From the NCBI RefSeq assembly GCF_947496985.1, contig NZ_CANMEZ010000007.1, positions 1-64,000 on the forward strand: a DNA stretch of 64,000 nucleotides. The letters are read 5' to 3'. Position 1 is the first letter of the stretch; each line of letters starts with the position of its first letter. This DNA comes from an uncultured Kordia sp. GTDB taxonomy: Bacteria; Bacteroidota; Bacteroidia; Flavobacteriales; Flavobacteriaceae. Of the stretch, positions 1-64,000 are shown piece after piece. Under the pieces are notes generated by a model. The model ran no database searches, was not told where the DNA came from, and worked only from the letters and a program-made list of their open reading frames with translations. A program made the position numbers and the translations under genes.

Positions 1-29
1 CTAACCAATGCTTGAAGTTCATTCATCAT

Positions 30-260
30 TAGTTGGGGTTATATAATGAATAATTGGGGTTTGGTAATGGTGCAATGGAGGTTATGTAACCAATAATTGA
101 GGTTCTGTAATGGTTCGACGGGGTTCCAAACCTAAAAAAAGGGGTTCCTTTAGGGGGTAAACCCCTTACAGAACCTACTAAAAAGGGTACTGAAGCACTT
201 GTAATGGGTAAATAACCACATCAAAACAGTTCCTAGAGGGGTAACAAATAGTAATGAACC
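30..260. repeat. Degenerate 21-bp tandem repeat
   Basis: The hexamer GGRGTT recurs at 35, 56, 78, 99, 120 and 141, that is every 21-22 bp, usually followed about 4 nt later by TAATG or TAAC. Weaker remnants (GGGTA, TAATGGG) continue to about 255. Read on the minus strand the stretch 220-29 is open for 63 codons with a seven-residue period (units such as KGTPFFR, FGTPSNH, YRTSIIG, YITSIAP), but it has no credible start codon. It may be a decayed repeat-protein end or a non-coding minisatellite. The rest of 1-805 holds only the separate sites listed next and no gene that I can support. Confidence 0.6.
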
Positions 261-323
261 GCTTCAAACCTATGTAAAACCGAAAAAAGACTGTAAATAA
301 CCTAAAAAAAGAGAATATAGAAC

Positions 324-348
324 GTCATTCTGAACTTGATTCAGAATC
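324..348. repeat. REP-like Bacteroidetes intergenic element, copy 1
   Basis: The sequence reads GTCATTCTGAACT, then TGATTCAGAATC, and forms a short imperfect palindrome around TTCTGA and TCAGAA. It resembles the GTCATTCTGAACG...CAG...GAATC elements common between genes in Bacteroidetes. A related, more decayed copy lies inverted at 19852-19875. Confidence 0.45.
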
Positions 349-413
349 ACACAAAACATAAAACGTACAAACTCCGTTCTGAAATGAAATCATTTTCAAC
401 TCAAAACGAGCTA

Positions 414-478
414 AAATAAAAAAACTCCCACCAGTGGTGAGAGTTCTAAGTAAACAAATAAACATTTGCCTACGATCT
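414..478 (-). ncRNA. Possible short minus-strand RNA ending in a strong terminator
   Basis: On the minus strand a -7-like box TATCTTTG (plus-strand 485-492) is followed about 40-60 nt downstream by a hairpin with stems at 423-433 and 435-445 (11 bp with one mismatch). A run of seven T follows on that strand (424-418). No minus-strand gene lies upstream that would need this terminator. The arrangement fits a small RNA of roughly 60 nt. No -33 element is evident, so the promoter call is weak. Confidence 0.3.
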
Positions 479-640
479 GCACATCAAAGATAGGTATTTT
501 TTATGAACTCATCTTGATTTTTAATTTTTAACCGAAATTTAGAAGCAATTTGTTCAGACAAGGCACTTTTTGAAAGTCATAACAGCGATACGGCTAAAAA
601 AAGTTGAGAAGAGTTCAAGATACACATCGCGGCAAATGTT
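461..640. repeat. Spaced 10-bp inverted repeat
   Basis: AACATTTGCC at 461-470 is matched perfectly by GGCAAATGTT at 631-640. The sequence between them has no open frame. It could be the base of a structured RNA or the edges of a small inserted element, and it could also be chance. Confidence 0.3.
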
Positions 641-665
641 TTTTATAAGGATACTATTCCTTTGG

Positions 666-742
666 TAGTAGTGAGGTATTAGTATTGAGTGGTGAGACTT
701 AAAAACGATCTCAATACTCATATCTAAATACTAACTACTATG
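666..742. repeat. Imperfect palindrome with AGTATTGAG / CTCAATACT arms
   Basis: TAGTAGTGAG...AGTATTGAG is followed by CTCAATACT...AACTACTA. The inner 9 bp pair perfectly and the outer arms pair partly. A related TGAGTAGTGAGAT...CTCAATACT arrangement occurs at 58374-58432, just before the PAAR gene. This points to a dispersed repeat family. Confidence 0.5.
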
Positions 743-805
743 AAACAAACAGTCGTGGATGCCGAAAAACGAATGAGTAGGCGTATTTAAAAAACCAATA
801 AAATT

Positions 806-1732
806 ATGAGTAATGTAACGCAAAGAGTAGGAAAAGGAATGTTAGCTATTTTTTTAATAAAACTATCATTAGTAGCTATTGTATTTATATTTCAAGCATG
901 TCAAACAGATAGTACAGATTATAAACAAGAAGACGAAGCTAAAGATAATTTTTTAGCAGCCTTACATGAAAGTAATGCCAGACTTAATGAAATTGTTATT
1001 AATCCATCATCTACTAAAGGAAGTATTAAAATTAATGGAATCGCAGAAGAAAATAATAATGAAATTACTACTTTTAAAATGTGTTTATTATTAAATCAAG
1101 ACGATGAACCATCTAATACAGGTGTTATTGATCCCACTAGTGTGAATACATTGGGAGATGTTATTAATGCAGGGAATCAGTCAGGAGAGCGACCTGTAGT
1201 TGTGGATGATGAGACTAATGAACCTATAGATGGTACATCCACTGAATTTGGATTTAGTATGTGTTTTGATATCCCAATCGAACCAACACAAGAAGCATTA
1301 GACCCAGCAATTACTGCTGCGAGAAACTTCCTATTGTCAAGAGATTTGACAGAAGCAGATATCATTGAAGCATTAGACGGTGCAGATGAATCAATTATGA
1401 TTCCATTTGTAAATGCTGTTTTATCTGTAGAAGCGGAAGCGGAAGGAATTGCTATGAATTCTGAGTTAAATTTAATGTCATCATTACTTGGAGCACAAAC
1501 TGTACATGCTCAAAATTGGAATACAATCGGAGGATGTGCAATAGCTGCTCTTGGACTAGATTCTTTAGGAGCATTAAGAGATGCATTACAGGGTAAAAAA
1601 ATTAAAGGAAAAGTATTAAAGAAAGCATTCAAAAAAGTAGCAAAGAAATTTATAGCCGGTTTAAGCGGCTGGGGAACAGTTTTATTAGTAGCAGAATTTG
1701 GACTTTGCGTAGCACTAAGCAATGCATTTTAA
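806..1732 (+). CDS. Lipoprotein with cationic, hydrophobic C-terminal segment
   Basis: This is a 308-aa protein that I do not recognise. The N-terminus has a hydrophobic helix (residues 13-31) ending in a lipobox-like FQAC, so the mature protein is probably lipidated at Cys32. The middle (33-225) is acidic and has two cysteines. The tail after the AxA-like VHAQ (about 236-308) is very different. It starts with an IGGCAIAALGLDSLGAL stretch, then a lysine-rich amphipathic segment (about 262-280), then a Gly-rich hydrophobic helix with one Cys near the end. A Cys near each end, a cationic middle and hydrophobic flanks resemble membrane-active peptides such as bacteriocins. Four one-helix proteins follow closely and are candidates for a partner or immunity role. 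Function is unproven. Confidence 0.7.
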   Translation: MSNVTQRVGKGMLAIFLIKLSLVAIVFIFQACQTDSTDYKQEDEAKDNFLAALHESNARLNEIVINPSSTKGSIKINGIAEENNNEITTFKMCLLLNQDDEPSNTGVIDPTSVNTLGDVINAGNQSGERPVVVDDETNEPIDGTSTEFGFSMCFDIPIEPTQEALDPAITAARNFLLSRDLTEADIIEALDGADESIMIPFVNAVLSVEAEAEGIAMNSELNLMSSLLGAQTVHAQNWNTIGGCAIAALGLDSLGALRDALQGKKIKGKVLKKAFKKVAKKFIAGLSGWGTVLLVAEFGLCVALSNAF

Positions 1733-1741
1733 ACAAATCAT

Positions 1742-1861
1742 ATGGAAAAGTATACAGGAATTATTATTGGAATTATCGGGTTAATCGTTTTTAGGTTTAC
1801 AATTGGACGTTATTTACGAAAAAAAATAAAAGAGCATAAGGAAAAAAAGAATCAATCATGA
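1742..1861 (+). CDS. Micro-membrane protein, 39 aa
   Basis: ATG at 1742 opens a 39-codon frame. One membrane helix (residues 5-21, rich in Ile and Gly) is followed by a strongly basic tail of Lys, Arg and His. It starts 9 nt after the lipoprotein stop, and its stop overlaps the next start (ATGA at 1858-1861), which argues for translational coupling. The family is not recognised. Confidence 0.6.
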   Translation: MEKYTGIIIGIIGLIVFRFTIGRYLRKKIKEHKEKKNQS

Positions 1862-2025
1862 AAAAAAATGTACTATATATTCCGTTAGTCTTAATTTTTA
1901 TCGTTCAATTTTTAGATAAAGAACATAATTATTTTTGGATACAGATCCTATTACTTATTATAACTATTGTATATGCAGGTTACTTGTATTTTGATTCAAA
2001 AAAGAAAAAGGATAAACAAAACTAA
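1858..2025 (+). CDS. Micro-membrane protein, 55 aa
   Basis: This 55-codon frame overlaps the previous stop by 4 nt. It has two hydrophobic stretches (about residues 5-19 and 27-44) separated by a short DKEHNYF loop, and ends in a lysine cluster. It could be a two-helix hairpin membrane protein. It belongs to the same tightly packed set as its neighbours. The family is unknown. Confidence 0.6.
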   Translation: MKKNVLYIPLVLIFIVQFLDKEHNYFWIQILLLIITIVYAGYLYFDSKKKKDKQN

Positions 2026-2028
2026 ACC

Positions 2029-2205
2029 ATGGAAACAACCATAGATTCATTCAGTTTTGTATTAGTGCTTTGGCAATTTGTATCCATAGCTATATTAATA
2101 ACAGTTATTGTTTTTGGAATAAAACTCGTTTTAAAACTATTTAAATTGATGGACTCACAAACACAATTGAATAGAGAAAAACTAAAAAAACTTCAAAGCG
2201 AATAA
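2029..2205 (+). CDS. Micro-membrane protein, 58 aa
   Basis: This 58-codon frame starts 4 nt after the previous stop. One long hydrophobic helix (about residues 8-38) is followed by an amphipathic Lys/Gln-rich tail that could form a coiled coil. It is the last gene before a stem-loop (CAGACA/TGTCTG, 2207-2232) and the terminator at 2303. The function is unknown. Confidence 0.6.
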   Translation: METTIDSFSFVLVLWQFVSIAILITVIVFGIKLVLKLFKLMDSQTQLNREKLKKLQSE

Positions 2206-2302
2206 CAGACACCATTTTATAATAATGTCTGTTCAACTTACACTAGTGTGTACGCCTTCGGCTTCGCAAGAGTGAGTTTCACTAATTTTTTCATAATTAC
2301 CC

Positions 2303-2353
2303 AAAAGCCATGCTTATAAAATAGCATAGCCTGCTATACGCATGGCTTTTTTT
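2303..2353 (+). terminator. Rho-independent terminator after the micro-membrane set
   Basis: Stem AAAAGCCATGC (2303-2313) pairs with GCATGGCTTTT (2340-2350). An inner hairpin ATAGCA/TGCTAT lies in the loop and a T run follows. It sits about 100 nt after the 2205 stop. Confidence 0.8.
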
Positions 2354-2406
2354 AAACCAAAATTGATTGTTATTAATAGCCATTAACACTAATAACATCA
2401 ATAACA

Positions 2407-2574
2407 ATGGGATTCAATAAAACAATTTTAATATGCGTCATTATCGCAGAAGTAGTACTTATCATTTTTGTTGCTATGCTATTTATACGAATGTTTCTAA
2501 AACTGAAAGAGAAACCAACAATTACTAATCAAGTGGATATAGAGCTTGAAAAGGAACTCAGGAATAATTCCTGA
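2407..2574 (+). CDS. Micro-membrane protein, 55 aa
   Basis: ATG at 2407 opens a 55-codon frame with one long helix (about residues 6-32) and a charged cytoplasmic-type tail. It looks like the three small proteins upstream but follows the terminator at 2303-2353, so it may have its own promoter or belong with the AraC-type gene 60 nt downstream. Confidence 0.5.
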   Translation: MGFNKTILICVIIAEVVLIIFVAMLFIRMFLKLKEKPTITNQVDIELEKELRNNS

Positions 2575-2634
2575 GTTATAAGTTAAAGAAATGATGAATT
2601 AGATAACAGTATTGAATTTTTTAAATTAAAAAAC

Positions 2635-3306
2635 ATGAAAACAACATATATACTATTCGCTATTATTTACCTGTGTATACCTACTAATATGTATGCAACT
2701 GCAATACAAATAGATAAAACGCAACAATTAGTTAATAACTTGCTTGAAAAACAACAAGAGTTTGAAATACATGTATATGTACTAGCGGCAATTATTGTAG
2801 TATTGATCCTAGTGTTTGGCTTGTTATGTTTTCTGAATAAGAAAGGAGAGATCCGTTTGCAGAAGATAATGCGTTTGTTGGAAAGTCAGCAAGTTACTAG
2901 CAAAGAAACTTCAGATACAAATGATCATCAGTTAGATATTGACCCAGCAATTGTAGCAACTATTTTACAAGAATTGAAACAATTTGAAAAGGAAAGAGGT
3001 TTTTTACTATCCAAAATCACACTACATGAATTTGCCAAAGAGCTACAAACCAATACCAAATATTTATCTAAAATCATTAATACGCATAAGCTAAAATCGT
3101 TTCGAAATTACATCAATGATTTGCGCATTCAATATAGTATTGAAAAATTAAAAGGCAGTTCTAATTTTAAAAAGTATACTGTAAAAGCCATGGCAAAAGA
3201 AGCAGGCTTTGCCTCAGCAAATTCATTCTCAAAAGCATTTCAGAAAAAAACGGGCGAAACCGTTTCTAGCTTCTTAAAACAACAAACAGATAGTAAATTG
3301 GTATAA
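2635..3306 (+). CDS. Membrane-anchored AraC-type regulator
   Basis: This is a 223-aa protein. A signal-like N-terminus (1-21) precedes a short periplasmic piece and a membrane helix (about 47-68), with a cytosolic linker after it. The C-terminal 90 residues (about 122-215) form an AraC-type double helix-turn-helix, visible in the order KITLHEFAKEL, YLSKIIN, FRNYINDLRIQYSIE, AMAKEAGFASANSFSKAFQ and KKTGE. In Bacteroidetes such proteins usually carry TPR repeats before the helix. Here that sensor part is almost absent, so the sensing mode is unclear. It lies just upstream of the RiPP precursors and may control them, but I see no operator to prove it. Confidence 0.8.
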   Translation: MKTTYILFAIIYLCIPTNMYATAIQIDKTQQLVNNLLEKQQEFEIHVYVLAAIIVVLILVFGLLCFLNKKGEIRLQKIMRLLESQQVTSKETSDTNDHQLDIDPAIVATILQELKQFEKERGFLLSKITLHEFAKELQTNTKYLSKIINTHKLKSFRNYINDLRIQYSIEKLKGSSNFKKYTVKAMAKEAGFASANSFSKAFQKKTGETVSSFLKQQTDSKLV

Positions 3307-3449
3307 GCTAAACCTTGTTAGGCTTAGTTGTAAAACGTTATTTTCTATATAACTCGTTATGATATTTTACAAAACGTCAGATGTTTATGTTTTTCTTACA
3401 GATACTATTCATTATTTAGAGCATTATTAATTTTTTTTAATATTTAATC

Positions 3450-3622
3450 ATGTAAATAAGAAACCTTAAAGCTTAACAAAAAATCAATCTCGAACTTTAA
3501 AATTAAAGAAGGTACCACCTACTTCTTACAATTGTCTTCCTGTTGAACCAGTGAGTGATGGTTGTGAGCGACCAAGATGGTATAGTATTGGAGAATTTAT
3601 TTGTTGGAATACATTATTCTAA
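3450..3622 (+). pseudogene. Decayed lanthipeptide-like precursor
   Basis: The stretch aligns base by base with the start of the intact precursor at 4390, including the ATTTAATCATG start context. However, the ATG (3450) is followed at once by TAA, a few leader codons are missing, and a frameshift separates leader from core. The leader remnant KLNKKSISN is readable. The core continues in another frame from 3512 as a 36-residue peptide beginning VPPTSYNC, with three Cys and several Ser/Thr, and stops at 3622. The usual GG before the core is lost. The core PPT start matches the LPPTGALC core at 4390, which supports common descent. Confidence 0.7.
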
Positions 3623-3646
3623 AGCGAACTTTGGTTCGCTTTTTTA
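3622..3646 (+). terminator. Terminator after decayed precursor
   Basis: Stem AAGCGAAC (3622-3629), loop TTTG and stem GTTCGCTT (3634-3641) are followed by T residues. The same stem recurs after the next precursor (4072-4091), so precursor and terminator appear to have been duplicated together. Confidence 0.85.
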
Positions 3647-3859
3647 TTTTAAATAATTCTTCATATTTATCAAAATCACAAAACTTAATAGGCATGAAAA
3701 AGGAACACAGGCAATTTTGACCTGTAAATGATTCTATTCTCATGTAAAAGTGTTTGTTTCATTTTATACTTATAATTTATAAATCTTAAGTAACTATTAT
3801 TGCCTTCCTTAGCTATTAGCTCTAAATTCAATTATTATTAACATCATAAATTTTATATC

Positions 3860-4039
3860 ATGAAAAAAAAGAGTTTAAAATCATTGAATCTGAACAAAAA
3901 GTCTATTTCAAACCTTAGCCAAAAATCTATTAAAGGAGGTACAATCTATACTTTTGGAGCCGTATGTAATATCGTAATTGTAAGTTTAGCTATTTGTACA
4001 GATGATTGTTCATCAATTAAATGTCTTCTTGAAGAATAA
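3860..4039 (+). CDS. Class I lanthipeptide-like RiPP precursor, 59 aa
   Basis: ATG at 3860 opens a 59-codon frame. The leader MKKKSLKSLNLNKKSISNL is nearly identical to that of the 4390 gene and matches the leader type used by Bacteroidetes class I lanthipeptide precursors. It ends with a double glycine at residues 26-27. The core (28-59) has four Cys and several Ser/Thr in a hydrophobic context, which suits thioether ring formation. No LanB, LanC or export gene lies in this window, so the modifying enzymes must be elsewhere. A terminator follows 33 nt downstream. Confidence 0.75.
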   Translation: MKKKSLKSLNLNKKSISNLSQKSIKGGTIYTFGAVCNIVIVSLAICTDDCSSIKCLLEE

Positions 4040-4389
4040 GAAACTTTTTACGGTACATTATAAAAAATTATAAGCGAACTTCGGTTCGCTTTTTTTCTTC
4101 AAATCTTAATTATTCGTATTGACTGGACTGATTTTAAAATACGTTTCAGAAAAAATATATAGAAGACAACTATATTTTTTTAGCTAAAATTCAATCTTAT
4201 AGCTAGCACTTCTTACTTAACACATTACTTGTTTTAAAAAATTCTTAGTAGAAAAGCGTTCATAATTTTAATACGCATTTCAAAAATTAAGAGTTGACTT
4301 TAAATACATATGAATGTTAATGCTTGTAAATATTGGGTAATGTTTCTTCGTTTCTGTCCCTGTAAAGTATAAATCTTAAACATTTAATC
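4040..4389. other. Spacer between RiPP precursors
   Basis: This 350-nt AT-rich stretch contains the terminator at 4072-4097 and the presumed promoter of the 4390 gene. TATAAATCTTAA at 4368-4379 also occurs before the 3860 gene (3778-3789), but at a different distance from the start, so I do not assign it a role. I see no coding signal. Confidence 0.5.
4072..4097 (+). terminator. Terminator after 59-aa precursor
   Basis: Stem AAGCGAAC (4072-4079), loop TTCG and stem GTTCGCTT (4084-4091) are followed by a T run. It is the same hairpin as at 3622 with one loop base changed. Confidence 0.9.
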
Positions 4390-4617
4390 ATGAAAAAAAG
4401 AAATCTAAAATCATTAAAGCTTAACAAAAAATCAATTTCGAACTTAGAAGTGTTAAATGGAGGGCTACCTCCAACAGGTGCTCTCTGTTCTGAACCAGAC
4501 TGTCCTACTTTACAGCCATGTACAGTTATAAGTGACTGTTTATGTTTACCTATTAGACCTGCCAGTCCAGCCAGTCCAGCCAGTCCTAGTCCTAGTCCTA
4601 TTAGGGCTGCGAATTAA
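4390..4617 (+). CDS. Class I lanthipeptide-like RiPP precursor with Pro/Ala/Ser tail
   Basis: This is a 75-aa protein. The leader (1-25) reads MKKRNLKSLKLNKKSISNL and ends in a double glycine (24-25). The core begins LPPTGALC and has six Cys with interspersed Ser/Thr, as expected for dehydration and thioether closure. The last 20 residues are low-complexity PAS and SP repeats, encoded by near-perfect 9-nt copies of CCAGCCAGT. Such a tail is unusual for the family and could reflect replication slippage. The gene has its own spacer and a hairpin at 4676. No modification enzymes are encoded nearby. Confidence 0.75.
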   Translation: MKKRNLKSLKLNKKSISNLEVLNGGLPPTGALCSEPDCPTLQPCTVISDCLCLPIRPASPASPASPSPSPIRAAN

Positions 4618-4675
4618 TATTTATAAAGGAAAGAGTTTACGAATCTAATACTCTAGATTCTGATACTGATTAAAA

Positions 4676-4709
4676 AAATAGCGAATAGTATCAACTATCC
4701 GCTATTTTT
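4676..4709. terminator. Bidirectional terminator between RiPP precursor and hflX
   Basis: A stem of about 14 bp (AAATAGCGAATAGT with ACTATCCGCTATTT, one A-C mismatch) has a four-base ATCA loop and A and T runs on either side. It sits between two convergent genes. Confidence 0.8.
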
Positions 4710-4730
4710 CACAATATTATATTTTAAAGG

Positions 4731-5942
4731 TTAACCTAATTCCTCATAATCTGGATACAAGAAATTATTATATGGAAAACGTGTTACATGTATTTCACGT
4801 ACTACATTATATACTTTACGTTTAAACTCGTCTAAATTTTCTTTATTAATGGCAGAAATAAACAAAGCATTTTCTCCCATGGTATTCATCCATGTACGTT
4901 TCCAATCATCTAAAGTGTAATGCGCTTTGGTTTTTTCGGTAACCAAATCATCATTATCAATAGTTTCGTGTGTATAGGCATCAATTTTATTAAACACCAT
5001 TACCGTTGGTTTGTCTGCACTTTTAATTTCTCCTAAAATTTGATTTACCGAAGCAATATGATCTTCAAAATTCGGATGCGAAATATCTACTACATGTAAT
5101 AATAAGTCTGCTTCGCGTACTTCGTCCAAAGTGCTTTTGAATGAATCTACTAATTGTGTTGGTAATTTTCTAATAAACCCTACCGTATCACTTAATAAGA
5201 AGGGAAGATTTCCAATTACCACTTTACGTACTGTAGTGTCTAAGGTGGCAAAGAGTTTATTTTCGGCAAACACCGCACTTTTACTAACCACATTCATTAA
5301 GGTTGATTTTCCAACATTGGTATATCCTACCAACGCCACACGAATTAAAGCACCTCTATTTCCACGTTGTACTGCCATTTGCTTATCAATGGTTTTCATC
5401 TTTTTTCGAAGCAATGAAATTTTATCACGTACAATACGTCTATCGGTTTCAATCTCAGTTTCCCCAGGTCCACGCATTCCAATTCCCCCTCGTTGACGTT
5501 CCAAGTGAGTCCATAATCCTGTTAATCGTGGTAGTAAATATTGATATTGTGCCAACTCTACTTGTGTACGGGCATAACTAGTTTGTGCACGTTGTGCAAA
5601 AATATCTAGAATCAATCCTGTTCTATCAATAATCTTACATTTCAACAAACGTTCAATATTTCGCTGTTGCCCAGGTGATAACTCATCATCAAAAATAACC
5701 GAACCTATTTCGTTTGATTTTACAAACTCTTCTACTTCTTCCATTTTTCCTGTTCCAATAAATGTTTTTGGATTTGGAATTTCCATCTTCTGTGTAAATC
5801 GCTTTACGACTTCGCCACCTGCAGTATACGTCAAAAATTCAAGCTCGTCCAAATACTCTTTAGATTTGGCTTCATCTTGTACTTTTGTAATTACTCCTAT
5901 AAGTATCGCGCGTTCGTATGCAATAGTTTTCTTTTCTAACAT
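4731..5942 (-). CDS. hflX: GTPase HflX, ribosome-associated
   Basis: HflX is a conserved TRAFAC-class GTPase that binds the 50S subunit and splits or rescues stalled ribosomes. I chose the ATG at 5942 (MLEKK, 403 aa) because the six in-frame codons upstream (from 5960) add a hydrophobic MLFYFI not expected here. Residues 1-200 are the HflX N-terminal domain, with IGTGK near 65 and the glycine-rich RGGIGMRGPGE near 151. The G domain shows G1 GYTNVGKST (206-214), G3 DTVG (252-255), G4 NKID (318-321) and a G5-like SAIN. The length is normal and all GTPase motifs are intact. It is transcribed alone, opposite to its neighbours. Confidence 0.95.
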   Translation of the reverse strand: MLEKKTIAYERAILIGVITKVQDEAKSKEYLDELEFLTYTAGGEVVKRFTQKMEIPNPKTFIGTGKMEEVEEFVKSNEIGSVIFDDELSPGQQRNIERLLKCKIIDRTGLILDIFAQRAQTSYARTQVELAQYQYLLPRLTGLWTHLERQRGGIGMRGPGETEIETDRRIVRDKISLLRKKMKTIDKQMAVQRGNRGALIRVALVGYTNVGKSTLMNVVSKSAVFAENKLFATLDTTVRKVVIGNLPFLLSDTVGFIRKLPTQLVDSFKSTLDEVREADLLLHVVDISHPNFEDHIASVNQILGEIKSADKPTVMVFNKIDAYTHETIDNDDLVTEKTKAHYTLDDWKRTWMNTMGENALFISAINKENLDEFKRKVYNVVREIHVTRFPYNNFLYPDYEELG

Positions 5943-6022
5943 AATAAAATAAAAAAGCAAAGTTACACAATTCCTTTATTGATTTTAGTACATTTATATC
6001 TTATAGAAGACTTTTATATATA

Positions 6023-6988
6023 ATGATGGAGAAAACAACAACAAAACATTCGTATCATACGGTTGCATTTTACAATCTTGAAAACTTATTCGATACGGTT
6101 GATGATAAAAATGTATTAGATAATGATTTTTTACCTGAAGCAGATCGTAACTGGACTCCAAAACGATATGAAAAGAAATTATACAAACTTAGTTCGGCAA
6201 TTGCGAGCTTAGGTGCAGATGAAACAGACAATGCTCCTGTACTTATAGGAGTAGCTGAGGTTGAAAATAAAAAAGTACTTACTGATTTAATAGCAACTGA
6301 AAAGTTACAAAAATTTGATTATGACTTTGTACATTATAATTCACCAGATGAAAGAGGAATTGATGTAGGTTTGTTATATCAAAAAGGGCATTTTGAAGTG
6401 ACACATTCAGAATCTATACCTATCTTATTATATAATGAAGAAGGCGTACGTGATTTTACAAGAGATACTTTATATGTAAAAGGGCTTCTTCATGGTGAAG
6501 ATGTACATATATTTGTAAACCATTGGTCATCTAGAAGAGATGGTGCTGGCGAAACTGCACACAAACGAATAAAAGCGGCACAAGTTGTCCGAGAAAAGAT
6601 TGAAGCAATTCAAGACACTGAATTTGATCCACACATTATAGTAATGGGCGATTTCAATGACAACCCAACGGATGAAAGTATTAATAAATACTTAATGAGT
6701 GCCGATTTGTATAATCCGATGGAAAAACTACTTACTTTATATAAAGGTAGTCTTAATTATAAAGGTGAATGGAACCTATTTGATCAGGTTATTTTTTCAA
6801 CAAATTTCTTCAATTATAAAAAGGGAACACACAGTTTTGCATCCGCAGATATTTTTGACGATCATTTCTTAACAAACTGGAAAGGAAGATACGAAGGAAC
6901 TCCTTTTAGAACCTATGCAGGCAGAAAATATTTAGGCGGTTATAGTGACCACTTCCCAGTATACGTAAAATTGAAATTCAATAAATAA
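6023..6988 (+). CDS. Endonuclease/exonuclease/phosphatase family protein
   Basis: This is a 321-aa protein of the DNase I-like EEP superfamily of metal-dependent phosphodiesterases. The signature motifs are all present: FYNLENLFD (16-24), the catalytic Glu in GVAEVEN (76-82), NHW with its His (166-168), MGDFND (208-213) and the C-terminal SDHFPV (308-313). There is no signal peptide, so it acts in the cytosol. Related Bacteroidetes genes are annotated simply as EEP family and their substrate is unknown. It starts 80 nt from hflX on the opposite strand, so the two share a divergent promoter region. Either of the two first Met codons could be the start. Confidence 0.85.
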   Translation: MMEKTTTKHSYHTVAFYNLENLFDTVDDKNVLDNDFLPEADRNWTPKRYEKKLYKLSSAIASLGADETDNAPVLIGVAEVENKKVLTDLIATEKLQKFDYDFVHYNSPDERGIDVGLLYQKGHFEVTHSESIPILLYNEEGVRDFTRDTLYVKGLLHGEDVHIFVNHWSSRRDGAGETAHKRIKAAQVVREKIEAIQDTEFDPHIIVMGDFNDNPTDESINKYLMSADLYNPMEKLLTLYKGSLNYKGEWNLFDQVIFSTNFFNYKKGTHSFASADIFDDHFLTNWKGRYEGTPFRTYAGRKYLGGYSDHFPVYVKLKFNK

Positions 6989-7014
6989 GGTTCATTTTTT
7001 GCAACTAAAGTGTT

Positions 7015-7041
7015 AAAGTAAAGTTAAGTTTACTTTTTTTT
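7015..7041 (+). terminator. Terminator after EEP gene
   Basis: Stem AAAGTAAA (7015-7022) pairs with TTTACTTT (7029-7036) and a T run follows. A -7-like TACTTTTAG lies immediately after (7044-7052) and could start the transcript of the next gene. Confidence 0.6.
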
Positions 7042-7079
7042 ATTACTTTTAGGGCTACTAACTATTAACCAACTTTTTT

Positions 7080-10000
7080 ATGAAAAAAATTACCTTGTTG
7101 ATCATGGTGACATTTTTCAGTGCGTTATCATACTCACAGACCACAGTTGACTGTACGGCAGGGCCCGTAAACAACACTGGATTCTGCTATGACAATAATG
7201 ATACAACATCTTTCGTTTACACTAGTAATGATGGATCCCCACTGGCAGTCACTTTCAACGCCGGACAAGTAGAGAATAATTGGGATGAACTCATCATCAC
7301 AAATTCTGATGGCTCTGAAATCTATAATGGATATGGAGCTGGTGGAGACCTAACAGGTCTTTCTTTTGAGTCTACTGGAGACACAATTACTATTGCAATT
7401 CAATCTGATGGAGTTTTTGGCTGTCAATCTGAAGGATACACTCCTTGGGATTTTACAGTTACTTGTGTAGATACTACACTACCTCCTTCATGTGTTACTG
7501 TAACTTCACCAACTGATGGTGCCGTTGACGTAGATGAGGATGAAGATATTAGCTGGGGAACTGCTACAGGTGGTCCTACAGGATACCTAATAACTATAGG
7601 TACAACTCCTGGAGGAAATGATGTTTTAGATGGATTTGATGTAGGTCTTGTAAACACATATGATCCTGGAACATTAGCTTATGCTACAACTTTTTATGTG
7701 ACAATTACACCTTACAATGCAAATGGAAATACTACTGGATGTACTGAATCTAGTTTTACAACTCGTGATGATCCAAATGTTACTATAGATTGTTCTACTG
7801 GTGTACCATTAAATGTAACAGGTTTCTGTTATGACAATAACAACTCAGAAGTATTCAACTATGCAAGTTCAGACGGTTCTACACTACAAATTATATTCAA
7901 TTCTGGTAATGTAGAAAATAACTGGGATGAATTAATTATTTATGACTCTGATGGAGTTACTGAATTATACAACGGATATGGAGCTGGTGGTGACTTAGCT
8001 GGACTTATTTTTGAATCAACTGGTTCTTCATTAAGTCTTACTGTTACTTCTGATGGTTCTATTAGCTGTTTAAGTAGTACTGCTATCAACCCTTGGGATT
8101 ATACAATATCATGTGTGGATGCATCTGCACCACCTGCATGTGTTACATTAACTTCTCCTTCTGACGGAGACGTTGATGTACTTGAAGAAGCTGATATTTC
8201 TTGGACAACTGCTGGAGGTAACCCAACTGGATATTCAATATCTATAGGAACTTCACCTGGAGGAACTGATGTATTACCATTAACTGATGTAGGTCTTGTA
8301 AACACATATGACCCAGGAACATTAGCATATAGTACTACACATTATGTAACTGTGATACCATATAATGTAAATGGTAATGCTACTGGTTGTACAGAAGAAA
8401 GCTTTACTGTACGTCCTGATCCATTTACTATGGTAGATTGTACTGGTGCTGGAATATCAGATACTTATTGTTATACAAACGGAGACACTACATTCTTTTA
8501 CTATATGTCTTCTGACCCAGCATCAACATTAGCACTTTCTTTTAACTCAGGTACTGTAGAAAACACATGGGATGAACTTATTATATATGCTGCTGATGGT
8601 GTAACTCAATTATACAACGGATATGGAAATGGTGGAGAATTAGCTGGATTTACTTTTGAATCTACTAGTGATAAATTAATTTTCCAAATTACTGCTGATG
8701 GTAGTAACAGTTGTGGTACAGGTCAGCAAACTCCTTGGGACTTTACAGTAACATGTGTTGATCCTACTGCACCACCAACATGTGTTGATTTAATTAGCCC
8801 AGCAGATGGAGCTACAGCTATTGACATTATTGGAGGTAATATTTCTTGGGGAACTGCTATTGGAAGTCCAGCTGGATATATTGTTACTGTAGGAACTACT
8901 CCTGGAGGTAATGATGTTCTTAACGGAGTAGATGTAGGAAACGTAACAAACTACGCTTTAGGAGACTTAACATATAGTACTACATATTATATTACTATTC
9001 TTGCTTATAACGGAAATGGATTGGCTAGTGGATGTGCTGAACAAAGCTTCACAACACGTCCTGATCCAAATCAAGTATTCAACTTAGTTTGTGCTAACGG
9101 ACCTATTAACGTAAGTCACTGTTATACAAACAATGATGACAATACATTCTTATTTACTTCTGACTCTGGATTCCCAGTAAGATTAACATTTACAGCAGGA
9201 ACAATTGTAGATGATTTTGACACCATTACTGTGTATGATGGATCAGACGCTACTGCTCCTGTTATATTTGAAGGTAACAATGCTGGAGATTTAGTAGGTT
9301 TAGTTTTAGAATCTACAGGTGGAAACATTTTTATCGTAGTAAACAGTGGTGGATTCCAAAGTTGTGCTACTGGAGATGGTACTACATGGGAATGGACAGC
9401 TGAATGTTTAACATGTTTTAGACCAACTGCTACATACACAATTGTTGAAGATTGTGCGCAAGGAGAGCAATTCTTAGTAGATGTAGAAATTACAGATACT
9501 GGAGATGCAATGTCTATAACAATTTCTGATGATTTCGGAAGTGCTGCACAAGTAGTAACAACTGCTGGTATTTATACTTTTGGACCTTATCCAAATACGA
9601 CGCCAGTAGTATTTACAGTAGCTGATACTGATGATACAAACTGTGTATTGACAAGTACACCACAAACACAGGCATTCTGTCCTGATCAAGCATGTGGAAT
9701 TATCAATGCCGGATACGATCAATTACAGACATGTGATGTAACTTCAACAGATTTATCTGCTACATTCATGGCCAGTTCTATCACATCTGATACAAGTACA
9801 TATTCAATCTCAGACTTACAATGTCCTCCTGATAACTTAACAGGAGAACCAACTTCTATTACTTTAGATGATAGATACTCATCTGCTATTAACATAGGAT
9901 TTGAATTTGAATACTTTGGAACTTCATATACTCAACTTTCTATTGGAGCAAACGGATTAATTTCTTTTGATCCTGCAGATCCTAGTGCATTCTGTCCTTG

Positions 10001-11360
10001 GAACTTTGCACCAGGAGATTTACTTCCTACGCCAAGTGTTCCTGATAATGCAATTCATGGAGCATTCCATGATATTGATCCTGGAGTAGCAGGAGACCAC
10101 TATATTGAATATGCAGTAGTAGGAACAGCGCCTTCACGTCAATTTAAGGCTACTTTCTTCCAAGTACCACATTTTGGATGTAATGACATTATGACAACAC
10201 AACAGATCATCTTATATGAATCTTCTAATGTTATTGATGTTATACTAATTGAAAAACCAATCTGTCCAACATGGAATGATGGCGGTATTGCTATTGTTGG
10301 TATTCAAAATGCTGGCGGAACTGTAGGATATGCACCTCCAACAAGAAACAATGGTGTATGGGAAGTTACTGAACAAGAACTATGGAGATTTGTTCCAGAC
10401 GGTAACCCTAACTATACATTTGAGTGGCTTGATCAAGATGGTAACGTAATTAGTAATAATACAGATATTACAGTATCTCCAACAGAAGATACTACGTATA
10501 CAGCATCCATCACATATGCTTTAGCAGATGGTTCATTAGTTACATTAACTGATGATGTAACAGTAACAGTTCAGAGAAATCCTGAAATTGTAGCAACTGA
10601 AACATTAGAGTTCTGTGATGATGATTATGATGGAATTACAGAATTTGATCTTACACAACAAGATGCAAATGTAATAGGAACGCAAACAGGAGTTTCAGTT
10701 ACTTACTATGAAACACTTGCCGATGCCGATGCAGGAACTGGAATGCTTGCAGATCCTACAACATATATAAATACAACACCTAATGCACAAACATTATACT
10801 TACGTATTCAAGATGATGTAACTGGATGTTTCACATCTGGTCCATTTGATATTGCAGTACTTGAAATTATTGATCCTGAAAATATTGCTATCGAAGGAGA
10901 ATGTATCAATGACGAATATACAATTACTGTATCACCATTAAATGGTTCTTACGATCCTGCTACAGTATCGTACGAATGGTCTGGAGGATCTTCAACGAAT
11001 AACACAGGTTCTCAATTCATTGCTACAGAGGATGGAGAATACACAGTTGAGATTACAACTCCTGACGGATGTGTAAGTATGAAATCATTTAGTGTAGTGA
11101 ACTCAATGTGTTCATTCCCTAATGGAATTTCACCAAATGGAGACGGATTAAATGACATTTGGAACTTGGCTGCATTTAGAGTTCAAGAAGTAGAAATCTT
11201 TAGTTCGCATGGTCGTTCTTTATATAAGAAAGTAAACTATGTAGACGAATGGCATGGTCAGACAAATGATAATGATGAATTACCAGTAGGAACTTATTTT
11301 TATGTATTGAAGCTTGAAGATGGGCAAACTAAACACGGATGGATATATTTAAATAAATAA
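7080..11360 (+). CDS. Giant CUB-like adhesin with T9SS type B sorting domain
   Basis: This 1426-aa secreted protein has a signal peptide (1-19). It is followed by four repeats of a CUB-like module (start spacing about 210 aa; recurrent WDELII, NGYGAGG and CxxxxxTPWDFTVTC). Three copies of a fibronectin-like module (SWGTAxGxPxGY...VGTTPGGNDVL) alternate with them. A larger domain (about 880-1120) and further Ig/PKD-like segments follow. The last 85 residues (NGISPNGDGLND to KHGWIYLNK) are the gliding-motility-associated type B sorting domain. It directs export by the type IX system and needs a PorP/SprF partner, which is the next gene. It is probably a surface adhesin or filament. The close similarity of the modules suggests recent internal duplication. 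Confidence 0.9.
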   Translation: MKKITLLIMVTFFSALSYSQTTVDCTAGPVNNTGFCYDNNDTTSFVYTSNDGSPLAVTFNAGQVENNWDELIITNSDGSEIYNGYGAGGDLTGLSFESTGDTITIAIQSDGVFGCQSEGYTPWDFTVTCVDTTLPPSCVTVTSPTDGAVDVDEDEDISWGTATGGPTGYLITIGTTPGGNDVLDGFDVGLVNTYDPGTLAYATTFYVTITPYNANGNTTGCTESSFTTRDDPNVTIDCSTGVPLNVTGFCYDNNNSEVFNYASSDGSTLQIIFNSGNVENNWDELIIYDSDGVTELYNGYGAGGDLAGLIFESTGSSLSLTVTSDGSISCLSSTAINPWDYTISCVDASAPPACVTLTSPSDGDVDVLEEADISWTTAGGNPTGYSISIGTSPGGTDVLPLTDVGLVNTYDPGTLAYSTTHYVTVIPYNVNGNATGCTEESFTVRPDPFTMVDCTGAGISDTYCYTNGDTTFFYYMSSDPASTLALSFNSGTVENTWDELIIYAADGVTQLYNGYGNGGELAGFTFESTSDKLIFQITADGSNSCGTGQQTPWDFTVTCVDPTAPPTCVDLISPADGATAIDIIGGNISWGTAIGSPAGYIVTVGTTPGGNDVLNGVDVGNVTNYALGDLTYSTTYYITILAYNGNGLASGCAEQSFTTRPDPNQVFNLVCANGPINVSHCYTNNDDNTFLFTSDSGFPVRLTFTAGTIVDDFDTITVYDGSDATAPVIFEGNNAGDLVGLVLESTGGNIFIVVNSGGFQSCATGDGTTWEWTAECLTCFRPTATYTIVEDCAQGEQFLVDVEITDTGDAMSITISDDFGSAAQVVTTAGIYTFGPYPNTTPVVFTVADTDDTNCVLTSTPQTQAFCPDQACGIINAGYDQLQTCDVTSTDLSATFMASSITSDTSTYSISDLQCPPDNLTGEPTSITLDDRYSSAINIGFEFEYFGTSYTQLSIGANGLISFDPADPSAFCPWNFAPGDLLPTPSVPDNAIHGAFHDIDPGVAGDHYIEYAVVGTAPSRQFKATFFQVPHFGCNDIMTTQQIILYESSNVIDVILIEKPICPTWNDGGIAIVGIQNAGGTVGYAPPTRNNGVWEVTEQELWRFVPDGNPNYTFEWLDQDGNVISNNTDITVSPTEDTTYTASITYALADGSLVTLTDDVTVTVQRNPEIVATETLEFCDDDYDGITEFDLTQQDANVIGTQTGVSVTYYETLADADAGTGMLADPTTYINTTPNAQTLYLRIQDDVTGCFTSGPFDIAVLEIIDPENIAIEGECINDEYTITVSPLNGSYDPATVSYEWSGGSSTNNTGSQFIATEDGEYTVEITTPDGCVSMKSFSVVNSMCSFPNGISPNGDGLNDIWNLAAFRVQEVEIFSSHGRSLYKKVNYVDEWHGQTNDNDELPVGTYFYVLKLEDGQTKHGWIYLNK

Positions 11361-11409
11361 GATCTGCTACGTAAAAATTAACATTCTATATTATAAATAA
11401 TATCATATC

Positions 11410-12327
11410 ATGAAGAACATATATATCGCACTATTTATATTACTTTTCACACTGCCGTCTTTTGCACAACAAGATCCACAGTACACTCAGTACATGTACA
11501 ATATGGCAGTTATAAACCCTGCGTATGCAGGTTCTAAAGAAGGAATATCTTTAGGTGCATTATACAGAAATCAATGGACCGGATTTGACGGTGCCCCAAA
11601 AACACTTACGTTTTTTGGGCACTCGCCAGTCGGTAAAAATGTTGGTTTAGGGTTATCATTAATCTCTGACCAAATAGGACCTGTAAAAGAAACCAACACG
11701 TATGCTGATTTTGCATACACTCTAAATTTAGGAGGCGCACACAAACTAGCTTTTGGATTAAAAGGAGGATTAACATTCCATGATATTGGATTACTATCCG
11801 AAGTAAATCCAACATTAATTGATGCTGGTGATGAAGCGTTTTCCAGCAATGTAAATAAAACAACATTCAACTTAGGAGCTGGTTTATTTTATTACACAGA
11901 CAATTACTACCTAGCATTATCGGTGCCAAACTTCCTCAAAGGAAAACACTTAGATGTCAATGGTAGAGCTTTTGGTTCTGAGGTATCACATTACTTCCTA
12001 ACGGGTGGTTATGTATTCCAAGTAAGTCCAAACACTAAAATCAAACCTTCATTCTTAGTAAAGTCTGCATTTGATGCGCCAACATCGTTTGATATCAATG
12101 CAAATGCTTTATTCTATGAAAAATTTGAAATTGGAGCTTCTTATCGTTTAGATGACTCCTTTAGTGGAATGGTCAACTTTGCGATTAACCCGAGATTACG
12201 TATAGGTTATGCCTATGATGCAGTTACTTCAGAAATTTCTTCTGTTGCTAGCTCTTCTCACGAAGTATTCTTATTATTTGATTTATACTTCCCAAGAAAA
12301 GTTTCTCGTTCGCCAAGATATTTCTAA
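11410..12327 (+). CDS. PorP/SprF family type IX secretion membrane protein
   Basis: This 305-aa outer-membrane beta-barrel protein has a signal peptide (1-19). It then shows the family start QDPQYTQYMYNMAVINPAYAG. The rest has regular alternating strands ending in an aromatic C-terminus (SRSPRYF). PorP/SprF proteins help place T9SS substrates that carry type B sorting domains on the cell surface. The gene lies 49 nt after exactly such a substrate and 18 nt before an OmpA-type partner. This three-gene order is typical in Flavobacteriia. Export of the 1426-aa neighbour is the likely job. Confidence 0.93.
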   Translation: MKNIYIALFILLFTLPSFAQQDPQYTQYMYNMAVINPAYAGSKEGISLGALYRNQWTGFDGAPKTLTFFGHSPVGKNVGLGLSLISDQIGPVKETNTYADFAYTLNLGGAHKLAFGLKGGLTFHDIGLLSEVNPTLIDAGDEAFSSNVNKTTFNLGAGLFYYTDNYYLALSVPNFLKGKHLDVNGRAFGSEVSHYFLTGGYVFQVSPNTKIKPSFLVKSAFDAPTSFDINANALFYEKFEIGASYRLDDSFSGMVNFAINPRLRIGYAYDAVTSEISSVASSSHEVFLLFDLYFPRKVSRSPRYF

Positions 12328-12345
12328 CCTAATACGCCAAAACAA

Positions 12346-14223
12346 ATGAAAAAATTACTAATATTAATTCTCGTTCTAGCGACATCAAATGTTTTTGCAC
12401 AGAGCGATAGAACTAAAAAAGCTGACAAGCTATATGAGCGATTTGCCTATGTAAAAGCGGCAGAGAAATATCTTGAAATCGCTATTGATGATGCAGATGC
12501 TTATGTATATGAGCAACTTGCAAATTGTTACTACAATTTATTTAAAACAAAAGATGCTGAACGCTGGTATTATCAAGCAATATCAGAAGGAAGTAGTAGC
12601 CCAGGTGTGTATTACAAATATGCACAAATGTTAAAAGCTAATGGAAAGTATAAAGAACACAATGAATACATGTCTAAATTTGCTGCTGCAAAACCAAGAG
12701 ACAAAAGAGCTATTGCGTTCAATAAAAATCCAAACTACATTCCTCAAATTTTAGCAAAAGTAACAAAGTTTGAAGTAAAGAATTCTGAAATCAACACTCA
12801 AAATTCTGACTTTGGAGCTGTTGCTGCTGGTGGTGTAGTATACTTTACATCTACTCGTGATGGTGGAAGAAAATATGGCTGGAATGACCAACCATACTTA
12901 GATATCTACATGGCTTCCTATGATGGAGACGGTAATTTATCTAGTGCAGAAGCATTATCAAAAGACATCAACACAAAGTTTCACGAAGGAACATTAAGCT
13001 TTTCTCCTGATAAGAAAACAATGTACTTTACACGTGAAAACTACTATGAAGGTAAGTTTAAGAAAAATGAAGAAGGTATTGGAACTTTAAATTTATACAA
13101 AGCGACAATGTCTAATGGAGAATGGACAAATGTTCAACCACTTCCTTTTAACAATGATGAATATTCTGTAGGACATCCAACAGTGAGTGCAGATGGTAAA
13201 ACATTATATTTTGCTTCTGATATGCCAGGTGGACTTGGACAATCAGATATTTATAAAGTTGCTATCAATGATGACGGTTCTTTTGGTGAGCCAGAAAACT
13301 TAGGTGCTGATATTAATACCGAAGGAAGAGAATTTTTCCCATTCATCAGTAAAAACAACACATTATACTTCTCATCTGACGGACACTTAGGTATTGGAGG
13401 ATTAGATGTATTTGCTTCAAAAATTAAAGGAAATACTTTTGGTGCAGTTCGTAACTTAGGAACTCCATTAAACAGTAACGCTGATGATTTCTCATTTACT
13501 TTTGATGAAGAAGCAAAAAAAGGATTTGTAGCCTCTAACCGTGATGGCGGAAAAGGTGATGATGATATTTATGAAACAACTCTTATCAATCCAATCTGTG
13601 ATGTTGATTACGTAATTACAGTAACTGATAAAGAAACTGGAACTGTATTAAGCGGTGCCAATGTTGTATTAGCAGATGATAAAGGAAATAGTGTTGGATC
13701 TAAAACAACAGATTCTGAAGGAAAAGTAACGTTCAAAGTTGAATGTGATAAATCTTCTATCTTAGAAGCAACAATTCAAGGATATGTTCCTCAAAAAATT
13801 GATGTGAATAGTGGTGATACTCCTGAAAGAAGAGTTGATATAGCATTAGCTCCAATTGAAGAAATCATTGAAGATGTAATTGTATTAAATCCAATCTATT
13901 TTGATTTTGACAAGCACAACATCAGACAAGATGCTGCTTTCGAATTAGATAAAGTTGTGAATGTAATGACTAAGTATCCTAATATGGTGATTAAAGTGGA
14001 AACACACACAGATGTTAGAGGACCTGCTTCTTACAATCAAAAATTATCTGATAGAAGAGCTAAGTCTACTGTTCAGTATATCATTTCTAGAGGAATTGAC
14101 GCTGCTCGTTTAAGTAGTGAAGGTAAAGGTGAATCATCTCCATTAATAAATTGCACTAAGTGTACAGATGAAGAACACCAACAAAACCGTCGTTCTGACT
14201 TTATTATTGTAAGCAAAGATTAA
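12346..14223 (+). CDS. PorE-like OmpA/PD40/TPR protein
   Basis: This 625-aa protein has a signal peptide (1-18). It carries TPR-like helices (about 20-120), a PD40/WD40-like beta-propeller (about 150-410, with recurring SPDKKTMYFTR and SADGKTLYFAS) and a carboxypeptidase-regulatory-like domain (about 420-505). A C-terminal OmpA domain (about 515-625) has NPIYFDFDKHNIR and the peptidoglycan-binding pattern THTDxRG...NxxLSxRRA. This order matches PorE, which links the type IX machine to peptidoglycan. It is the third gene of the adhesin and PorP set and ends at a strong terminator. Confidence 0.9.
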   Translation: MKKLLILILVLATSNVFAQSDRTKKADKLYERFAYVKAAEKYLEIAIDDADAYVYEQLANCYYNLFKTKDAERWYYQAISEGSSSPGVYYKYAQMLKANGKYKEHNEYMSKFAAAKPRDKRAIAFNKNPNYIPQILAKVTKFEVKNSEINTQNSDFGAVAAGGVVYFTSTRDGGRKYGWNDQPYLDIYMASYDGDGNLSSAEALSKDINTKFHEGTLSFSPDKKTMYFTRENYYEGKFKKNEEGIGTLNLYKATMSNGEWTNVQPLPFNNDEYSVGHPTVSADGKTLYFASDMPGGLGQSDIYKVAINDDGSFGEPENLGADINTEGREFFPFISKNNTLYFSSDGHLGIGGLDVFASKIKGNTFGAVRNLGTPLNSNADDFSFTFDEEAKKGFVASNRDGGKGDDDIYETTLINPICDVDYVITVTDKETGTVLSGANVVLADDKGNSVGSKTTDSEGKVTFKVECDKSSILEATIQGYVPQKIDVNSGDTPERRVDIALAPIEEIIEDVIVLNPIYFDFDKHNIRQDAAFELDKVVNVMTKYPNMVIKVETHTDVRGPASYNQKLSDRRAKSTVQYIISRGIDAARLSSEGKGESSPLINCTKCTDEEHQQNRRSDFIIVSKD

Positions 14224-14252
14224 GTACAACAAATACTTAACTAACGATTATA

Positions 14253-14290
14253 AAAAGAAGCCTGTAATTTAAAAATTACAGGCTTCTTTT
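14253..14290 (+). terminator. Perfect 18-bp stem terminator
   Basis: An 18-bp perfect stem (14253-14270 with 14273-14290, containing GAAGCCTGTAATTT) ends in TTTT. It closes the T9SS operon. The core CCTGTAAT/ATTACAGG is reused in the terminator at 50301. Confidence 0.9.
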
Positions 14291-14338
14291 ATAGCTATAT
14301 ATTAAGTACATTTAGGTAGCTTAATTCACCTAGCCAAA

Positions 14339-14767
14339 ATGAGATTTCTATTAGATGCGACTACGAGTCCTTATATTGTTTACCATATTACTGATGATTA
14401 TATACTAAATAATTATAAACGAGAACCTAGTAAAAATTCCTCTTTAGTTAATTATATGACTAAAAACGAAGCATTTTCTATCTTACTTGATACAACAAAA
14501 TGTATTATAACAAATGAACCAATAGAACATTATGAGTCGTTATCAACCGATGGATATTGGATTTGGAGTGCCGATTTAGAACATTATATTAAAAAGTTCA
14601 ATATAAAAATGCCTGATCATTTTATGTATTATTTAGAAAGTATTCAATATCTAATTAAACCAATCCCAAGAAAAAACTTGGAAACCTTATACTTCAAAAA
14701 ATTTACAACTGTTTGTGATGAAGACGGAAAAATTGATTCTAAAACAATAAAATTGATAGAATTATAG
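14339..14767 (+). CDS. Hypothetical protein, 142 aa
   Basis: I do not recognise this protein. It has no signal peptide or membrane helix. It is rich in Tyr, Ile and Lys, with motifs such as YHITDDYIL, DGYWIWSADLEHYI and TVCDEDGKIDSKT. It starts 116 nt after the PorE-like gene and ends 6 nt before a lipoprotein gene with which it is probably co-transcribed. It could be an effector, immunity or regulatory protein, but nothing seen here decides this. Confidence 0.6.
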   Translation: MRFLLDATTSPYIVYHITDDYILNNYKREPSKNSSLVNYMTKNEAFSILLDTTKCIITNEPIEHYESLSTDGYWIWSADLEHYIKKFNIKMPDHFMYYLESIQYLIKPIPRKNLETLYFKKFTTVCDEDGKIDSKTIKLIEL

Positions 14768-14773
14768 TAAAAG

Positions 14774-15304
14774 ATGAAAAAACTACGATATCTAATTCTG
14801 TGTTTATCTTTAACTGCATGTGTTAATACTAAAAACTCAGATACTAAAATCATTGAAACTATCTTTAAAGAAATTATTAAAACTGAGCTCAAACAAGATA
14901 GCACACTTGGTGTATTAGATAAATCTCGAAACAATACATTTCTTGATTTCCCAGAGTTTACATCATTCTTTGGTGAAAAAGACACCATCATTCAACTTTC
15001 AAAAAAAACATTTAAAAATGTAAAACTATACAGTATCGATAGCTTAGTTGCTTATATGAAACCAAGTAAAGAAAGTAATAAACAACTTTCAGAATTTATA
15101 CCCGCATATAGTAACGAAAGCGTTATCAACCTATCCATTCCATATGGAAATAGTGATAAAAGCAAAATTATATGTGAAGCAACTTTTTTAAAATTTACCA
15201 ATGAATCTTTCTACACTCGTTTTTATAGTTTAGAAAAGACAGTGTCTGGTTATAAAATACTCAATACAAAAACATTGGATCAAACAGGAAATCCCATGGA
15301 ATAA
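14774..15304 (+). CDS. Hypothetical lipoprotein, 176 aa
   Basis: This 176-aa protein has a lipoprotein signal (LCLSLTAC, lipid-bearing Cys at residue 16). The mature part is charged and polar with no Cys other than one in the C-terminal half. I do not recognise the family. It follows the 142-aa gene by 6 nt, so the two form a small operon. It is likely anchored to the inner face of the outer membrane or exposed at the surface. Confidence 0.65.
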   Translation: MKKLRYLILCLSLTACVNTKNSDTKIIETIFKEIIKTELKQDSTLGVLDKSRNNTFLDFPEFTSFFGEKDTIIQLSKKTFKNVKLYSIDSLVAYMKPSKESNKQLSEFIPAYSNESVINLSIPYGNSDKSKIICEATFLKFTNESFYTRFYSLEKTVSGYKILNTKTLDQTGNPME

Positions 15305-15359
15305 CTAAAAGTATTTGTTAAACACAATCCTTTTCAAAGACAAGCTAAGCACATATACT

Positions 15360-15428
15360 ACGCTTATACATTTATCACTACGCTTACAAAATTCGTGTGT
15401 ACATTTTTGAAATGAAAACCTACTTTTG
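15360..15428 (+). promoter_or_regulatory. ACGCTTAT direct-repeat promoter, site 1
   Basis: ACGCTTAT (15360-15367), 12 nt, ACGCTTAC (15380-15387), then exactly 33 nt to a perfect Bacteroidetes -7 box TACTTTTG (15421-15428). The lipoprotein start at 15468 follows 39 nt later. The same geometry occurs at sites 2-4. Confidence 0.85.
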
Positions 15429-15467
15429 AAGTATTAATAAAATTAATAATTAACAAAGCGTACGATC

Positions 15468-15881
15468 ATGAATTTCAAAAACATTTTAAAACTAACATGC
15501 TGCATTTTTATATTCACACTCACAAGTTGTAGTAGTGATGATGACCAAATAGTAGTAAATGATACATCTTCCATAACGGACAAATGGTATTATGATACGA
15601 ATGAATTTGCCGCTGACATCTATTTTAATAGCAACGGAACCTATCAACAACGAACAGAAGCCATAGGAATGGTATTTGAATCATTTGGAGATTGGTCTTG
15701 GCTAGATGAAGAAAATGGTTTAATGAAAATAGATAATGTAACGGGACAATCACAAGTAGCTTCAGAATTATGGTTTCAGTTTACCAATATTCAAGAAAAC
15801 ACAGTAACCATTGAACAATCGCTAGATGGTAATACATACTTTGCTCCTGTTGATTATCAAGATACAGATCCAGCAAATTAA
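15468..15881 (+). CDS. Lipocalin-like lipoprotein, 137 aa
   Basis: This 137-aa protein has a lipobox (LTSC, Cys21) followed by SSDDD, a common Bacteroidetes signal for surface exposure of lipoproteins. The remainder has short strands such as DKWYYD, IYFNSNGTY, GDWSWLDEENG and ENTVTIEQ. This resembles the small lipocalin-like or DUF5004-type lipoproteins of Bacteroidetes. Its promoter carries the ACGCTTAT direct repeat shared with the pseudopilus and YD-repeat operons. It may therefore work with that system at the cell surface. Confidence 0.7.
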   Translation: MNFKNILKLTCCIFIFTLTSCSSDDDQIVVNDTSSITDKWYYDTNEFAADIYFNSNGTYQQRTEAIGMVFESFGDWSWLDEENGLMKIDNVTGQSQVASELWFQFTNIQENTVTIEQSLDGNTYFAPVDYQDTDPAN

Positions 15882-15913
15882 AGGTAACAATTACAAATAA
15901 AGAATAAGAGTTT

Positions 15914-15948
15914 AAAAAAAGAGAAACACTAAAAGTTTCTCTTTTTTT
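15914..15948 (+). terminator. Terminator after lipocalin-like lipoprotein
   Basis: Stem AAAAAAGAGAAAC (ending 15927), loop ACTAAAA and stem GTTTCTCTTTTTTTT (from 15935). This is a strong rho-independent form about 30 nt after the stop. Confidence 0.85.
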
Positions 15949-15971
15949 TATACAAAAACCTCAAAAAGACA

Positions 15972-16040
15972 ACGCTTATACATTTATTGCTACGCTTATA
16001 AAAAACTATTGGTATTTCTGAGACTTCTATCGTAATATGC
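15972..16040 (+). promoter_or_regulatory. ACGCTTAT direct-repeat promoter, site 2
   Basis: ACGCTTAT (15972-15979), 12 nt, ACGCTTAT (15992-15999), then 33 nt to TAATATGC (16033-16040), a poor match to the -7 consensus at the position where sites 1, 3 and 4 have TACTTTRG or TACTTTTG. It lies 38 nt before the first gene of the pseudopilus locus. The weak -7 box would make this promoter more dependent on an activator. Confidence 0.75.
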
Positions 16041-16078
16041 AATAAAATCACGTTACAAATCCCCATAACATTCAGGTA

Positions 16079-16660
16079 ATGAAATTTATACTCACTGCAT
16101 TTCTCATTCTTATCATAACGCCACAAAAGCGAATTATAAATCATCAAAACTTTGATTACGAATTTTATATTTCTCAGGAAACTGTTAAAAATCCAAAAGA
16201 AAATAAAATGTATTATTGGTATCGTTCAGGAGAAATTCATCAATCGAGTGCTGGTATTGGTGGTGCAGTTTTAGTAGACAGTTATCAGAAATTTTATAAG
16301 TCGAAACAACTTGCCGAAAAAGGAAACTTTAAAAATGGTTTAAAGCATGGCGTTTGGCACGAATGGTTAGAAAGTGGAGCACTTGAAAAAGTAATACATT
16401 GGAAAAAAGGTGTGCTGCATGGAAAATTTATTAGCTATAATAAAAAAGGTGAGAAAATAGAAGAAGGAAATTATCGAAATGGTCAAAAACAAGGCGCTTG
16501 GATCAATTATGATAAAAAAGATACATTATCATATAAATCAGGAAAAATCATTCCTGAAAAGGCAAACGACACGATAAAACGCGAATCGTTCTTCAAACGA
16601 ATATTTAAACGAAAAAAGGAGACGTCTAAAAAAGGTAAAAAAGATGCGAAAGCGGTATAA
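16079..16660 (+). CDS. MORN-like repeat protein heading the pseudopilus operon
   Basis: This 193-aa protein has a short hydrophobic N-terminus (about 1-14) that may be a signal peptide. The middle (about 75-160) has MORN-type repeats: GNFKNGLKHGVWHEW, KKGVLHGKFISY and GNYRNGQKQGAWINY. These are the variant found in YwqK-like proteins. The C-terminus is a run of Lys and Arg. It is the first gene behind regulatory site 2 and overlaps the next gene by 17 nt, so it belongs to the secretion operon. Its role is unknown; it could bind membrane, peptidoglycan or a partner protein. Confidence 0.7.
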   Translation: MKFILTAFLILIITPQKRIINHQNFDYEFYISQETVKNPKENKMYYWYRSGEIHQSSAGIGGAVLVDSYQKFYKSKQLAEKGNFKNGLKHGVWHEWLESGALEKVIHWKKGVLHGKFISYNKKGEKIEEGNYRNGQKQGAWINYDKKDTLSYKSGKIIPEKANDTIKRESFFKRIFKRKKETSKKGKKDAKAV

Positions 16661-17870
16661 AGCATCTTCTCTACTCCATGCAGTTTTTGCATGCCTTCTT
16701 ATTGCATTGGTATGTTTTGGCATGCTATTATTAGTAAGCTACAATACATTATTTCAGCAACAAACTCTAGAAAAAACACAATTACAACTTACCAATAACG
16801 CAGCTATTGAATGGCAGCTTTCCAAAGTAAATTTAGATCAGACAGAAACAACACAACAATCCATTTTTGACGATCATATTAAGACAACAATTCAAACAAT
16901 CAATTGGGGGTTTTACAAAGTAATTCACGCAAAAACATATTACAATCAAGATACAATACATAAATCTGTTTTGGTTGGTAGTATGAAAACGGACAATACA
17001 GCACTATTTGTGACTGACTACGATAAAATTCAAAGTGTAGCTGGAAAAGTTAAAATTATTGGTGATATCGCCATTCCAAAAGCGCGATGGAATGAAAAAA
17101 ATATGCAAGGTGAAAAAACTGAAATTCATATAAACGGAGTGACATCTCCTTCAAAAAATAAACTACCTGCAATCAATAAAAAACAACAACAATTGCCCAA
17201 GGTATTTGATTATGAAGTTACATTAGAAAACCTTGAAGAAAATAGTGTCTATGTACATTCATTTGATAAAGAAACTGCATTACTTAAAGTTCATAATAGT
17301 CACTCACTAAGAGGAAAAAAGCTCAAAGGGAATATCATTATTGAAAAATCAGGAACTTTTCTAATTAATAAACATATGGAATTGGAAGATGTAATTATAA
17401 AAGCTGACGACGTAAAAATTGAAGCTGGTTTTGTGGGAAACATTCAAGTCATCGCAAAAAATACTGTTTTCATTGAAGATGATGTGCAACTCCTATACCC
17501 TTCAAGCATTTTCATTGATAAACCAAACAAACTAGGCACTATTACTATTGGAGAAAATAGTGTTGTCATGGGTAGTATTATTTTATCAGGCATACCCAGA
17601 AAAAAGGCTTCTAAATCATTTATCAAGATTAAAAAAAATGCCATAATCGTTGGAGACTTGTATTGTGAAGGGAATTTAGAAATAACTGGAAAAGTATATG
17701 GAAGTGTCTATACAAATTATCTCACAACAACTATTGAAAAAAACACATATAAAAATATGCTGATGAACGTTGAAATTAATCGTTCAAAACTTCCTAAACA
17801 ATTTGCAGGTATTCCATTAATGAAGACAGGTACAAAAAAATCAACATATGAAGTCATTAAAGAACTTTAA
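16644..17870 (+). CDS. GspK-like pseudopilin with bactofilin-like body
   Basis: This 408-aa protein has a prepilin-like N-terminus: basic MRKRYK, then A-SSLLHAVFACLL as the start of a long hydrophobic helix. The residue five places after the predicted cleavage is His instead of the usual Glu. Lack of Glu5 is the hallmark of GspK, the tip pseudopilin of type II systems. GspK also precedes or accompanies GspI- and GspJ-like proteins, as here. The body (about 250-370) has short repeated strands (IIEKSGTFLIN, GNIQVIAKNTVFIE, GSIILSG, GDLYCEGNLEITGKVYGSVYT) like a bactofilin-type beta-helix, unlike known GspK. It overlaps both neighbours. The GspK role is inferred. Confidence 0.65.
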   Translation: MRKRYKASSLLHAVFACLLIALVCFGMLLLVSYNTLFQQQTLEKTQLQLTNNAAIEWQLSKVNLDQTETTQQSIFDDHIKTTIQTINWGFYKVIHAKTYYNQDTIHKSVLVGSMKTDNTALFVTDYDKIQSVAGKVKIIGDIAIPKARWNEKNMQGEKTEIHINGVTSPSKNKLPAINKKQQQLPKVFDYEVTLENLEENSVYVHSFDKETALLKVHNSHSLRGKKLKGNIIIEKSGTFLINKHMELEDVIIKADDVKIEAGFVGNIQVIAKNTVFIEDDVQLLYPSSIFIDKPNKLGTITIGENSVVMGSIILSGIPRKKASKSFIKIKKNAIIVGDLYCEGNLEITGKVYGSVYTNYLTTTIEKNTYKNMLMNVEINRSKLPKQFAGIPLMKTGTKKSTYEVIKEL

Positions 17871-18213
17871 AAAGTTACGAGCTTCATCACTGCTGGAATC
17901 AGTTATGGCAACCGCCATTATTGCTATTTGCGTAATTATGGCCACCATTGTATTTGTCAACGTTTTCAAAACGGCACATTCAACCGCATTTTTTGAAGGT
18001 TCGCAACAAATTCAAACAATAATAACAGAGTTACAGAAAAAACAAAAAATAACAGAAAAAACATACAGTTATCCTAATTATACCATTGAACAAAAAGTAA
18101 GTGTTTATGATAAATCAACAAACATAAAACATGTACAACTTGAATTGATCACAAATCAAGAACGAAAAACATTTCAGTATTTACTAAAAGTACGCACAGA
18201 TGAATTTGACTAA
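17848..18213 (+). CDS. Minor pseudopilin, GspI-like
   Basis: This 121-aa protein has a type IV prepilin signal. Basic KNFKKLRA is followed by the cleavage point and SSLLESVMATAIIAICVIMA, with Glu at position +5. The first residue is Ser rather than Phe and matches the SSLL of the preceding pseudopilin, which suggests the two pack together. The globular domain is short. Its place between the K-like and J-like genes, with overlaps of 23 and 14 nt, supports a GspI-like or PilV-like tip role. Confidence 0.75.
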   Translation: MKSLKNFKKLRASSLLESVMATAIIAICVIMATIVFVNVFKTAHSTAFFEGSQQIQTIITELQKKQKITEKTYSYPNYTIEQKVSVYDKSTNIKHVQLELITNQERKTFQYLLKVRTDEFD

Positions 18214-18682
18214 GAAATATAAAGCATTTACACTTACAGAAACCATTTTTGGGTTAATTATAACGAGTGCTTTAATTGGTGTTATTTATATGATATTCAC
18301 AACATTTAACAAGCAATTCATCATGTTTCAACAACAGCAATTACAAAGCAATGCATATGTTTTATTTGATGCAACTTTTAAACAAGACTTATACGATGCA
18401 ACTGTAGTTTCTTATCAAAATGAGCAACTCATCATTAAAAATTATAAAGAAGAAATAAAAATATACACAACTCAAAACGATAGTTTAATACGAACCTTTG
18501 ACAAACAATCAACTCCACTACTTACCAATGTGGTTTCGCTTCGCTATACAAAACAAGAAAAGTATCATACGATAGACATGCAAGTGAAATTATATGATGA
18601 AATCATCAACCTAAAGTATCAAAAAAAGGAACATCCTACGAATGTGATCAACGAAACTTTTGCGCATGAAACTAGATATTAA
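18200..18682 (+). CDS. Minor pseudopilin, GspJ-like
   Basis: This 160-aa protein has the prepilin signal KKYKA followed by FTLTETIFGLIITSALIGVIY, with Phe at +1 and Glu at +5. The rest is a small soluble domain of beta strands. It overlaps the previous pseudopilin by 14 nt and GspF by 17 nt. Gene order suggests a GspJ-like tip component. The exact class cannot be set from sequence alone. Confidence 0.75.
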   Translation: MNLTKKYKAFTLTETIFGLIITSALIGVIYMIFTTFNKQFIMFQQQQLQSNAYVLFDATFKQDLYDATVVSYQNEQLIIKNYKEEIKIYTTQNDSLIRTFDKQSTPLLTNVVSLRYTKQEKYHTIDMQVKLYDEIINLKYQKKEHPTNVINETFAHETRY

Positions 18683-19790
18683 AAAACATACCGTTAAGAC
18701 GACAGCCGAGTCAAAAAAAGAAGGGAAATCTAAAGGTTTACAGTTTGATTTTTTTTCAAAATTCTCTAATAAAGATAAAGAAGCTTTCTACAGAGAATTT
18801 GCTGTATTAATAAAATCAGGCGTAGATTTCAATCAATCATTACAACTCTTAGCAGCACAGCAAAAGTCTGAAAAAACGAAAAACATTCTAACAACTATTA
18901 ATAAAGACGTCGTTGCGGGAAGTACTCTATTTGATGCATTGCAAAAACACAAGACATTTTCTCCGTATGAATATTACAGTATTAAAATTGGAGAGGAAAC
19001 CCGAAAACTAGCAGACGTACTAACGGAATTGCAACGGTTTTTTGCGCGTAAAATAAAAATGAAACGTCAAATTGTTTCTGTGATAACATACCCAGCTTTT
19101 GTCTTAGGAATTACATTTATTGTACTCTATTTCATGCTCAATTACATCGTTCCTATGTTTACATCAGTGTTCAAACAATTTGGAAGCGAATTACCTGCAA
19201 TTACAAAATTTGTTATTCGATTATCTGAGAACTTCAATACAATCATGCTTGTCATTTCAGGAATAGTAATTTCTATTATGGTACTACATAAACTGAATAA
19301 GAAAAACGATCGTTATCGTAATATATTAGGTGAAATAATATTGAAAATTCCATTTTTAGGACCATTCTTAAAAAAGATTTATGTTACACAATTTTGTCAA
19401 TCATTAAGTCTATTACTAAGCGCAAAAACGCCTTTAATCACTTCCTTAGATTTAACCAAAGAAATGATCACATTTTACCCAATGCAGAAGGCAATTCAGC
19501 AGGTAAAATTTGACATTCTAAAAGGACATACACTTTCCAAAAGTTTAGAAAAACACACCATTTTTCCTAAAAAACTTGTTTCATTAGTTAGTATTGGCGA
19601 ACAAACCAATGCACTTGACAGTATGTTTAGCAAATTGAACGATCAATACAATGACGAAATAGAACATACCACAAAAATGGTTGGAACCATACTAGAACCG
19701 CTAATCATTATTGTTATTGGCGCATTGGTTGGGTTTATCTTAATTTCCATGTACACACCTATGTTTGACTTGAGTAAAGTAATTGGTTAA
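18666..19790 (+). CDS. gspF: Type II secretion inner-membrane platform protein GspF
   Basis: This 374-aa protein is read from the ATG at 18666; a TTG two codons upstream is also open. It has the T2SS F repeat twice. The first is FYREFAVLIKSGVDFNQSLQLL with SPYEYYSIKIGEE, about residues 35-160. The second is FCQSLSLLLSAKTPLITSLDL with KLVSLVSIGEQTNALDSMF, about 240-345. Membrane helices lie near 140-165, 185-205 and 345-365. GspF anchors the ATPase and drives pseudopilus assembly. The length is usual apart from a basic N-terminal extension. It ends the first half of the locus. Confidence 0.92.
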   Translation: MKLDIKKHTVKTTAESKKEGKSKGLQFDFFSKFSNKDKEAFYREFAVLIKSGVDFNQSLQLLAAQQKSEKTKNILTTINKDVVAGSTLFDALQKHKTFSPYEYYSIKIGEETRKLADVLTELQRFFARKIKMKRQIVSVITYPAFVLGITFIVLYFMLNYIVPMFTSVFKQFGSELPAITKFVIRLSENFNTIMLVISGIVISIMVLHKLNKKNDRYRNILGEIILKIPFLGPFLKKIYVTQFCQSLSLLLSAKTPLITSLDLTKEMITFYPMQKAIQQVKFDILKGHTLSKSLEKHTIFPKKLVSLVSIGEQTNALDSMFSKLNDQYNDEIEHTTKMVGTILEPLIIIVIGALVGFILISMYTPMFDLSKVIG

Positions 19791-19851
19791 ACTAACAGGA
19801 ATTCATCATCTATTGTTTTGATTATTAACCTCATTTTCTTTACGCATGCAA

Positions 19852-19875
19852 CATTTTGACTGCGTTCAATATGAC
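19852..19875. repeat. REP-like element, copy 2 (inverted)
   Basis: On the minus strand it reads GTCATATTGAACG, then CAGTCAAAATG, which matches the form at 324-348 with several changes. It is most likely a decayed Bacteroidetes intergenic repeat. Confidence 0.4.
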
Positions 19876-19995
19876 AAGTACAAAACAAAAGAGATACTAC
19901 TAATAAAGAAAAAAACGTTTCTCAAAGTATTGGATGTGAGTAATTTGAAATGTAATATTTTTCTTCAAAATTGTTGTTTTTATTAAAAAAACGCA

Positions 19996-20064
19996 ACGCT
20001 TATCAACTATTCCTTACGCTTATTAATTCCACTATTCTAAAACTACATTTTTTATATACTTTAG
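19996..20064 (+). promoter_or_regulatory. ACGCTTAT direct-repeat promoter, site 3
   Basis: ACGCTTAT (19996-20003), 12 nt, ACGCTTAT (20016-20023), then exactly 33 nt to TACTTTAG (20057-20064), preceded by ATA as at site 4. The major pseudopilin start at 20092 follows 27 nt later. Confidence 0.85.
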
Positions 20065-20091
20065 TTTCAGAATAATAAAAATCGAATACAA

Positions 20092-20520
20092 ATGAAGAAG
20101 AAAAAACCCATCCCAAAAAAGCAGTCTTTATGGCTAAAAGGATATTCTTTGACAGAAATTCTTATTGTATTGTGCATAATTGGAATCTTGATTTATTTGG
20201 TATTACCAAATCAAACACAAGCCGTTGTACAAGCACGTGCAATTGAAGCAAAATCAACACTAAATTCATTATACTCGTATCAACGAAACTACTTCTTTAC
20301 ACATGCTAAATACGCTGATAATTTTGAAGATATTGGCTTTGAAAGAGAAATTACAATTGATAAAGGTGGACAAGCCGTATATCGCATTGAAATTATAGAA
20401 GCTAGCATTAACAGTTTCAAAGCAAGAGCACAATCCATTCAAGATTTTGATGGAGACGGAAATTACAATACTTGGGAAATAGATCACAAACGAAATCTAA
20501 AAGAAGTCGTCAAAGATTGA
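20092..20520 (+). CDS. Major pseudopilin, GspG-like
   Basis: This 142-aa prepilin has a basic 17-residue leader (KKKKPIPKKQSLWLKG) with cleavage after Gly. YSLTEILIVLCIIGILIYL follows, with Glu at +5. The soluble domain has one long helix and the acidic loop DFDGDGNYNTWEID (about 118-131), which resembles the calcium-binding loop of GspG and TfpA-like pilins. It is the first gene of the second half of the locus, with its own regulated promoter, as expected for the most abundant subunit. Confidence 0.85.
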   Translation: MKKKKPIPKKQSLWLKGYSLTEILIVLCIIGILIYLVLPNQTQAVVQARAIEAKSTLNSLYSYQRNYFFTHAKYADNFEDIGFEREITIDKGGQAVYRIEIIEASINSFKARAQSIQDFDGDGNYNTWEIDHKRNLKEVVKD

Positions 20521-20524
20521 TCTT

Positions 20525-21013
20525 TTGAAAACTATTATAACCATCGTATTACTGAGTGTATTTGTCATTATCTTAATTCAAGATTTCAAATACAGAGCCA
20601 TTCATGCAGTTACCATTATTGGTATCGGTATTATCGCCATTATTCTAAACTACCTCGAACCACAACTCACATTTTTTGACATGCTAAAAAACATTGGTTT
20701 TTTAGTCATTACAAGTAGTGCATTTATGATTTATCTAACAATAAAAAATAAAACCTTTCAAAATCCTATTGATCAATCAATTGGATTAGGCGACTTGCTA
20801 TTTTTAATAGTGATTACACCACTATTTCAAGTACAGCAATACATCTTGTTTTTTATCATTGGATTAATGATTTCTGTGGTGGTTTTTATACTCTCAAAAT
20901 CAATTTTAAAAGAACAAACAATTCCATTAGCGGGTTATTTGTCCTTCATACTAATCATTTGTTTTGGTTTAAAAATGTTGAACATCGTAAATCCTTTTTA
21001 CATTGAATTCTAA
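20525..21013 (+). CDS. Prepilin peptidase, A24 family, minimal form
   Basis: This 162-aa integral membrane aspartyl protease has about six helices. The first catalytic Asp is D20 in LIQDFKYRAIH and the second is D90 in the GxGD motif GLGDLLF. The N-terminal methylation domain and Cys tetrad of PilD/GspO are absent, so it resembles the short TadV/CpaA type. It would cleave the four pseudopilins encoded in this locus. The start is a TTG 5 nt after the pseudopilin stop; no ATG lies near. It overlaps gspE by 11 nt. Confidence 0.88.
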   Translation: MKTIITIVLLSVFVIILIQDFKYRAIHAVTIIGIGIIAIILNYLEPQLTFFDMLKNIGFLVITSSAFMIYLTIKNKTFQNPIDQSIGLGDLLFLIVITPLFQVQQYILFFIIGLMISVVVFILSKSILKEQTIPLAGYLSFILIICFGLKMLNIVNPFYIEF

Positions 21014-22424
21014 CAATCAACATATCATCATATCTATAACACAGCAGCAAATTGTAAGTGCTGAACTGGCAAATCACTATCGAATTATTCCATTTGATGA
21101 AAATGCTAACAGTATTTCTTTTTACACAGACAAAAACGAAGCAGACAGTGAAAAACTCATTCAAGAATTACAATTATTATTGGATAAAAAAATCACGATT
21201 GCTTTTGCGTCTACAGAAGTTATTCAAAAAGCATTAGCTACGTATTATAGAACTAGCGATACTGAAGCAACAACTTCAAATGAATTACAGCAGCTAAGCA
21301 CTGATTTTTTAGATGAATTATTGCATGAAGCGAAAGGAATTAGGGCAAGTGATATACACGTAGAAATATTTGAAGAAGAAGCACGTGTTCGGTTTCGAAT
21401 TGATGGTTTATTGATTGAAAAATATAAAATTCAAACAGAAAACTACCTGGAACTCATCAACAAAATAAAAATTCGTTCCAACTTAGATATTACAGAAAAA
21501 CGCTTGCCGCAAGATGGTCGCATTACTATTGAAACTTTTGACATTCGTGTTTCTATTTTGCCAACTCATTATGGAGAAAAAGTAGTCATGCGTTTGTTAG
21601 GACGTGATGCTTCTCACCTAAACTTAAACGCTTTAGGTATGAACTCGCAAGAACAAGAACGTTATCGTACTGCCGTAAAAAAAACCAATGGCATTGTGTT
21701 AATTAGTGGCCCTACAGGTTCTGGAAAAACAACTACATTATATGCAACATTGAAACATCTAAATCATTCCAAAACAAATATTGTTACGGTAGAAGATCCA
21801 ATAGAATATACACTAAAAGGGATCAATCAAGTACAATTGAAAGAAGATATCGGTTTAACATTTACAGCTGCATTGCGTTCGTTTTTACGCCAAGACCCTG
21901 ATGTGATTATGTTAGGAGAAATTAGAGATGCACAAACAGCGCAGATGGCTATTAGAGCTTCACTCACAGGGCATTTGGTGCTTTCTACTATCCACACAAA
22001 CTCAGCTTTAGGAACCATTTCACGATTAATTGATATGGGCGTGCCTGCATTTTTAATTGCGGAAACACTCAATATTTCTATTGCACAACGCTTAATTCGT
22101 AAACTGTGTGAACATTGTAAAACCGAAACAATACTCAATGTAGAAGATTTACCAAAATCATTACGAACAAACAATACAATAACACATCAACATACTGCAA
22201 AAGGTTGCAATCATTGCTACTACACAGGATATAAAGACAGAACTGCAATCTATGAAATGATTGCCATTACGGAAGATATTGCCGAAATCATAAAACAAGA
22301 ACGCATACAAGAAGCCAAAAAACTCATTAACAAAGAAGAAAGTTTGGCATACAAAGCATTACAACTATTCAAAGACGGAATTACCTCTTTGGAGGAAGTA
22401 TATCCAATATTATTAAACTCCTAA
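21003..22424 (+). CDS. gspE: Type II secretion ATPase GspE
   Basis: This 473-aa secretion ATPase powers pseudopilus assembly from the cytosol. It has Walker A GPTGSGKT (236-243), the Asp box VEDPIEY (263-269), Walker B VIMLGE (301-306), the His box TGHLVLSTIHTN (322-333), and a zinc-binding Cys tetrad C369/C372/C402/C405 typical of GspE and PilB. The N1E domain is shortened (about 90 residues before the core). The start is TTG at 21003, inside the previous gene. No PilT-like retraction ATPase is present, which favours a type II secretion system over a twitching pilus. Confidence 0.93.
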   Translation: MNSNNQHIIISITQQQIVSAELANHYRIIPFDENANSISFYTDKNEADSEKLIQELQLLLDKKITIAFASTEVIQKALATYYRTSDTEATTSNELQQLSTDFLDELLHEAKGIRASDIHVEIFEEEARVRFRIDGLLIEKYKIQTENYLELINKIKIRSNLDITEKRLPQDGRITIETFDIRVSILPTHYGEKVVMRLLGRDASHLNLNALGMNSQEQERYRTAVKKTNGIVLISGPTGSGKTTTLYATLKHLNHSKTNIVTVEDPIEYTLKGINQVQLKEDIGLTFTAALRSFLRQDPDVIMLGEIRDAQTAQMAIRASLTGHLVLSTIHTNSALGTISRLIDMGVPAFLIAETLNISIAQRLIRKLCEHCKTETILNVEDLPKSLRTNNTITHQHTAKGCNHCYYTGYKDRTAIYEMIAITEDIAEIIKQERIQEAKKLINKEESLAYKALQLFKDGITSLEEVYPILLNS

Positions 22425-22427
22425 AAC

Positions 22428-24341
22428 ATGTACAAGCACTATATATTTATACTTCTATTTCTATTTTCTGGATGGGCATTTGCGCAACAGAATACAGCAT
22501 ATCGTGAAAAGTTAGAAACATTATCGACTGAAGTCAAAGCATATAACAAAACGATGCAAGTAGAAATTTCGGGCATTACATTATATGATTTTATTTCTGC
22601 AATCGCCGATGAACACAAACTTAGTATTGATGTTGACACCGAATTAGACCAACTAATTTCTAGTAATTTCTATGATGTTCCAGTGAAAGATGTTTTGCTT
22701 TTTTTGGTAGGAAAGCATGATTTGGACATGGATGTAAAGGGCAAAATACTAGTTATCCGTAAGAAAGAAATTGTTCCTGAAATTCCAAAACCAATTCCGC
22801 CTAAAAAAATAGACGTTCGTTACAATAAAGAAAATGATTTCCTTTCTGTAAAATTGAAAAACGATTCCATTTCGAGAGTTACACGAGCAATTATTGATGC
22901 TTCTCAGAAAAATATCATTCTAGCGCCAGCTATAAAAAAACAAACTGTTTCATCCTACATTCTCAACCGTCCATTTGATCAAGTATTGGAAATGATGGCA
23001 AAGTCAAACGGCTTAATGATTACAAAAGATGAAAATGATTTTTACTATATAGATAAGAGTGATATTGTTATAAAAGACAATCCAACCACAGCAAAATCGA
23101 ATCGTAAAAGAAGTGTTCAAAAGAAAAAAGGTACCAATACAAACAATGGTGAATATACACTTGCAGTTGACAAAAAAGGCTTTCTATCTATCAACGCTTT
23201 TGAAGCAGATGTACTAAGCATTTTAGTAGAAGCTGCCGAAAAATTGAACATCAATTATTTCATGTATGACAAACCTGAAAAATTAACGACCACATTACTA
23301 GCAACAGGAATTACTTATGAAGAATTATTAGGACATGTACTAAAGGGAAAAGAATACACATATAAAAAAGATGATGAAGTATTCCTTATTGGGAAACACG
23401 ACACGGACGGTATTAGAAGAACCACTTTAATTCAAATGGAAAACAGAACTATTGAATCTGTAAAAGCAACATTTCCAAAAGCATTGGTTCAAAAAATGGA
23501 CATTGTAGAATTTATAGAACTCAACGGTTTTGTAGTAACAGGTTCAGAAATTCAAGTAAGAGCCATGCGCGAATATTTGAAAGAAATTGACAAAGTTGTT
23601 CCTAATGTTGAAATTGAAATTATGATTGTTCAATATCAAAAAGGCTATGAAATACAAACAGGTTTACAAGCCGGATTAGATGATAACAAACGTACAACTT
23701 CAGGTGTATTATTCCCTACGGGCGATGTACAAGTGAATGCAAATTCGGTAAATGGACTCATTGATGCCTTTAACGGACTTGGTATTGTGAATCTTGGGAA
23801 AGTTACAGAACGGTTTTATCTGAGTTTAAAAGCACTTGAAAACAATTCATACATCAAAGTAGAATCGACGCCTAAATTAGTCACCCTAAATGGTCATGAA
23901 GCTACAACTTCTATTGGAGAAACAAGCTACTATTTTGAACAACGAAATGAACTGATACAAACTGGTGTAAACAATAATGTATTACAATCAGGACAATGGA
24001 AATCTACGGAGGCAAATTTGAGTGTTCGCATCAAGCCATTTGTGTCTAAAGACGAACATGTAACGCTTGAAGTTTCGGTAGAACAAAGCTCCTTTTTAGG
24101 AAGAGCTGGTGAAAATGCTCCTCCTGGAAAAGCTACTCGAAAATTTGAATCTATGATTCGTGTAAAGAATAATGAGATGATTTTACTTGGAGGATTGGAT
24201 GAATTAGAGAATGAAAATTCAGGTACAGGAACGCCTTTCTTTTCTAGAATTCCCATAATCAAATGGTTTTTTAGTAGTAGAAAAAAGAAGAAAGAAAAAT
24301 CGAAACTTCACATATTAATCAAACCAACAGTTACGTATTAA
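22428..24341 (+). CDS. gspD: Secretin GspD
   Basis: This 637-aa protein has a signal peptide (1-19). STN/N0- and N1-like domains follow (about 35-110 and 125-340). The C-terminal secretin domain (about 395-637) is visible in VEIEIMIVQYQKGYEIQTGLQAG, YIKVESTPKLVTLNG, TTSIGETSYYFEQ, LSVRIKPFVS, MILLGGL and IPIIKWFF. It would form the outer-membrane channel. No separate pilotin is evident, but two lipoproteins lie in the same operon (26041 and 28021). Spacing to gspE is 3 nt. Confidence 0.92.
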   Translation: MYKHYIFILLFLFSGWAFAQQNTAYREKLETLSTEVKAYNKTMQVEISGITLYDFISAIADEHKLSIDVDTELDQLISSNFYDVPVKDVLLFLVGKHDLDMDVKGKILVIRKKEIVPEIPKPIPPKKIDVRYNKENDFLSVKLKNDSISRVTRAIIDASQKNIILAPAIKKQTVSSYILNRPFDQVLEMMAKSNGLMITKDENDFYYIDKSDIVIKDNPTTAKSNRKRSVQKKKGTNTNNGEYTLAVDKKGFLSINAFEADVLSILVEAAEKLNINYFMYDKPEKLTTTLLATGITYEELLGHVLKGKEYTYKKDDEVFLIGKHDTDGIRRTTLIQMENRTIESVKATFPKALVQKMDIVEFIELNGFVVTGSEIQVRAMREYLKEIDKVVPNVEIEIMIVQYQKGYEIQTGLQAGLDDNKRTTSGVLFPTGDVQVNANSVNGLIDAFNGLGIVNLGKVTERFYLSLKALENNSYIKVESTPKLVTLNGHEATTSIGETSYYFEQRNELIQTGVNNNVLQSGQWKSTEANLSVRIKPFVSKDEHVTLEVSVEQSSFLGRAGENAPPGKATRKFESMIRVKNNEMILLGGLDELENENSGTGTPFFSRIPIIKWFFSSRKKKKEKSKLHILIKPTVTY

Positions 24342-24342
24342 A

Positions 24343-25533
24343 ATGTTTGAAAAACTAGCACATATCATTCCATTAAAAAATACTTTTCAAGTAGTAGGAA
24401 TTCATTTTTTGAATGAAGATGAAGTACAATTTTGCGTGCTGACTATTCATAAAAAGCAAAATGAGTTTTCAGTTGGAAAACGATTTGAAACCAATCAGTT
24501 TGTTGAAGTTTTCAAAGAAATTGAAACCAAACATCCTGTATTTCTACATTTCTCAGGAGTTGGCATTTTGAATAAAAAATTGGAACGTGCTGTAAATTAC
24601 AGACAAAAGTTGCTTTTTAAATCAAATCCAGATGATTTCTACTTTTATGAAGTACATCAAGAAAAGGCAATTTTTGTATCGATGTGTCGAAAAAAAATCA
24701 TCGATAGGTATTTGACACAATTGGAAGCTAAAAAATATCATGTATTAGACATTGCTATTGGTCCTTTTGTAAATTATGTGTTGCGTTCATTCATATCGAA
24801 CCAAAATATAACATCTAATCTTTCAAATATTACATTATCGCAACATGCCATTATTGATTTTGAAATATTAGATACTGTTTCTAAAAGTACTAAATATCAA
24901 ATTGAAGATTTACATTTTTCACACAAAGAAATTGCGCTTTTTGCAATGATCATACAATATCATATTCAAGAAGAAGTCATACAATTTGAAACGTTTTTTT
25001 TACAAGAAAACAAAACAGCCTTCAGCTATTACAAAGCCACAAAAACTACGCTAATTTCGGGTATTGTCATACTATTATTTGGCATCATTACTGGTCATTT
25101 TTTACTGAATACATATCGCACAGAAACTTCCGAAAAACAAGCTATTGTAGCCGGAGTAAAAGATATACAAGAAAAACTAGTAGTGCTCAAGCAACAAAAA
25201 CAAGATAAAGAGGAAATTATTGCAACTTCAGGTTTATTCAACCCGAAGTTTTTGACCCATTATTTTTATGAAATTGGAAATTCAGTTCCTCAAAATATCA
25301 AGTTATCAAATATGAATATTACACCTGTGACTAAGAAAATGCGAGCTGATAAAGAAGTGCGTTTTTTCAAAAAACAAATTCATGTAGCAGGACATACCAT
25401 TAACGATGATCATTTTCAACAATGGGTTGCAAAATTGAACACAAAATCGTGGGTAAAAAAGACCGAAATAGAAGCGTACACACAATTGAGACGATCGAAA
25501 CAAAAATCATTTTTAATACATATCTATTTCTAA
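24343..25533 (+). CDS. GspL-like (PilM-PilN fused) assembly protein
   Basis: This is a 396-aa protein. Residues 1-225 form a cytosolic domain weakly like the actin-like PilM/GspL part. A single membrane helix follows (about 233-252). The periplasmic part has a coiled coil (about 258-295) and a PilN-like domain (PKFLTHYFYEIGNSVPQNIKLSNMNI and a later VAGHTINDDHFQQWVAKL). This layout is that of GspL, which couples the ATPase to the periplasmic platform. It starts 1 nt after gspD and overlaps the next start by 1 nt (TAATG). Confidence 0.72.
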   Translation: MFEKLAHIIPLKNTFQVVGIHFLNEDEVQFCVLTIHKKQNEFSVGKRFETNQFVEVFKEIETKHPVFLHFSGVGILNKKLERAVNYRQKLLFKSNPDDFYFYEVHQEKAIFVSMCRKKIIDRYLTQLEAKKYHVLDIAIGPFVNYVLRSFISNQNITSNLSNITLSQHAIIDFEILDTVSKSTKYQIEDLHFSHKEIALFAMIIQYHIQEEVIQFETFFLQENKTAFSYYKATKTTLISGIVILLFGIITGHFLLNTYRTETSEKQAIVAGVKDIQEKLVVLKQQKQDKEEIIATSGLFNPKFLTHYFYEIGNSVPQNIKLSNMNITPVTKKMRADKEVRFFKKQIHVAGHTINDDHFQQWVAKLNTKSWVKKTEIEAYTQLRRSKQKSFLIHIYF

Positions 25534-26051
25534 TGATGCTTCAACTTTCACATAAACGCCGTTTTTACTTAACATTGATTGCAATGATTTTACTGATTTT
25601 TGCTTTATACAAAAAGACATACAGTCCAATTTTTGAATTGAAAAATGAGCTTCAAACTTCTGAAAATTTAATGACAAATTCGGAAGCTTCTTTTCGAGAA
25701 GTTCAAGAATTACAACAGGAGTTAAATGGTTTAGATAAGATTATTGGGGATTCACAAAATCATGCTTTAGTTCAACAAAAAATATTGCAATTCATTACAA
25801 ATAATTCATTGAACGTTAGTGTTATTTCTATGGAAGACACCCATGTTTTTGGAGAAAAGATTTTTACCGTTTTCACGAATAAAATCGTGCTAAAAGGAAC
25901 TTATGAAAACTTACTAAAACTTATGTATACTATGGAAAAAGAATTTGCAGCGTCAAAAATCGCAAGTGCAAAATTTATTTCAAAAAAAGATTACAACACA
26001 CATAAAACAAATTTATTACTAGAACTATATTTTCAAAACTATGGGAAATAA
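25533..26051 (+). CDS. GspM/PilO-like platform protein
   Basis: This 172-aa protein is read from the ATG at 25533, which overlaps the previous stop as TAATG. An in-frame extension to 25422 would overlap the GspL-like gene by more than 100 nt and reads as polar sequence, so I reject it. A membrane helix (about 13-28) is followed by a coiled coil (about 30-72) and a small ferredoxin-like periplasmic domain. This is the plan of PilO/GspM, the partner of GspL/PilN. It overlaps the next gene by 11 nt. Confidence 0.7.
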   Translation: MMLQLSHKRRFYLTLIAMILLIFALYKKTYSPIFELKNELQTSENLMTNSEASFREVQELQQELNGLDKIIGDSQNHALVQQKILQFITNNSLNVSVISMEDTHVFGEKIFTVFTNKIVLKGTYENLLKLMYTMEKEFAASKIASAKFISKKDYNTHKTNLLLELYFQNYGK

Positions 26052-27003
26052 CATTAAACTTTTAAGCCTATTAAGCCTTCTCCTTTTTATGTCTTGCGAC
26101 GATATTTTAGAGGAAAATATTTCTGACGATTTAATTACGCCAATTACACCAACTGCGGAAAGTGTAATTACGAACAACTTAATTAATTTTTCGTGGAATG
26201 CTGCAGATGGTGCGGACGATTATCGATTGCAAATATTGGATAACAACCAAAACAATTTGATTGTACTAGATTCAGTAGTTTCATCTACATCATTTCAACA
26301 CCCATTAGATCCTGGTAATTATCAATGGCGTATACGAGGAGAAAATTTCGCTTATGAAACAGCGTACTCCTTCCCTATTTCGTTTAGCGTAGTTGCCTCT
26401 TCCGATTTAACAAATCAGAGTGTGATTTTGAATACACCAACAGACAATTTATATACTAACTCTACCAATATATTATTTACTTGGAACGATTTACAATTTG
26501 CAGATTCATATACGTTTGAATTGGTTAAAAACCTCAACGGGCAGACAACTGTTTCTCAACAAACAGGAATTACAGCTACAAATTACAGTGTAAATGCAAG
26601 TGTTTTTGATGTTGACGCAGCATACATCTGGAAAGTAAAAGCTATCAATACAACAACCGAAACTACGTTTGCAACTCGTTCTATTCTTTTAGACCGTGAA
26701 GCTCCAAATCAACCTTCATTAGTTTCTCCAACAGATGGAGAAACGATTACAACCATAGACATTGATTTTAATTGGACACTTGGACAGGATAGTGGAAACA
26801 TACAATCGACAGTAGAGAGTGTTTTAGAGATTGCACAAGATGCTAATTTCAATACTATTGTAGAAACAATTACGGTTAGTAATGGAACTTCTCAGCAAGT
26901 TTCTATTGAAAATATTGGCACTTATTATTGGCGTGTTCGTGCAAAAGATGCGGCACAAAATGTGAGTTCTTATAGTATTCAAAGATCATTTACAACAGAA
27001 TAA
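26041..27003 (+). CDS. Fibronectin III-like lipoprotein of the pseudopilus operon
   Basis: This 320-aa lipoprotein has the lipobox LLLFMSC (Cys19), followed by DD. Three fibronectin type III-like repeats follow (about 35-120, 125-215, 220-318). Each has the FSWNAADGADDYRLQI / FTWNDLQFADSYTFEL / FNWTLGQD pattern and a late YxWRVR or YIWKVK strand. Position inside the secretion operon suggests a periplasmic or surface accessory, perhaps a substrate-binding or secretin-stabilising part. Such a gene is not part of standard type II loci. Confidence 0.75.
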   Translation: MGNNIKLLSLLSLLLFMSCDDILEENISDDLITPITPTAESVITNNLINFSWNAADGADDYRLQILDNNQNNLIVLDSVVSSTSFQHPLDPGNYQWRIRGENFAYETAYSFPISFSVVASSDLTNQSVILNTPTDNLYTNSTNILFTWNDLQFADSYTFELVKNLNGQTTVSQQTGITATNYSVNASVFDVDAAYIWKVKAINTTTETTFATRSILLDREAPNQPSLVSPTDGETITTIDIDFNWTLGQDSGNIQSTVESVLEIAQDANFNTIVETITVSNGTSQQVSIENIGTYYWRVRAKDAAQNVSSYSIQRSFTTE

Positions 27004-27014
27004 TTAAGTACAGT

Positions 27015-27503
27015 TTGAAAACAAAAAAATATATAAACATTGGATTAACTCTATTGACCATTTTCATTTGGGGAACTATTGGCTATACGTATTTCTATCA
27101 ACAGGAAGCACCAAAAAATGTAGCATATTCACCTGTAATGACAGCCAATATAGATTTTTCTATTCGGAAAGATACTTTTGATTTAATAGCTGTTAAAAAT
27201 CCTTTTTCAAATACCATGCGAACTCCTAAAAAAAGTTCTCAGACTAAGATTAAAAAAAGTTCAAAAAAACAACAAAAATCACGCATTCCAATAGCCGTAA
27301 AATGGCCTACTATTTCCTATCACGGATATGTGGTTCAGGAGGGAAATTCAAAAAAATTAGGCATTCTAAAAGTCAATGGAAAAATTACACGAAAGAAAAT
27401 ACAAGAAGTCATTCTAAACGAATTTAAAATCAAGAATATATACGAAGATTCTATTCAATTAACATATAAAAACACCATTAAAACTTTTAAAAAACAAAAA
27501 TAA
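27015..27503 (+). CDS. GspC/PilP-like periplasmic connector
   Basis: This 162-aa protein is read from TTG at 27015. An N-terminal membrane helix (about 8-28) precedes a Lys-rich linker (about 70-98). A C-terminal HR-like domain (about 100-160) has the pattern ISYHGYVVQEGNSKKLGILKVNG, KIQEVILNEFKIKNI, DSIQLTYKN. GspC and PilP use this domain to dock the inner-membrane platform on the secretin. No PDZ domain is present, so it is a short form. Confidence 0.7.
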   Translation: MKTKKYINIGLTLLTIFIWGTIGYTYFYQQEAPKNVAYSPVMTANIDFSIRKDTFDLIAVKNPFSNTMRTPKKSSQTKIKKSSKKQQKSRIPIAVKWPTISYHGYVVQEGNSKKLGILKVNGKITRKKIQEVILNEFKIKNIYEDSIQLTYKNTIKTFKKQK

Positions 27504-27511
27504 ACAAGCAA

Positions 27512-28009
27512 ATGAAAACTTTAAAATTTCTTCCCCTAGTCAATATATGTGTGCTAATTGCCGCAATTATTTTTATGACGATAAAACTCAATGACAATCC
27601 AAAGAAATATGCGTATGTAGATAATATTTCATTATTCAACAAATTCAATATGTCAAAAGATTTGCACGCTATGGGTTTGCCACAACTAAATGCACAAAAA
27701 AAGAAAGTAGATAGTCTTTATCAGTTAGCTCAACAACAAAATGATCCGAAGTTGATTAAAGAGTTACAACAGCGTGTGTATATTCAAAATAATCACCTTC
27801 AAAAAATGGATACTGAACTAAAACAAGAAGTAAATAGAAAAGCTTGGGAACGGTTAAATGGATATTTAGAAGAATTTGGAAAGCAACAAAATGTAGATCT
27901 CATTTTTGGTATTCAAGGTACTGGAAACGTAATGTATGCAGATAAAGCTTTTGATTTGACACAAGAAGCTATTGAATTTGCCAATTCAAAATATGAAGGT
28001 AACAAGTAA
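27512..28009 (+). CDS. OmpH/Skp-like periplasmic chaperone
   Basis: This 165-aa protein has an N-terminal hydrophobic anchor or signal (about 8-24). A short strand YAYVDNISLFNKF follows, then a long charged coiled coil (about 50-120). The end returns to strands (VDLIFGIQGTGNVMYADKAFDLT), the pattern of Skp/OmpH trimers that hold unfolded outer-membrane or secreted proteins. An OmpH-like gene inside a pseudopilus operon is unusual. It could hold the large secreted substrates encoded downstream. Confidence 0.75.
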   Translation: MKTLKFLPLVNICVLIAAIIFMTIKLNDNPKKYAYVDNISLFNKFNMSKDLHAMGLPQLNAQKKKVDSLYQLAQQQNDPKLIKELQQRVYIQNNHLQKMDTELKQEVNRKAWERLNGYLEEFGKQQNVDLIFGIQGTGNVMYADKAFDLTQEAIEFANSKYEGNK

Positions 28010-28020
28010 AAAAAGAACAG

Positions 28021-28608
28021 ATGAAAAAAATAATTTTACTTCTTAGCATGACACTATTTTGTGTTTTATCATGTACAAAAAACAAACAGGAAGCAGTTAT
28101 TACAGAAAATTACAAATTTTTCAATTTAGCCGTTGATGGCTGGAAGTCGAAAAAAATTAATCAATATGTAAATTCGATTAATTACACGGCTACGGAAGTT
28201 CCGTTGCATTATTACATCTTAAAAGACAATCAAAACATTGAACCAAAAGCAGTCGATTCTATTTTCAAATTACATGAAAAAGAACGTGTTGTCGAAATTG
28301 AATTTCATCATGATGAAGAACAAGATTTATTACAACAAGAGTTTACCAATTTGTCATATGATAAAGCCGTAAAATATATGGCTTTTAAAATTCAAAAGGA
28401 TTTTAAAGTAGTTACAAGTTCAAATGATACCATTGTATGTTCAGGTGTTTTATTTGAACGAAATTTTAAAGTTGCTCCTTTTAAAAGAGCATTACTATAC
28501 TTTGGAGATGTAAATCCAAACGAAGAAATACAATTGATATACGATGATCAATTATTTGGAAATGGTTTAATGAAATTTAACTTTAAAGCAAAACCATTAA
28601 AACTGTAA
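28021..28608 (+). CDS. Hypothetical lipoprotein ending the pseudopilus operon
   Basis: This 195-aa protein has the lipobox CVLSC (Cys18). The family is not recognised. The mature part has aromatic strands (HYYILKDNQNIEP, VVEIEFHHDEEQDLL, MAFKIQKDFKV, ALLYFGDVNPNEEIQLIYDDQ). It starts 11 nt after the Skp-like gene. As the last gene of the secretion operon it could be a pilotin-like or assembly lipoprotein, which is only a guess. Confidence 0.65.
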   Translation: MKKIILLLSMTLFCVLSCTKNKQEAVITENYKFFNLAVDGWKSKKINQYVNSINYTATEVPLHYYILKDNQNIEPKAVDSIFKLHEKERVVEIEFHHDEEQDLLQQEFTNLSYDKAVKYMAFKIQKDFKVVTSSNDTIVCSGVLFERNFKVAPFKRALLYFGDVNPNEEIQLIYDDQLFGNGLMKFNFKAKPLKL

Positions 28609-28638
28609 GTAAATACAGTGATATTGTCTATTCTTTTA

Positions 28639-28707
28639 ACGCTTATACAATAATTACTACGCTTATGAAATATCTAACGATTGATACAACGTAAATATAT
28701 ACTTTAG
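28639..28707 (+). promoter_or_regulatory. ACGCTTAT direct-repeat promoter, site 4
   Basis: ACGCTTAT (28639-28646), 12 nt, ACGCTTAT (28659-28666), then exactly 33 nt to TACTTTAG (28700-28707). It drives the giant YD-repeat operon. The start codon is 178 nt further, leaving a long 5' leader. Confidence 0.85.
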
Positions 28708-28729
28708 TACCCGTAGAATAATTCCCTTC

Positions 28730-28755
28730 TTAGTTACTTCCCCAAAAGCAACTAA
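28730..28755 (+). promoter_or_regulatory. Leader hairpin upstream of the giant YD operon
   Basis: TTAGTTACTT (28730-28739) pairs with AAGCAACTAA (28746-28755), a 10-bp stem with one A-C mismatch and a CCCCAA loop. It is in the predicted 5' leader about 20 nt after the expected transcription start. A second weak hairpin AAGTTT/AAACTT lies close to the start codon. Confidence 0.4.
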
Positions 28756-28885
28756 TTTAACTCACAAAAACACACTCATTGATCTGCAACTTAGCATTGG
28801 ACATTTCCTAGCCGAGCTTGTATTCTATTCCCCACATTTATTTATAAAAACAAAAATTTAAGTTTAAAATAAAACTTAGTGATCA

Positions 28886-31800
28886 ATGATGATACAGCAT
28901 ATTAGAACTGGAAAATTTTCTAAGGTTCTGTCTTGCTATTTGGCAATTCAGTTGGTATTAACAACCATTCAACCTTCACAATTATTTGCACTGACGGGCG
29001 GTCCGTCTCAACCTGAATTTAATGCATTTACACCTATTGGGACTTCTGATATGGTAAATATAAGTACAGGTAGTTTCAATTATAACATTCCTATTATGGA
29101 TGTTGGTGGCTACCCATTAAACTTAGCATACGATGCAGGAATTACAATGGATCAAGAATCTTCTTGGGTTGGACTTGGCTGGAACTTAAACGTTGGACAA
29201 GTAAATCGTAATGTTCGTGGAATTCCTGACGATTTCAAAGGCGATAAAATCACCTATGAAAACAGTATGAAAAAGAATAAAACTGTTGGAATGACACTTT
29301 CTATAAATCCACAAATTTCTGGAAGTGAGTTTAGTTTTTCAGGTAGTTCAACGCTAACACATAATAACTATGAAGGATTTAGTTTTACACCTTCTTTTGG
29401 TGTTTCCTATAAATTTTCTAGCGGAACTAGTGTCGGAATGAATTTATCACCTTCTGTAGAAAATGGAGCTTCTGTAACACCTACTGCAACACAAAGCTTT
29501 TCTGGAAAAAATCAAAAAACTGAAAAAACTAGTGTTTCAGGGATAAGTCATAATATAGGAATAGGTACAAGCTTCAATAGTAGGCAAGGATTAAGCTCAT
29601 TCAACATTAATACTTCTACAAGTGGAAGAGTAATGAAAAATCAATATGGTTTATGGAAATATACTGGACGATCTTCAAATAGTGGAAATCTAGGAAGTTT
29701 ATCATTCATTGATAATACATTTACACCATCCAAACGAACAGCCTATCACAATGAAAACTATACATTTAACGCATCTCTTGGAGGGCAAGCTGCCGCATTT
29801 AGTTTTGAAGGCGGTGTTTCTGCTTTTTATTCTGTACAACGTCTAAAAGATCAAGTAAAAGAAGAAAAAGCATATGGATATGAATTTACGGAGAATGCAA
29901 CACATGACGATGTATTAGATTTCAACCGAGAGAACGAACGTATGGTTACTAAAAATACCACGACACTTCCTGTTGTAAACTATACGCATGATATCTATCA
30001 TATACAAGGGCAAGGAATTGCTGGACAGTTTCGTCCTTTTAAAAGTCAATCTGGATATGTTTTCAACCAACGTGTAGATGACTCAGGAGATAGTTTTAGT
30101 CTTGGAGGCGAAATCGAAGGTGGTTGGGGATTTAGAGGTGGTGTTGATATCCACTATTCTCCAACTAGAAGTCATACAGGTGTTTGGGATACGCCAGGAC
30201 GTTACAGGTTCCAATCTGTTCAAGATACAAATTTAGATTATGAACAAACATATTTTAAAACCATTGGAGATTTAAGTATTGACAAGGATCAACAACTTTA
30301 TGAATCTGTATTATCTGGAGAAAAACCAATGTCACTAGTATTATCTCCTTCGGGAAGAGCCTACAGTAAAGAAGCTATGAATACTTTTAATGTAAAGGAA
30401 TATAATACTGATAACACGATAGATAATTCATTAGTTCAAATTACAGCACCTATAAAAAGAGCACATCGTGAAAAAAGGAATCAAGCCATTTTAAAGGTGA
30501 ATAAAAATGAAGCATTAGTAGATCCTTTTATAAATGCGCATGATAATTTACAATCACATCATACAAACGGACTTAAAATTGTACAACCTAGCGGCGCAAC
30601 CTATGTATATGGAGAAGCGGCTGTAAACAGTTCAAAAGAAGAAGTAACATTTGCTGCAAATGGCACTCCAAATCTAGAAAATGGAACTATTGGAGTTCTA
30701 GGTCAAGATAATAGAGGAAATACAAGTGGCGTTGATAATTATTTCAATAAAATTACTACACCTGATTATGCACATACGTATTTATTAACTACTGTACTTT
30801 CTAATGATTATGAAGACCTTACTGGTGATGGAGCAACAGATGATGATTTAGGCGCTTATACAAAAATGCACTACAACAATTTTACAAATGATGAAGGAAC
30901 GGCAGGAACCACTGAAAAAGTGACATCAGTTGTTACTGATTATAAATGGAGAGTTCCATTTGATAACGATGATGCTTCATACAACCCTGGGTTGTATACA
31001 AAAAAGAACGATCAAAAAGGAAGTTATGTTCGTGGAGAAAAAGAGTTGAAATATGTTTCAATGATTGAAACAAAAACACATGTTGCAATTTTTGATTTTA
31101 GTCCTCGTGAAGATGGTCAAGATGCTGATGGAAGAAAAGCTTCAATGAAAATTGAAACAATCAAACTATACTCAAAACCAGAAGCAATAGCTGCAAACTT
31201 ATTAGATGATGATGCTTCAAACAATGAATTTGTAGCACCTATTAAAACAGCTCATTTTGAATATGATTATTCTTTAATGGACAATACGCCTAATAGTACT
31301 TCAGGTAAGTTAACCTTAAAAAAAGTATACTTTACATATCGTAGTTCTAACATGGGGAAATATACTCCTTATGTATTTAACTATGATAATTACAATCCAG
31401 ACTATCAATTAAAATCATATGATGTTTGGGGAAATTACAAGCCTTTGTTTGAAAGAGAAGAACAAATAGAAGGAACTACATATACTACAGATGCTAATGG
31501 TGAAATTAACGGAATTACACTTTCAAATGGAAATGTAAATACATCTTGTGAAATTGCATCTGATATTACTGCGCAAGAATTTCCGTTTGTGCAACAGAAA
31601 AGAAAAGATTTTCAAGATTTTTATGTTTCCGCTTGGACACTATCTTCTGTAGATTTACCATCTGGTGGGCGTATTGAATTAGAATATGAATCTGATGATT
31701 ATCAATATGTTCAAGACAAACCTGCAATGGAAATGTTTAAAGTAGTTGGTGTAAGTGAACATGCACCAAATAGCTTGAACGATCTTACCGAAAACCTATA

Positions 31801-34800
31801 TACAAATGGACAACATACTAGATTCTTGACAGTTAAATTATCTGAAAGTTCACAAATAACTCCAGATAAATTTAGAGAAAAATATTTAGGCCAATACATA
31901 GATAAACCTCTGTTTTTTAGATTCTTAGTAAACATGGAGAAGAATAGTAATTGTAGCTATGATTATGTAGAAGGATATTGCACTATTGACCAAACAGGAA
32001 ACTTCTCAGTATTTCAAGGTTCTGACGGTGAATTTTATGGCGCTATACCTATTCAGCTAGAAGCACAAGAAGGTGGTGCCGATGCAAGTGCTACGGTAAA
32101 TTTAGGCACTAATACTGTACAATTAGGAACAACAAATCCAATAACTAAATCTGGATGGTTTTTTGCAAGAAAACATTTAAATCGTTACGCATATGGAACT
32201 GGTGATGATGAACCAGGTTCTCCAGATATTAGAGACATTGCAAATGCTATTTGGAGTAGTTTACCTGTTTTGTTAGAAATTTTTATCGGACCTAATGGAT
32301 ACCTAGAGCAACGTGGAATCGCACGTAAGTTTAAACCTGAAAAATCATGGATTCGTTTAAAGCATCCATCACAAGCAAAACTTGGAGGCGGATTGCGCGT
32401 TAAAAAAGTAATAATGCACGACAATTGGGATGTAATGGTTGGTAGTGAACAAACAAATCCTGTAAATGAATATAGTAATTTCTACGGTCAAGAATATGAC
32501 TATACTTTAGGAGAAGGTAAAGGATCAAGTGGTGTTGCTACTTGGGAACCAAATATGAGTAAGGAAAACCCACTCATACAACCATTCTATGATAGTCCTG
32601 AAAAATTACAAGCTAGAGAATATGTAGAAAAGCCTTTTGGAAAATCATTTTATCCATCGGCTTCTGTTACATATAGTAAGGTAACAGTTAAGAATATAGA
32701 TAGAACTGCAAATATTAACAGTGTATCAAAAGTCGTAAAAAGACATGCGACAGGAAAAGTAGTAAGTGAATTTTTTACTTCAAAAAATTTCCCTACAAAA
32801 TCCGATCATACTGTTATTGATGGAATGAATAATTATAACACTAATCAAGCAAACATACTCGATAATGTATTGCGACTAGCCGTACGAACAGAGTTAGCAC
32901 TTTCTCAAGGTTTTTCAATCGTCACAAACGATATGAACGGAAAATCTAAATCTCAGAAAATATATGATGAAAATGAAAACCTAATTTCTGGTGTTGATTA
33001 TGAATACAATGTTACCGAAAATGGAGAATTAGACAATAAACTTCCAGTAATACTATCTGACGGAAGTATCGATAAAACAAAAGAAATTGGAGTGCATTAT
33101 GATGTAATTACAGATTTCAATGAAAATTATAACCTATCTGAAAGTTTCGGAGTAAACACAAATCTTACATTCTTCAATGCTGGTTTTATTCCAATTCTTT
33201 TAGGACAACTTCCTTTTGAATATAAACGAAATGAATCTATACTACATACAACGACGACGACAAAAGTAATTCACAAAACAGGAATTTTGGTAGAGAAAGT
33301 TGCTCATGATCTAGGGGCAAGTGTTAGCACAAAAAATCTTGCATGGGACGCATTAAGCGGACAAGTATTGCTTACTGAAACTTCCAATGCATATGAAGAT
33401 GAGTATTATAATTTCTCATATCCTGCACATTGGGCATACAAAGGTATGGGACAAGCTGTAAAAAATTTAGGAATTGAATGTCGTTTAACTTCTCTTCATG
33501 AAAACCTTTCTAATGATTATGATGGCGATGTTTCAGGAAATTCAACTTGGTATAGAATCCAAGGAACAACATCTGCAAATAGTAGTTTGGATGAAATATT
33601 TTCTCCTGGTGATCAAGTAATCGTTTTTAATGATAATGGTGAATCGATTTCAGATGATAATGCCTATTGGATAAGTCAAATTGAAAACATTGATGATAAC
33701 AATACAGCTTTAGGAAAGAAAATGGTGCTCATTGATAGAAATGGAGAATACTTAAATGCTTGTGGAGAAGATATAAGCTTAGGTGACATTACAATCAAAA
33801 TTATAAAATCGAATTATCGAAACTTTCAAAGTGCTGCAATGGCTTCCGTTACTTCAATGACCAATCCTGCTCTAAATGATGTCATTAATGCTAATGATTT
33901 TACTTTTGATGACACTGTTTCTGATACTGACAATCCTCGAATCATCAATGCTTCTGCTATTGAGTACAAAGATTTTTGGAATAACCCAGAAGAAAATATT
34001 GGTGTAAAGAGGTATCCTTCTTTAACCTATCAAGGTTCAGAGAATTATTTAGTAAAGTATCCTAGTTTTTACCAAACCAATCCATTTGTATACAATATAA
34101 AAGGTGATTGGCGCGCTGTAAAATCCTATGCATATTTAACAACACGTTCATCAACAAATACAAAACGTAATAGTGGATTCTTTGAAAAATTCTCTCCTTT
34201 CTACACCTACGATTCAAATACTAAAAAATGGGTTAAAAATGATACCGATTGGACATATGCTAGTGAGGTTACTCAATATTCTCCTTATGGAGCAGAACTC
34301 GAAAACAGAGATGCGCTTGGAAGGCATTCATCTGCTCAATATGGATATAATTACAAATTACCCGTTGCAGTTGCTTCCAATAGTGAATATAGACAAATGG
34401 GCTACGAAGGTTTTGAAGATAGAGATGCTGAATCAGCAGTAAACACTCACTTTAGAATCTCAAGTTTATCATCTACTGATAACGAAATCATCATCACTGA
34501 TGAAGAATCTCATACAGGTAAATACAGTCTAAAAGTAGAAGGAGGTAGACACGCTTCCATCGCTAAACGATTATATAACAATTGTATTGAAAGAGGAACC
34601 AGATTAGATTGTGCTCCACCTGGACCTGGACCGGAACCCGGAATTCCTAGCTGTAGTTATGAAGGTATCGGAGTAGTTTCTAATAATGAAATAGCAATCC
34701 CAATACTATTAAATTATGGTTCTGATGGTCCATTAACTCCTGGTCCTTCTTTAGTCTTTACTTATTCTTCAGGCTCAATTAGTGAAGTCTCTTATAATAG

Positions 34801-34978
34801 CCAAACAGGAACATATTTATATGAATGGATAATTCCTAATACAGGAGAACATATAATTACTTATGTAATAAAAGATAATAATGGAAACGATCAATGTAAT
34901 GAAACCATTATGATTACCAATGGACAGTTCGCATTTAACAATGCAGATGATTCATTAATAATGAACATAAGTCATTAA
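28886..34978 (+). CDS. Giant SpvB/TcB-like secreted protein, 2030 aa
   Basis: A signal peptide (about 10-36) precedes a conserved start. Its order is VNISTGSFNYNIPIMDVGGYPLNLAY, DQESSWVGLGWNLNVGQVNR, then RGIPDDF. This is the Bacteroidetes counterpart of the SpvB/TcB beginning of Rhs and Tc-toxin shells. A very long beta-rich body follows. Near 1800-1835 there are YD-like elements (YSPYGAELENRDALGRHSSAQYGYNYKLPVA), and the end (about 1920-2015) is a PKD/Ig-like domain after a Pro/Gly linker. No T9SS sorting domain is present. I infer it forms the B half of a shell whose C half is the 3923-aa protein in the same operon. The promoter is site 4. Confidence 0.8.
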   Translation: MMIQHIRTGKFSKVLSCYLAIQLVLTTIQPSQLFALTGGPSQPEFNAFTPIGTSDMVNISTGSFNYNIPIMDVGGYPLNLAYDAGITMDQESSWVGLGWNLNVGQVNRNVRGIPDDFKGDKITYENSMKKNKTVGMTLSINPQISGSEFSFSGSSTLTHNNYEGFSFTPSFGVSYKFSSGTSVGMNLSPSVENGASVTPTATQSFSGKNQKTEKTSVSGISHNIGIGTSFNSRQGLSSFNINTSTSGRVMKNQYGLWKYTGRSSNSGNLGSLSFIDNTFTPSKRTAYHNENYTFNASLGGQAAAFSFEGGVSAFYSVQRLKDQVKEEKAYGYEFTENATHDDVLDFNRENERMVTKNTTTLPVVNYTHDIYHIQGQGIAGQFRPFKSQSGYVFNQRVDDSGDSFSLGGEIEGGWGFRGGVDIHYSPTRSHTGVWDTPGRYRFQSVQDTNLDYEQTYFKTIGDLSIDKDQQLYESVLSGEKPMSLVLSPSGRAYSKEAMNTFNVKEYNTDNTIDNSLVQITAPIKRAHREKRNQAILKVNKNEALVDPFINAHDNLQSHHTNGLKIVQPSGATYVYGEAAVNSSKEEVTFAANGTPNLENGTIGVLGQDNRGNTSGVDNYFNKITTPDYAHTYLLTTVLSNDYEDLTGDGATDDDLGAYTKMHYNNFTNDEGTAGTTEKVTSVVTDYKWRVPFDNDDASYNPGLYTKKNDQKGSYVRGEKELKYVSMIETKTHVAIFDFSPREDGQDADGRKASMKIETIKLYSKPEAIAANLLDDDASNNEFVAPIKTAHFEYDYSLMDNTPNSTSGKLTLKKVYFTYRSSNMGKYTPYVFNYDNYNPDYQLKSYDVWGNYKPLFEREEQIEGTTYTTDANGEINGITLSNGNVNTSCEIASDITAQEFPFVQQKRKDFQDFYVSAWTLSSVDLPSGGRIELEYESDDYQYVQDKPAMEMFKVVGVSEHAPNSLNDLTENLYTNGQHTRFLTVKLSESSQITPDKFREKYLGQYIDKPLFFRFLVNMEKNSNCSYDYVEGYCTIDQTGNFSVFQGSDGEFYGAIPIQLEAQEGGADASATVNLGTNTVQLGTTNPITKSGWFFARKHLNRYAYGTGDDEPGSPDIRDIANAIWSSLPVLLEIFIGPNGYLEQRGIARKFKPEKSWIRLKHPSQAKLGGGLRVKKVIMHDNWDVMVGSEQTNPVNEYSNFYGQEYDYTLGEGKGSSGVATWEPNMSKENPLIQPFYDSPEKLQAREYVEKPFGKSFYPSASVTYSKVTVKNIDRTANINSVSKVVKRHATGKVVSEFFTSKNFPTKSDHTVIDGMNNYNTNQANILDNVLRLAVRTELALSQGFSIVTNDMNGKSKSQKIYDENENLISGVDYEYNVTENGELDNKLPVILSDGSIDKTKEIGVHYDVITDFNENYNLSESFGVNTNLTFFNAGFIPILLGQLPFEYKRNESILHTTTTTKVIHKTGILVEKVAHDLGASVSTKNLAWDALSGQVLLTETSNAYEDEYYNFSYPAHWAYKGMGQAVKNLGIECRLTSLHENLSNDYDGDVSGNSTWYRIQGTTSANSSLDEIFSPGDQVIVFNDNGESISDDNAYWISQIENIDDNNTALGKKMVLIDRNGEYLNACGEDISLGDITIKIIKSNYRNFQSAAMASVTSMTNPALNDVINANDFTFDDTVSDTDNPRIINASAIEYKDFWNNPEENIGVKRYPSLTYQGSENYLVKYPSFYQTNPFVYNIKGDWRAVKSYAYLTTRSSTNTKRNSGFFEKFSPFYTYDSNTKKWVKNDTDWTYASEVTQYSPYGAELENRDALGRHSSAQYGYNYKLPVAVASNSEYRQMGYEGFEDRDAESAVNTHFRISSLSSTDNEIIITDEESHTGKYSLKVEGGRHASIAKRLYNNCIERGTRLDCAPPGPGPEPGIPSCSYEGIGVVSNNEIAIPILLNYGSDGPLTPGPSLVFTYSSGSISEVSYNSQTGTYLYEWIIPNTGEHIITYVIKDNNGNDQCNETIMITNGQFAFNNADDSLIMNISH

Positions 34979-35000
34979 AACAGTTATTAAAAAACATATT

Positions 35001-35636
35001 ATGAAAATATATAATACATACAAACTTCTAATTACAATAGTGTTTTTATTAGTTCTGACAAGTACTTGGGGACAAACTACCTCTGGTGACTTTCAATCTG
35101 GAACTGCAAATGGTACTTGCTCCTCTTTTTATCCATTACCTGGTGAAAAATACATCGTTAGTGGCTGGGTTAAAGAGAGTAACAATCAAAATAAAAAAAC
35201 ATACACAAATGGCGTGTTAGAAATTAACTTCTACGACGGAAGTAATTTGAATCCAGCATTACCTACAGTTACAATGTATCCAAGTGGAAAAATCATTGAA
35301 GGTTGGCAAAGAATCATAGGAATTGTATCAATTCCGAAGCCAGAAGCTAATACCAACGAAGAAGCACTCAAAGTAATTGGAATAAGTTTATCATGCCTTA
35401 ATGCTGGCACTGACTGCTATTTTGATGATATCCGAATCTTCCCGTTCAACGGAAGTATGAAAAGTTTTGTATACGATAAAGACACACAACGTTTGATGGC
35501 AGAATTAGATGAAAACAACTACGCTACTTATTATGAATATGATCAAGAAGGCGGGTTGGTAAGAGTCAAAAAAGAAACAGAAAAAGGTGTGTATACTATT
35601 CAAGAAACACGATCAAAAAGTAAAAAACAACAATAG
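35001..35636 (+). CDS. Secreted carbohydrate-binding-like protein with YD tail
   Basis: This 211-aa protein has its own signal peptide (about 1-24). A jelly-roll-like domain (about 45-150, PGEKYIVSGWVKES to CYFDDIRIFPF) is followed by SMKSFVYDKDTQRLMAELDENNYATYYEYDQEGGLVRVKKE, two YD-type units. This block looks like the missing end of the 2030-aa protein, which stops 22 nt upstream after an unrelated PKD-like domain. It may be a split-off fragment that gained a signal peptide, or a separate cap for the shell. I favour a split. Confidence 0.7.
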   Translation: MKIYNTYKLLITIVFLLVLTSTWGQTTSGDFQSGTANGTCSSFYPLPGEKYIVSGWVKESNNQNKKTYTNGVLEINFYDGSNLNPALPTVTMYPSGKIIEGWQRIIGIVSIPKPEANTNEEALKVIGISLSCLNAGTDCYFDDIRIFPFNGSMKSFVYDKDTQRLMAELDENNYATYYEYDQEGGLVRVKKETEKGVYTIQETRSKSKKQQ

Positions 35637-35638
35637 TT

Positions 35639-36388
35639 ATGAAACGTATAAAAAATATATCAATCTACAGAAAATTAGTACTAGCAATACTCTTTTTAGT
35701 ATGCTTTCAGACCTATAGTTTTGCACAAGAAAGAACAGTCGATGACATCTTAAAGGAGACACAAAATGCAATGGAACAGAACCAAAATATGCGTTTTGAT
35801 ATGAATTATAAATGGTTTGGCACATATACAGCTAAAAAACCATCTATTTCATACTTAGGCAACCTTATAAAGTCTAAAGAAATAATTTATTCAAAAATCA
35901 ATAACACCTTTTTCATTACAGATCCAACATCAAAAACATCTATTAAATGTAATGAAGCAGAAAAAGCATTGATTATTCAAAGTAATATAACTATAAACAA
36001 TGATCAGTCACCTGTAGCATTATTAAGCACCTTTATTAAGCTATTCAAAATAAAAAAAGTTAAGGATAATGGAAGTCAATGGATATGTACATTAACTACA
36101 GATGTTATTACACAACTTCCTTATGGAAAAGTAGAAATCTACATTAATAAAGAAACTGCTTTAGTTGAAAAAGAAGTACTCTATTTCTTAACAAAAGCTC
36201 CTTATAAAAATGAAGAAGGTCAAGAAAAAATAGACAATCCAAGAATGGAAATTACGCTTTCCAACTACAAAACAAGTTTATCCAAACAGGAAAAAAATAT
36301 CGCTAAAATAGATTCTTACATACTTAGAAATGGAAAAAGAATAACTCCAACTACTGCATATAAAGAATTTAAAATAAGTCAATATTAA
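35639..36388 (+). CDS. LolA-like periplasmic protein
   Basis: This 249-aa protein has a signal peptide (about 10-29). The rest (about 33-249) resembles the half-open barrel of LolA/LppX-like proteins: an early helix DDILKETQNAMEQNQNMRFDMNY, then a series of strands with PYGKVEIYINKETALVEKEVLYF. There is no lipobox. It lies 2 nt after the YD fragment and 83 nt before the giant YD gene, so it is co-transcribed. It could carry a lipid or hydrophobic ligand or assist assembly at the outer membrane. The assignment is by pattern only. Confidence 0.5.
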   Translation: MKRIKNISIYRKLVLAILFLVCFQTYSFAQERTVDDILKETQNAMEQNQNMRFDMNYKWFGTYTAKKPSISYLGNLIKSKEIIYSKINNTFFITDPTSKTSIKCNEAEKALIIQSNITINNDQSPVALLSTFIKLFKIKKVKDNGSQWICTLTTDVITQLPYGKVEIYINKETALVEKEVLYFLTKAPYKNEEGQEKIDNPRMEITLSNYKTSLSKQEKNIAKIDSYILRNGKRITPTTAYKEFKISQY

Positions 36389-36471
36389 AATACTGGAACC
36401 ATTTCAAATCATAGCTAATCGCAGATATAACAATTCGTTCCATTTGATATCCAACAAATAAAAATTAACAC

Positions 36472-39400
36472 ATGAAAGTGATGAAATCAACATATTTATT
36501 CAAAACAATCCTATGGATAAGTGCTTTTTGTTCTTTTACCTTAGGTCATGCTCAAGGAGAAATCCCTAGAGTTCATGAAAGTAATGAATATACGCATCAA
36601 CAAATAACCGATGCATATAACAACTCTCCTAACAATTACATTTCATTTCTAGAATCTGGGAATAATGCAACAAATAGTACTACATACAATCCAGAAGCAT
36701 ATATACTGCTACAAATCGATAATGATTCACCACCATTTGTTGAATATAGTTTTGAATTACAACTAAGAATTCATCCTGCTTTATCAGACGGAACTTTTGA
36801 TACTACTGGATATAATGAACTTTTAACCGTAGAGTACAAACCTTTTGCGAATATTGGTAATAGTTTAGACCAAGTATATCATAATATACAAAATAGATAT
36901 GGAGCAAAAATTTATATAGAAAACATCACAACTACATATGCTGCAACTAATACAACTGCTACTGAAGTTCCTGCTAATGTAAAATTAAATATTGGGTTCA
37001 ATGCAATTCGTGTTTTAGGAGTTTCTAATAATAATTATACGAATAATTTAACATTTGTTCAAGGCACAGGCTCTCAATTATCTTATGAAGGTCAAAAGTT
37101 AAAAGTAAGCTTAAGTCGAAACTTTAGATATGCATATTTATATCCAAACCTAGAAGCTGGAAAAACATACCAAGTCAGCTTCGGGTTGGAAATGGAAGAG
37201 CCAAGCAGATTTTATGCCCTAGCAAGAAAAAATAGTGCTGGTACTCCATGGTTACACCATAGTGCTGGTGATATAAATAATAGCACCGATTATAGCTATA
37301 CCATCACACCGACTGAAACTGCCCAACATGTTCTATACTTTGGAGGAATCACTATTCCTGGACACCCTAACAGTGTCGATTTTCCTTCACCTAAAGTCTT
37401 CTATTTAAACAATGTAAGTATTACAGAAGTTGGAGGTTCAAATGAGGTAATATATCAAAACAATTTTGCTTCATCAGAAACAATAAGTGTTAATCCGTTT
37501 ACTGCAAACCCAGATAACGCAAGTGAGTACTTACTCTCTTGGAACAATTTAGAAGGTGCAGTATCATACGATTTAGAATGGACTTGGATAGATAGCTATG
37601 ATAAAACACCTAGTGAAATTTCATTAACAGAAAAAGAATTTCAAAGAAATAATACACGTGTAAATACAAAGAACTTACATTATGAAATTCCTAATATATA
37701 TGACAAAGGGTATATCGTATGGAGAGTCAGAGCTGTTGGTCGATTCGCTGATGACTATCAAACAAATTACTATGGTGCATGGAATCAAACAGGAACTGAT
37801 AATTCTACACTTTCAAATTGGACATATAGTATAGTTAGCGGGCATGAAGACAATAAAAATTGGCAGTTTCAAGCTAGTTACGCTGAAGAAGGTAAAAAGA
37901 AAGAAGTTGTAAGTTATTTTGATGGAACACTAAGAAACAGGCAAACAGTCACAAAAATAAACACTGATGACAATGCAATTATTGGAGAAGTAATTTATGA
38001 CAACCAAGGACGTCCCGGAATTGAAATACTTCCTGCTCCGACAACAAATAATGAATTAAAATACTACAATAATCATAACATAAATACGAATGATAAAAAA
38101 TACTCACATTTAGATTTTGATTGGGATATAGTTACAAACGCAAACAATGCGCAAAATTGCGACGTTCCAGCTGATGGGATGAAAAACACATCTGGAACTA
38201 GTAAATATTATTCAGCAAATTATGATGGAACGAGTGAATTCCATAATGCTGTTCCTGATGCTCAAAACTATCCTTTCTCTCAAATTGAATACACGCCCGA
38301 CAACACAGGACGTATTAAACGTAAAAGCGGTGTTGGACTTACACATCAATTAGGCGAAGGACATGAAATGAAATATTTTTATGCAAAACCTGTTCAAAAA
38401 GAATTAGATCGTCTTTTTGGTTCTGATATTGGATGGGATTCATACTACAAAAAAAATACTGTTGTTGATCCTAATGGACAAGTAAGTGTAAGCTATGTCG
38501 ATCCACAAGGAAGAACAATTGCGACTGCTTTAGCAGCAGATAATCCTAAAAATTTAGATGGATCTGATCGATTAGATAGCTTAGAAGATGAAGAAAACAG
38601 TAATTTACACAGTAATACTACTGAAGACTTACTAAATAAAGTAAATCCAACTGATATTGATACTGATATTGATAATAATATTCTTATAAATACAGGACGT
38701 TTTCCAAATCTAAACGTAAATGATGGATTACGTTATAATGGATTCAGAACAGTAATTAAATCAGGTATCGAACACAAACTTGAATACGATCTTCAATTCG
38801 TAAGTGAAGAATTCAGTAATAATTGTGCTGTTGGTCCATATCCGTTTGCGTATGATTTATCAATAACCATAAAAGACGAATGTGGAAATAGTTTACTCTC
38901 AGAAAATATTGAAGGTTTTACAGGGCCTGAAAATAGTTCATTTATAATAACTCCTCCATTAGGTGATTTAGCAATTGAAAAAACATTACAAATCAATGAA
39001 GACAAGTTAAATGAATACGTAGATCAATATATTGAAGATGCACAAGCAGCTGATTGTATTTTGGAGTTAGATGATTTTAACGTTTCTGCTGACATTGAAG
39101 ACTGTTTTAGTACTTGTGAGGAATGTGTAGATTCCATTGCCACTGATAAAAACACGTACGTAAACACATTACTTTCGCCATATGGATTAGACGCTAATGA
39201 TCCTACTAGAGATGCTCTTATTGCACGATTTGAAAGAGAATATGACTTATTAGTTGAAGCATGTATGGCTCCATGTACAGAAGACGGTCTTCTACTAAAT
39301 ACTGGTACAAACTCACCTGCAGATGCAACAAACTCAATATCATGTACGGTAACTATGCAAACATTAGTGAACGACATGAAAAAAGTGGGCCAATATGGAA

Positions 39401-42400
39401 TGCAGATTAGTGAATTAAATCAAGATGGAGAATATGAATTGGTAGATATTACCGAAGAATTAAGCATTTTTAGTCAAAATAATCTTTTAAAAAACTCATT
39501 CATTGATGATTTGTATGCTGCTCATGGACAAACAGTTCCTTCTGTATATTCATGGCTAACACCTTTCAATTTAAATCACAATGATCCATACCACTACTAT
39601 AATAGTAATGGAGATATTGTAAAAATATTAATTCCATTAGAAGGCAACACATATGGTTTAACAGATGAAGATCCTCTAAACCCAGGGTTTGGATCAATAG
39701 AACCTCAAAATTTAACTTTTGAAGACTTTCAAAGTTTTTGGCAAGATCAATGGGCGGAGTCATTAGTCGCATTTCACCCAGAATATAGTTACTTATTCTT
39801 TGCTAATGAACTATGTCAACTTACAGTAGGGCTCACCATGTCTTCTACTGATAATTACTATGTGAATGTTGACGGATATGAAAACTATCTAAACCAATTA
39901 TCATTTACTCTTGCAAGACAACGTTATTTAGACCCTGCTACTCTTGAAAACATCATTAATCATGACCCTTTATTCATCAATGATCTACCTTCATCTCTAG
40001 GGTTTTCAGATCCTGATTTTCATAAAGACATGATGTTATCTGTTGTAAATTCAGATTATCAAGCTACTAGTGAACCAATGCTTCATACAGCACTTTTAAC
40101 AATTGCTTGTAATAGTATTAGTAGTGTTTGTCCTGCTGATATCAACAACATGACTGCCGAGCAGGAAGCTGAAGTTTGGCCTATATATAGAAACTTATAT
40201 CTATCCTTTAGAGATCGTGTAAAAAGTGTATTGGCAAATATGTTTGCTTTTTCACAAGGAACTTACAATAGTTGTATTGGACCAGATGCAGATAACCCAG
40301 GAGATTTATTCTTAAACTTAGGAAACTATGCTGGCTTTACATTACCTACTCCTCCAAGTGGAAGTGATGGAAATGTTTGTGGTGGTAATACCAACTTTTA
40401 TGCTAATAAAATAAAACGTATCGTTTCAGAAGACGTAAACTATGATTCAAGTCAAACTGTTGAACAAACAGGTCAGCAATTAGAAGAATTAACAGATTAT
40501 CAACACTATGTACAATCTGGGCAATGTCCAATGGGACGCGATTTAGAAACCTTTATAAAAGGTCTTGTAACAGATAGTAATGCTCATAATTCAGGATTTG
40601 CAAATTTTGACTTTCAAGGAAATTACTTAAGCATGGATTTATTTGAGGAACTTGGAGGAACACCAACAAGTAGTACTGTTTCAAATACTGGAATGCAAAT
40701 AACTTCAACTCCAACAAATCAATTCTTACCAATTACAATTACTGTTGATGATCCAAATACAGTGCTATCTTCAATTAATTTGGTGTTAACTAATACGAAT
40801 TTAGACTGGAGTGATTATGGAACTACATGGGAAATCAGCGAAACTGGTCAATTAGCATATATGGCTCATAATGATCTATCTCCTGTTAGATTTTTCTTTT
40901 TAATGACCGCAAAAATAGTAGCTCCTGGAACTACGCAAGTCATTGATGAAGTAATCATTAATGGAAATACTTTAGCTAGAATAGGAGAATGTAGTGTTGA
41001 TGGACAAGAAAATGTTGCTACAGATGCTAATGGTGTAGCTATTGGAGAAGACTTAGGTGACGGAGGTATCATGAATGATGATGGAGAATGTGAAGACAAA
41101 GATGATTTTGCATTAAGTTTAAAAAATGTATTAAACGCTATAATACCTATTAACTCTTCAACTATAAATTTACAAACTATAGCAGACTACAATAATGATG
41201 ATTTCCTTCCTGAATTCTTAGGAGACAATCCGCAGAATATTAATGGAATTTGGAACAGCAATCCAAATGGAAGTTATAGTATAACACTTAATGGAAATAC
41301 AATATTAGAGCTTTCAGATTTTTCAGATTTTGAATACGGAGGACAAACACATAGTTTCACTTCTTTAGCAAGTGGAAATGTTCCTTCTCAAAATGGAATC
41401 ATTGCTTTTACTGACATTACTTTTAATAGTCCAACTAATATTAGCATAGAAGCTTTTGTGAATTCTACAACGACATTACTGGCAGTTCGTTATACATTCA
41501 CTGCTACAGTAAGCGCTTTACCTTACGACTGTTGTTCTTATGTTTCTGGTGATGATGATACAACCATAGATGATTGTGGAACAGTAGATACTGATGGTGA
41601 TGGAATTGGAGATCTATGTGATGATACTCCTTGTGGAGATGTTACAACCAACAATGATACTGACGGTGATGGAATTCCAAATGCTTGTGATAATTGTATC
41701 AAATTTGCAAATCCAGATCAATTAGACTCAGATGGTGATGGAATTGGAGATACTTGTGATAATTGTAAAGATACATACAACCCAGATCAAGCAGATGCTG
41801 ATAATGATGGAATTGGAGATACTTGTGATGATGATACAAATAGTACTGCTTGTGTAGAAGAGATAAATGCAAATAGTACAACTTTTAATCAAGGCATGAC
41901 ACAACTCTTGAATAGTGTATTAACTACAAACAATTTTTACACTTCACAAGATGTTACACAATATATTTCTCCAGAGTTAATGGAGTTCTTTACTGCCAAT
42001 GCTCGTGTTCTTTTGAACAATGGGAATATCTCTTTTTCATCTGTATCTTGGGAAGCTCCTATTGCTATATATCAGTCATTAAATAATGCTGTACAACTGG
42101 AGTTCTCTGGATTATTAGGCAATTATTACATTGCTATTGAACTAACAGATGCGCTAATGCAAAATGGAATTGCAAACAATGCTAGTTTCACTGCGGTAAC
42201 TCCTTATGGTTTGCCTTCAAACACATTACCAACTGAATTTGGAATTGCGTATAACGCTACTTTAAACCCAAATGCTGTCGCTATTAGTAATATCTATCAA
42301 TCAATATATAATATTAGAAGAGACGTCCTCTCTCCACTAAATTTTACGTGTGATTTAGAGAATGTAAGAACTATTAGTGGACGCTATACTGCTTTCAAAA

Positions 42401-45400
42401 ATGCTGAAACAGCATTGCAAATCAACACCAACACATCAGAATACGAACCATGTGTTACATGTATTCCACAAACAGTTACACCAGTTGATAGAGAAGAAAT
42501 GTGGGCATTATATACTGGTGCCGTTAGCGACATACCAAATTATAGTATGCCTAATAATTATAACTTGGAACACTTTGATAATATGAATTATCAATACATC
42601 ACTCAAGGTTATATTGAATATCTAAATGCATTTGCGGGTAGTACTACTAATGTAGACCTGACAGCTGTATACTTTTTAACAATTGCGGAGTTTGGTGCAA
42701 CACCATTAAACTATGGTTTTAATGATTATGCAACTATAATCGAAGCATATAAAAATTATAGCACTGTAAGTGCCAATCCAATAACGTACTTAACTCCTGA
42801 TAATACGAATTATAAAACTTGGAGAGATTTTGTAATGGGGTATTTAGAAGAACATCCTAGAGTTTGTCCTCCTGCTCCAATGTTCCCTACAATTGACTTG
42901 CAAATCGATGACCCTGTAAGTGATTGTCAAGAATTTGCAATTAATATTGCCGAAGCATACGGTTTAGATAATTATAATTCATACATCGAACGTATAAAAC
43001 ATGAGTTCAGAGTAAACTACACACAACAAGCTATGAATAATGTTGTGGAAAACTTAGAGCTTACTTACAACGATAAAGAATACCAATATACGTTATATTA
43101 TTATGATCAAGCTGGAAACCTAACACAAACGGTTCCTCCAGAAGGTGTAAAAAGAGCTGTACATAGTCCTCAGGATATTACATCAATAAATAATAATAGA
43201 GATACAAATACAGGAATTGAAGTCCTTCCTGAACATACATTAAAAACTGAATACAAGTACAACTCATTGAATCAGTTAGTATGGCAAAAAACACCTGATG
43301 GAGGTATTACTGTATTTGCTTATGATGATTTAGGGCGAATTATTGCCTCACAAAACAGTAAACAAGTAAAAGAAGATCCTCATAAAGATTTTAGTTATAC
43401 ACGCTATGACGGTTTAGGGAGAATCTTAGAAGCAGGGGAAATTGAAGATAATTCTCTTACCTATTCTATTTCAAATAAAGGAAAGCTTTTATTCAATGGA
43501 AATCCTGTAAATAGCTTTGAAGACTCATATGATGCATTTAATAAAAAAGAAGTAACTCGCACTACATATGATGACAGAATTATCGTTGAAAGCGCTGCAA
43601 ATTCTGTTGTATACTCTTCAGACTTATTTACGGCTCCATACACTGCCTTCAATAGTATCAATAGAGTAACTGCTGTCACCTATTATGATAAAATAAAAGC
43701 AGGAAAAGCTCCATATTTTGACAATGCACTATTCTACAATTATGACGTACATGGAAATGTAAAAGAATTAGTTACATACATTACTGAACTTAAAATTCCA
43801 GATTGTGAAATACAACCAGAAGTTTTAGATTGCGAAACACACCTAAAACGGGTTCACTATGAATATGATTTAATTAGTGGGAATGTAAAAAATGTAACAT
43901 TTCAACCTCGAAAACCAGATCAATTCATTCATAAATATGAATATGATGCTGATAATAGAATTGTTGCTGCGCATACTTCTAAAAATGGATATGTTTGGGA
44001 AGAAGATGCTGAATATAAATACTACGAACACGGACCATTAGCAAGAGTTGAGATTGGAGACAAAAAAGTACAAGGAACTGACTATATATATACACTTCAA
44101 GGCTGGTTAAAAACCGTAAATGGGGAAAGTTTAGCATCAACAACAAATGATCTTGGACATGATGGGCAAGGAAATAGAAGTCATATGGCAAGAGATGTTT
44201 TTGGATATGCTTTACATTATTTCAGTGGAGATTACTTAGCATCAGACACATCTGTAAATAGTACTGTTTTCAAACTCTCTAATACTGGAGTCGTTACTGC
44301 TAATCCTAAAAATCTATACAATGGAAACATCAAAACAATGACAACTTCATTGAGAGATCAAAATGAAAAAATATTAACTACACAAGTTAATAATTATACA
44401 TACGATCAATTAAATCGTATCAAAGCAATGAGTTCTTTGGCAGTAACCGATAAACCATTCAATAATATACAGACACAAAACAGTTATTCCTCTTCATATT
44501 CCTTTGACAGAAATGGAAACTTGCAAACACTACAACGATATGTTCCACAAGATGGAGTGTTAAAAACAATGGACAACTTTAGTTATAAGTATATCACAGA
44601 AAATGGAAACCCAACAAATAAATTGGCCATCGTAAGTGATATAATTGAAGAAAACCAATATGAAACAAATGCTGATATTGATGATCAAATAGCCACATTA
44701 GCAAGTGTTGGATATGATTACAATGCGAATCCAAACGACACCAATAATCATAATTATATCTATGATGAAATTGGGCAACTTATTGAAGACAAAACCGAAG
44801 GGTTAAAAATATTCTGGAGAGTCGATGGAAAAGTAAAAGAAGTACATAAACTGCCTTTCCAAGCTCAGGGAATTCCAGATATAATTGCTTTTCAATATGA
44901 CGGTTTAGGAAATCGTCTCGGAAAATCAACATACAAACTTGGTAATAGTAATGATAAGGAGTCTACAGTATATGCTCGTGACGCACAAGGAAATGTATTA
45001 GGTGTATATGATGTCAACACCTCTAGACATACAACTGAGTTCGACCTAGAAATGATTTTAAAGGAAAACCATGTATTTGGAAGTTCTAGACTAGGAATTG
45101 AAAATAGAAATATTAAAATAGTAGATGAAAATTTCCTAACACCGTTAACCATAGATCCAACAAATGATGGGTCAGGAATTCCAATCATATTAGGTAATTT
45201 CAATAAAAGTGGGTTAAGAACCACTAGCGAAACATATTTCCATTGGGATCATCCTGCAACAACTTCAGGTGAAAATTCAGAGTTTAGAGGCCTGAATCTA
45301 CAAACACAATTTAAAATTACAACAACTGATAAATACAGTCCTGTTGTCATTTTAAGGCATAGCAATATAAATCAGCAAAGTCTGAAGCAATATTACGAAG

Positions 45401-48243
45401 CAGTAGTGTACGTAATCAAAAACGAAACAACAGGTAAACATGCCGTAAGATTTTCTATTCGTGAAGAAAATGAAGATCCAAAAAAAGATGGAACTGGAGA
45501 TTATACTATAAAGTATTACATCACACCTTATGAGTTTACAGCCGATCTTCTGACTACAAAAGGACTTAAAGTTAATTTCAACTTCTTTGGAGAAAATGCA
45601 AATGTTGTAATCAATGGGAAAACGTATGATACTAAAAATGCAACCAATAAATTAATCATTTTAAATCCGGTTTCTGGAGAGCTTACAACAATCAATACAC
45701 AAAGTAAAGGGTTTGTATACAGAAACGCAGGTTTAGAAACGTTAGATGTAGCGTATGTAAATTATCATTTTGATATTTCTGATAGTGATACGCAAGCGAT
45801 CAGTTTTCCAATGCTAGATACCGATTTCCTAAAAAATAATTTAGGAGCTGAAATGAAAGCAGTGACAACAACAACCTTAGCAACTGATGACTATATCATT
45901 CCAGACGTATTCTATTTAGATACTGACAATGATGGTGTAGATGATTATCTAGAAGATATCAATGCAGATGGAGATCTTGATAATGATGATACAGATGGTG
46001 ACGGAACACCAAACTATCTAGATACGGATGACGACAATGATACCATTCTAACAGTTAACGAATATCTGTTAGCAGACACGGATAATGATGGAACGCCAAA
46101 CTATTTAGATACGGATGATGATAACGATGAATGGCTTACAGCTGCTGAAGGACAAGCAGATGACGACAATGATGGTATCCCAAATCATTTAGACAATACA
46201 CATTATCAAAATGCTGTAAACGGACCATTAACACATCAAAATTATGCAAATCATATTGGTGACAAAGCCTATGAATTATCAAACCATTTAGGAAATGTAC
46301 TAAGTGTTATATCTGATAAAAAAATACTCGCTTTTGGAACTCAAATAGCACAAATATATGAAGGTGTAAAAGGTTTTAAAGAAGACAGTGAAAATGTAAG
46401 TTTGGCATTGGTTGATAATGAAACTGTTTTACAGTGCGCTACAATCGACCCTAATACAGGAGCATTCCATGAAGAAAAATTAGAAGAAAATATAGAATAC
46501 TATATAGAAGCAAATATTGAAAAAGAAAACTACGGTGCCGACATAAAAGTATCCATAGAAGATCTTGAAGGAAACAGTATATACACAGCAATAATCACAG
46601 AGTCAGGTGATTTCGGGTGTACGTTTACTGTACCTCAAACTGCTGATTATCGTATTCGTTTCTTAAAACATACGCAAAATTTAGAACACAATGATGAAGA
46701 AGCATTCTATATTAGAAAATTCGTTATATTTACCCTTGAGGAAACCCAAAATGTAGAAGGGTTCCTTGCAGACGTTCTTTCTTATAATGATTACTACCCG
46801 TATGGGATGCTTTTACCTAAAAGACATGCAAGTGATGAAAGTTATAGATACGGCTTCCAAGGACAAGAAAAAGATGATGAACTAAAAGGAGAAGGGAACT
46901 CGCATAACTTCAAATACAGAATGCATGATCCTAGATTAGGTAGGTTCTTTGCAGAAGATCCTTTAAGAGGTCGTTTCCCATGGAATAGTCCATATGCTTT
47001 TAGTGAAAATAAACTAGGAATAGGTATAGAACTGGAAGGAGCTGAAATTTTAGCCTTTGATATACTTAAAATTTTACTTGATGAATATACTGCTTTAAAA
47101 CAGAAAACTAAAAAAGATGTTGAGAATCTAGTTGAATCTGCTACTACTGAAAAGTACAACAATCAGATTAGGTATAATACAGGTCAAATGTCAGAAGTTG
47201 AATATGAACTTTCTGAAAGACAAAGAATTAGTAAATTTTTAGAAGCAGGAAGTAATTTAGCAGATCTAACAAGTCAAGGTATACATTTAGGTTTAGATAT
47301 TGTAGGGATGGTGCCAATAGCAGGTGAATTAGCTGATGGCACTAATGCATTGTTTTATTATGCTGAAGGAGATTATGAAAATGCTGCCTATTCAATAGTA
47401 GCTGTAGTCCCTATAGTTGGTGAAGGAGGAAAAATTGTAAAGTATGCAACTAAATATGGTGATGAAGCTGTAAATCTTTTTAAGAAGGCAAAAAAACTAA
47501 GCCCTTGCGGCTGCTTTACTTCTGGCACGCAAGTGTTGACTTCTGATGGATATAAAAACATTGAAACCATTAAGAAGGGAGATTTAGTTTGGGCTTTTGA
47601 TGATAAAACTCAAAAACTTAAACTCAAACCAGTCATCAATACGTTTATAAAGGTTAGAGATCATATCTATAAAATTTATGCTGATGATGAAGTAATTGAA
47701 GCAACAGATGATCACCCATTTTTTATTGGCGGTAAATGGATAAAAGTAAAGAATTTAAAAGTTGGTGACGAGTTAACACTTTATGATGGTAGTAAAATTA
47801 TTATTGATAATATTACCTATCATAAAGGAGAGTATAAAGTATATAATTTTGAAGTAGCTGATTTTCATACATACTATATTTCTAAAGAAAATATTTTAGT
47901 ACATAATAGTGGTCCTTGTGATTGGGTAAAAAACGCTCGCAAAATAAAAAAAATGAAAGAAGCAACGAATTTACCTTTAGTAAAGAATACTGAGTGGGGA
48001 AATAAAATTGACGGATTAATTCCTGATGGAGTACCTAAGAATTGGTCAAAAGAAGATATATTAGTTGCTTTAAAAGATTATAAGGCAAGTGTGGTTAGCA
48101 GACTTAAAGAAGCAGAACATTTTAAATCTATAGGTGAAGGTGCAAAAAGTATCCCTATAGCTAAGGCTCATTATGTACGTATTGCTGATGAGAAGGCATT
48201 TATTCAATCTCTTGAAAAGGCTTTAAATAATATTAAATTATGA
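36472..48243 (+). CDS. Giant YD/RHS-repeat polymorphic toxin with HINT domain, 3923 aa
   Basis: A signal peptide (about 4-27; a second Met at 36481 may be the start) precedes fibronectin-like and lectin-like segments (to about 460). YD-type units follow near 480-690. Thrombospondin type 3 calcium repeats occupy about 1706-1790. YD repeats run about 2200-2960, and a second Asp-rich calcium-repeat block about 3149-3243. The RHS core runs about 3270-3540 ([37 protein letters not shown]). A HINT domain runs about 3679-3815, with C-F at 3681 and ending LVHN at 3809-3812. The last 108 residues form an unknown tip, presumably the toxin. HINT would release it by self-cleavage. The next gene is the likely immunity protein. 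Confidence 0.88.
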
Positions 48244-48641
48244 TTATAAAACAATTACTAGAAATAATTGACAAGGATGTCGATGGCGAACTCTTAAATG
48301 CTTTTACTGATGAGTTTAGAGGTGGTAGAAATCCTAAAGATATTATAGAGCTATTGCAATCTCAAAATGATGAATTAATCTCTTTTGGTATTTATGTAGT
48401 TGGAGAAATAAATATAGAGGATTCAAAAATAAAGAAAGCTATTAAAGAAGAATTATATAAACTCATTGAAATTGGAAGTTCTTATATTCGAATACTATCT
48501 TTGACTTCTATTAGTTCTATAATATTAGAAGAATCGGACTTAAATAAAGCTAAAAGTTTTTATGCGAGAATATTTGAGGAAAATGATGACGAGGGAGTTA
48601 AGGCGTTAGCAAAAAAATTATATAATAAGGGTAATGGATAA
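48240..48641 (+). CDS. Putative immunity protein, HEAT-like
   Basis: This 133-aa cytosolic protein is all-helical, with repeated amphipathic pairs like HEAT repeats ([43 protein letters not shown]). Its ATG overlaps the toxin stop by 4 nt (ATGA), the usual coupling of toxin tip and immunity gene in polymorphic toxin loci. No enzymatic motif is seen. I infer that it neutralises the 108-residue tip of the giant YD protein. It is the last gene of the 20-kb operon. Confidence 0.7.
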
Positions 48642-48845
48642 TGTAGTAAAATAGGTCATGAATTAAAATATAGTTTTAAAATACTGAAAACCAATAGTTA
48701 AATTAAAAATTTGCTATTGATTTTAATCGTTCATTGATATATTGATAGAAAGTTAAATCCCACGCTAGCGCTAGTTTTCTTGTGCTGAGTTTACCGAAGC
48801 ATAACTAGTGCCGAGTATGAATAAATACATATAATAATATATAAA

Positions 48846-48879
48846 ACTTCCAAGCTGTTATAGTTTGGGAGTTTTTTTA
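48846..48879 (+). terminator. Terminator of the YD/RHS operon
   Basis: ACTTCCAA (48846-48853) pairs with TTGGGAGT (48865-48872), 8 bp with one G-T pair, followed by a T run. It lies about 200 nt after the immunity gene. Confidence 0.75.
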
Positions 48880-49061
48880 TGGGTTAAAGTGAGTATGCTT
48901 TTTTGGCATTGTAGTCGCATAAAAAAGCATCCAATATAAGTAATAAAGCTTCTCTTTCTTTGGTCAGTAATGTATTAATCTCAGTAAGTCTTTTTTAACA
49001 TCAGTGGATCTTGTAATACATTATTATCTTCACTTTGTCCAAGTAAATATCCAACATTAAC

Positions 49062-49093
49062 AAAAGCTATACTAAAAAGTTAGTATAGCTTTT
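49062..49093. terminator. Perfect 14-bp stem, bidirectional terminator
   Basis: AAAAGCTATACTAA (49062-49075), loop AAAG, then TTAGTATAGCTTTT (49080-49093). A and T runs lie on both sides. It sits 33 nt before the next lipoprotein gene and shields it from read-through. Confidence 0.8.
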
Positions 49094-49126
49094 CATATAT
49101 TACAATACTACTCAACAAAAAACAAA

Positions 49127-49603
49127 ATGCAATACCTAAAATCTACTTGTATTATTTTACTATTCGTATTTCTTATTTCATGTGAAAAAAACATACCGCT
49201 TTTTAATCCATTGCATGAACTTGAAATAGGCATGAACAAGTCTAGTAGTGAAGAAGTTATTAAACACTATAGAGATGATACTATAATTGTTAATGACAGA
49301 ATACTAATCAATGACATTGAAGCTGATATATCCTTTTTATATTGTAAAACATGTTTTAACATGTCGTTAAGTGGAGTTATATTAAAAACTGATGAACCTG
49401 ATAAATTAATCGACTTTTTAAAAATGGATTATGAGCATATCAATAACATTGTAATAGCAGAATATTCATTAAGAAGTTCTTTAGATCTTTTCGTTCATTT
49501 CAGTGATGCTGTATGTATTTATGATAAAACGAAGGTTCATTATTTAGATGAAATGTCTATAATTAAATGTAAAAAAAGTAAAGCTGATCCTTGTTGGGAA
49601 TAA
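49127..49603 (+). CDS. Hypothetical lipoprotein, 158 aa
   Basis: This 158-aa protein has the lipobox FLISC (Cys19). The mature domain begins with HELEIGMNKSSSEEVIKHYRDD, a pattern like small outer-membrane lipoproteins in which a helix follows an IGM turn. It contains CKTC and two more Cys near the C-terminus. The family is unknown. It stands alone between a terminator and a 312-nt spacer. Confidence 0.65.
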   Translation: MQYLKSTCIILLFVFLISCEKNIPLFNPLHELEIGMNKSSSEEVIKHYRDDTIIVNDRILINDIEADISFLYCKTCFNMSLSGVILKTDEPDKLIDFLKMDYEHINNIVIAEYSLRSSLDLFVHFSDAVCIYDKTKVHYLDEMSIIKCKKSKADPCWE

Positions 49604-49915
49604 TAAATAACTTTAAAATTGTATCTACATAAAATAAACATGTATTTTCTTCTCTAAACACACTATTTTTTAAGACTTTTCGTTATCTTTAGTGTAAGAA
49701 TAATATTTTTCAAGTTGCTACTTGAAAACCTACCTCTTCCCTACAGTAAAATACATATAGAAACGTGAACCAAAGAGAAAATCTTTTTGGGAATATTGTT
49801 ATGAATTAAAATTGTTTATCATGTATGAAATAAATCTTTAAAACCTCCTCCAGTTCCTAAAAACCATTATTGACAATAGCCTGTAAGCATCTTTAAATAA
49901 AAAATACCATCAATA
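49604..49915. other. Spacer upstream of the LytTR gene
   Basis: This 312-nt AT-rich region has no open frame. A -7-like TATCTTTAG occurs near 49687-49695 and a short palindrome CAAGTTGCTACTTG near 49711-49724. I did not find the ACGCTTAT repeat here, so there is no sign that the LytTR gene controls itself through that site. Confidence 0.45.
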
Positions 49916-50269
49916 ATGAATGAAAAGCTCAAAAAAAGATTACTAATTCCGTTACACGGAGATAAATATGTATTAATAAAATTATCTCAACTTGTATACT
50001 GTGAAGCTGATGGAAACTACACGTATTATTACATGTCCGATGGCACTCGCTATATAAGTAGTAAAAATTTAAAAATTACCGCAGATCTATTAAAAGATGA
50101 AGTTTTTTATAGAATCAGTCGTTCATTGCTCATAAACCTCAATCATGTAGAAAGTTATGATAAAACAAACAACGTCGTTCTTACAGGAAATATAAGTTTT
50201 CCTGTTTCCTATAGAAATCAAGCTTCATTTCATAAACTATTAAAAAGAATTCATTATACACTCTGCTAA
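49916..50269 (+). CDS. Stand-alone LytTR DNA-binding regulator
   Basis: This 117-aa protein is little more than a LytTR domain: DKYVLIKLSQLVYCEADGNYTYYYMSDGTRYISSKNL, then FYRISRSLLINLNHVESYDK and FPVSYRNQASFHKLLKRI. LytTR domains bind pairs of short direct repeats about two helical turns apart. No receiver domain or membrane part is present, so its input must come by dosage or a partner. It is the only LytTR protein in the window and the best local candidate for the ACGCTTAT sites. That link is inferred. Confidence 0.92.
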   Translation: MNEKLKKRLLIPLHGDKYVLIKLSQLVYCEADGNYTYYYMSDGTRYISSKNLKITADLLKDEVFYRISRSLLINLNHVESYDKTNNVVLTGNISFPVSYRNQASFHKLLKRIHYTLC

Positions 50270-50300
50270 TTTTAGCATATATTAATGAAAAAATCGAAAG

Positions 50301-50328
50301 CCTGTAATATGAAAATTACAGGTTTTTT
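50301..50328 (+). terminator. Terminator after LytTR gene
   Basis: CCTGTAAT (50301-50308), loop ATGAAA, ATTACAGG (50315-50322) and a T run. The stem shares its core with the terminator at 14253. Confidence 0.85.
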
Positions 50329-50491
50329 CTATTTAGAAAGGTCATTTGTCGTAAAAATTAACACTAAAACGTCAAAAACCAAGTATTTCTACCGTGTTTT
50401 ACAAAACTTTTTTAAACTACATTTGAAACCCTATTAGCATATGTTCCCTTAAGCATAATACTAACTAACGTATTGATATAATTATATTAGA

Positions 50492-51340
50492 ATGATGACA
50501 ACGCATAAAAATATACTTATTGGGAGCGATACTTCTTCGTCATTAGCAGCGATTATAAAAAGCTTGCAGGATGTAGATCAATATAGTTTTATTACAGCTA
50601 CGCGCATAGCAGATATTGTGCAAATTTCAAAATCACTACAGCCACTTTTAATCATTCTAAGTTTTCGAAACAATCAACACATTCTCAATTCTCTACAATC
50701 TTACTTTTCAGAATTTACAATTCCTATTGTGTGCCTTCGACAAAGAAATGAACAAGAAAATTTACAACTAAAAGAACAAACTATTCTATTTACCTATTCC
50801 TATGAATATGGCGTAGAAAGAAACAACTTAAGCAATAACATAAAAGGAATTATAAAACTTCTCAAGCTTACTGATACACATAAACAACAAAGAAAAAATA
50901 CATTTAGTCCAGAAAATAATGATCTAACTCGTTACACGTTAGAATTAGATCAAAAAAAACAAATGCTTGACAAAATAAAAGAACGCATCAAGCAACTATA
51001 TGCCAATGTAGATGATACTACCAAAACAAAGTTGATGTCAATTGTAAATACTATCAAAATGACACACAATAATCAAAAACATTGGGACGATTTCAAACTC
51101 TATTTTGAAAACATAAACCCTAATTTCCTAAAACGACTTACCTCACAATTTCCATGTCTTACGGCAAAAGATTTAAAATACTGTTGCTACTTAAAAATGA
51201 ACATGTCCAATGAAGACATTCGTTTCATTCTTGGAATCAATCAAGAAAGTGTCCGTACACATAAATATCGTCTAAAAAAGAAAATGGTATTAAACAAAGA
51301 TCAAGATCTTAGGATGTACATTCAATCATTTGCAAGCTAA
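50492..51340 (+). CDS. LuxR-type regulator next to the injection system
   Basis: This is a 282-aa protein. Residues 1-125 look like a degenerate receiver domain (KNILIGSDTSSSLAAIIKSL, LLIILSF) without a clear phospho-acceptor Asp set. A helical linker (about 145-185) is followed by a C-terminal LuxR-type helix-turn-helix (about 225-275): FPCLTAKDLKYCCYLKMNMSNEDIRFILGINQESVRTHKYRLKKKM. This end is typical of Bacteroidetes regulators. It lies just upstream of the contractile injection system and is the most likely local controller of it. Confidence 0.8.
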   Translation: MMTTHKNILIGSDTSSSLAAIIKSLQDVDQYSFITATRIADIVQISKSLQPLLIILSFRNNQHILNSLQSYFSEFTIPIVCLRQRNEQENLQLKEQTILFTYSYEYGVERNNLSNNIKGIIKLLKLTDTHKQQRKNTFSPENNDLTRYTLELDQKKQMLDKIKERIKQLYANVDDTTKTKLMSIVNTIKMTHNNQKHWDDFKLYFENINPNFLKRLTSQFPCLTAKDLKYCCYLKMNMSNEDIRFILGINQESVRTHKYRLKKKMVLNKDQDLRMYIQSFAS

Positions 51341-51669
51341 TATAGAACTTCTTCAAAAAGACTAGTAAATTTATAAACTTAAGCATTATATACGCAAAAA
51401 ACATACGCTCCTATTTTCGTATCTTTCTACTGTGTGAAGTATTGCTGTCTTCAACAAGCACAAATTAAAAAAGTATAAACCAAAAAATCGATGCACATTT
51501 CCCTATGTGTAAATGGTTTCTGATGCGCAAAAAGCATTTGTCTACGTTTTGTCTACGGAAATATGTCTGTAACCATAAAATGTGCATAAATAGTATACGC
51601 GCGTTTCATCCATTTGCAAAGTGATATAGCTAATTTTAGCATGCTCGATTTTCTAACCAACCACTAATT
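51341..51669. promoter_or_regulatory. Upstream region of the injection-system operon with repeats
   Basis: This 329-nt stretch has no open frame. TTTGTCTACG occurs twice (51537-51546 and 51548-51557), 11 bp apart, with a weaker ATATGTCTGT after it. These lie inside a perfect 10-bp inverted repeat, ATGCACATTT (51491-51500) and AAATGTGCAT (51578-51587). A -7-like TAATTTTAG occurs at about 51632-51640. The repeats are candidate operators for the injection-system operon. Confidence 0.5.
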
Positions 51670-52248
51670 ATGATTGAAAAAGCATTTCAATTTACCGCGC
51701 AAACTCTCAACCAATTCATTAAAAACAAATTTGGATTGGATGATGATGCCGTATTAATCAATAGAATTATTGAACAAAACGGGAAGGTTCCTGAAAAAAA
51801 CAAAAACCATATTGTACTGTCTTTAATTCATGTAGAAGAAGAAACTACAAAACAGTTTTTCAACAGAATGCAACCTGTTTCTGATGGGAATTATGCCAAA
51901 AAACCATTGGCAAATCGTTACAATCTTTTCATGTTAGTTACACCAAATTTTGATGATTATAGTGAAGCATTAAAATTTTTAAGTGCTACGATGCAATTTT
52001 TCCAAACAAACGAACTAATTGATGCAACAAAGTATGCGAACATTCCTGAAGAAATTGGAAAACTAGAATATGAATTCCAAAAAGGTGATGGCTACATGCA
52101 AATGCAAAATCTTTGGACAGCATTAGGAGCCAAATACCAACCATCAATCATCTATAAAATACGAATGATTACAATTGCTTCTGATGAAATAGAAGGATTT
52201 GAACCTAAAATTGATAATATCGGCACAAACGCAAATCCAACATCATGA
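51670..52248 (+). CDS. Contractile injection system cap protein, DUF4255 (Pvc16-like)
   Basis: This 192-aa protein begins MIEKAFQFTAQTLNQFIKNKFGLDDDAVLINRI and continues HIVLSLIHVEEETTKQFF, YNLFMLVTPNFDDYSEALKFLSATMQFFQ. This is the pattern of DUF4255 proteins, the tail-terminator or cap (Pvc16/Afp16) that ends the sheath and tube. In eCIS clusters of Bacteroidetes it is often the first gene. It overlaps the next start by 4 nt. Confidence 0.85.
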   Translation: MIEKAFQFTAQTLNQFIKNKFGLDDDAVLINRIIEQNGKVPEKNKNHIVLSLIHVEEETTKQFFNRMQPVSDGNYAKKPLANRYNLFMLVTPNFDDYSEALKFLSATMQFFQTNELIDATKYANIPEEIGKLEYEFQKGDGYMQMQNLWTALGAKYQPSIIYKIRMITIASDEIEGFEPKIDNIGTNANPTS

Positions 52249-53054
52249 ATACTACCTATACATCCTTATTTAGCATTGCTATTCTGCATACATACTTTGT
52301 ATCAGGTATTTGTGAAAGTTTAGTATTCAATCCCAGTTCAGAGAGTAAAAAGATTATTGATACATATGGTTTAATCATTCGCAAAATGCCAGATGGTTTT
52401 CAAGTGTATACCTCAACAAATCAACCAATTAAAGATTACTTAAACTATATAAAACAAGTAACAGGAGCAGATACTTTTGAATTTAACGGAGTTGTTACAG
52501 ATCAAAATTTCTACAACTACACCGCAGAAATTCCTGTAAATGAAATTGGAATACTTTCCTATGAAAACAATGGAAAAACCAGCGTTCCTACTATACTAGA
52601 AAAAGCATTCTCTCCGCAAAGTGATACAGAAGACATTGTGTTGATAAAAATAAAGTTTGAAGACATTATTAATGTACAAGAAAACAATACAAACCTAACT
52701 TTTCAAGTTCAGTTAACTGCACGAAAAACACAATGGCAGTATTACATCATCAATAATTCAAATCAAAACTATCATAAAATAGCTATTCAAAGTAATACTG
52801 AAGAAGTACAATTTTCAAATGAAGGGGAAGTCACGTTGCAAAACGGGCAAAAAGCAGTATTATTTTCTTCTGGAACAACTACAATACCATTAAAAAATAA
52901 ATCACAATACAGTTTTGAAATCATCAATACAAAACAAACGATAGCTGGTAATCGAAAAGAAACCATTTTCAAAGGCTTACCAATACCAAATACATCAAAT
53001 TTGAAAATATTAGAAGACAATAACATTGCATCACCAATGTATGTCTATATCTAA
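52245..53054 (+). CDS. Unassigned protein of the injection-system operon, 269 aa
   Basis: This 269-aa protein is not recognised. It begins with a mildly hydrophobic MNTTYTSLFSIAILHTYF that is not a clear signal peptide. The rest is rich in beta strands (KPTIFK-type repeats, TNQPIKDYLNYIKQVTGADTFEFNG, TFQVQLTARKTQWQYYIIN, NGQKAVLFSSGTTTIPL). It sits between the cap and sheath genes with translational coupling to the former, so a structural or accessory role in the injection particle is likely. Classic PVC and Afp loci have no gene here. Confidence 0.65.
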   Translation: MNTTYTSLFSIAILHTYFVSGICESLVFNPSSESKKIIDTYGLIIRKMPDGFQVYTSTNQPIKDYLNYIKQVTGADTFEFNGVVTDQNFYNYTAEIPVNEIGILSYENNGKTSVPTILEKAFSPQSDTEDIVLIKIKFEDIINVQENNTNLTFQVQLTARKTQWQYYIINNSNQNYHKIAIQSNTEEVQFSNEGEVTLQNGQKAVLFSSGTTTIPLKNKSQYSFEIINTKQTIAGNRKETIFKGLPIPNTSNLKILEDNNIASPMYVYI

Positions 53055-53103
53055 TCATTATATAGCAACCATAAAAATTAATACGAATTAATATCTATGT
53101 TTT

Positions 53104-54684
53104 ATGAATTTATCAACCATTAAATCTCCAGGGGTTTATATCAATGAAATAAACGGGTTTGGAAATTCAGTTGTTCCAGTAGCAACTGCCGTTCCCGCTT
53201 TCATTGGATATACTCCGCAAGCCATGTACGAAGGGAAATCGTATACTAATGTACCTACAAAGATCACATCATTTAGTGATTTTCAGGCAATCTTTTGTTA
53301 TCCAGATCCTGCACCACCTGCGGATCCTGCAAAACAATACAGTCCACAGTACTATTTAGTAGCTGAAAAAAGCCAACCAGAAAAAGGTGATTACATGCTT
53401 ATTGCCGGCACCTACTACTCTATTGTTCCAGATCCAAATACAGTATATTACTTGTATAACAGCATTCGTTTATTCTATGAAAACGGTGGTGGAGACGCAT
53501 ACATCGTTTCTGTTGGAACATACGGAGCAGGTTCAGGTGTAGGAATGACACCAGGCGATCAAATTGTAAATCCTAATGTGCAACTTGGTGATCTTACAGA
53601 TGGACTAGCCTTATTGAAAAACGAGCAAGAACCAACCATGTATATCTGTCCTGAAGCAACTTTACTTTCAGTAGCAAACAATGGAACACTTATGGCTTCG
53701 ATGCTTTTACAAGCAGAAACAATGCAAACTTCTGTAGCTATTTTAGATATCATTGGAGGAAGAAATCCAGATCCAATTATGTGGATGAATGATATTACAA
53801 CATTTAGAGACAATACTGGAGCTAACGGATTGAACTATGGAACGGCTTACTACCCATTTGTGGGAACAACAATAATGCAAAGTACTGACATTGACTATAC
53901 CAATTTATTTGGTGGAGATGTGAAGCAATTACAACCTTTACTAAGTCCTGCATCAGATCCAAATCCTACGGTAGAAACAATTCTATCTAATATTGAGAAT
54001 CCTCCAGGAACACCACTAACAACAAGTCAGTACAACAACTCTTTAATTACGGCAAGTAAAACGTATAGCACCATCATTAATCATGTATTAAGTGATGCAA
54101 ATATGTTACCTCCAAGTGGTGGAATGGCCGGAGTAATTACGGTAACAGACAACGAAGTTGGACCGTGGCAAGCACCAGCAAATACCTCAATGGTAGGCGC
54201 TTCTTCACTTCCAATAAAACTATCAGAGTCACAACAAGGTGACTTAAACGTGGATGCGGTTTCTGGTAAATCAATCAATGCCATTCGTTTTTTCAATGGA
54301 TTGGGAATCCTTATTTGGGGAGCAAGAACCTTAGACGGAAACAGCCAAGATTGGCGTTATTTATCAGTAAGAAGAACCATGAACTTCCTAGAACAATCAT
54401 GTAAGCTAGCAGCACAAGCATATGTATTTGCACCAAACGACAAAAATACGTGGGAAGGTGTAAAATCTATGATTGGAAGCTTCTTAACAGGAATCTGGAA
54501 ACAAGGAGGTTTACAGGGAGCAACTGCTGCAAGTGCATTTTCTGTTGAATGCGGACTAGGTGCCACAATGACTTCAGACGATATCTTAAACGGATTTATG
54601 AATGTTACAGTTAAAGTAGCTGTTGTACGTCCTGCAGAATTTATTGTATTAACATTCCAACAACAACAAGCTACATCAAGCTAA
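53104..54684 (+). CDS. Contractile tail sheath protein
   Basis: This 526-aa phage-type tail sheath protein begins LSTIKSPGVYINEINGFGNSVVPVATAVPAFIGYTPQA, the typical N-terminal arm. The core contains SIRLFYENGGGDAYIVSVG. The conserved C-terminal part is INAIRFFNGLGILIWGARTL, WRYLSVRRTMNFLEQSCK, FAPNDKNTWEGVKSMIGSFL and VKVAVVRPAEFIVLTFQQ. It would form the outer contracting tube of the particle. Only one sheath gene is seen here, while PVC and Afp loci have several. Confidence 0.95.
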   Translation: MNLSTIKSPGVYINEINGFGNSVVPVATAVPAFIGYTPQAMYEGKSYTNVPTKITSFSDFQAIFCYPDPAPPADPAKQYSPQYYLVAEKSQPEKGDYMLIAGTYYSIVPDPNTVYYLYNSIRLFYENGGGDAYIVSVGTYGAGSGVGMTPGDQIVNPNVQLGDLTDGLALLKNEQEPTMYICPEATLLSVANNGTLMASMLLQAETMQTSVAILDIIGGRNPDPIMWMNDITTFRDNTGANGLNYGTAYYPFVGTTIMQSTDIDYTNLFGGDVKQLQPLLSPASDPNPTVETILSNIENPPGTPLTTSQYNNSLITASKTYSTIINHVLSDANMLPPSGGMAGVITVTDNEVGPWQAPANTSMVGASSLPIKLSESQQGDLNVDAVSGKSINAIRFFNGLGILIWGARTLDGNSQDWRYLSVRRTMNFLEQSCKLAAQAYVFAPNDKNTWEGVKSMIGSFLTGIWKQGGLQGATAASAFSVECGLGATMTSDDILNGFMNVTVKVAVVRPAEFIVLTFQQQQATSS

Positions 54685-54736
54685 AAATTAAGAATGCATA
54701 CAACATAATTCGACACAAACGTCGGAGTATATAAAT

Positions 54737-54749
54737 CTCGATGATCGAG
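54737..54749 (+). promoter_or_regulatory. Short hairpin between sheath and tube genes
   Basis: CTCGATGATCGAG forms a 6-bp stem in the 100-nt gap between the sheath stop and the tube start. No T run follows. It could stabilise or process the mRNA to set the ratio of sheath to tube. Confidence 0.3.
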
Positions 54750-54784
54750 CAAAAATTAATTAACAAAACTAAAAATATAACATT

Positions 54785-55246
54785 ATGGCAGATGACGGAA
54801 GTAAACAAGGCGCAACATGGCCCATGCCAAAGTTCCGATTCGAAGTTGATTTAGGAACTGAACTTAAAGGTGTTGCATTTCAGGAAGTATCTGGAATGGA
54901 CGTAGAAAACCAAATCATTGAATATCGTAAAAGCAATAGTCCATTATTCTCTACTGAAAAAATGCCGGGTATTGTAAAATATGGAAATATAACAATGAAA
55001 CGTGGTGTTTTTGTAAATGACAATACTTTTTGGGATTGGCATGCTGAAATTTCAATGAATACAATTAAAAGAAGAACTGTACTTATCAAACTATTAGATG
55101 AAAACGGAAAAGTAACAATGCAATGGCAACTAAACAATGCGTGGCCAACAAAAATTACCAGTACCGATTTAAAATCTGATGGAAACGAAGTAGCAGTTGA
55201 TACACTAGAAATAGCACACGAACAACTAATCATTACGAATGGCTAA
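54785..55246 (+). CDS. Tail tube protein, first copy (Pvc1-like)
   Basis: This 153-aa gp19-type tube protein shows WPMPKFRFEVDLGTELKGVAFQEVSGMDVENQIIEYRKSN, then MPGIVKYGNITMKRGVF and DTLEIAHEQLIITNG. Hexamers of it stack into the inner tube. It overlaps the second tube gene by 8 nt. Confidence 0.92.
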   Translation: MADDGSKQGATWPMPKFRFEVDLGTELKGVAFQEVSGMDVENQIIEYRKSNSPLFSTEKMPGIVKYGNITMKRGVFVNDNTFWDWHAEISMNTIKRRTVLIKLLDENGKVTMQWQLNNAWPTKITSTDLKSDGNEVAVDTLEIAHEQLIITNG

Positions 55247-55685
55247 TACTGATTATCCTGTTGGATTTTACTTTTCACTTTCGTTTGAAGGTGAAGATGC
55301 AGCTTTTAAAGAAGTATCAGGAATCAGTAAAGATCTTGGTATAGAAGAAATTACAAGTGGTGGCGAAAATCGATTCAAATATCGATTACCCAATGTAAGT
55401 TCAAGCCAAAATCTTGTGCTTAAAAGAGCAATTGTTCCAACAGGATCAAAATTAATAACATGGTGTTCCGATACAATGGACAACGGTTTAGCAACAGCTA
55501 TTGAAACCAAAGATGTTTCGGTGAATTTACTTGACAACGAAGGAAAAGTGCTAAAGAAATGGACATTTTACAATGCATATCCTGTAAAATATGAAGTGTC
55601 TGATTTAAAATCTCAGGAAAGCGAAATTTTAATCGAAACCATTGAATTAGCATATACCTATTTCGATGTTGGTTCAAGTACATAA
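55239..55685 (+). CDS. Tail tube protein, second copy (Pvc5-like)
   Basis: This 148-aa tube protein is related to the preceding one: YPVGFYFSLSFEGEDAAFKEVSGISKDLGIEEI, then NLVLKRAIVPTGS and ILIETIELAYTYFDVG. In PVC- and Afp-type particles such a variant starts the tube at the baseplate. It overlaps the first tube gene. Confidence 0.9.
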   Translation: MANTDYPVGFYFSLSFEGEDAAFKEVSGISKDLGIEEITSGGENRFKYRLPNVSSSQNLVLKRAIVPTGSKLITWCSDTMDNGLATAIETKDVSVNLLDNEGKVLKKWTFYNAYPVKYEVSDLKSQESEILIETIELAYTYFDVGSST

Positions 55686-55708
55686 ACTGGTCTATAAACA
55701 AACAATTT

Positions 55709-55879
55709 ATGCCGATAGAAATTAGAGAATTAGTGATTAAAACAGAAATTCAATCTGTAACTAGAAGTTCAACAACAAGTCATCAAAAACAAGACTTGTC
55801 ACGATTAAAAAATGAACTACTAGAAACGTGTAAGCGTATGATTTCTGAAAGTCACAAAAAAGAAAAGTATAAACGATAA
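55709..55879 (+). CDS. DUF5908-like small injection-system protein
   Basis: This 56-aa protein starts MPIEIRELVIKTEIQSV, the conserved start of DUF5908, a small family found almost only in Bacteroidetes contractile injection loci between tube and LysM genes. The C-terminal half is a charged helix. It begins 23 nt after the second tube gene and ends 9 nt before the LysM gene. Its role is unknown. Confidence 0.8.
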   Translation: MPIEIRELVIKTEIQSVTRSSTTSHQKQDLSRLKNELLETCKRMISESHKKEKYKR

Positions 55880-55888
55880 ATTACGATT

Positions 55889-56560
55889 ATGGCATTGGAA
55901 TATATGAAAATAACAGGTTATCAAGATGAGGATTTCACAAAACCTGTTTCTGGTGATCCATATAATCTAATGATCAATCCAGAATCGATAAAGTGGAATC
56001 GAACCATTGAATACAATGAACAACAACCGATAGATACAAGTTCCACATCTCAAAAATACAAAAGTACACCAAGTGACAATCTCAGTTTTGACATTGTTAT
56101 TGATTGTACTGGAGTTGTAGACAACAAACGAACCGATCTATCAAAAGAGATTCAAACTTTAGAGGACATTGTTTATACCTATAACGGCGAAATTCACAGA
56201 CCAAATTTTGTAAAAATTCAATGGGGAAGTGATCTTGTATTTTATAGTGTTCTCAAATCATTTGACACTACATATACACTATTCAAACCAGATGGAAGTC
56301 CGCTAAGAGCTAAAATTTCCTTGAGTTTTGGAAAATACATCTCTGCGGACAAACGAACCAAAGAAGACAGCGAAAGTTCACCAGACATTACCCACATGGT
56401 AGAAGTTATACAAGGTGAAAGCTTGCCACAACTATCCGAAAAAGTTTGGAATACACCTTACTACTATGTGCAAGTAGCGCAATACAACGATTTAAACAAG
56501 TTTAGACAGTTAAAAGGAGGACAACAGCTATTGTTTCCTCCAATAATAAAACCAACATAA
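55889..56560 (+). CDS. Baseplate hub protein with LysM end (Pvc7-like)
   Basis: This 223-aa protein begins like CIS tube-hub proteins (DPYNLMINPESIKWNRTIEYNEQQPIDTS, SDNLSFDIVIDCTGV), with YSVLKSFDTTYTLFKPDGSPLRAKISLSF near the middle. It ends in a LysM motif (about 172-220: MVEVIQGESLPQLSEKVWNTPYYYVQVAQYNDLN...LLFPP). It would join tube and spike. It lies 6 nt before the spike gene. Confidence 0.92.
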   Translation: MALEYMKITGYQDEDFTKPVSGDPYNLMINPESIKWNRTIEYNEQQPIDTSSTSQKYKSTPSDNLSFDIVIDCTGVVDNKRTDLSKEIQTLEDIVYTYNGEIHRPNFVKIQWGSDLVFYSVLKSFDTTYTLFKPDGSPLRAKISLSFGKYISADKRTKEDSESSPDITHMVEVIQGESLPQLSEKVWNTPYYYVQVAQYNDLNKFRQLKGGQQLLFPPIIKPT

Positions 56561-56566
56561 GCATAT

Positions 56567-58363
56567 ATGAGTACAACAGAAATCACAAGTGGCGGATTGG
56601 TCACATTTACGATTAAATCTGCAGGAAGTGCTATTCCTGATACAATGGACGTACAATCAATTGATGTAGAAAAAGGTATCAACCGAATTTCAATGGCAAA
56701 TATTGTTATCATTGATGGAAGTCCCGCTACAGAAACATTTGAAGCGAGCTCATCTTCCACATTTGTCCCTGGAACTAAAATTACAATTGAAGCTGGTTAT
56801 GATTCAACAAACGAAACCATTTTTGAAGGAATAGTAACCAAACAAAGTATCCGAATTCACGGTGCTGAAGGTTCTGTTTTAGTCGTAGAATGCCGTGATG
56901 AAGCTGTAAAAATGATTGTTGGGCGTAAAAGTATCACCTATGCTAAAAAGAAAGACAGTGACATTATGAGTTCCATTATTGGAAACTACAGTGGGTTGTC
57001 GGCTGATGTGACAGCAACAACAACTGAATGGCCAGAACAAGTACAATACTATACAACGGACTGGGATTTTCTATTGGCACGTGCGGAAACAAATGGAATG
57101 ATTGTAACTGCGTTAAACGGAAAAGTATCAGTTGCAGCACCTGATGCTGATACATCTTCAGTGTTGACAATTACGTATGGAGATAATTTATTAGAGTTTA
57201 ATGCTTCGCTAGATGCTGTAACACAATTAGGGTCGGCAAAAGCAACTTCTTGGGATTATACACAACAACAAACCGCTTCTGGAGAAGCGTCAAATAGTTA
57301 TGCAGGACCAGGAAATTTATCTTCTAAAACGCTCTCTGAAGTTGTTGGTTTATCAGATTATGAATTGCAAAGTACAGCGCCAATTCAAAGTTCGGACTTA
57401 ACAAATTGGTCAAAAGCAGCGTTGGTAAAAAGCGCGTATTCTAAAATTCAAGGTGATGTAAAATTTCAAGGAAGCAACTTAGTTGATCCTGCAAAATACA
57501 TTACGCTTGCTGGCTTGGGCGATCGTTTCAACGGTGATCATATCATTTCAAATGTACATCATGCCATTGCACATGGAAATTGGATAACAGAAGTTTCAGT
57601 TGGCTTATCTCCTATTTGGTTTACAGAAGAACCTGATGTAATGGCACCACCAGCTTCAGGATTGTTACCAGGAGCGCAAGGATTATTCAATGCAACGGTA
57701 AAAAAAATGTATGAAGATCCAGATAGTCAATATAGAGTCTTAGTTGATATTCCATTATTTGATCCAAGTGGTGAAGGTTTATGGGCACGTTTAACCAACT
57801 TCTACTCAACATCGGGCGCAGGTGCATTTTTTATGCCTGAAGTCGGTGATGAAGTTGTTGTTGGATTCTTAAATGAAGATCCTAGGTATCCAATCATTTT
57901 AGGAAGTATGTATAGTTCATCAAACAACAAACCATTTACAGGTTTAGATCCAGATGAAAACAATACCATAAAAGCGATTGTGTCAAAATCTGGAATCAAC
58001 ATACAATTTGATGATGATAAAAAGATCCTAACGCTAGAAACGCCAAGTAAAAACACAGCAATTTTTAGTGATGATGAAAAAAGCATTACCATCAAAGATC
58101 AGAATGATAATAAAATTGTGATGTCTGATAGTGGAATTACTATAACGAGTCCAAAGGACATTACCATTGAAGCAACTCAAAATTTAAACCTAAAAGGAAC
58201 ACAAGGTGTAAATATTGAATCTTCTGGCGGTGATGTGCAAATCAAAGGACTCAATATTAAAGAATCAGCGCAAATGGAATATTCCGCTCAAGGAAGTATG
58301 ACAGCTTCCTTACAAGGAGGAACACAAGCTACCATAAAAGCCGCAATGGTAATGATTAATTAA
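56567..58363 (+). CDS. VgrG/Pvc8-like spike protein
   Basis: This 598-aa spike protein has an N-terminal phage late-control D/gp27-like part (about 1-370). A gp5-like OB domain (about 375-465) shows VKKMYEDPDSQYRVLVDIP, GLWARLTNFY and FFMPEVGDEVVVGFLNEDPRYPIILGSMYS. The C-terminal beta-helix needle (about 480-598) has repeats such as TITSPKDITIEATQNLNLKG. It would trimerise into the spike, with the PAAR protein on its tip. Confidence 0.93.
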   Translation: MSTTEITSGGLVTFTIKSAGSAIPDTMDVQSIDVEKGINRISMANIVIIDGSPATETFEASSSSTFVPGTKITIEAGYDSTNETIFEGIVTKQSIRIHGAEGSVLVVECRDEAVKMIVGRKSITYAKKKDSDIMSSIIGNYSGLSADVTATTTEWPEQVQYYTTDWDFLLARAETNGMIVTALNGKVSVAAPDADTSSVLTITYGDNLLEFNASLDAVTQLGSAKATSWDYTQQQTASGEASNSYAGPGNLSSKTLSEVVGLSDYELQSTAPIQSSDLTNWSKAALVKSAYSKIQGDVKFQGSNLVDPAKYITLAGLGDRFNGDHIISNVHHAIAHGNWITEVSVGLSPIWFTEEPDVMAPPASGLLPGAQGLFNATVKKMYEDPDSQYRVLVDIPLFDPSGEGLWARLTNFYSTSGAGAFFMPEVGDEVVVGFLNEDPRYPIILGSMYSSSNNKPFTGLDPDENNTIKAIVSKSGINIQFDDDKKILTLETPSKNTAIFSDDEKSITIKDQNDNKIVMSDSGITITSPKDITIEATQNLNLKGTQGVNIESSGGDVQIKGLNIKESAQMEYSAQGSMTASLQGGTQATIKAAMVMIN

Positions 58364-58373
58364 ATAGTTCTGA

Positions 58374-58432
58374 GATATGAGTAGTGAGATATCAGATTTC
58401 TCAATACTAAAATCTCAATACTCAATACTAAA
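58374..58432. repeat. Imperfect palindrome related to 666-742
   Basis: GATATGAGTAGTGAGATATC is followed by CTCAATACT, then CTCAATACTCAATACT. The TGAG-rich left part and CTCAATACT-rich right part match the arms at 666-742. It lies in the 79-nt gap between the spike stop and the PAAR start, an odd place for a mobile repeat. Confidence 0.5.
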
Positions 58433-58442
58433 AAAAGAAACT

Positions 58443-58745
58443 ATGCCACCAGCAGCACGATTAACCGATTTTCATGAATGTCCAATGCAAACACCTGCGG
58501 TTCCTTCTCCAATTCCGCATGTTGGCGGACCTATTATTGGGCCTGGAGAACCCACAGTATTGATTGGCAAATTACCCGCCGCACGTGTAGGTGATATGTT
58601 AACCTGTGTTGGACCGCCAGATTCGATAGTAAAAGGTTCAGCAACGGTAATGATTGGCGGAATGCCAGCCGCTCGTATAGGCGATTCAACCGCACATGGC
58701 GGATCAATAGTTTTAGGATGTTTTACAGTAATGATCGGTGGATAA
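58443..58745 (+). CDS. PAAR-domain spike tip protein
   Basis: This 100-aa protein begins MPPAARLTDFHECPM and has the PAAR pattern GKLPAARVGD, TCVGPPDSIVKGSATVMIGGMPAARIGD and HGGSIVLGC. Its His and Cys would bind the tip metal. A longer in-frame start at 58377 would be translated through the palindromic repeat, so I chose the ATG at 58443. It overlaps the gp25 gene by 8 nt. Confidence 0.93.
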   Translation: MPPAARLTDFHECPMQTPAVPSPIPHVGGPIIGPGEPTVLIGKLPAARVGDMLTCVGPPDSIVKGSATVMIGGMPAARIGDSTAHGGSIVLGCFTVMIGG

Positions 58746-59166
58746 GCAAAGAATCATACAAAAAGAGTTTTTAGGCTCAGGTTGGTCCTTTCCGGTGAAA
58801 TTTTCATCAGGAAGCTATCAAGTGCAGCTTACGAAATATGAAGATAACATCAATGAAATGATCAATTTGATCATGCAAACCACATTTGGCGAGCGTCCAT
58901 TTGAACCACAATTTGGAGCAGGTTTGCAACGATTTTTCTTCAAGGAAATGCGTCCTACGTTACAAGGAGAAATTCGAGATGCTGTAAAATCGGCATTATT
59001 AGATAATGAACCTAGAATTAAAGTTGTAGAAGTAATTGTTGAATTTAGTGATTTACAAAGTGGGCTGGTTGAAATCACTGTTAATTACATCTATAACCAA
59101 ACAAATACAAGACATAATTATGTGTATCCTTTTTACATAAAAGAAGGAACCAATTTAAAGAAATAA
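58738..59166 (+). CDS. gp25-like baseplate wedge protein
   Basis: This 142-aa protein is read from GTG at 58738, inside the end of the PAAR gene. It has the gp25/GPW pattern: GSGWSFPVKFSSGSYQVQLTKYEDNINEMINLIMQTTFGERPFEPQFGAGLQRFFF, then EIRDAVKSALLDNEPRIKVVEV. It nucleates the sheath at the baseplate. The next gene starts at the following base. Confidence 0.93.
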   Translation: MDKQRIIQKEFLGSGWSFPVKFSSGSYQVQLTKYEDNINEMINLIMQTTFGERPFEPQFGAGLQRFFFKEMRPTLQGEIRDAVKSALLDNEPRIKVVEVIVEFSDLQSGLVEITVNYIYNQTNTRHNYVYPFYIKEGTNLKK

Positions 59167-62100
59167 ATGAATACTGTTGACCAAAATAACGCAATGCTAT
59201 CGCTTGAAAAAGCCTTAGTACCTAAATCCAATCTGATCGATGGACGATCAGAGAAGGACCAGTTGCGCATGTTGGTCGATTTTGCGAAACTGTTTAATTT
59301 TTATGAACAAGACAATACCATCAATGGAAACTGGTCTCCTTTTTTACTAAAAGATCCTGTTTTTTTGGTAGCTTCTATTGCAAAAACATCGTTTCAAAAA
59401 GCCTATACGTTATTCATAAACACCTGTATTCAAGTACAACAAGTATTGACCAAAACAGTTGAAGATAGCGTTATTTCAACAGCATTCAATCAATTATTTG
59501 ACCAATTGACTACTATTTTTCAAACCATTGAAAGTTGGACAGTTTTTATGAAGAATTCAACCTATGAATACAATCTGAAAACATATATTATTAACAATGT
59601 AAAGGAAACGTATAGCTTATTACTTTGGTCATTATTAGAATTTCAACAAGTATTATCAAAACAGGAAATTATTCCTTACATACAACCTGTAGATACATTT
59701 GCTTTTGAAAATTATGATCAAAAAATTTGGAAACAGAGCAAAGGTAAAATGCCGTATTGGACAGTGTTAGGATTGCCTACATATCCATGTGAAGATGATA
59801 ATACACAACAATGTTTTTATATTTCAAAAATCACGATTACAGATGTTTTTAATGCATTGCAATACGCTGGTAAAAAAATATTTTCTTTTTACAGCAATTG
59901 TATTTCATATGCAGACACAGAATTGGAAAACATCAAAAAAATTCCAGGACACTTTCCTGATACTTTATTGTTTCGCACATTTACGAATTTACTCAAAATA
60001 TATCAAGCGCAATTCAATTCCTTAGCAACAGCACATTTAAACTTTTACTATCAGGATATTTTATTACAAACACCTAAAAGTACTGTTGCTGATACAGTAT
60101 TTGCTGCTTGCAATTTGACAAAAATAACTGAAACATTCAGGCTGCAAAAAGATATCACTTTTGCCGCAGGCGTAGATACGAATAAACAACCTATTTTGTT
60201 TGAAACTACAAACGCGACTTCTTTAAATCCTGCTAAAATTGTAAATGCATACACACTAGCGACTGGAAAAGACACTAATACCAACACACAATTATATTTG
60301 GAAAAATTACCACCTGTAAATGTCGTTACTAAAGACGAATCAGGTGTTGTACAGCAATGGCACACCTTTGGTTCGCAGCAAAAGCCAATAGGAACAATCC
60401 ATACTATGGAATTAGCATTTGGTTCTCCTTTGTTATATCTCGCGGAAGCGAAAACCAGAACCATCACAATTGCATTATCACTTTCAAATGATACATATTC
60501 AGATATTATACAAAACAATACAACCTACTATTTGAGTACAGCTGAAGCTTGGGTAACAATTCCCGCTTCAAAAAGAACAGTTAGTATCGAAAATAATGTT
60601 GCAACAATAACAATTACGCTAGCAGTAACTGATCCAGCAATTACGGCTTTTACTAAAAATCCTGACGGATATACTAGTGAATGGCCATTGTTTAAAATGT
60701 CGTTTTCAACATATAAATCGACTACGATTCCAACAACAATTTCATCTGTAACAATTGGTGTTGATGTTGTGGAATTACAAAGTTTTCAATTATACAATGA
60801 TTTTGGAGCAATAGATCCTACAAAACCATTTCAACCCTTAGGACCATCACCAAATGTGAACCATAACTTTATGATAGGAAGTAATGAAATTTTTAGCAAA
60901 CCTATTAGTGATATATCGTTTACAATGACTTGGAATCCGTTTCCTGCTGATTTTGATTTTGGTACGTATTATGAAGAATATAACAACTTTTTAACAGGGC
61001 AATATTCTGAAGTTCCTGTAAATTTAATGAGTGAGGAAGAACTATTTAAGCTAATCATTAAAGCCGTTGAAGATTTATTTAAAAAAGTATTGGACACTCA
61101 AAAAAAGGTATATGATCAAATTTTAACCGTAGCTGTCAATACAATAAAAACATTAGTTGAAGTTGAAATAGCTACATTAAAAAAGTTGATTGAAACAGAA
61201 GTAAAAACACTAGAAAAGCAAATCAATGCTGACCATGCTGTTTTACAAGATATCAAAAATGGATTGGAAATACTTTTCCAAGATATTAAAAAACTACTTA
61301 CTGATATCGTTACGGATGTTGAAACAAATGGTAGTATAAATAAAACAAAAGTAACCGCTGCTAAAAGCACAGCTACTACAAAAATTGCTGCTACAAAAGA
61401 AGCTATTTTAAAAAAGATATCAGACTTTAAAACGACAACTTTAGCAAAATTTCCAGAAAAAAAAGAATCATTTTTAAGTAGAGTTGGACATGCAATTGGA
61501 AGCATTTTTAAGAAAGAAGAAAAACTAGCTACCTTACCATTTCAATATTCAAACTTATCCTTTTTTGTAGACTTTACATGGTTACAAAATGGATTGTGGG
61601 AAGGTTTTACAATGCAGCAAAATGATACTAATTTTTCTTCTACAACAACTTCTGAAAATTTATTTTTTTCGTCCGATGGTGCAAAAGACACTATTCCGGC
61701 AACAAGAACGTTTGATTTTGCAGGAATTGAAGTTGCTACGTCACAAATAGATCCAACATTACAACAAAAACCTTTGCAGTTGTTAGATACCACTACACTT
61801 GGCTTTTTGAAAATGCAGTTCATCTTACCAAGTTACGGGTTTGGCTTAGACTTGTATCCAAAAGTAGTTGGCGCTATTGCGTTGTATAATGGTAGATTAA
61901 TCGCACGTAAAAGTAACGATTCATTAGTAAATCCACCAAACATTCCTTTTACTCCAATCGTTAGTAAAATTACAGGAAATTATAGTGCTTCTACAACTTA
62001 TGATTTTTCAACCAATGAACAAACGTATCCACTAGAATGTTTTTATTACACTCCGTTTCAAAACTATAAAATATATGATATTGCAAATGGAATCATCACA

Positions 62101-63336
62101 AAAGATACTACTATTGGCGAATCGCCAAAGCGTACAACAGACGGAACTATTATTTCATTAACGGCATTACCATTACTACCAAACTTTACATCGCAAGGAC
62201 AATTGTTTTTAGAGTTAGAAAATGTAATCGCTCCTGCGCAAGTGTCTTTCTATTTTGAACTAGCGCGTACGTACACAGAACAAACTTTTGATGAAAAAAC
62301 AGTAAATTTTTCATACTTAAGCACCACAGGTTGGAACACACTACCTGTTATTTCTGATGAAACAAACGGTTTTACTTGTTCAGGAATTATTACCGTAAAT
62401 ATTTCTAGAGATATTACCACACAACACGATATTATGCCAGGCAACAATAGTTGGATTGCCATTGGTACTACAAATAATCCTGACGGTTTTGCAAAAACAA
62501 CGTTTTTAAAAACCAACGGAATTACACTTAAGAGAATTGTAAGTGCTACAGATGTTTCTACAAATGCGCCAGAATTAAACGCAAATGTAATCTCAAGTCC
62601 TGAAAATGCAATTCCTGAAATTTCTGCAACAGTACAACCATTTCCTTCATTTGGCGGAAAAGCGTCTGAAACCACACCACAGATGAACTCACGTGTAAGT
62701 ACACGTTTAAAAACCAAAGATCGATTGATTACAGCAGAAGATTATTTCAATGTAATTCGTTTGGAATTTCCTGAAGTATATTATTCAAAAACTAGTTATC
62801 ATTCATCAGCAAAAAAAGTCATCTCATATCTCGTAAAACGTGTTTCAGATGCTACAGTTGCCAATGCTTTTGAGCCTTTAGTAAGCGAATGTACTGAGCT
62901 TGCTATTGAAGAATATATCCAAACTAGAGTAAATGCTTTTACAAAGATTGCTGTTTCAAATTTTACACTTCAATATGTAAAAATTACAGCGAGCATTATC
63001 ATTGATTCAAACTATGAAATTTCTATAGTTAGCAAAGAAATAAATGATGGAATAAACATATTTCTATCACCTTGGATTACGAGTGCACAAGAACAAATTA
63101 CCATAGACAAAGGTATCAACACAGCACAAATAGCTTCATTTATTAACAGTTTTGACGCTGTAATAGAAGTAACAACTATTTCATTTCAAATTGGCACCAA
63201 AGATTTTACCACAGGAACCATTCAGTATGATCCTGAAGCAAAAAACGAATTCACACCAGCAAACGGAACTTTAGTAGTTCCGTCATTAAACAATATAACC
63301 AACGAAAGTAGCATTACGTATAGTTTTCATATATGA
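59167..63336 (+). CDS. Baseplate J-like protein (Pvc11-like) with coiled-coil insert
   Basis: This is a 1389-aa baseplate protein. The N-terminal half has no clear motif. The C-terminal 220 residues carry the baseplate J pattern: NSRVSTRLKTKDRLITAEDYFNVIRLEFPEV, LEPLVSE-type segment, INIFLSPW and INTAQIASFINSFDAVIEV. Between about 621 and 788 lies a Lys/Glu/Ala-rich coiled-coil segment (LKKLIETEVKTLEKQI, TKVTAAKSTATTKIAATKEAI), with no counterpart that I know in Pvc11 or Afp11. It overlaps the next gene by 4 nt (ATATGA). Confidence 0.88.
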   Translation: MNTVDQNNAMLSLEKALVPKSNLIDGRSEKDQLRMLVDFAKLFNFYEQDNTINGNWSPFLLKDPVFLVASIAKTSFQKAYTLFINTCIQVQQVLTKTVEDSVISTAFNQLFDQLTTIFQTIESWTVFMKNSTYEYNLKTYIINNVKETYSLLLWSLLEFQQVLSKQEIIPYIQPVDTFAFENYDQKIWKQSKGKMPYWTVLGLPTYPCEDDNTQQCFYISKITITDVFNALQYAGKKIFSFYSNCISYADTELENIKKIPGHFPDTLLFRTFTNLLKIYQAQFNSLATAHLNFYYQDILLQTPKSTVADTVFAACNLTKITETFRLQKDITFAAGVDTNKQPILFETTNATSLNPAKIVNAYTLATGKDTNTNTQLYLEKLPPVNVVTKDESGVVQQWHTFGSQQKPIGTIHTMELAFGSPLLYLAEAKTRTITIALSLSNDTYSDIIQNNTTYYLSTAEAWVTIPASKRTVSIENNVATITITLAVTDPAITAFTKNPDGYTSEWPLFKMSFSTYKSTTIPTTISSVTIGVDVVELQSFQLYNDFGAIDPTKPFQPLGPSPNVNHNFMIGSNEIFSKPISDISFTMTWNPFPADFDFGTYYEEYNNFLTGQYSEVPVNLMSEEELFKLIIKAVEDLFKKVLDTQKKVYDQILTVAVNTIKTLVEVEIATLKKLIETEVKTLEKQINADHAVLQDIKNGLEILFQDIKKLLTDIVTDVETNGSINKTKVTAAKSTATTKIAATKEAILKKISDFKTTTLAKFPEKKESFLSRVGHAIGSIFKKEEKLATLPFQYSNLSFFVDFTWLQNGLWEGFTMQQNDTNFSSTTTSENLFFSSDGAKDTIPATRTFDFAGIEVATSQIDPTLQQKPLQLLDTTTLGFLKMQFILPSYGFGLDLYPKVVGAIALYNGRLIARKSNDSLVNPPNIPFTPIVSKITGNYSASTTYDFSTNEQTYPLECFYYTPFQNYKIYDIANGIITKDTTIGESPKRTTDGTIISLTALPLLPNFTSQGQLFLELENVIAPAQVSFYFELARTYTEQTFDEKTVNFSYLSTTGWNTLPVISDETNGFTCSGIITVNISRDITTQHDIMPGNNSWIAIGTTNNPDGFAKTTFLKTNGITLKRIVSATDVSTNAPELNANVISSPENAIPEISATVQPFPSFGGKASETTPQMNSRVSTRLKTKDRLITAEDYFNVIRLEFPEVYYSKTSYHSSAKKVISYLVKRVSDATVANAFEPLVSECTELAIEEYIQTRVNAFTKIAVSNFTLQYVKITASIIIDSNYEISIVSKEINDGINIFLSPWITSAQEQITIDKGINTAQIASFINSFDAVIEVTTISFQIGTKDFTTGTIQYDPEAKNEFTPANGTLVVPSLNNITNESSITYSFHI

Positions 63337-64000
63337 CAACGGAAAATCACATAGTAGACACGCAACTTCCTTTAGAGCTTGATTTCCAATCTCTGAAAGC
63401 AGCCGGACTTGCCTACATCCAAAAACATAGCAGTACAGCTTGGACAAATTTGAATCCGAGCGATCCTGGTATAACTATTTTGGAACAACTCTGCTATGCA
63501 TTTACGGAACTGGGTTATTGTGCAAATTTTCCAATGAAGGACATTTTAACACAAAAAAATGGATCGCTTCAAGTAGAAAATCAGTTTTACACACCAAAAG
63601 ATATTTTAACAACATCACCGATCACAATTGATGATTATACAATGTTGGTGATTGATCAAATTGCGGCTGTAAAAAACATCATTATTGCACCTATTCCGAC
63701 AGCATTCCCATTTGTACAAGGCATTTATAATGTGTATCTATTGTTGGATAAAAATTATACAGATCCTACTGTTGAGCACAATCCAGAATTTGATACATTT
63801 TTCTTACTAAACAATGTTAGAAACATTGCTGAAGTATTTTTAATGCCAACAACATTAGTTGAAAAAACTTATAGCATTACAGGAAATTTAGAGTTAAAAT
63901 CTGGTTATCACTATCAAGATGTATTACCAAAAATTATACAAAGTATTAGTCAATATGTATTTCCAGATGTTACCCAAACTGGATATGATAAATTGCAAAA
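63333..64000 (+). CDS. Second baseplate protein (Pvc12-like), cut by window end
   Basis: ATG at 63333 overlaps the previous stop, and the frame stays open to the window end (222 codons, partial). It reads HIVDTQLPLELDFQSLKAAGLAYIQ, then WTNLNPSDPGITILEQLCYAFTELGY, a start typical of the second baseplate J-type protein of extracellular injection systems. The NPSDPGITILE motif is well conserved in that family. Fibre, ATPase and cargo genes probably lie beyond the window. Confidence 0.88.
   Translation, partial: MTTENHIVDTQLPLELDFQSLKAAGLAYIQKHSSTAWTNLNPSDPGITILEQLCYAFTELGYCANFPMKDILTQKNGSLQVENQFYTPKDILTTSPITIDDYTMLVIDQIAAVKNIIIAPIPTAFPFVQGIYNVYLLLDKNYTDPTVEHNPEFDTFFLLNNVRNIAEVFLMPTTLVEKTYSITGNLELKSGYHYQDVLPKIIQSISQYVFPDVTQTGYDKLQ

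Follow-up and report, generated by a model that had tools for sequence, protein, structure and literature searches.

We begin by considering the genes and intergenic features of a Kordia contig in the window, by which we mean the whole stretch of 64,000 nucleotides analysed here. Four pairs of direct repeats, four promoter boxes and the genes behind them are listed below, all on the + strand.

15360..15387, +, direct-repeat site 1 (ACGCTTAT-N12-ACGCTTAC), model score 43.4 bits
15421..15428, +, -7 box TACTTTTG of site 1, read from the sequence
15468..15881, +, lipoprotein-like protein of 137 aa (by eye; no Pfam match)
15972..15999, +, direct-repeat site 2, 42.2 bits, conserved in loci L093 and L122
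16033..16040, +, divergent -7 box TAATATGC of site 2, with identical letters in L093 and L122
16079..19790, +, pilus operon 1 (co-transcription suggested by spacing)
from 16079, +, pilus operon 1, sub-threshold MORN match
from 16644, +, pilus operon 1, sub-threshold bactofilin match
17848 and 18200, +, pilus operon 1, two small prepilin-like proteins (by eye, without Pfam support)
18660-19790, +, pilus operon 1, T2SSF platform protein (Pfam T2SSF 3e-49)
19996..20023, +, direct-repeat site 3, 34.9 bits
20057..20064, +, -7 box TACTTTAG of site 3
20092..28608, +, pilus operon 2 (co-transcription suggested by spacing), with further genes up to 28608
from 20092, +, pilus operon 2, pilin (sub-threshold ComP_DUS match)
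from 20525, +, pilus operon 2, prepilin peptidase-like protein (just under cut-off)
from 21003, +, pilus operon 2, T2SSE ATPase (Pfam T2SSE 9e-125)
from 22428, +, pilus operon 2, secretin (Pfam secretin 7e-35)
28639..28666, +, direct-repeat site 4, 45.8 bits
28700..28707, +, -7 box TACTTTAG of site 4
28886..48243, +, giant-protein operon of 2030, 211, 249 and 3923 aa (co-transcription suggested by spacing); the 2030-aa protein is RHS-like by eye, with no Pfam match
36472-48243, +, giant-protein operon, 3923-aa protein containing an RHS repeat and a PT-HINT pretoxin domain
48240..48641, +, protein of 133 aa that overlaps the giant gene's end (no Pfam match), a possible immunity protein judging by its position alone
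49916..50269, +, LytTR-only protein of 117 aa without a site upstream, considered below as regulator and unsupported

The preliminary description of this DNA placed the pair ACGCTTAY-N12-ACGCTTAY at 15360, 15972, 19996 and 28639, and we find it exact at all four positions, always on the + strand and with the repeats starting 20 bp apart. Each of the four lies between genes, and the next open reading frame on its strand starts 96-247 nt after the pair's first base. The claimed distance of 33 nt from the second repeat to the -7 position also holds at the four sites, where the boxes begin at 15421 (TACTTTTG), 16033 (TAATATGC), 20057 and 28700 (both TACTTTAG). That such a geometry cannot be chance is borne out by the controls, since the pair occurs four times in the window and not once in 100 dinucleotide shuffles, and the reversed-pattern controls agree. 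Single copies of ACGCTTAY with at most one mismatch are not enriched in the window (67 observed against 68.4 expected), so that the signal lies in the pair only.

Distribution of the repeat pair and its promoters

A whole-genome scan, which the preliminary description had called for, gives 14 perfect pairs in this genome and none for the reversed pattern. When one mismatch is allowed, 164 sites are found across all 11 genomes of the marine genus Kordia, compared with four control matches; outside the genus, 2 of 297 other genomes of the family match, with one match each. This genome holds 23 intergenic sites and one more with a decayed second half, which makes 24 targets, and sites are found upstream of orthologous genes in related species. 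The site set, the orthologous upstream sites and the near-fixed distance to the promoter uphold, at the level of sequence, the earlier claim of a regulon. Many copies inside genes had been named as evidence that would speak against it; only 2 of 108 genus sites lie within a plausible same-strand gene, and both of these carry one mismatch. The MAG titled Kordia sp. NORP58 has no pair at its pilus locus, where its ATPase is only 61% identical.

The statistics that follow use 106 sites, left from 109 rows after removal of a near-duplicate (L137) and of two one-mismatch sites within genes, L125 and the second one of L134. This set is composed of 23 sites from this genome (four with two mismatches) and 83 from other genomes, and includes 102 of the 164 genus sites with at most one mismatch (105 fetched, three dropped); it is without G004 and G010 and without five one-mismatch sites of G001, and covers G007, G008 and G009 in part. 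The model scan scored 150 of this genome's 10198 first-look candidates.

In 85 of these 106 intergenic sites the second repeat is followed, at 32-34 nt, by the start of a Bacteroidota -7 box, TAnnTT (33 nt in 58, 32 nt in 22 and 34 nt in 5); the box is absent at these distances from the other 21, which include window site 2. The "exactly 33 nt" of the preliminary description thus stands within the window and is softened to 32-34 nt across the genus. The promoters behind the sites keep the -7 box and have little -33 signal. The half-site has the core ACGCTTAY and the extended form ACGCTTAYnnAnW; a preceding A, present in 71 of 106 first halves, extends the 8-nt core to 9, and nnAnW extends it to about 13.

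Genes behind the sites

We turn our attention to the targets. One and the same element lies before DNA-uptake and recombination genes, namely comEC, comM, radC, both pilus operons and recA. The comEC product matches Pfam Competence/ComEC at 2e-59 and lies above the cut-offs of Pfam and of the ComEC N-terminal model, with 145 bits on the NCBIfam equivalog, whose cut-off is 190; the others match Mg_chelatase of ComM type (4e-93), RadC (1e-40) and RecA (3e-141). In the best-covered six genomes the site is kept at comEC, recA and a non-coding RNA in 6/6 and at comM in 5/6. The comM and radC sites of this genome carry two mismatches, a level that gives 7 reversed-control matches against 32; the membership of both genes is drawn from orthologues with better sites and from the model score. 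The recA gene starts 537-573 nt past its site, behind a long conserved structured leader, and the promoter at this site may therefore serve that RNA.

The other targets include an RHS/pretoxin operon, lipoproteins, a conserved non-coding small RNA and a bacteriocin-like small peptide (by eye). In this genome, 18 targets of 24 are without a known link to transformation, and for the targets of 1345, 1157 and 920 aa no match turned up in Pfam, NCBIfam or PHROGs. Rfam gave no match at the gathering level, whether for the window, for three small-RNA copies, for three leaders of recA or for two of the repeat arrays. We also located dprA, which is site-free: the 19.5 kb around it holds recA's site alone.

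Comparison with LytTR sites and search for the regulator

The preliminary description recognised neither the targets as DNA-uptake genes nor the likeness of the site to those of LytTR regulators. LytTR sites are described as repeats of 9-11 nt with 11-13 nt between them (PMC4847170); the Kordia site has an 8-nt core, 9 with the preceding A, and N12. The S. mutans brsRM promoter carries ACCACTTAT-12-ACCGCTTAT, and LytTR repeats are strongly biased to a position 10 bp before the -35 element (PMC6193735), which with a 17-bp spacer gives, by our own sum, 33 nt to the -10; the 85 Kordia sites with TAnnTT at 32-34 nt agree with this distance. By the same sum the promoters of S. mutans itself give 24-33 nt and are not uniformly at 33, while an LRS-like operon of B. 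thetaiotaomicron has its repeats 34 nt from TATCTTTG (PMC6193735).

Read as AACGCTTAT, the Kordia repeat has 8 of 9 letters alike with the BrsR repeat ACCGCTTAT. The S. mutans LRS (HdrR, BrsR) is further alike in its 12-nt spacer and promoter distance, in the control of competence together with antibacterial products (brsR encodes a LytTR regulator of competence and bacteriocins), and in LytTR-only proteins, 13 of 21 of which in other Kordia genomes have the site upstream, as against none of the 49 LytTR genes scanned in this one. It differs in phylum and promoter type, in the repeat period (20 with an 8-nt core in Kordia, usually 21 and 9), and in that the Kordia site lies at the comEC, comM, radC and pilus genes themselves. 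In the LRS-like operons of Bacteroides, too, a TATCTTTG -7 box follows direct repeats at 34 nt, but the repeats are 11 bp long and differ in sequence, each set belongs to a single operon, and no competence genes are mentioned in the part of the source used. Altogether the Kordia element looks like a LytTR-type binding site, to which a LytTR dimer would bind.

An LRS regulator controls its own gene through the same kind of repeats. This genome has 51 LytTR domains, and a search of the 500 bp before the genes of 49 distinct LytTR proteins brought up no site. In other Kordia genomes, 13 of 21 LytTR-only genes have one, where the 21 are 24 matches minus the window protein, the full-length response regulator L183, and L184 (38%). 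Unlike in S. mutans, where a membrane inhibitor would follow, an RHS-type gene is next in 14 of the 21 (by eye; one confirmed by Pfam); the other seven, one at a contig end, have no obvious membrane-inhibitor gene by eye. A LytTR-only regulator with a membrane inhibitor in one operon, the LRS arrangement, was thus not seen among these 21.

Four candidates were considered as regulator. The LytTR-only protein of the window, besides having no upstream site, gives at E 1e-20 one relative of 34% identity, in 1 of 10 other genomes. The 133-aa LytTR-only family occurs in 7 of 11 genomes (E 1e-12), in this one only through the window protein at 35% identity. A LytTR response regulator adjoining dprA has close orthologues (59-77%) only in G004, G006, G008 and G009, and the full-length LytTR protein of this genome (G000) nearest to the LytTR-only family is found at E 1e-55 only in G000, G008 and G009. 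Being absent from several regulon-bearing genomes, none of the four can be the common master.

Comparison with known competence systems

The pneumococcal ComE is a LytTR response regulator. The late genes of its cascade (ComE, ComX) include radC, recA, dprA and a prepilin peptidase, as in part in Kordia, but form the regulon of the sigma factor ComX, whereas the Kordia direct repeat is at the effector genes themselves. We take YifB to belong to the ComM family. In a transposon screen of Riemerella, of the same family as Kordia, ComEC, DprA, ComF and RecA proved essential, and transformation was lower in mutants of YifB (PMC8459023); the words LytTR, regulon and promoter are absent from its main text. 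The Haemophilus CRP-S sites mark rec-2/comEC, comM, radC and pilA (PMC5809987), a single promoter element at the same kinds of genes as in Kordia. It is a CRP site with the cofactor Sxy in Haemophilus and a direct repeat in Kordia, and Haemophilus sites also lie at comF, ssb and (suboptimal) dprA, whereas the Kordia dprA has none.

In other genera, no 8/8 direct repeat of period 19-23 is found within 250 bp upstream of comEC in 30 loci, with 0.44 expected from shuffling; these are 29 of 56 other-genus matches and this genome, whose own comEC pair is 7/8. Upstream of the pilus ATPase, of 32 loci examined out of 80 fetched, only those of K. periserrulae and K. aestuariivivens showed the ACGCTTA pair, and unrelated repeats occur in Bizionia (two), one Aquimarina and one Flavobacteriaceae locus.

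Discussion

We consider it probable that the element binds an activator of the LytTR family and that this activator switches on a regulon for natural transformation (competence) in Kordia. The two half-sites lie 20 bp apart and so on one helical face; each would be bound by one of two regulator subunits, immediately before a Bacteroidota promoter, and the bound regulator would recruit RNA polymerase. The position just upstream of the promoter and the LytTR precedent suggest dependence on an activator. The sequences establish the site with its geometry, conservation and target genes; the LytTR identity of the binder, its action as a dimer and as an activator, the role in competence and the link to killing are inferences. 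The regulator would turn on a DNA-uptake machine of pilus-like build, together with the ComEC channel, RadC, the ComM ATPase and, via the long leader, RecA. RHS/pretoxin proteins, the bacteriocin-like small peptide (by eye), surface lipoproteins and the small RNA would be co-induced; we propose that joint induction brings killing or contact and DNA capture into one cell state.

Other explanations share part of this evidence. The same competence regulon might be controlled by a binder outside the LytTR family, such as an AraC-type activator. AraC-type proteins also bind direct repeats close before the promoter, with long half-sites spaced by about 21 bp, and the search above yielded no regulator and no site upstream of the LytTR genes scanned in this genome. 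Spacing, sequence and promoter distance nevertheless fit LytTR sites, and the LytTR-only genes of related genomes often carry the site themselves, so that we regard a non-LytTR binder as unlikely. We think it unlikely, too, that the sites serve a general surface, stress or DNA-repair response. In that case the pilus locus would secrete the giant RHS proteins in the manner of a type II system, and repair would be the task of recA, radC and comM. About 8 of the 24 targets resemble lipoproteins, outer-membrane or secreted proteins (partly by eye), the pilus and giant-protein operons adjoin in this genome, G001 and G005, and dprA is without a site. Against such a response, the established role of comEC is DNA transport, and its site is kept in all six best-covered genomes and that of comM in five. 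The Riemerella screen found comEC essential, and comEC, comM, radC and pilus genes together are the combination marked by the competence sites of Haemophilus.

It is hardly credible that the sites stem from a mobile or repetitive element whose copies landed upstream of genes by chance. Several sites do precede paralogous genes (DUF6261, RHS cassettes), but apart from the repeats, the -7 box and the AnW extension little is common to all 106 except A+T richness, and orthologous genes keep the site in several species despite divergent spacers.

A competence switch of the LytTR type thus remains our preferred explanation. In the open-access literature searched we found no description of how DNA uptake is switched on in Bacteroidota, which agrees with the earlier statement that the regulon is undescribed. 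We give a somewhat better than even chance to a further view, in which no transcriptional control element of natural transformation had been recognised in Bacteroidota before this one. On that view a LytTR switch would fire, in a single programme, DNA uptake and recombination together with RHS/pretoxin proteins, a bacteriocin-like peptide and a new small RNA. The programme would be convergent with that of streptococci, which couple competence to killing, and would use nearly the same DNA word. The genus-wide promoter element marks the genes involved, several of them without known function, and the repeat pair can serve as bait for fishing out the regulator. The model predicts joint deployment of DNA uptake and toxin-like RHS proteins, and the comparison suggests that an almost identical LytTR DNA word is used for competence in two phyla.

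The repeat pair and its distribution

The preliminary description reported a repeat pair, ACGCTTAY-N12-ACGCTTAY, standing 33 nt before the -7 box of a promoter at four places:

15360: site 1
15972: site 2, before pilus operon 1
19996: site 3, before pilus operon 2
28639: site 4, before the giant-protein operon

This observation is confirmed as a whole. The pairs are exact at all four positions and lie on one strand, none is found in 100 shuffles, and the 33-nt distance from repeat 2 to the box is true of all four. Single ACGCTTAY words (<=1 mismatch) occur in the window only at chance level, which makes the pair, and not the word, the unit. At site 2 the box, TAATATGC, is atypical; the orthologous operons of two further species have the identical letters at the identical position before them, and this box is therefore conserved.

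The window opens contig 7 in a genome of 5.48 Mb (G000). Scanning the whole genome, with the reversed pattern as a control, we find a clear excess of perfect pairs (14 versus 0), and 19 versus 1 and 32 versus 7 pairs when up to one and up to two mismatches are allowed. Sites with at most one mismatch are present in 11 of 11 Kordia genomes, with 11-21 in each and 164 in total versus 4 control matches in total. We also scanned 299 genomes sampled from the family, of which two are Kordia: the perfect pair has one match each in 2 of the 297 genomes of other genera, and a control match is found in one further genome; given this rarity, the exact form is restricted to Kordia within this sample. All 23 of the G000 sites lie outside ORFs >100 aa. 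Of 108 sites examined over the genus, 98 are followed within 900 nt by a start on the same strand, and three overlap such an ORF: two are inside genes, and one coincides with an ORF on the opposite strand that covers a repeat array. The earlier interpretation of these promoters as a regulon is supported and extended, and at the level of sequence we regard the existence of the regulon as demonstrated.

Anatomy of the site and promoter

Taken over 106 sites, the half-site is longer than first noted, ACGCTTAYnnAnW twice, 20 bp apart. The A at +10 is present in 93 of the first halves and 105 of the second, and T or A at +12 in 103 and 106, respectively. TAnnTT, the -7 element of Bacteroidota promoters, starts 33 nt after repeat 2 in 58 sites, 32 nt in 22 and 34 nt in 5, and is absent at 32-34 nt from 21; the -33 region gives a weak signal. 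Taking as a measure the -7 box of Flavobacterium psychrophilum, placed at -12 to -5 in PMC9723704, we put the repeat pair at about -73 to -46.

A sequence model trained on the sites finds 24 places in G000 at E <1e-6, separated by a gap from the next best (E 4.5e-4). The scan is circular in part, as 23 of these places also served to train the model. The remaining place, with a decayed second half, stands before the gene of a 635-aa protein; relatives of this protein in the Kordia genomes G002 and G006 have one-mismatch sites. A weaker match at C10:31565 (19.1 bits) is probably a real site, because genes that look similar by eye in G005 and G006 have one.

Target genes and their conservation

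The 24 sites of G000 mark genes of DNA uptake and recombination (comEC, comM/yifB, radC, and recA, whose start is 556 nt downstream of its site), both pilus operons and the giant-protein operon of the window, and genes that look like those of surface or secreted proteins (three lipoprotein-like, one outer-membrane protein, one propeller protein with a secretion tail). Further targets are the gene of an HU-HIG protein, two DUF6261 genes, three genes for very large uncharacterised proteins, four other genes and a non-coding RNA. An 89-aa peptide target looks bacteriocin-like by eye; neither Pfam nor NCBIfam gives a match for it. In G000 the sites at comM and radC carry two mismatches each and score 34.6 and 38.3 bits, respectively.

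Conservation is counted in the six best-covered genomes (G000, G001, G002, G003, G005, G006), leaving out five one-mismatch G001 sites. The site is kept in all six at comEC, recA, the non-coding RNA and the gene of a 143-aa secreted protein (followed in G000 by an LpxK-like gene, by eye), in five at comM, and in three at radC, with three more among the genomes covered in part. In 8 of 11 genomes (G000, G001, G004, G005, G006, G008, G009, G010) a site is followed by an RHS-type gene, either immediately or with a gene for a protein with a LytTR domain alone (LytTR-only) in between; the RHS identity is by Pfam for the 3923-aa window protein and one G006 gene, and by eye for the remainder. Neither the 2030-aa first gene of the giant-protein operon nor another G006 gene has a Pfam match. 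Two window features are located here:

36472-48243: 3923-aa giant protein with an RHS repeat and, near the C-terminus, a pretoxin HINT domain; a 133-aa ORF follows, overlapping the gene's end
51670-63336: contractile injection system locus (Pvc16_N, sheath, spike, gp25 by Pfam) adjoining the giant-protein operon, preceded by LytTR-only and LuxR-like genes

At comEC, the control appears to have been rewired. The gene was located in 57 of 60 genomes sampled from the family, G000 among them. In 29 comEC loci examined from other genera no repeat of this kind stands upstream; in most of these loci comEC follows closely after another gene (by eye). Direct-repeat control thus seems to be peculiar to Kordia, at least where comEC is concerned.

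RNA features and repeat arrays

Several loci behind regulon promoters have conserved or repetitive non-coding sequence:

L068 10877-10957, - strand: conserved non-coding RNA (also L083, L094, L116, L130, L144)
L073, L091, L099, L111, L128, L135: conserved recA leader with predicted long stems
L065, L097, L156: 42-bp arrays, measured, 4.4-6.1 copies, 84-94% matches
L085, L090, L124, L139, L145, L071: similar arrays, by eye

The non-coding RNA aligns over 81-83 nt in six genomes and lies just behind the -7 box. Two hairpins are predicted, the second terminator-like, with one base pair changed on both sides; Rfam has no match for it. The recA leader, a second conserved region within the stretch of about 540-570 nt that separates site and recA, gave no Rfam match for any of three copies tested; it may be an attenuator of recA or an RNA in its own right. 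The 42-bp tandem repeats have palindromic arms, lie between a regulon promoter and a DUF6261-type gene, and vary in unit sequence by locus; compared with shuffled sequence in nine loci, their predicted folding is much stronger in six, weak in L090 and L071, and not stronger in L065.

The regulator

According to PMC4847170, a LytTR binding site consists of two repeats, each of 9-11 nt, with 11-13 nt between them and no common consensus. As described in PMC6193735, S. mutans governs competence and bacteriocins through the LytTR proteins HdrR and BrsR, the repeat of its brsRM promoter reads ACCACTTAT-12-ACCGCTTAT, and repeats across such LytTR systems strongly favour a place 10 bp before -35. The Kordia AACGCTTAT is one letter apart from ACCGCTTAT, while its period is one base shorter. 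By our own sums from the same source, 10 bp, the -35 and a 17-bp spacer give 33 nt from the repeats to -10, the distance in the five S. mutans promoters is 24-33 nt to the -10 or extended -10 as printed, and a Bacteroides operon resembling the LytTR Regulatory System has 34 nt to TATCTTTG. We consider it likely that a LytTR protein controls the Kordia element.

There are 51 LytTR domains in G000. The LytTR-only family and three other LytTR candidates were considered as the master regulator; each is absent from several genomes having the regulon, and none fits as the common master. Among 21 LytTR-only members counted in other Kordia genomes, 13 have a site upstream and 14 an RHS-type gene downstream, an arrangement that fits autoregulated accessory regulators. 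Cassettes of a LytTR-only gene and an RHS-type giant gene occur several per genome (L161-L182 without L167; G002, G004, G006, G008, G009, G010).

A probable competence regulon

We label this a competence regulon mainly because the element marks the same gene combination as known competence sets. The Haemophilus competence sites stand at rec-2 (comEC), comM, radC, pilA and others (PMC5809987), and comEC, comM, radC and pilus genes are likewise marked in Kordia. The pneumococcal late set includes radC, recA and a prepilin peptidase (PMC6560143), a combination that recurs behind the Kordia element. Within the same family, PMC8459023 reports that transformation of Riemerella anatipestifer needs ComEC, DprA, ComF and RecA in a transposon screen, and is reduced in YifB mutants. 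Counted against competence are dprA, at which no regulon site is found, the 18 of 24 G000 targets for which no connection with DNA uptake is known, and ComEC itself, which at 145 bits is under the NCBIfam equivalog cut-off of 190 while above the ComEC N-terminal and Pfam cut-offs. Our literature search found no account of natural transformation in Kordia; its two hits both concern lactic acid bacteria, judging by title and abstract. At L348 (4027-6874), the genes after dprA, in convergent orientation, encode a LytTR response regulator and a protein resembling histidine kinases.

On balance, a competence function is probable, to the same degree as LytTR control. That both hold together we believe somewhat less firmly, though still with good confidence; this joint estimate exceeds the product of the separate ones because the two rest on common evidence. 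Direct-repeat LytTR control of competence is already known, and the Kordia member is new in its phylum, its promoter type and its target set.
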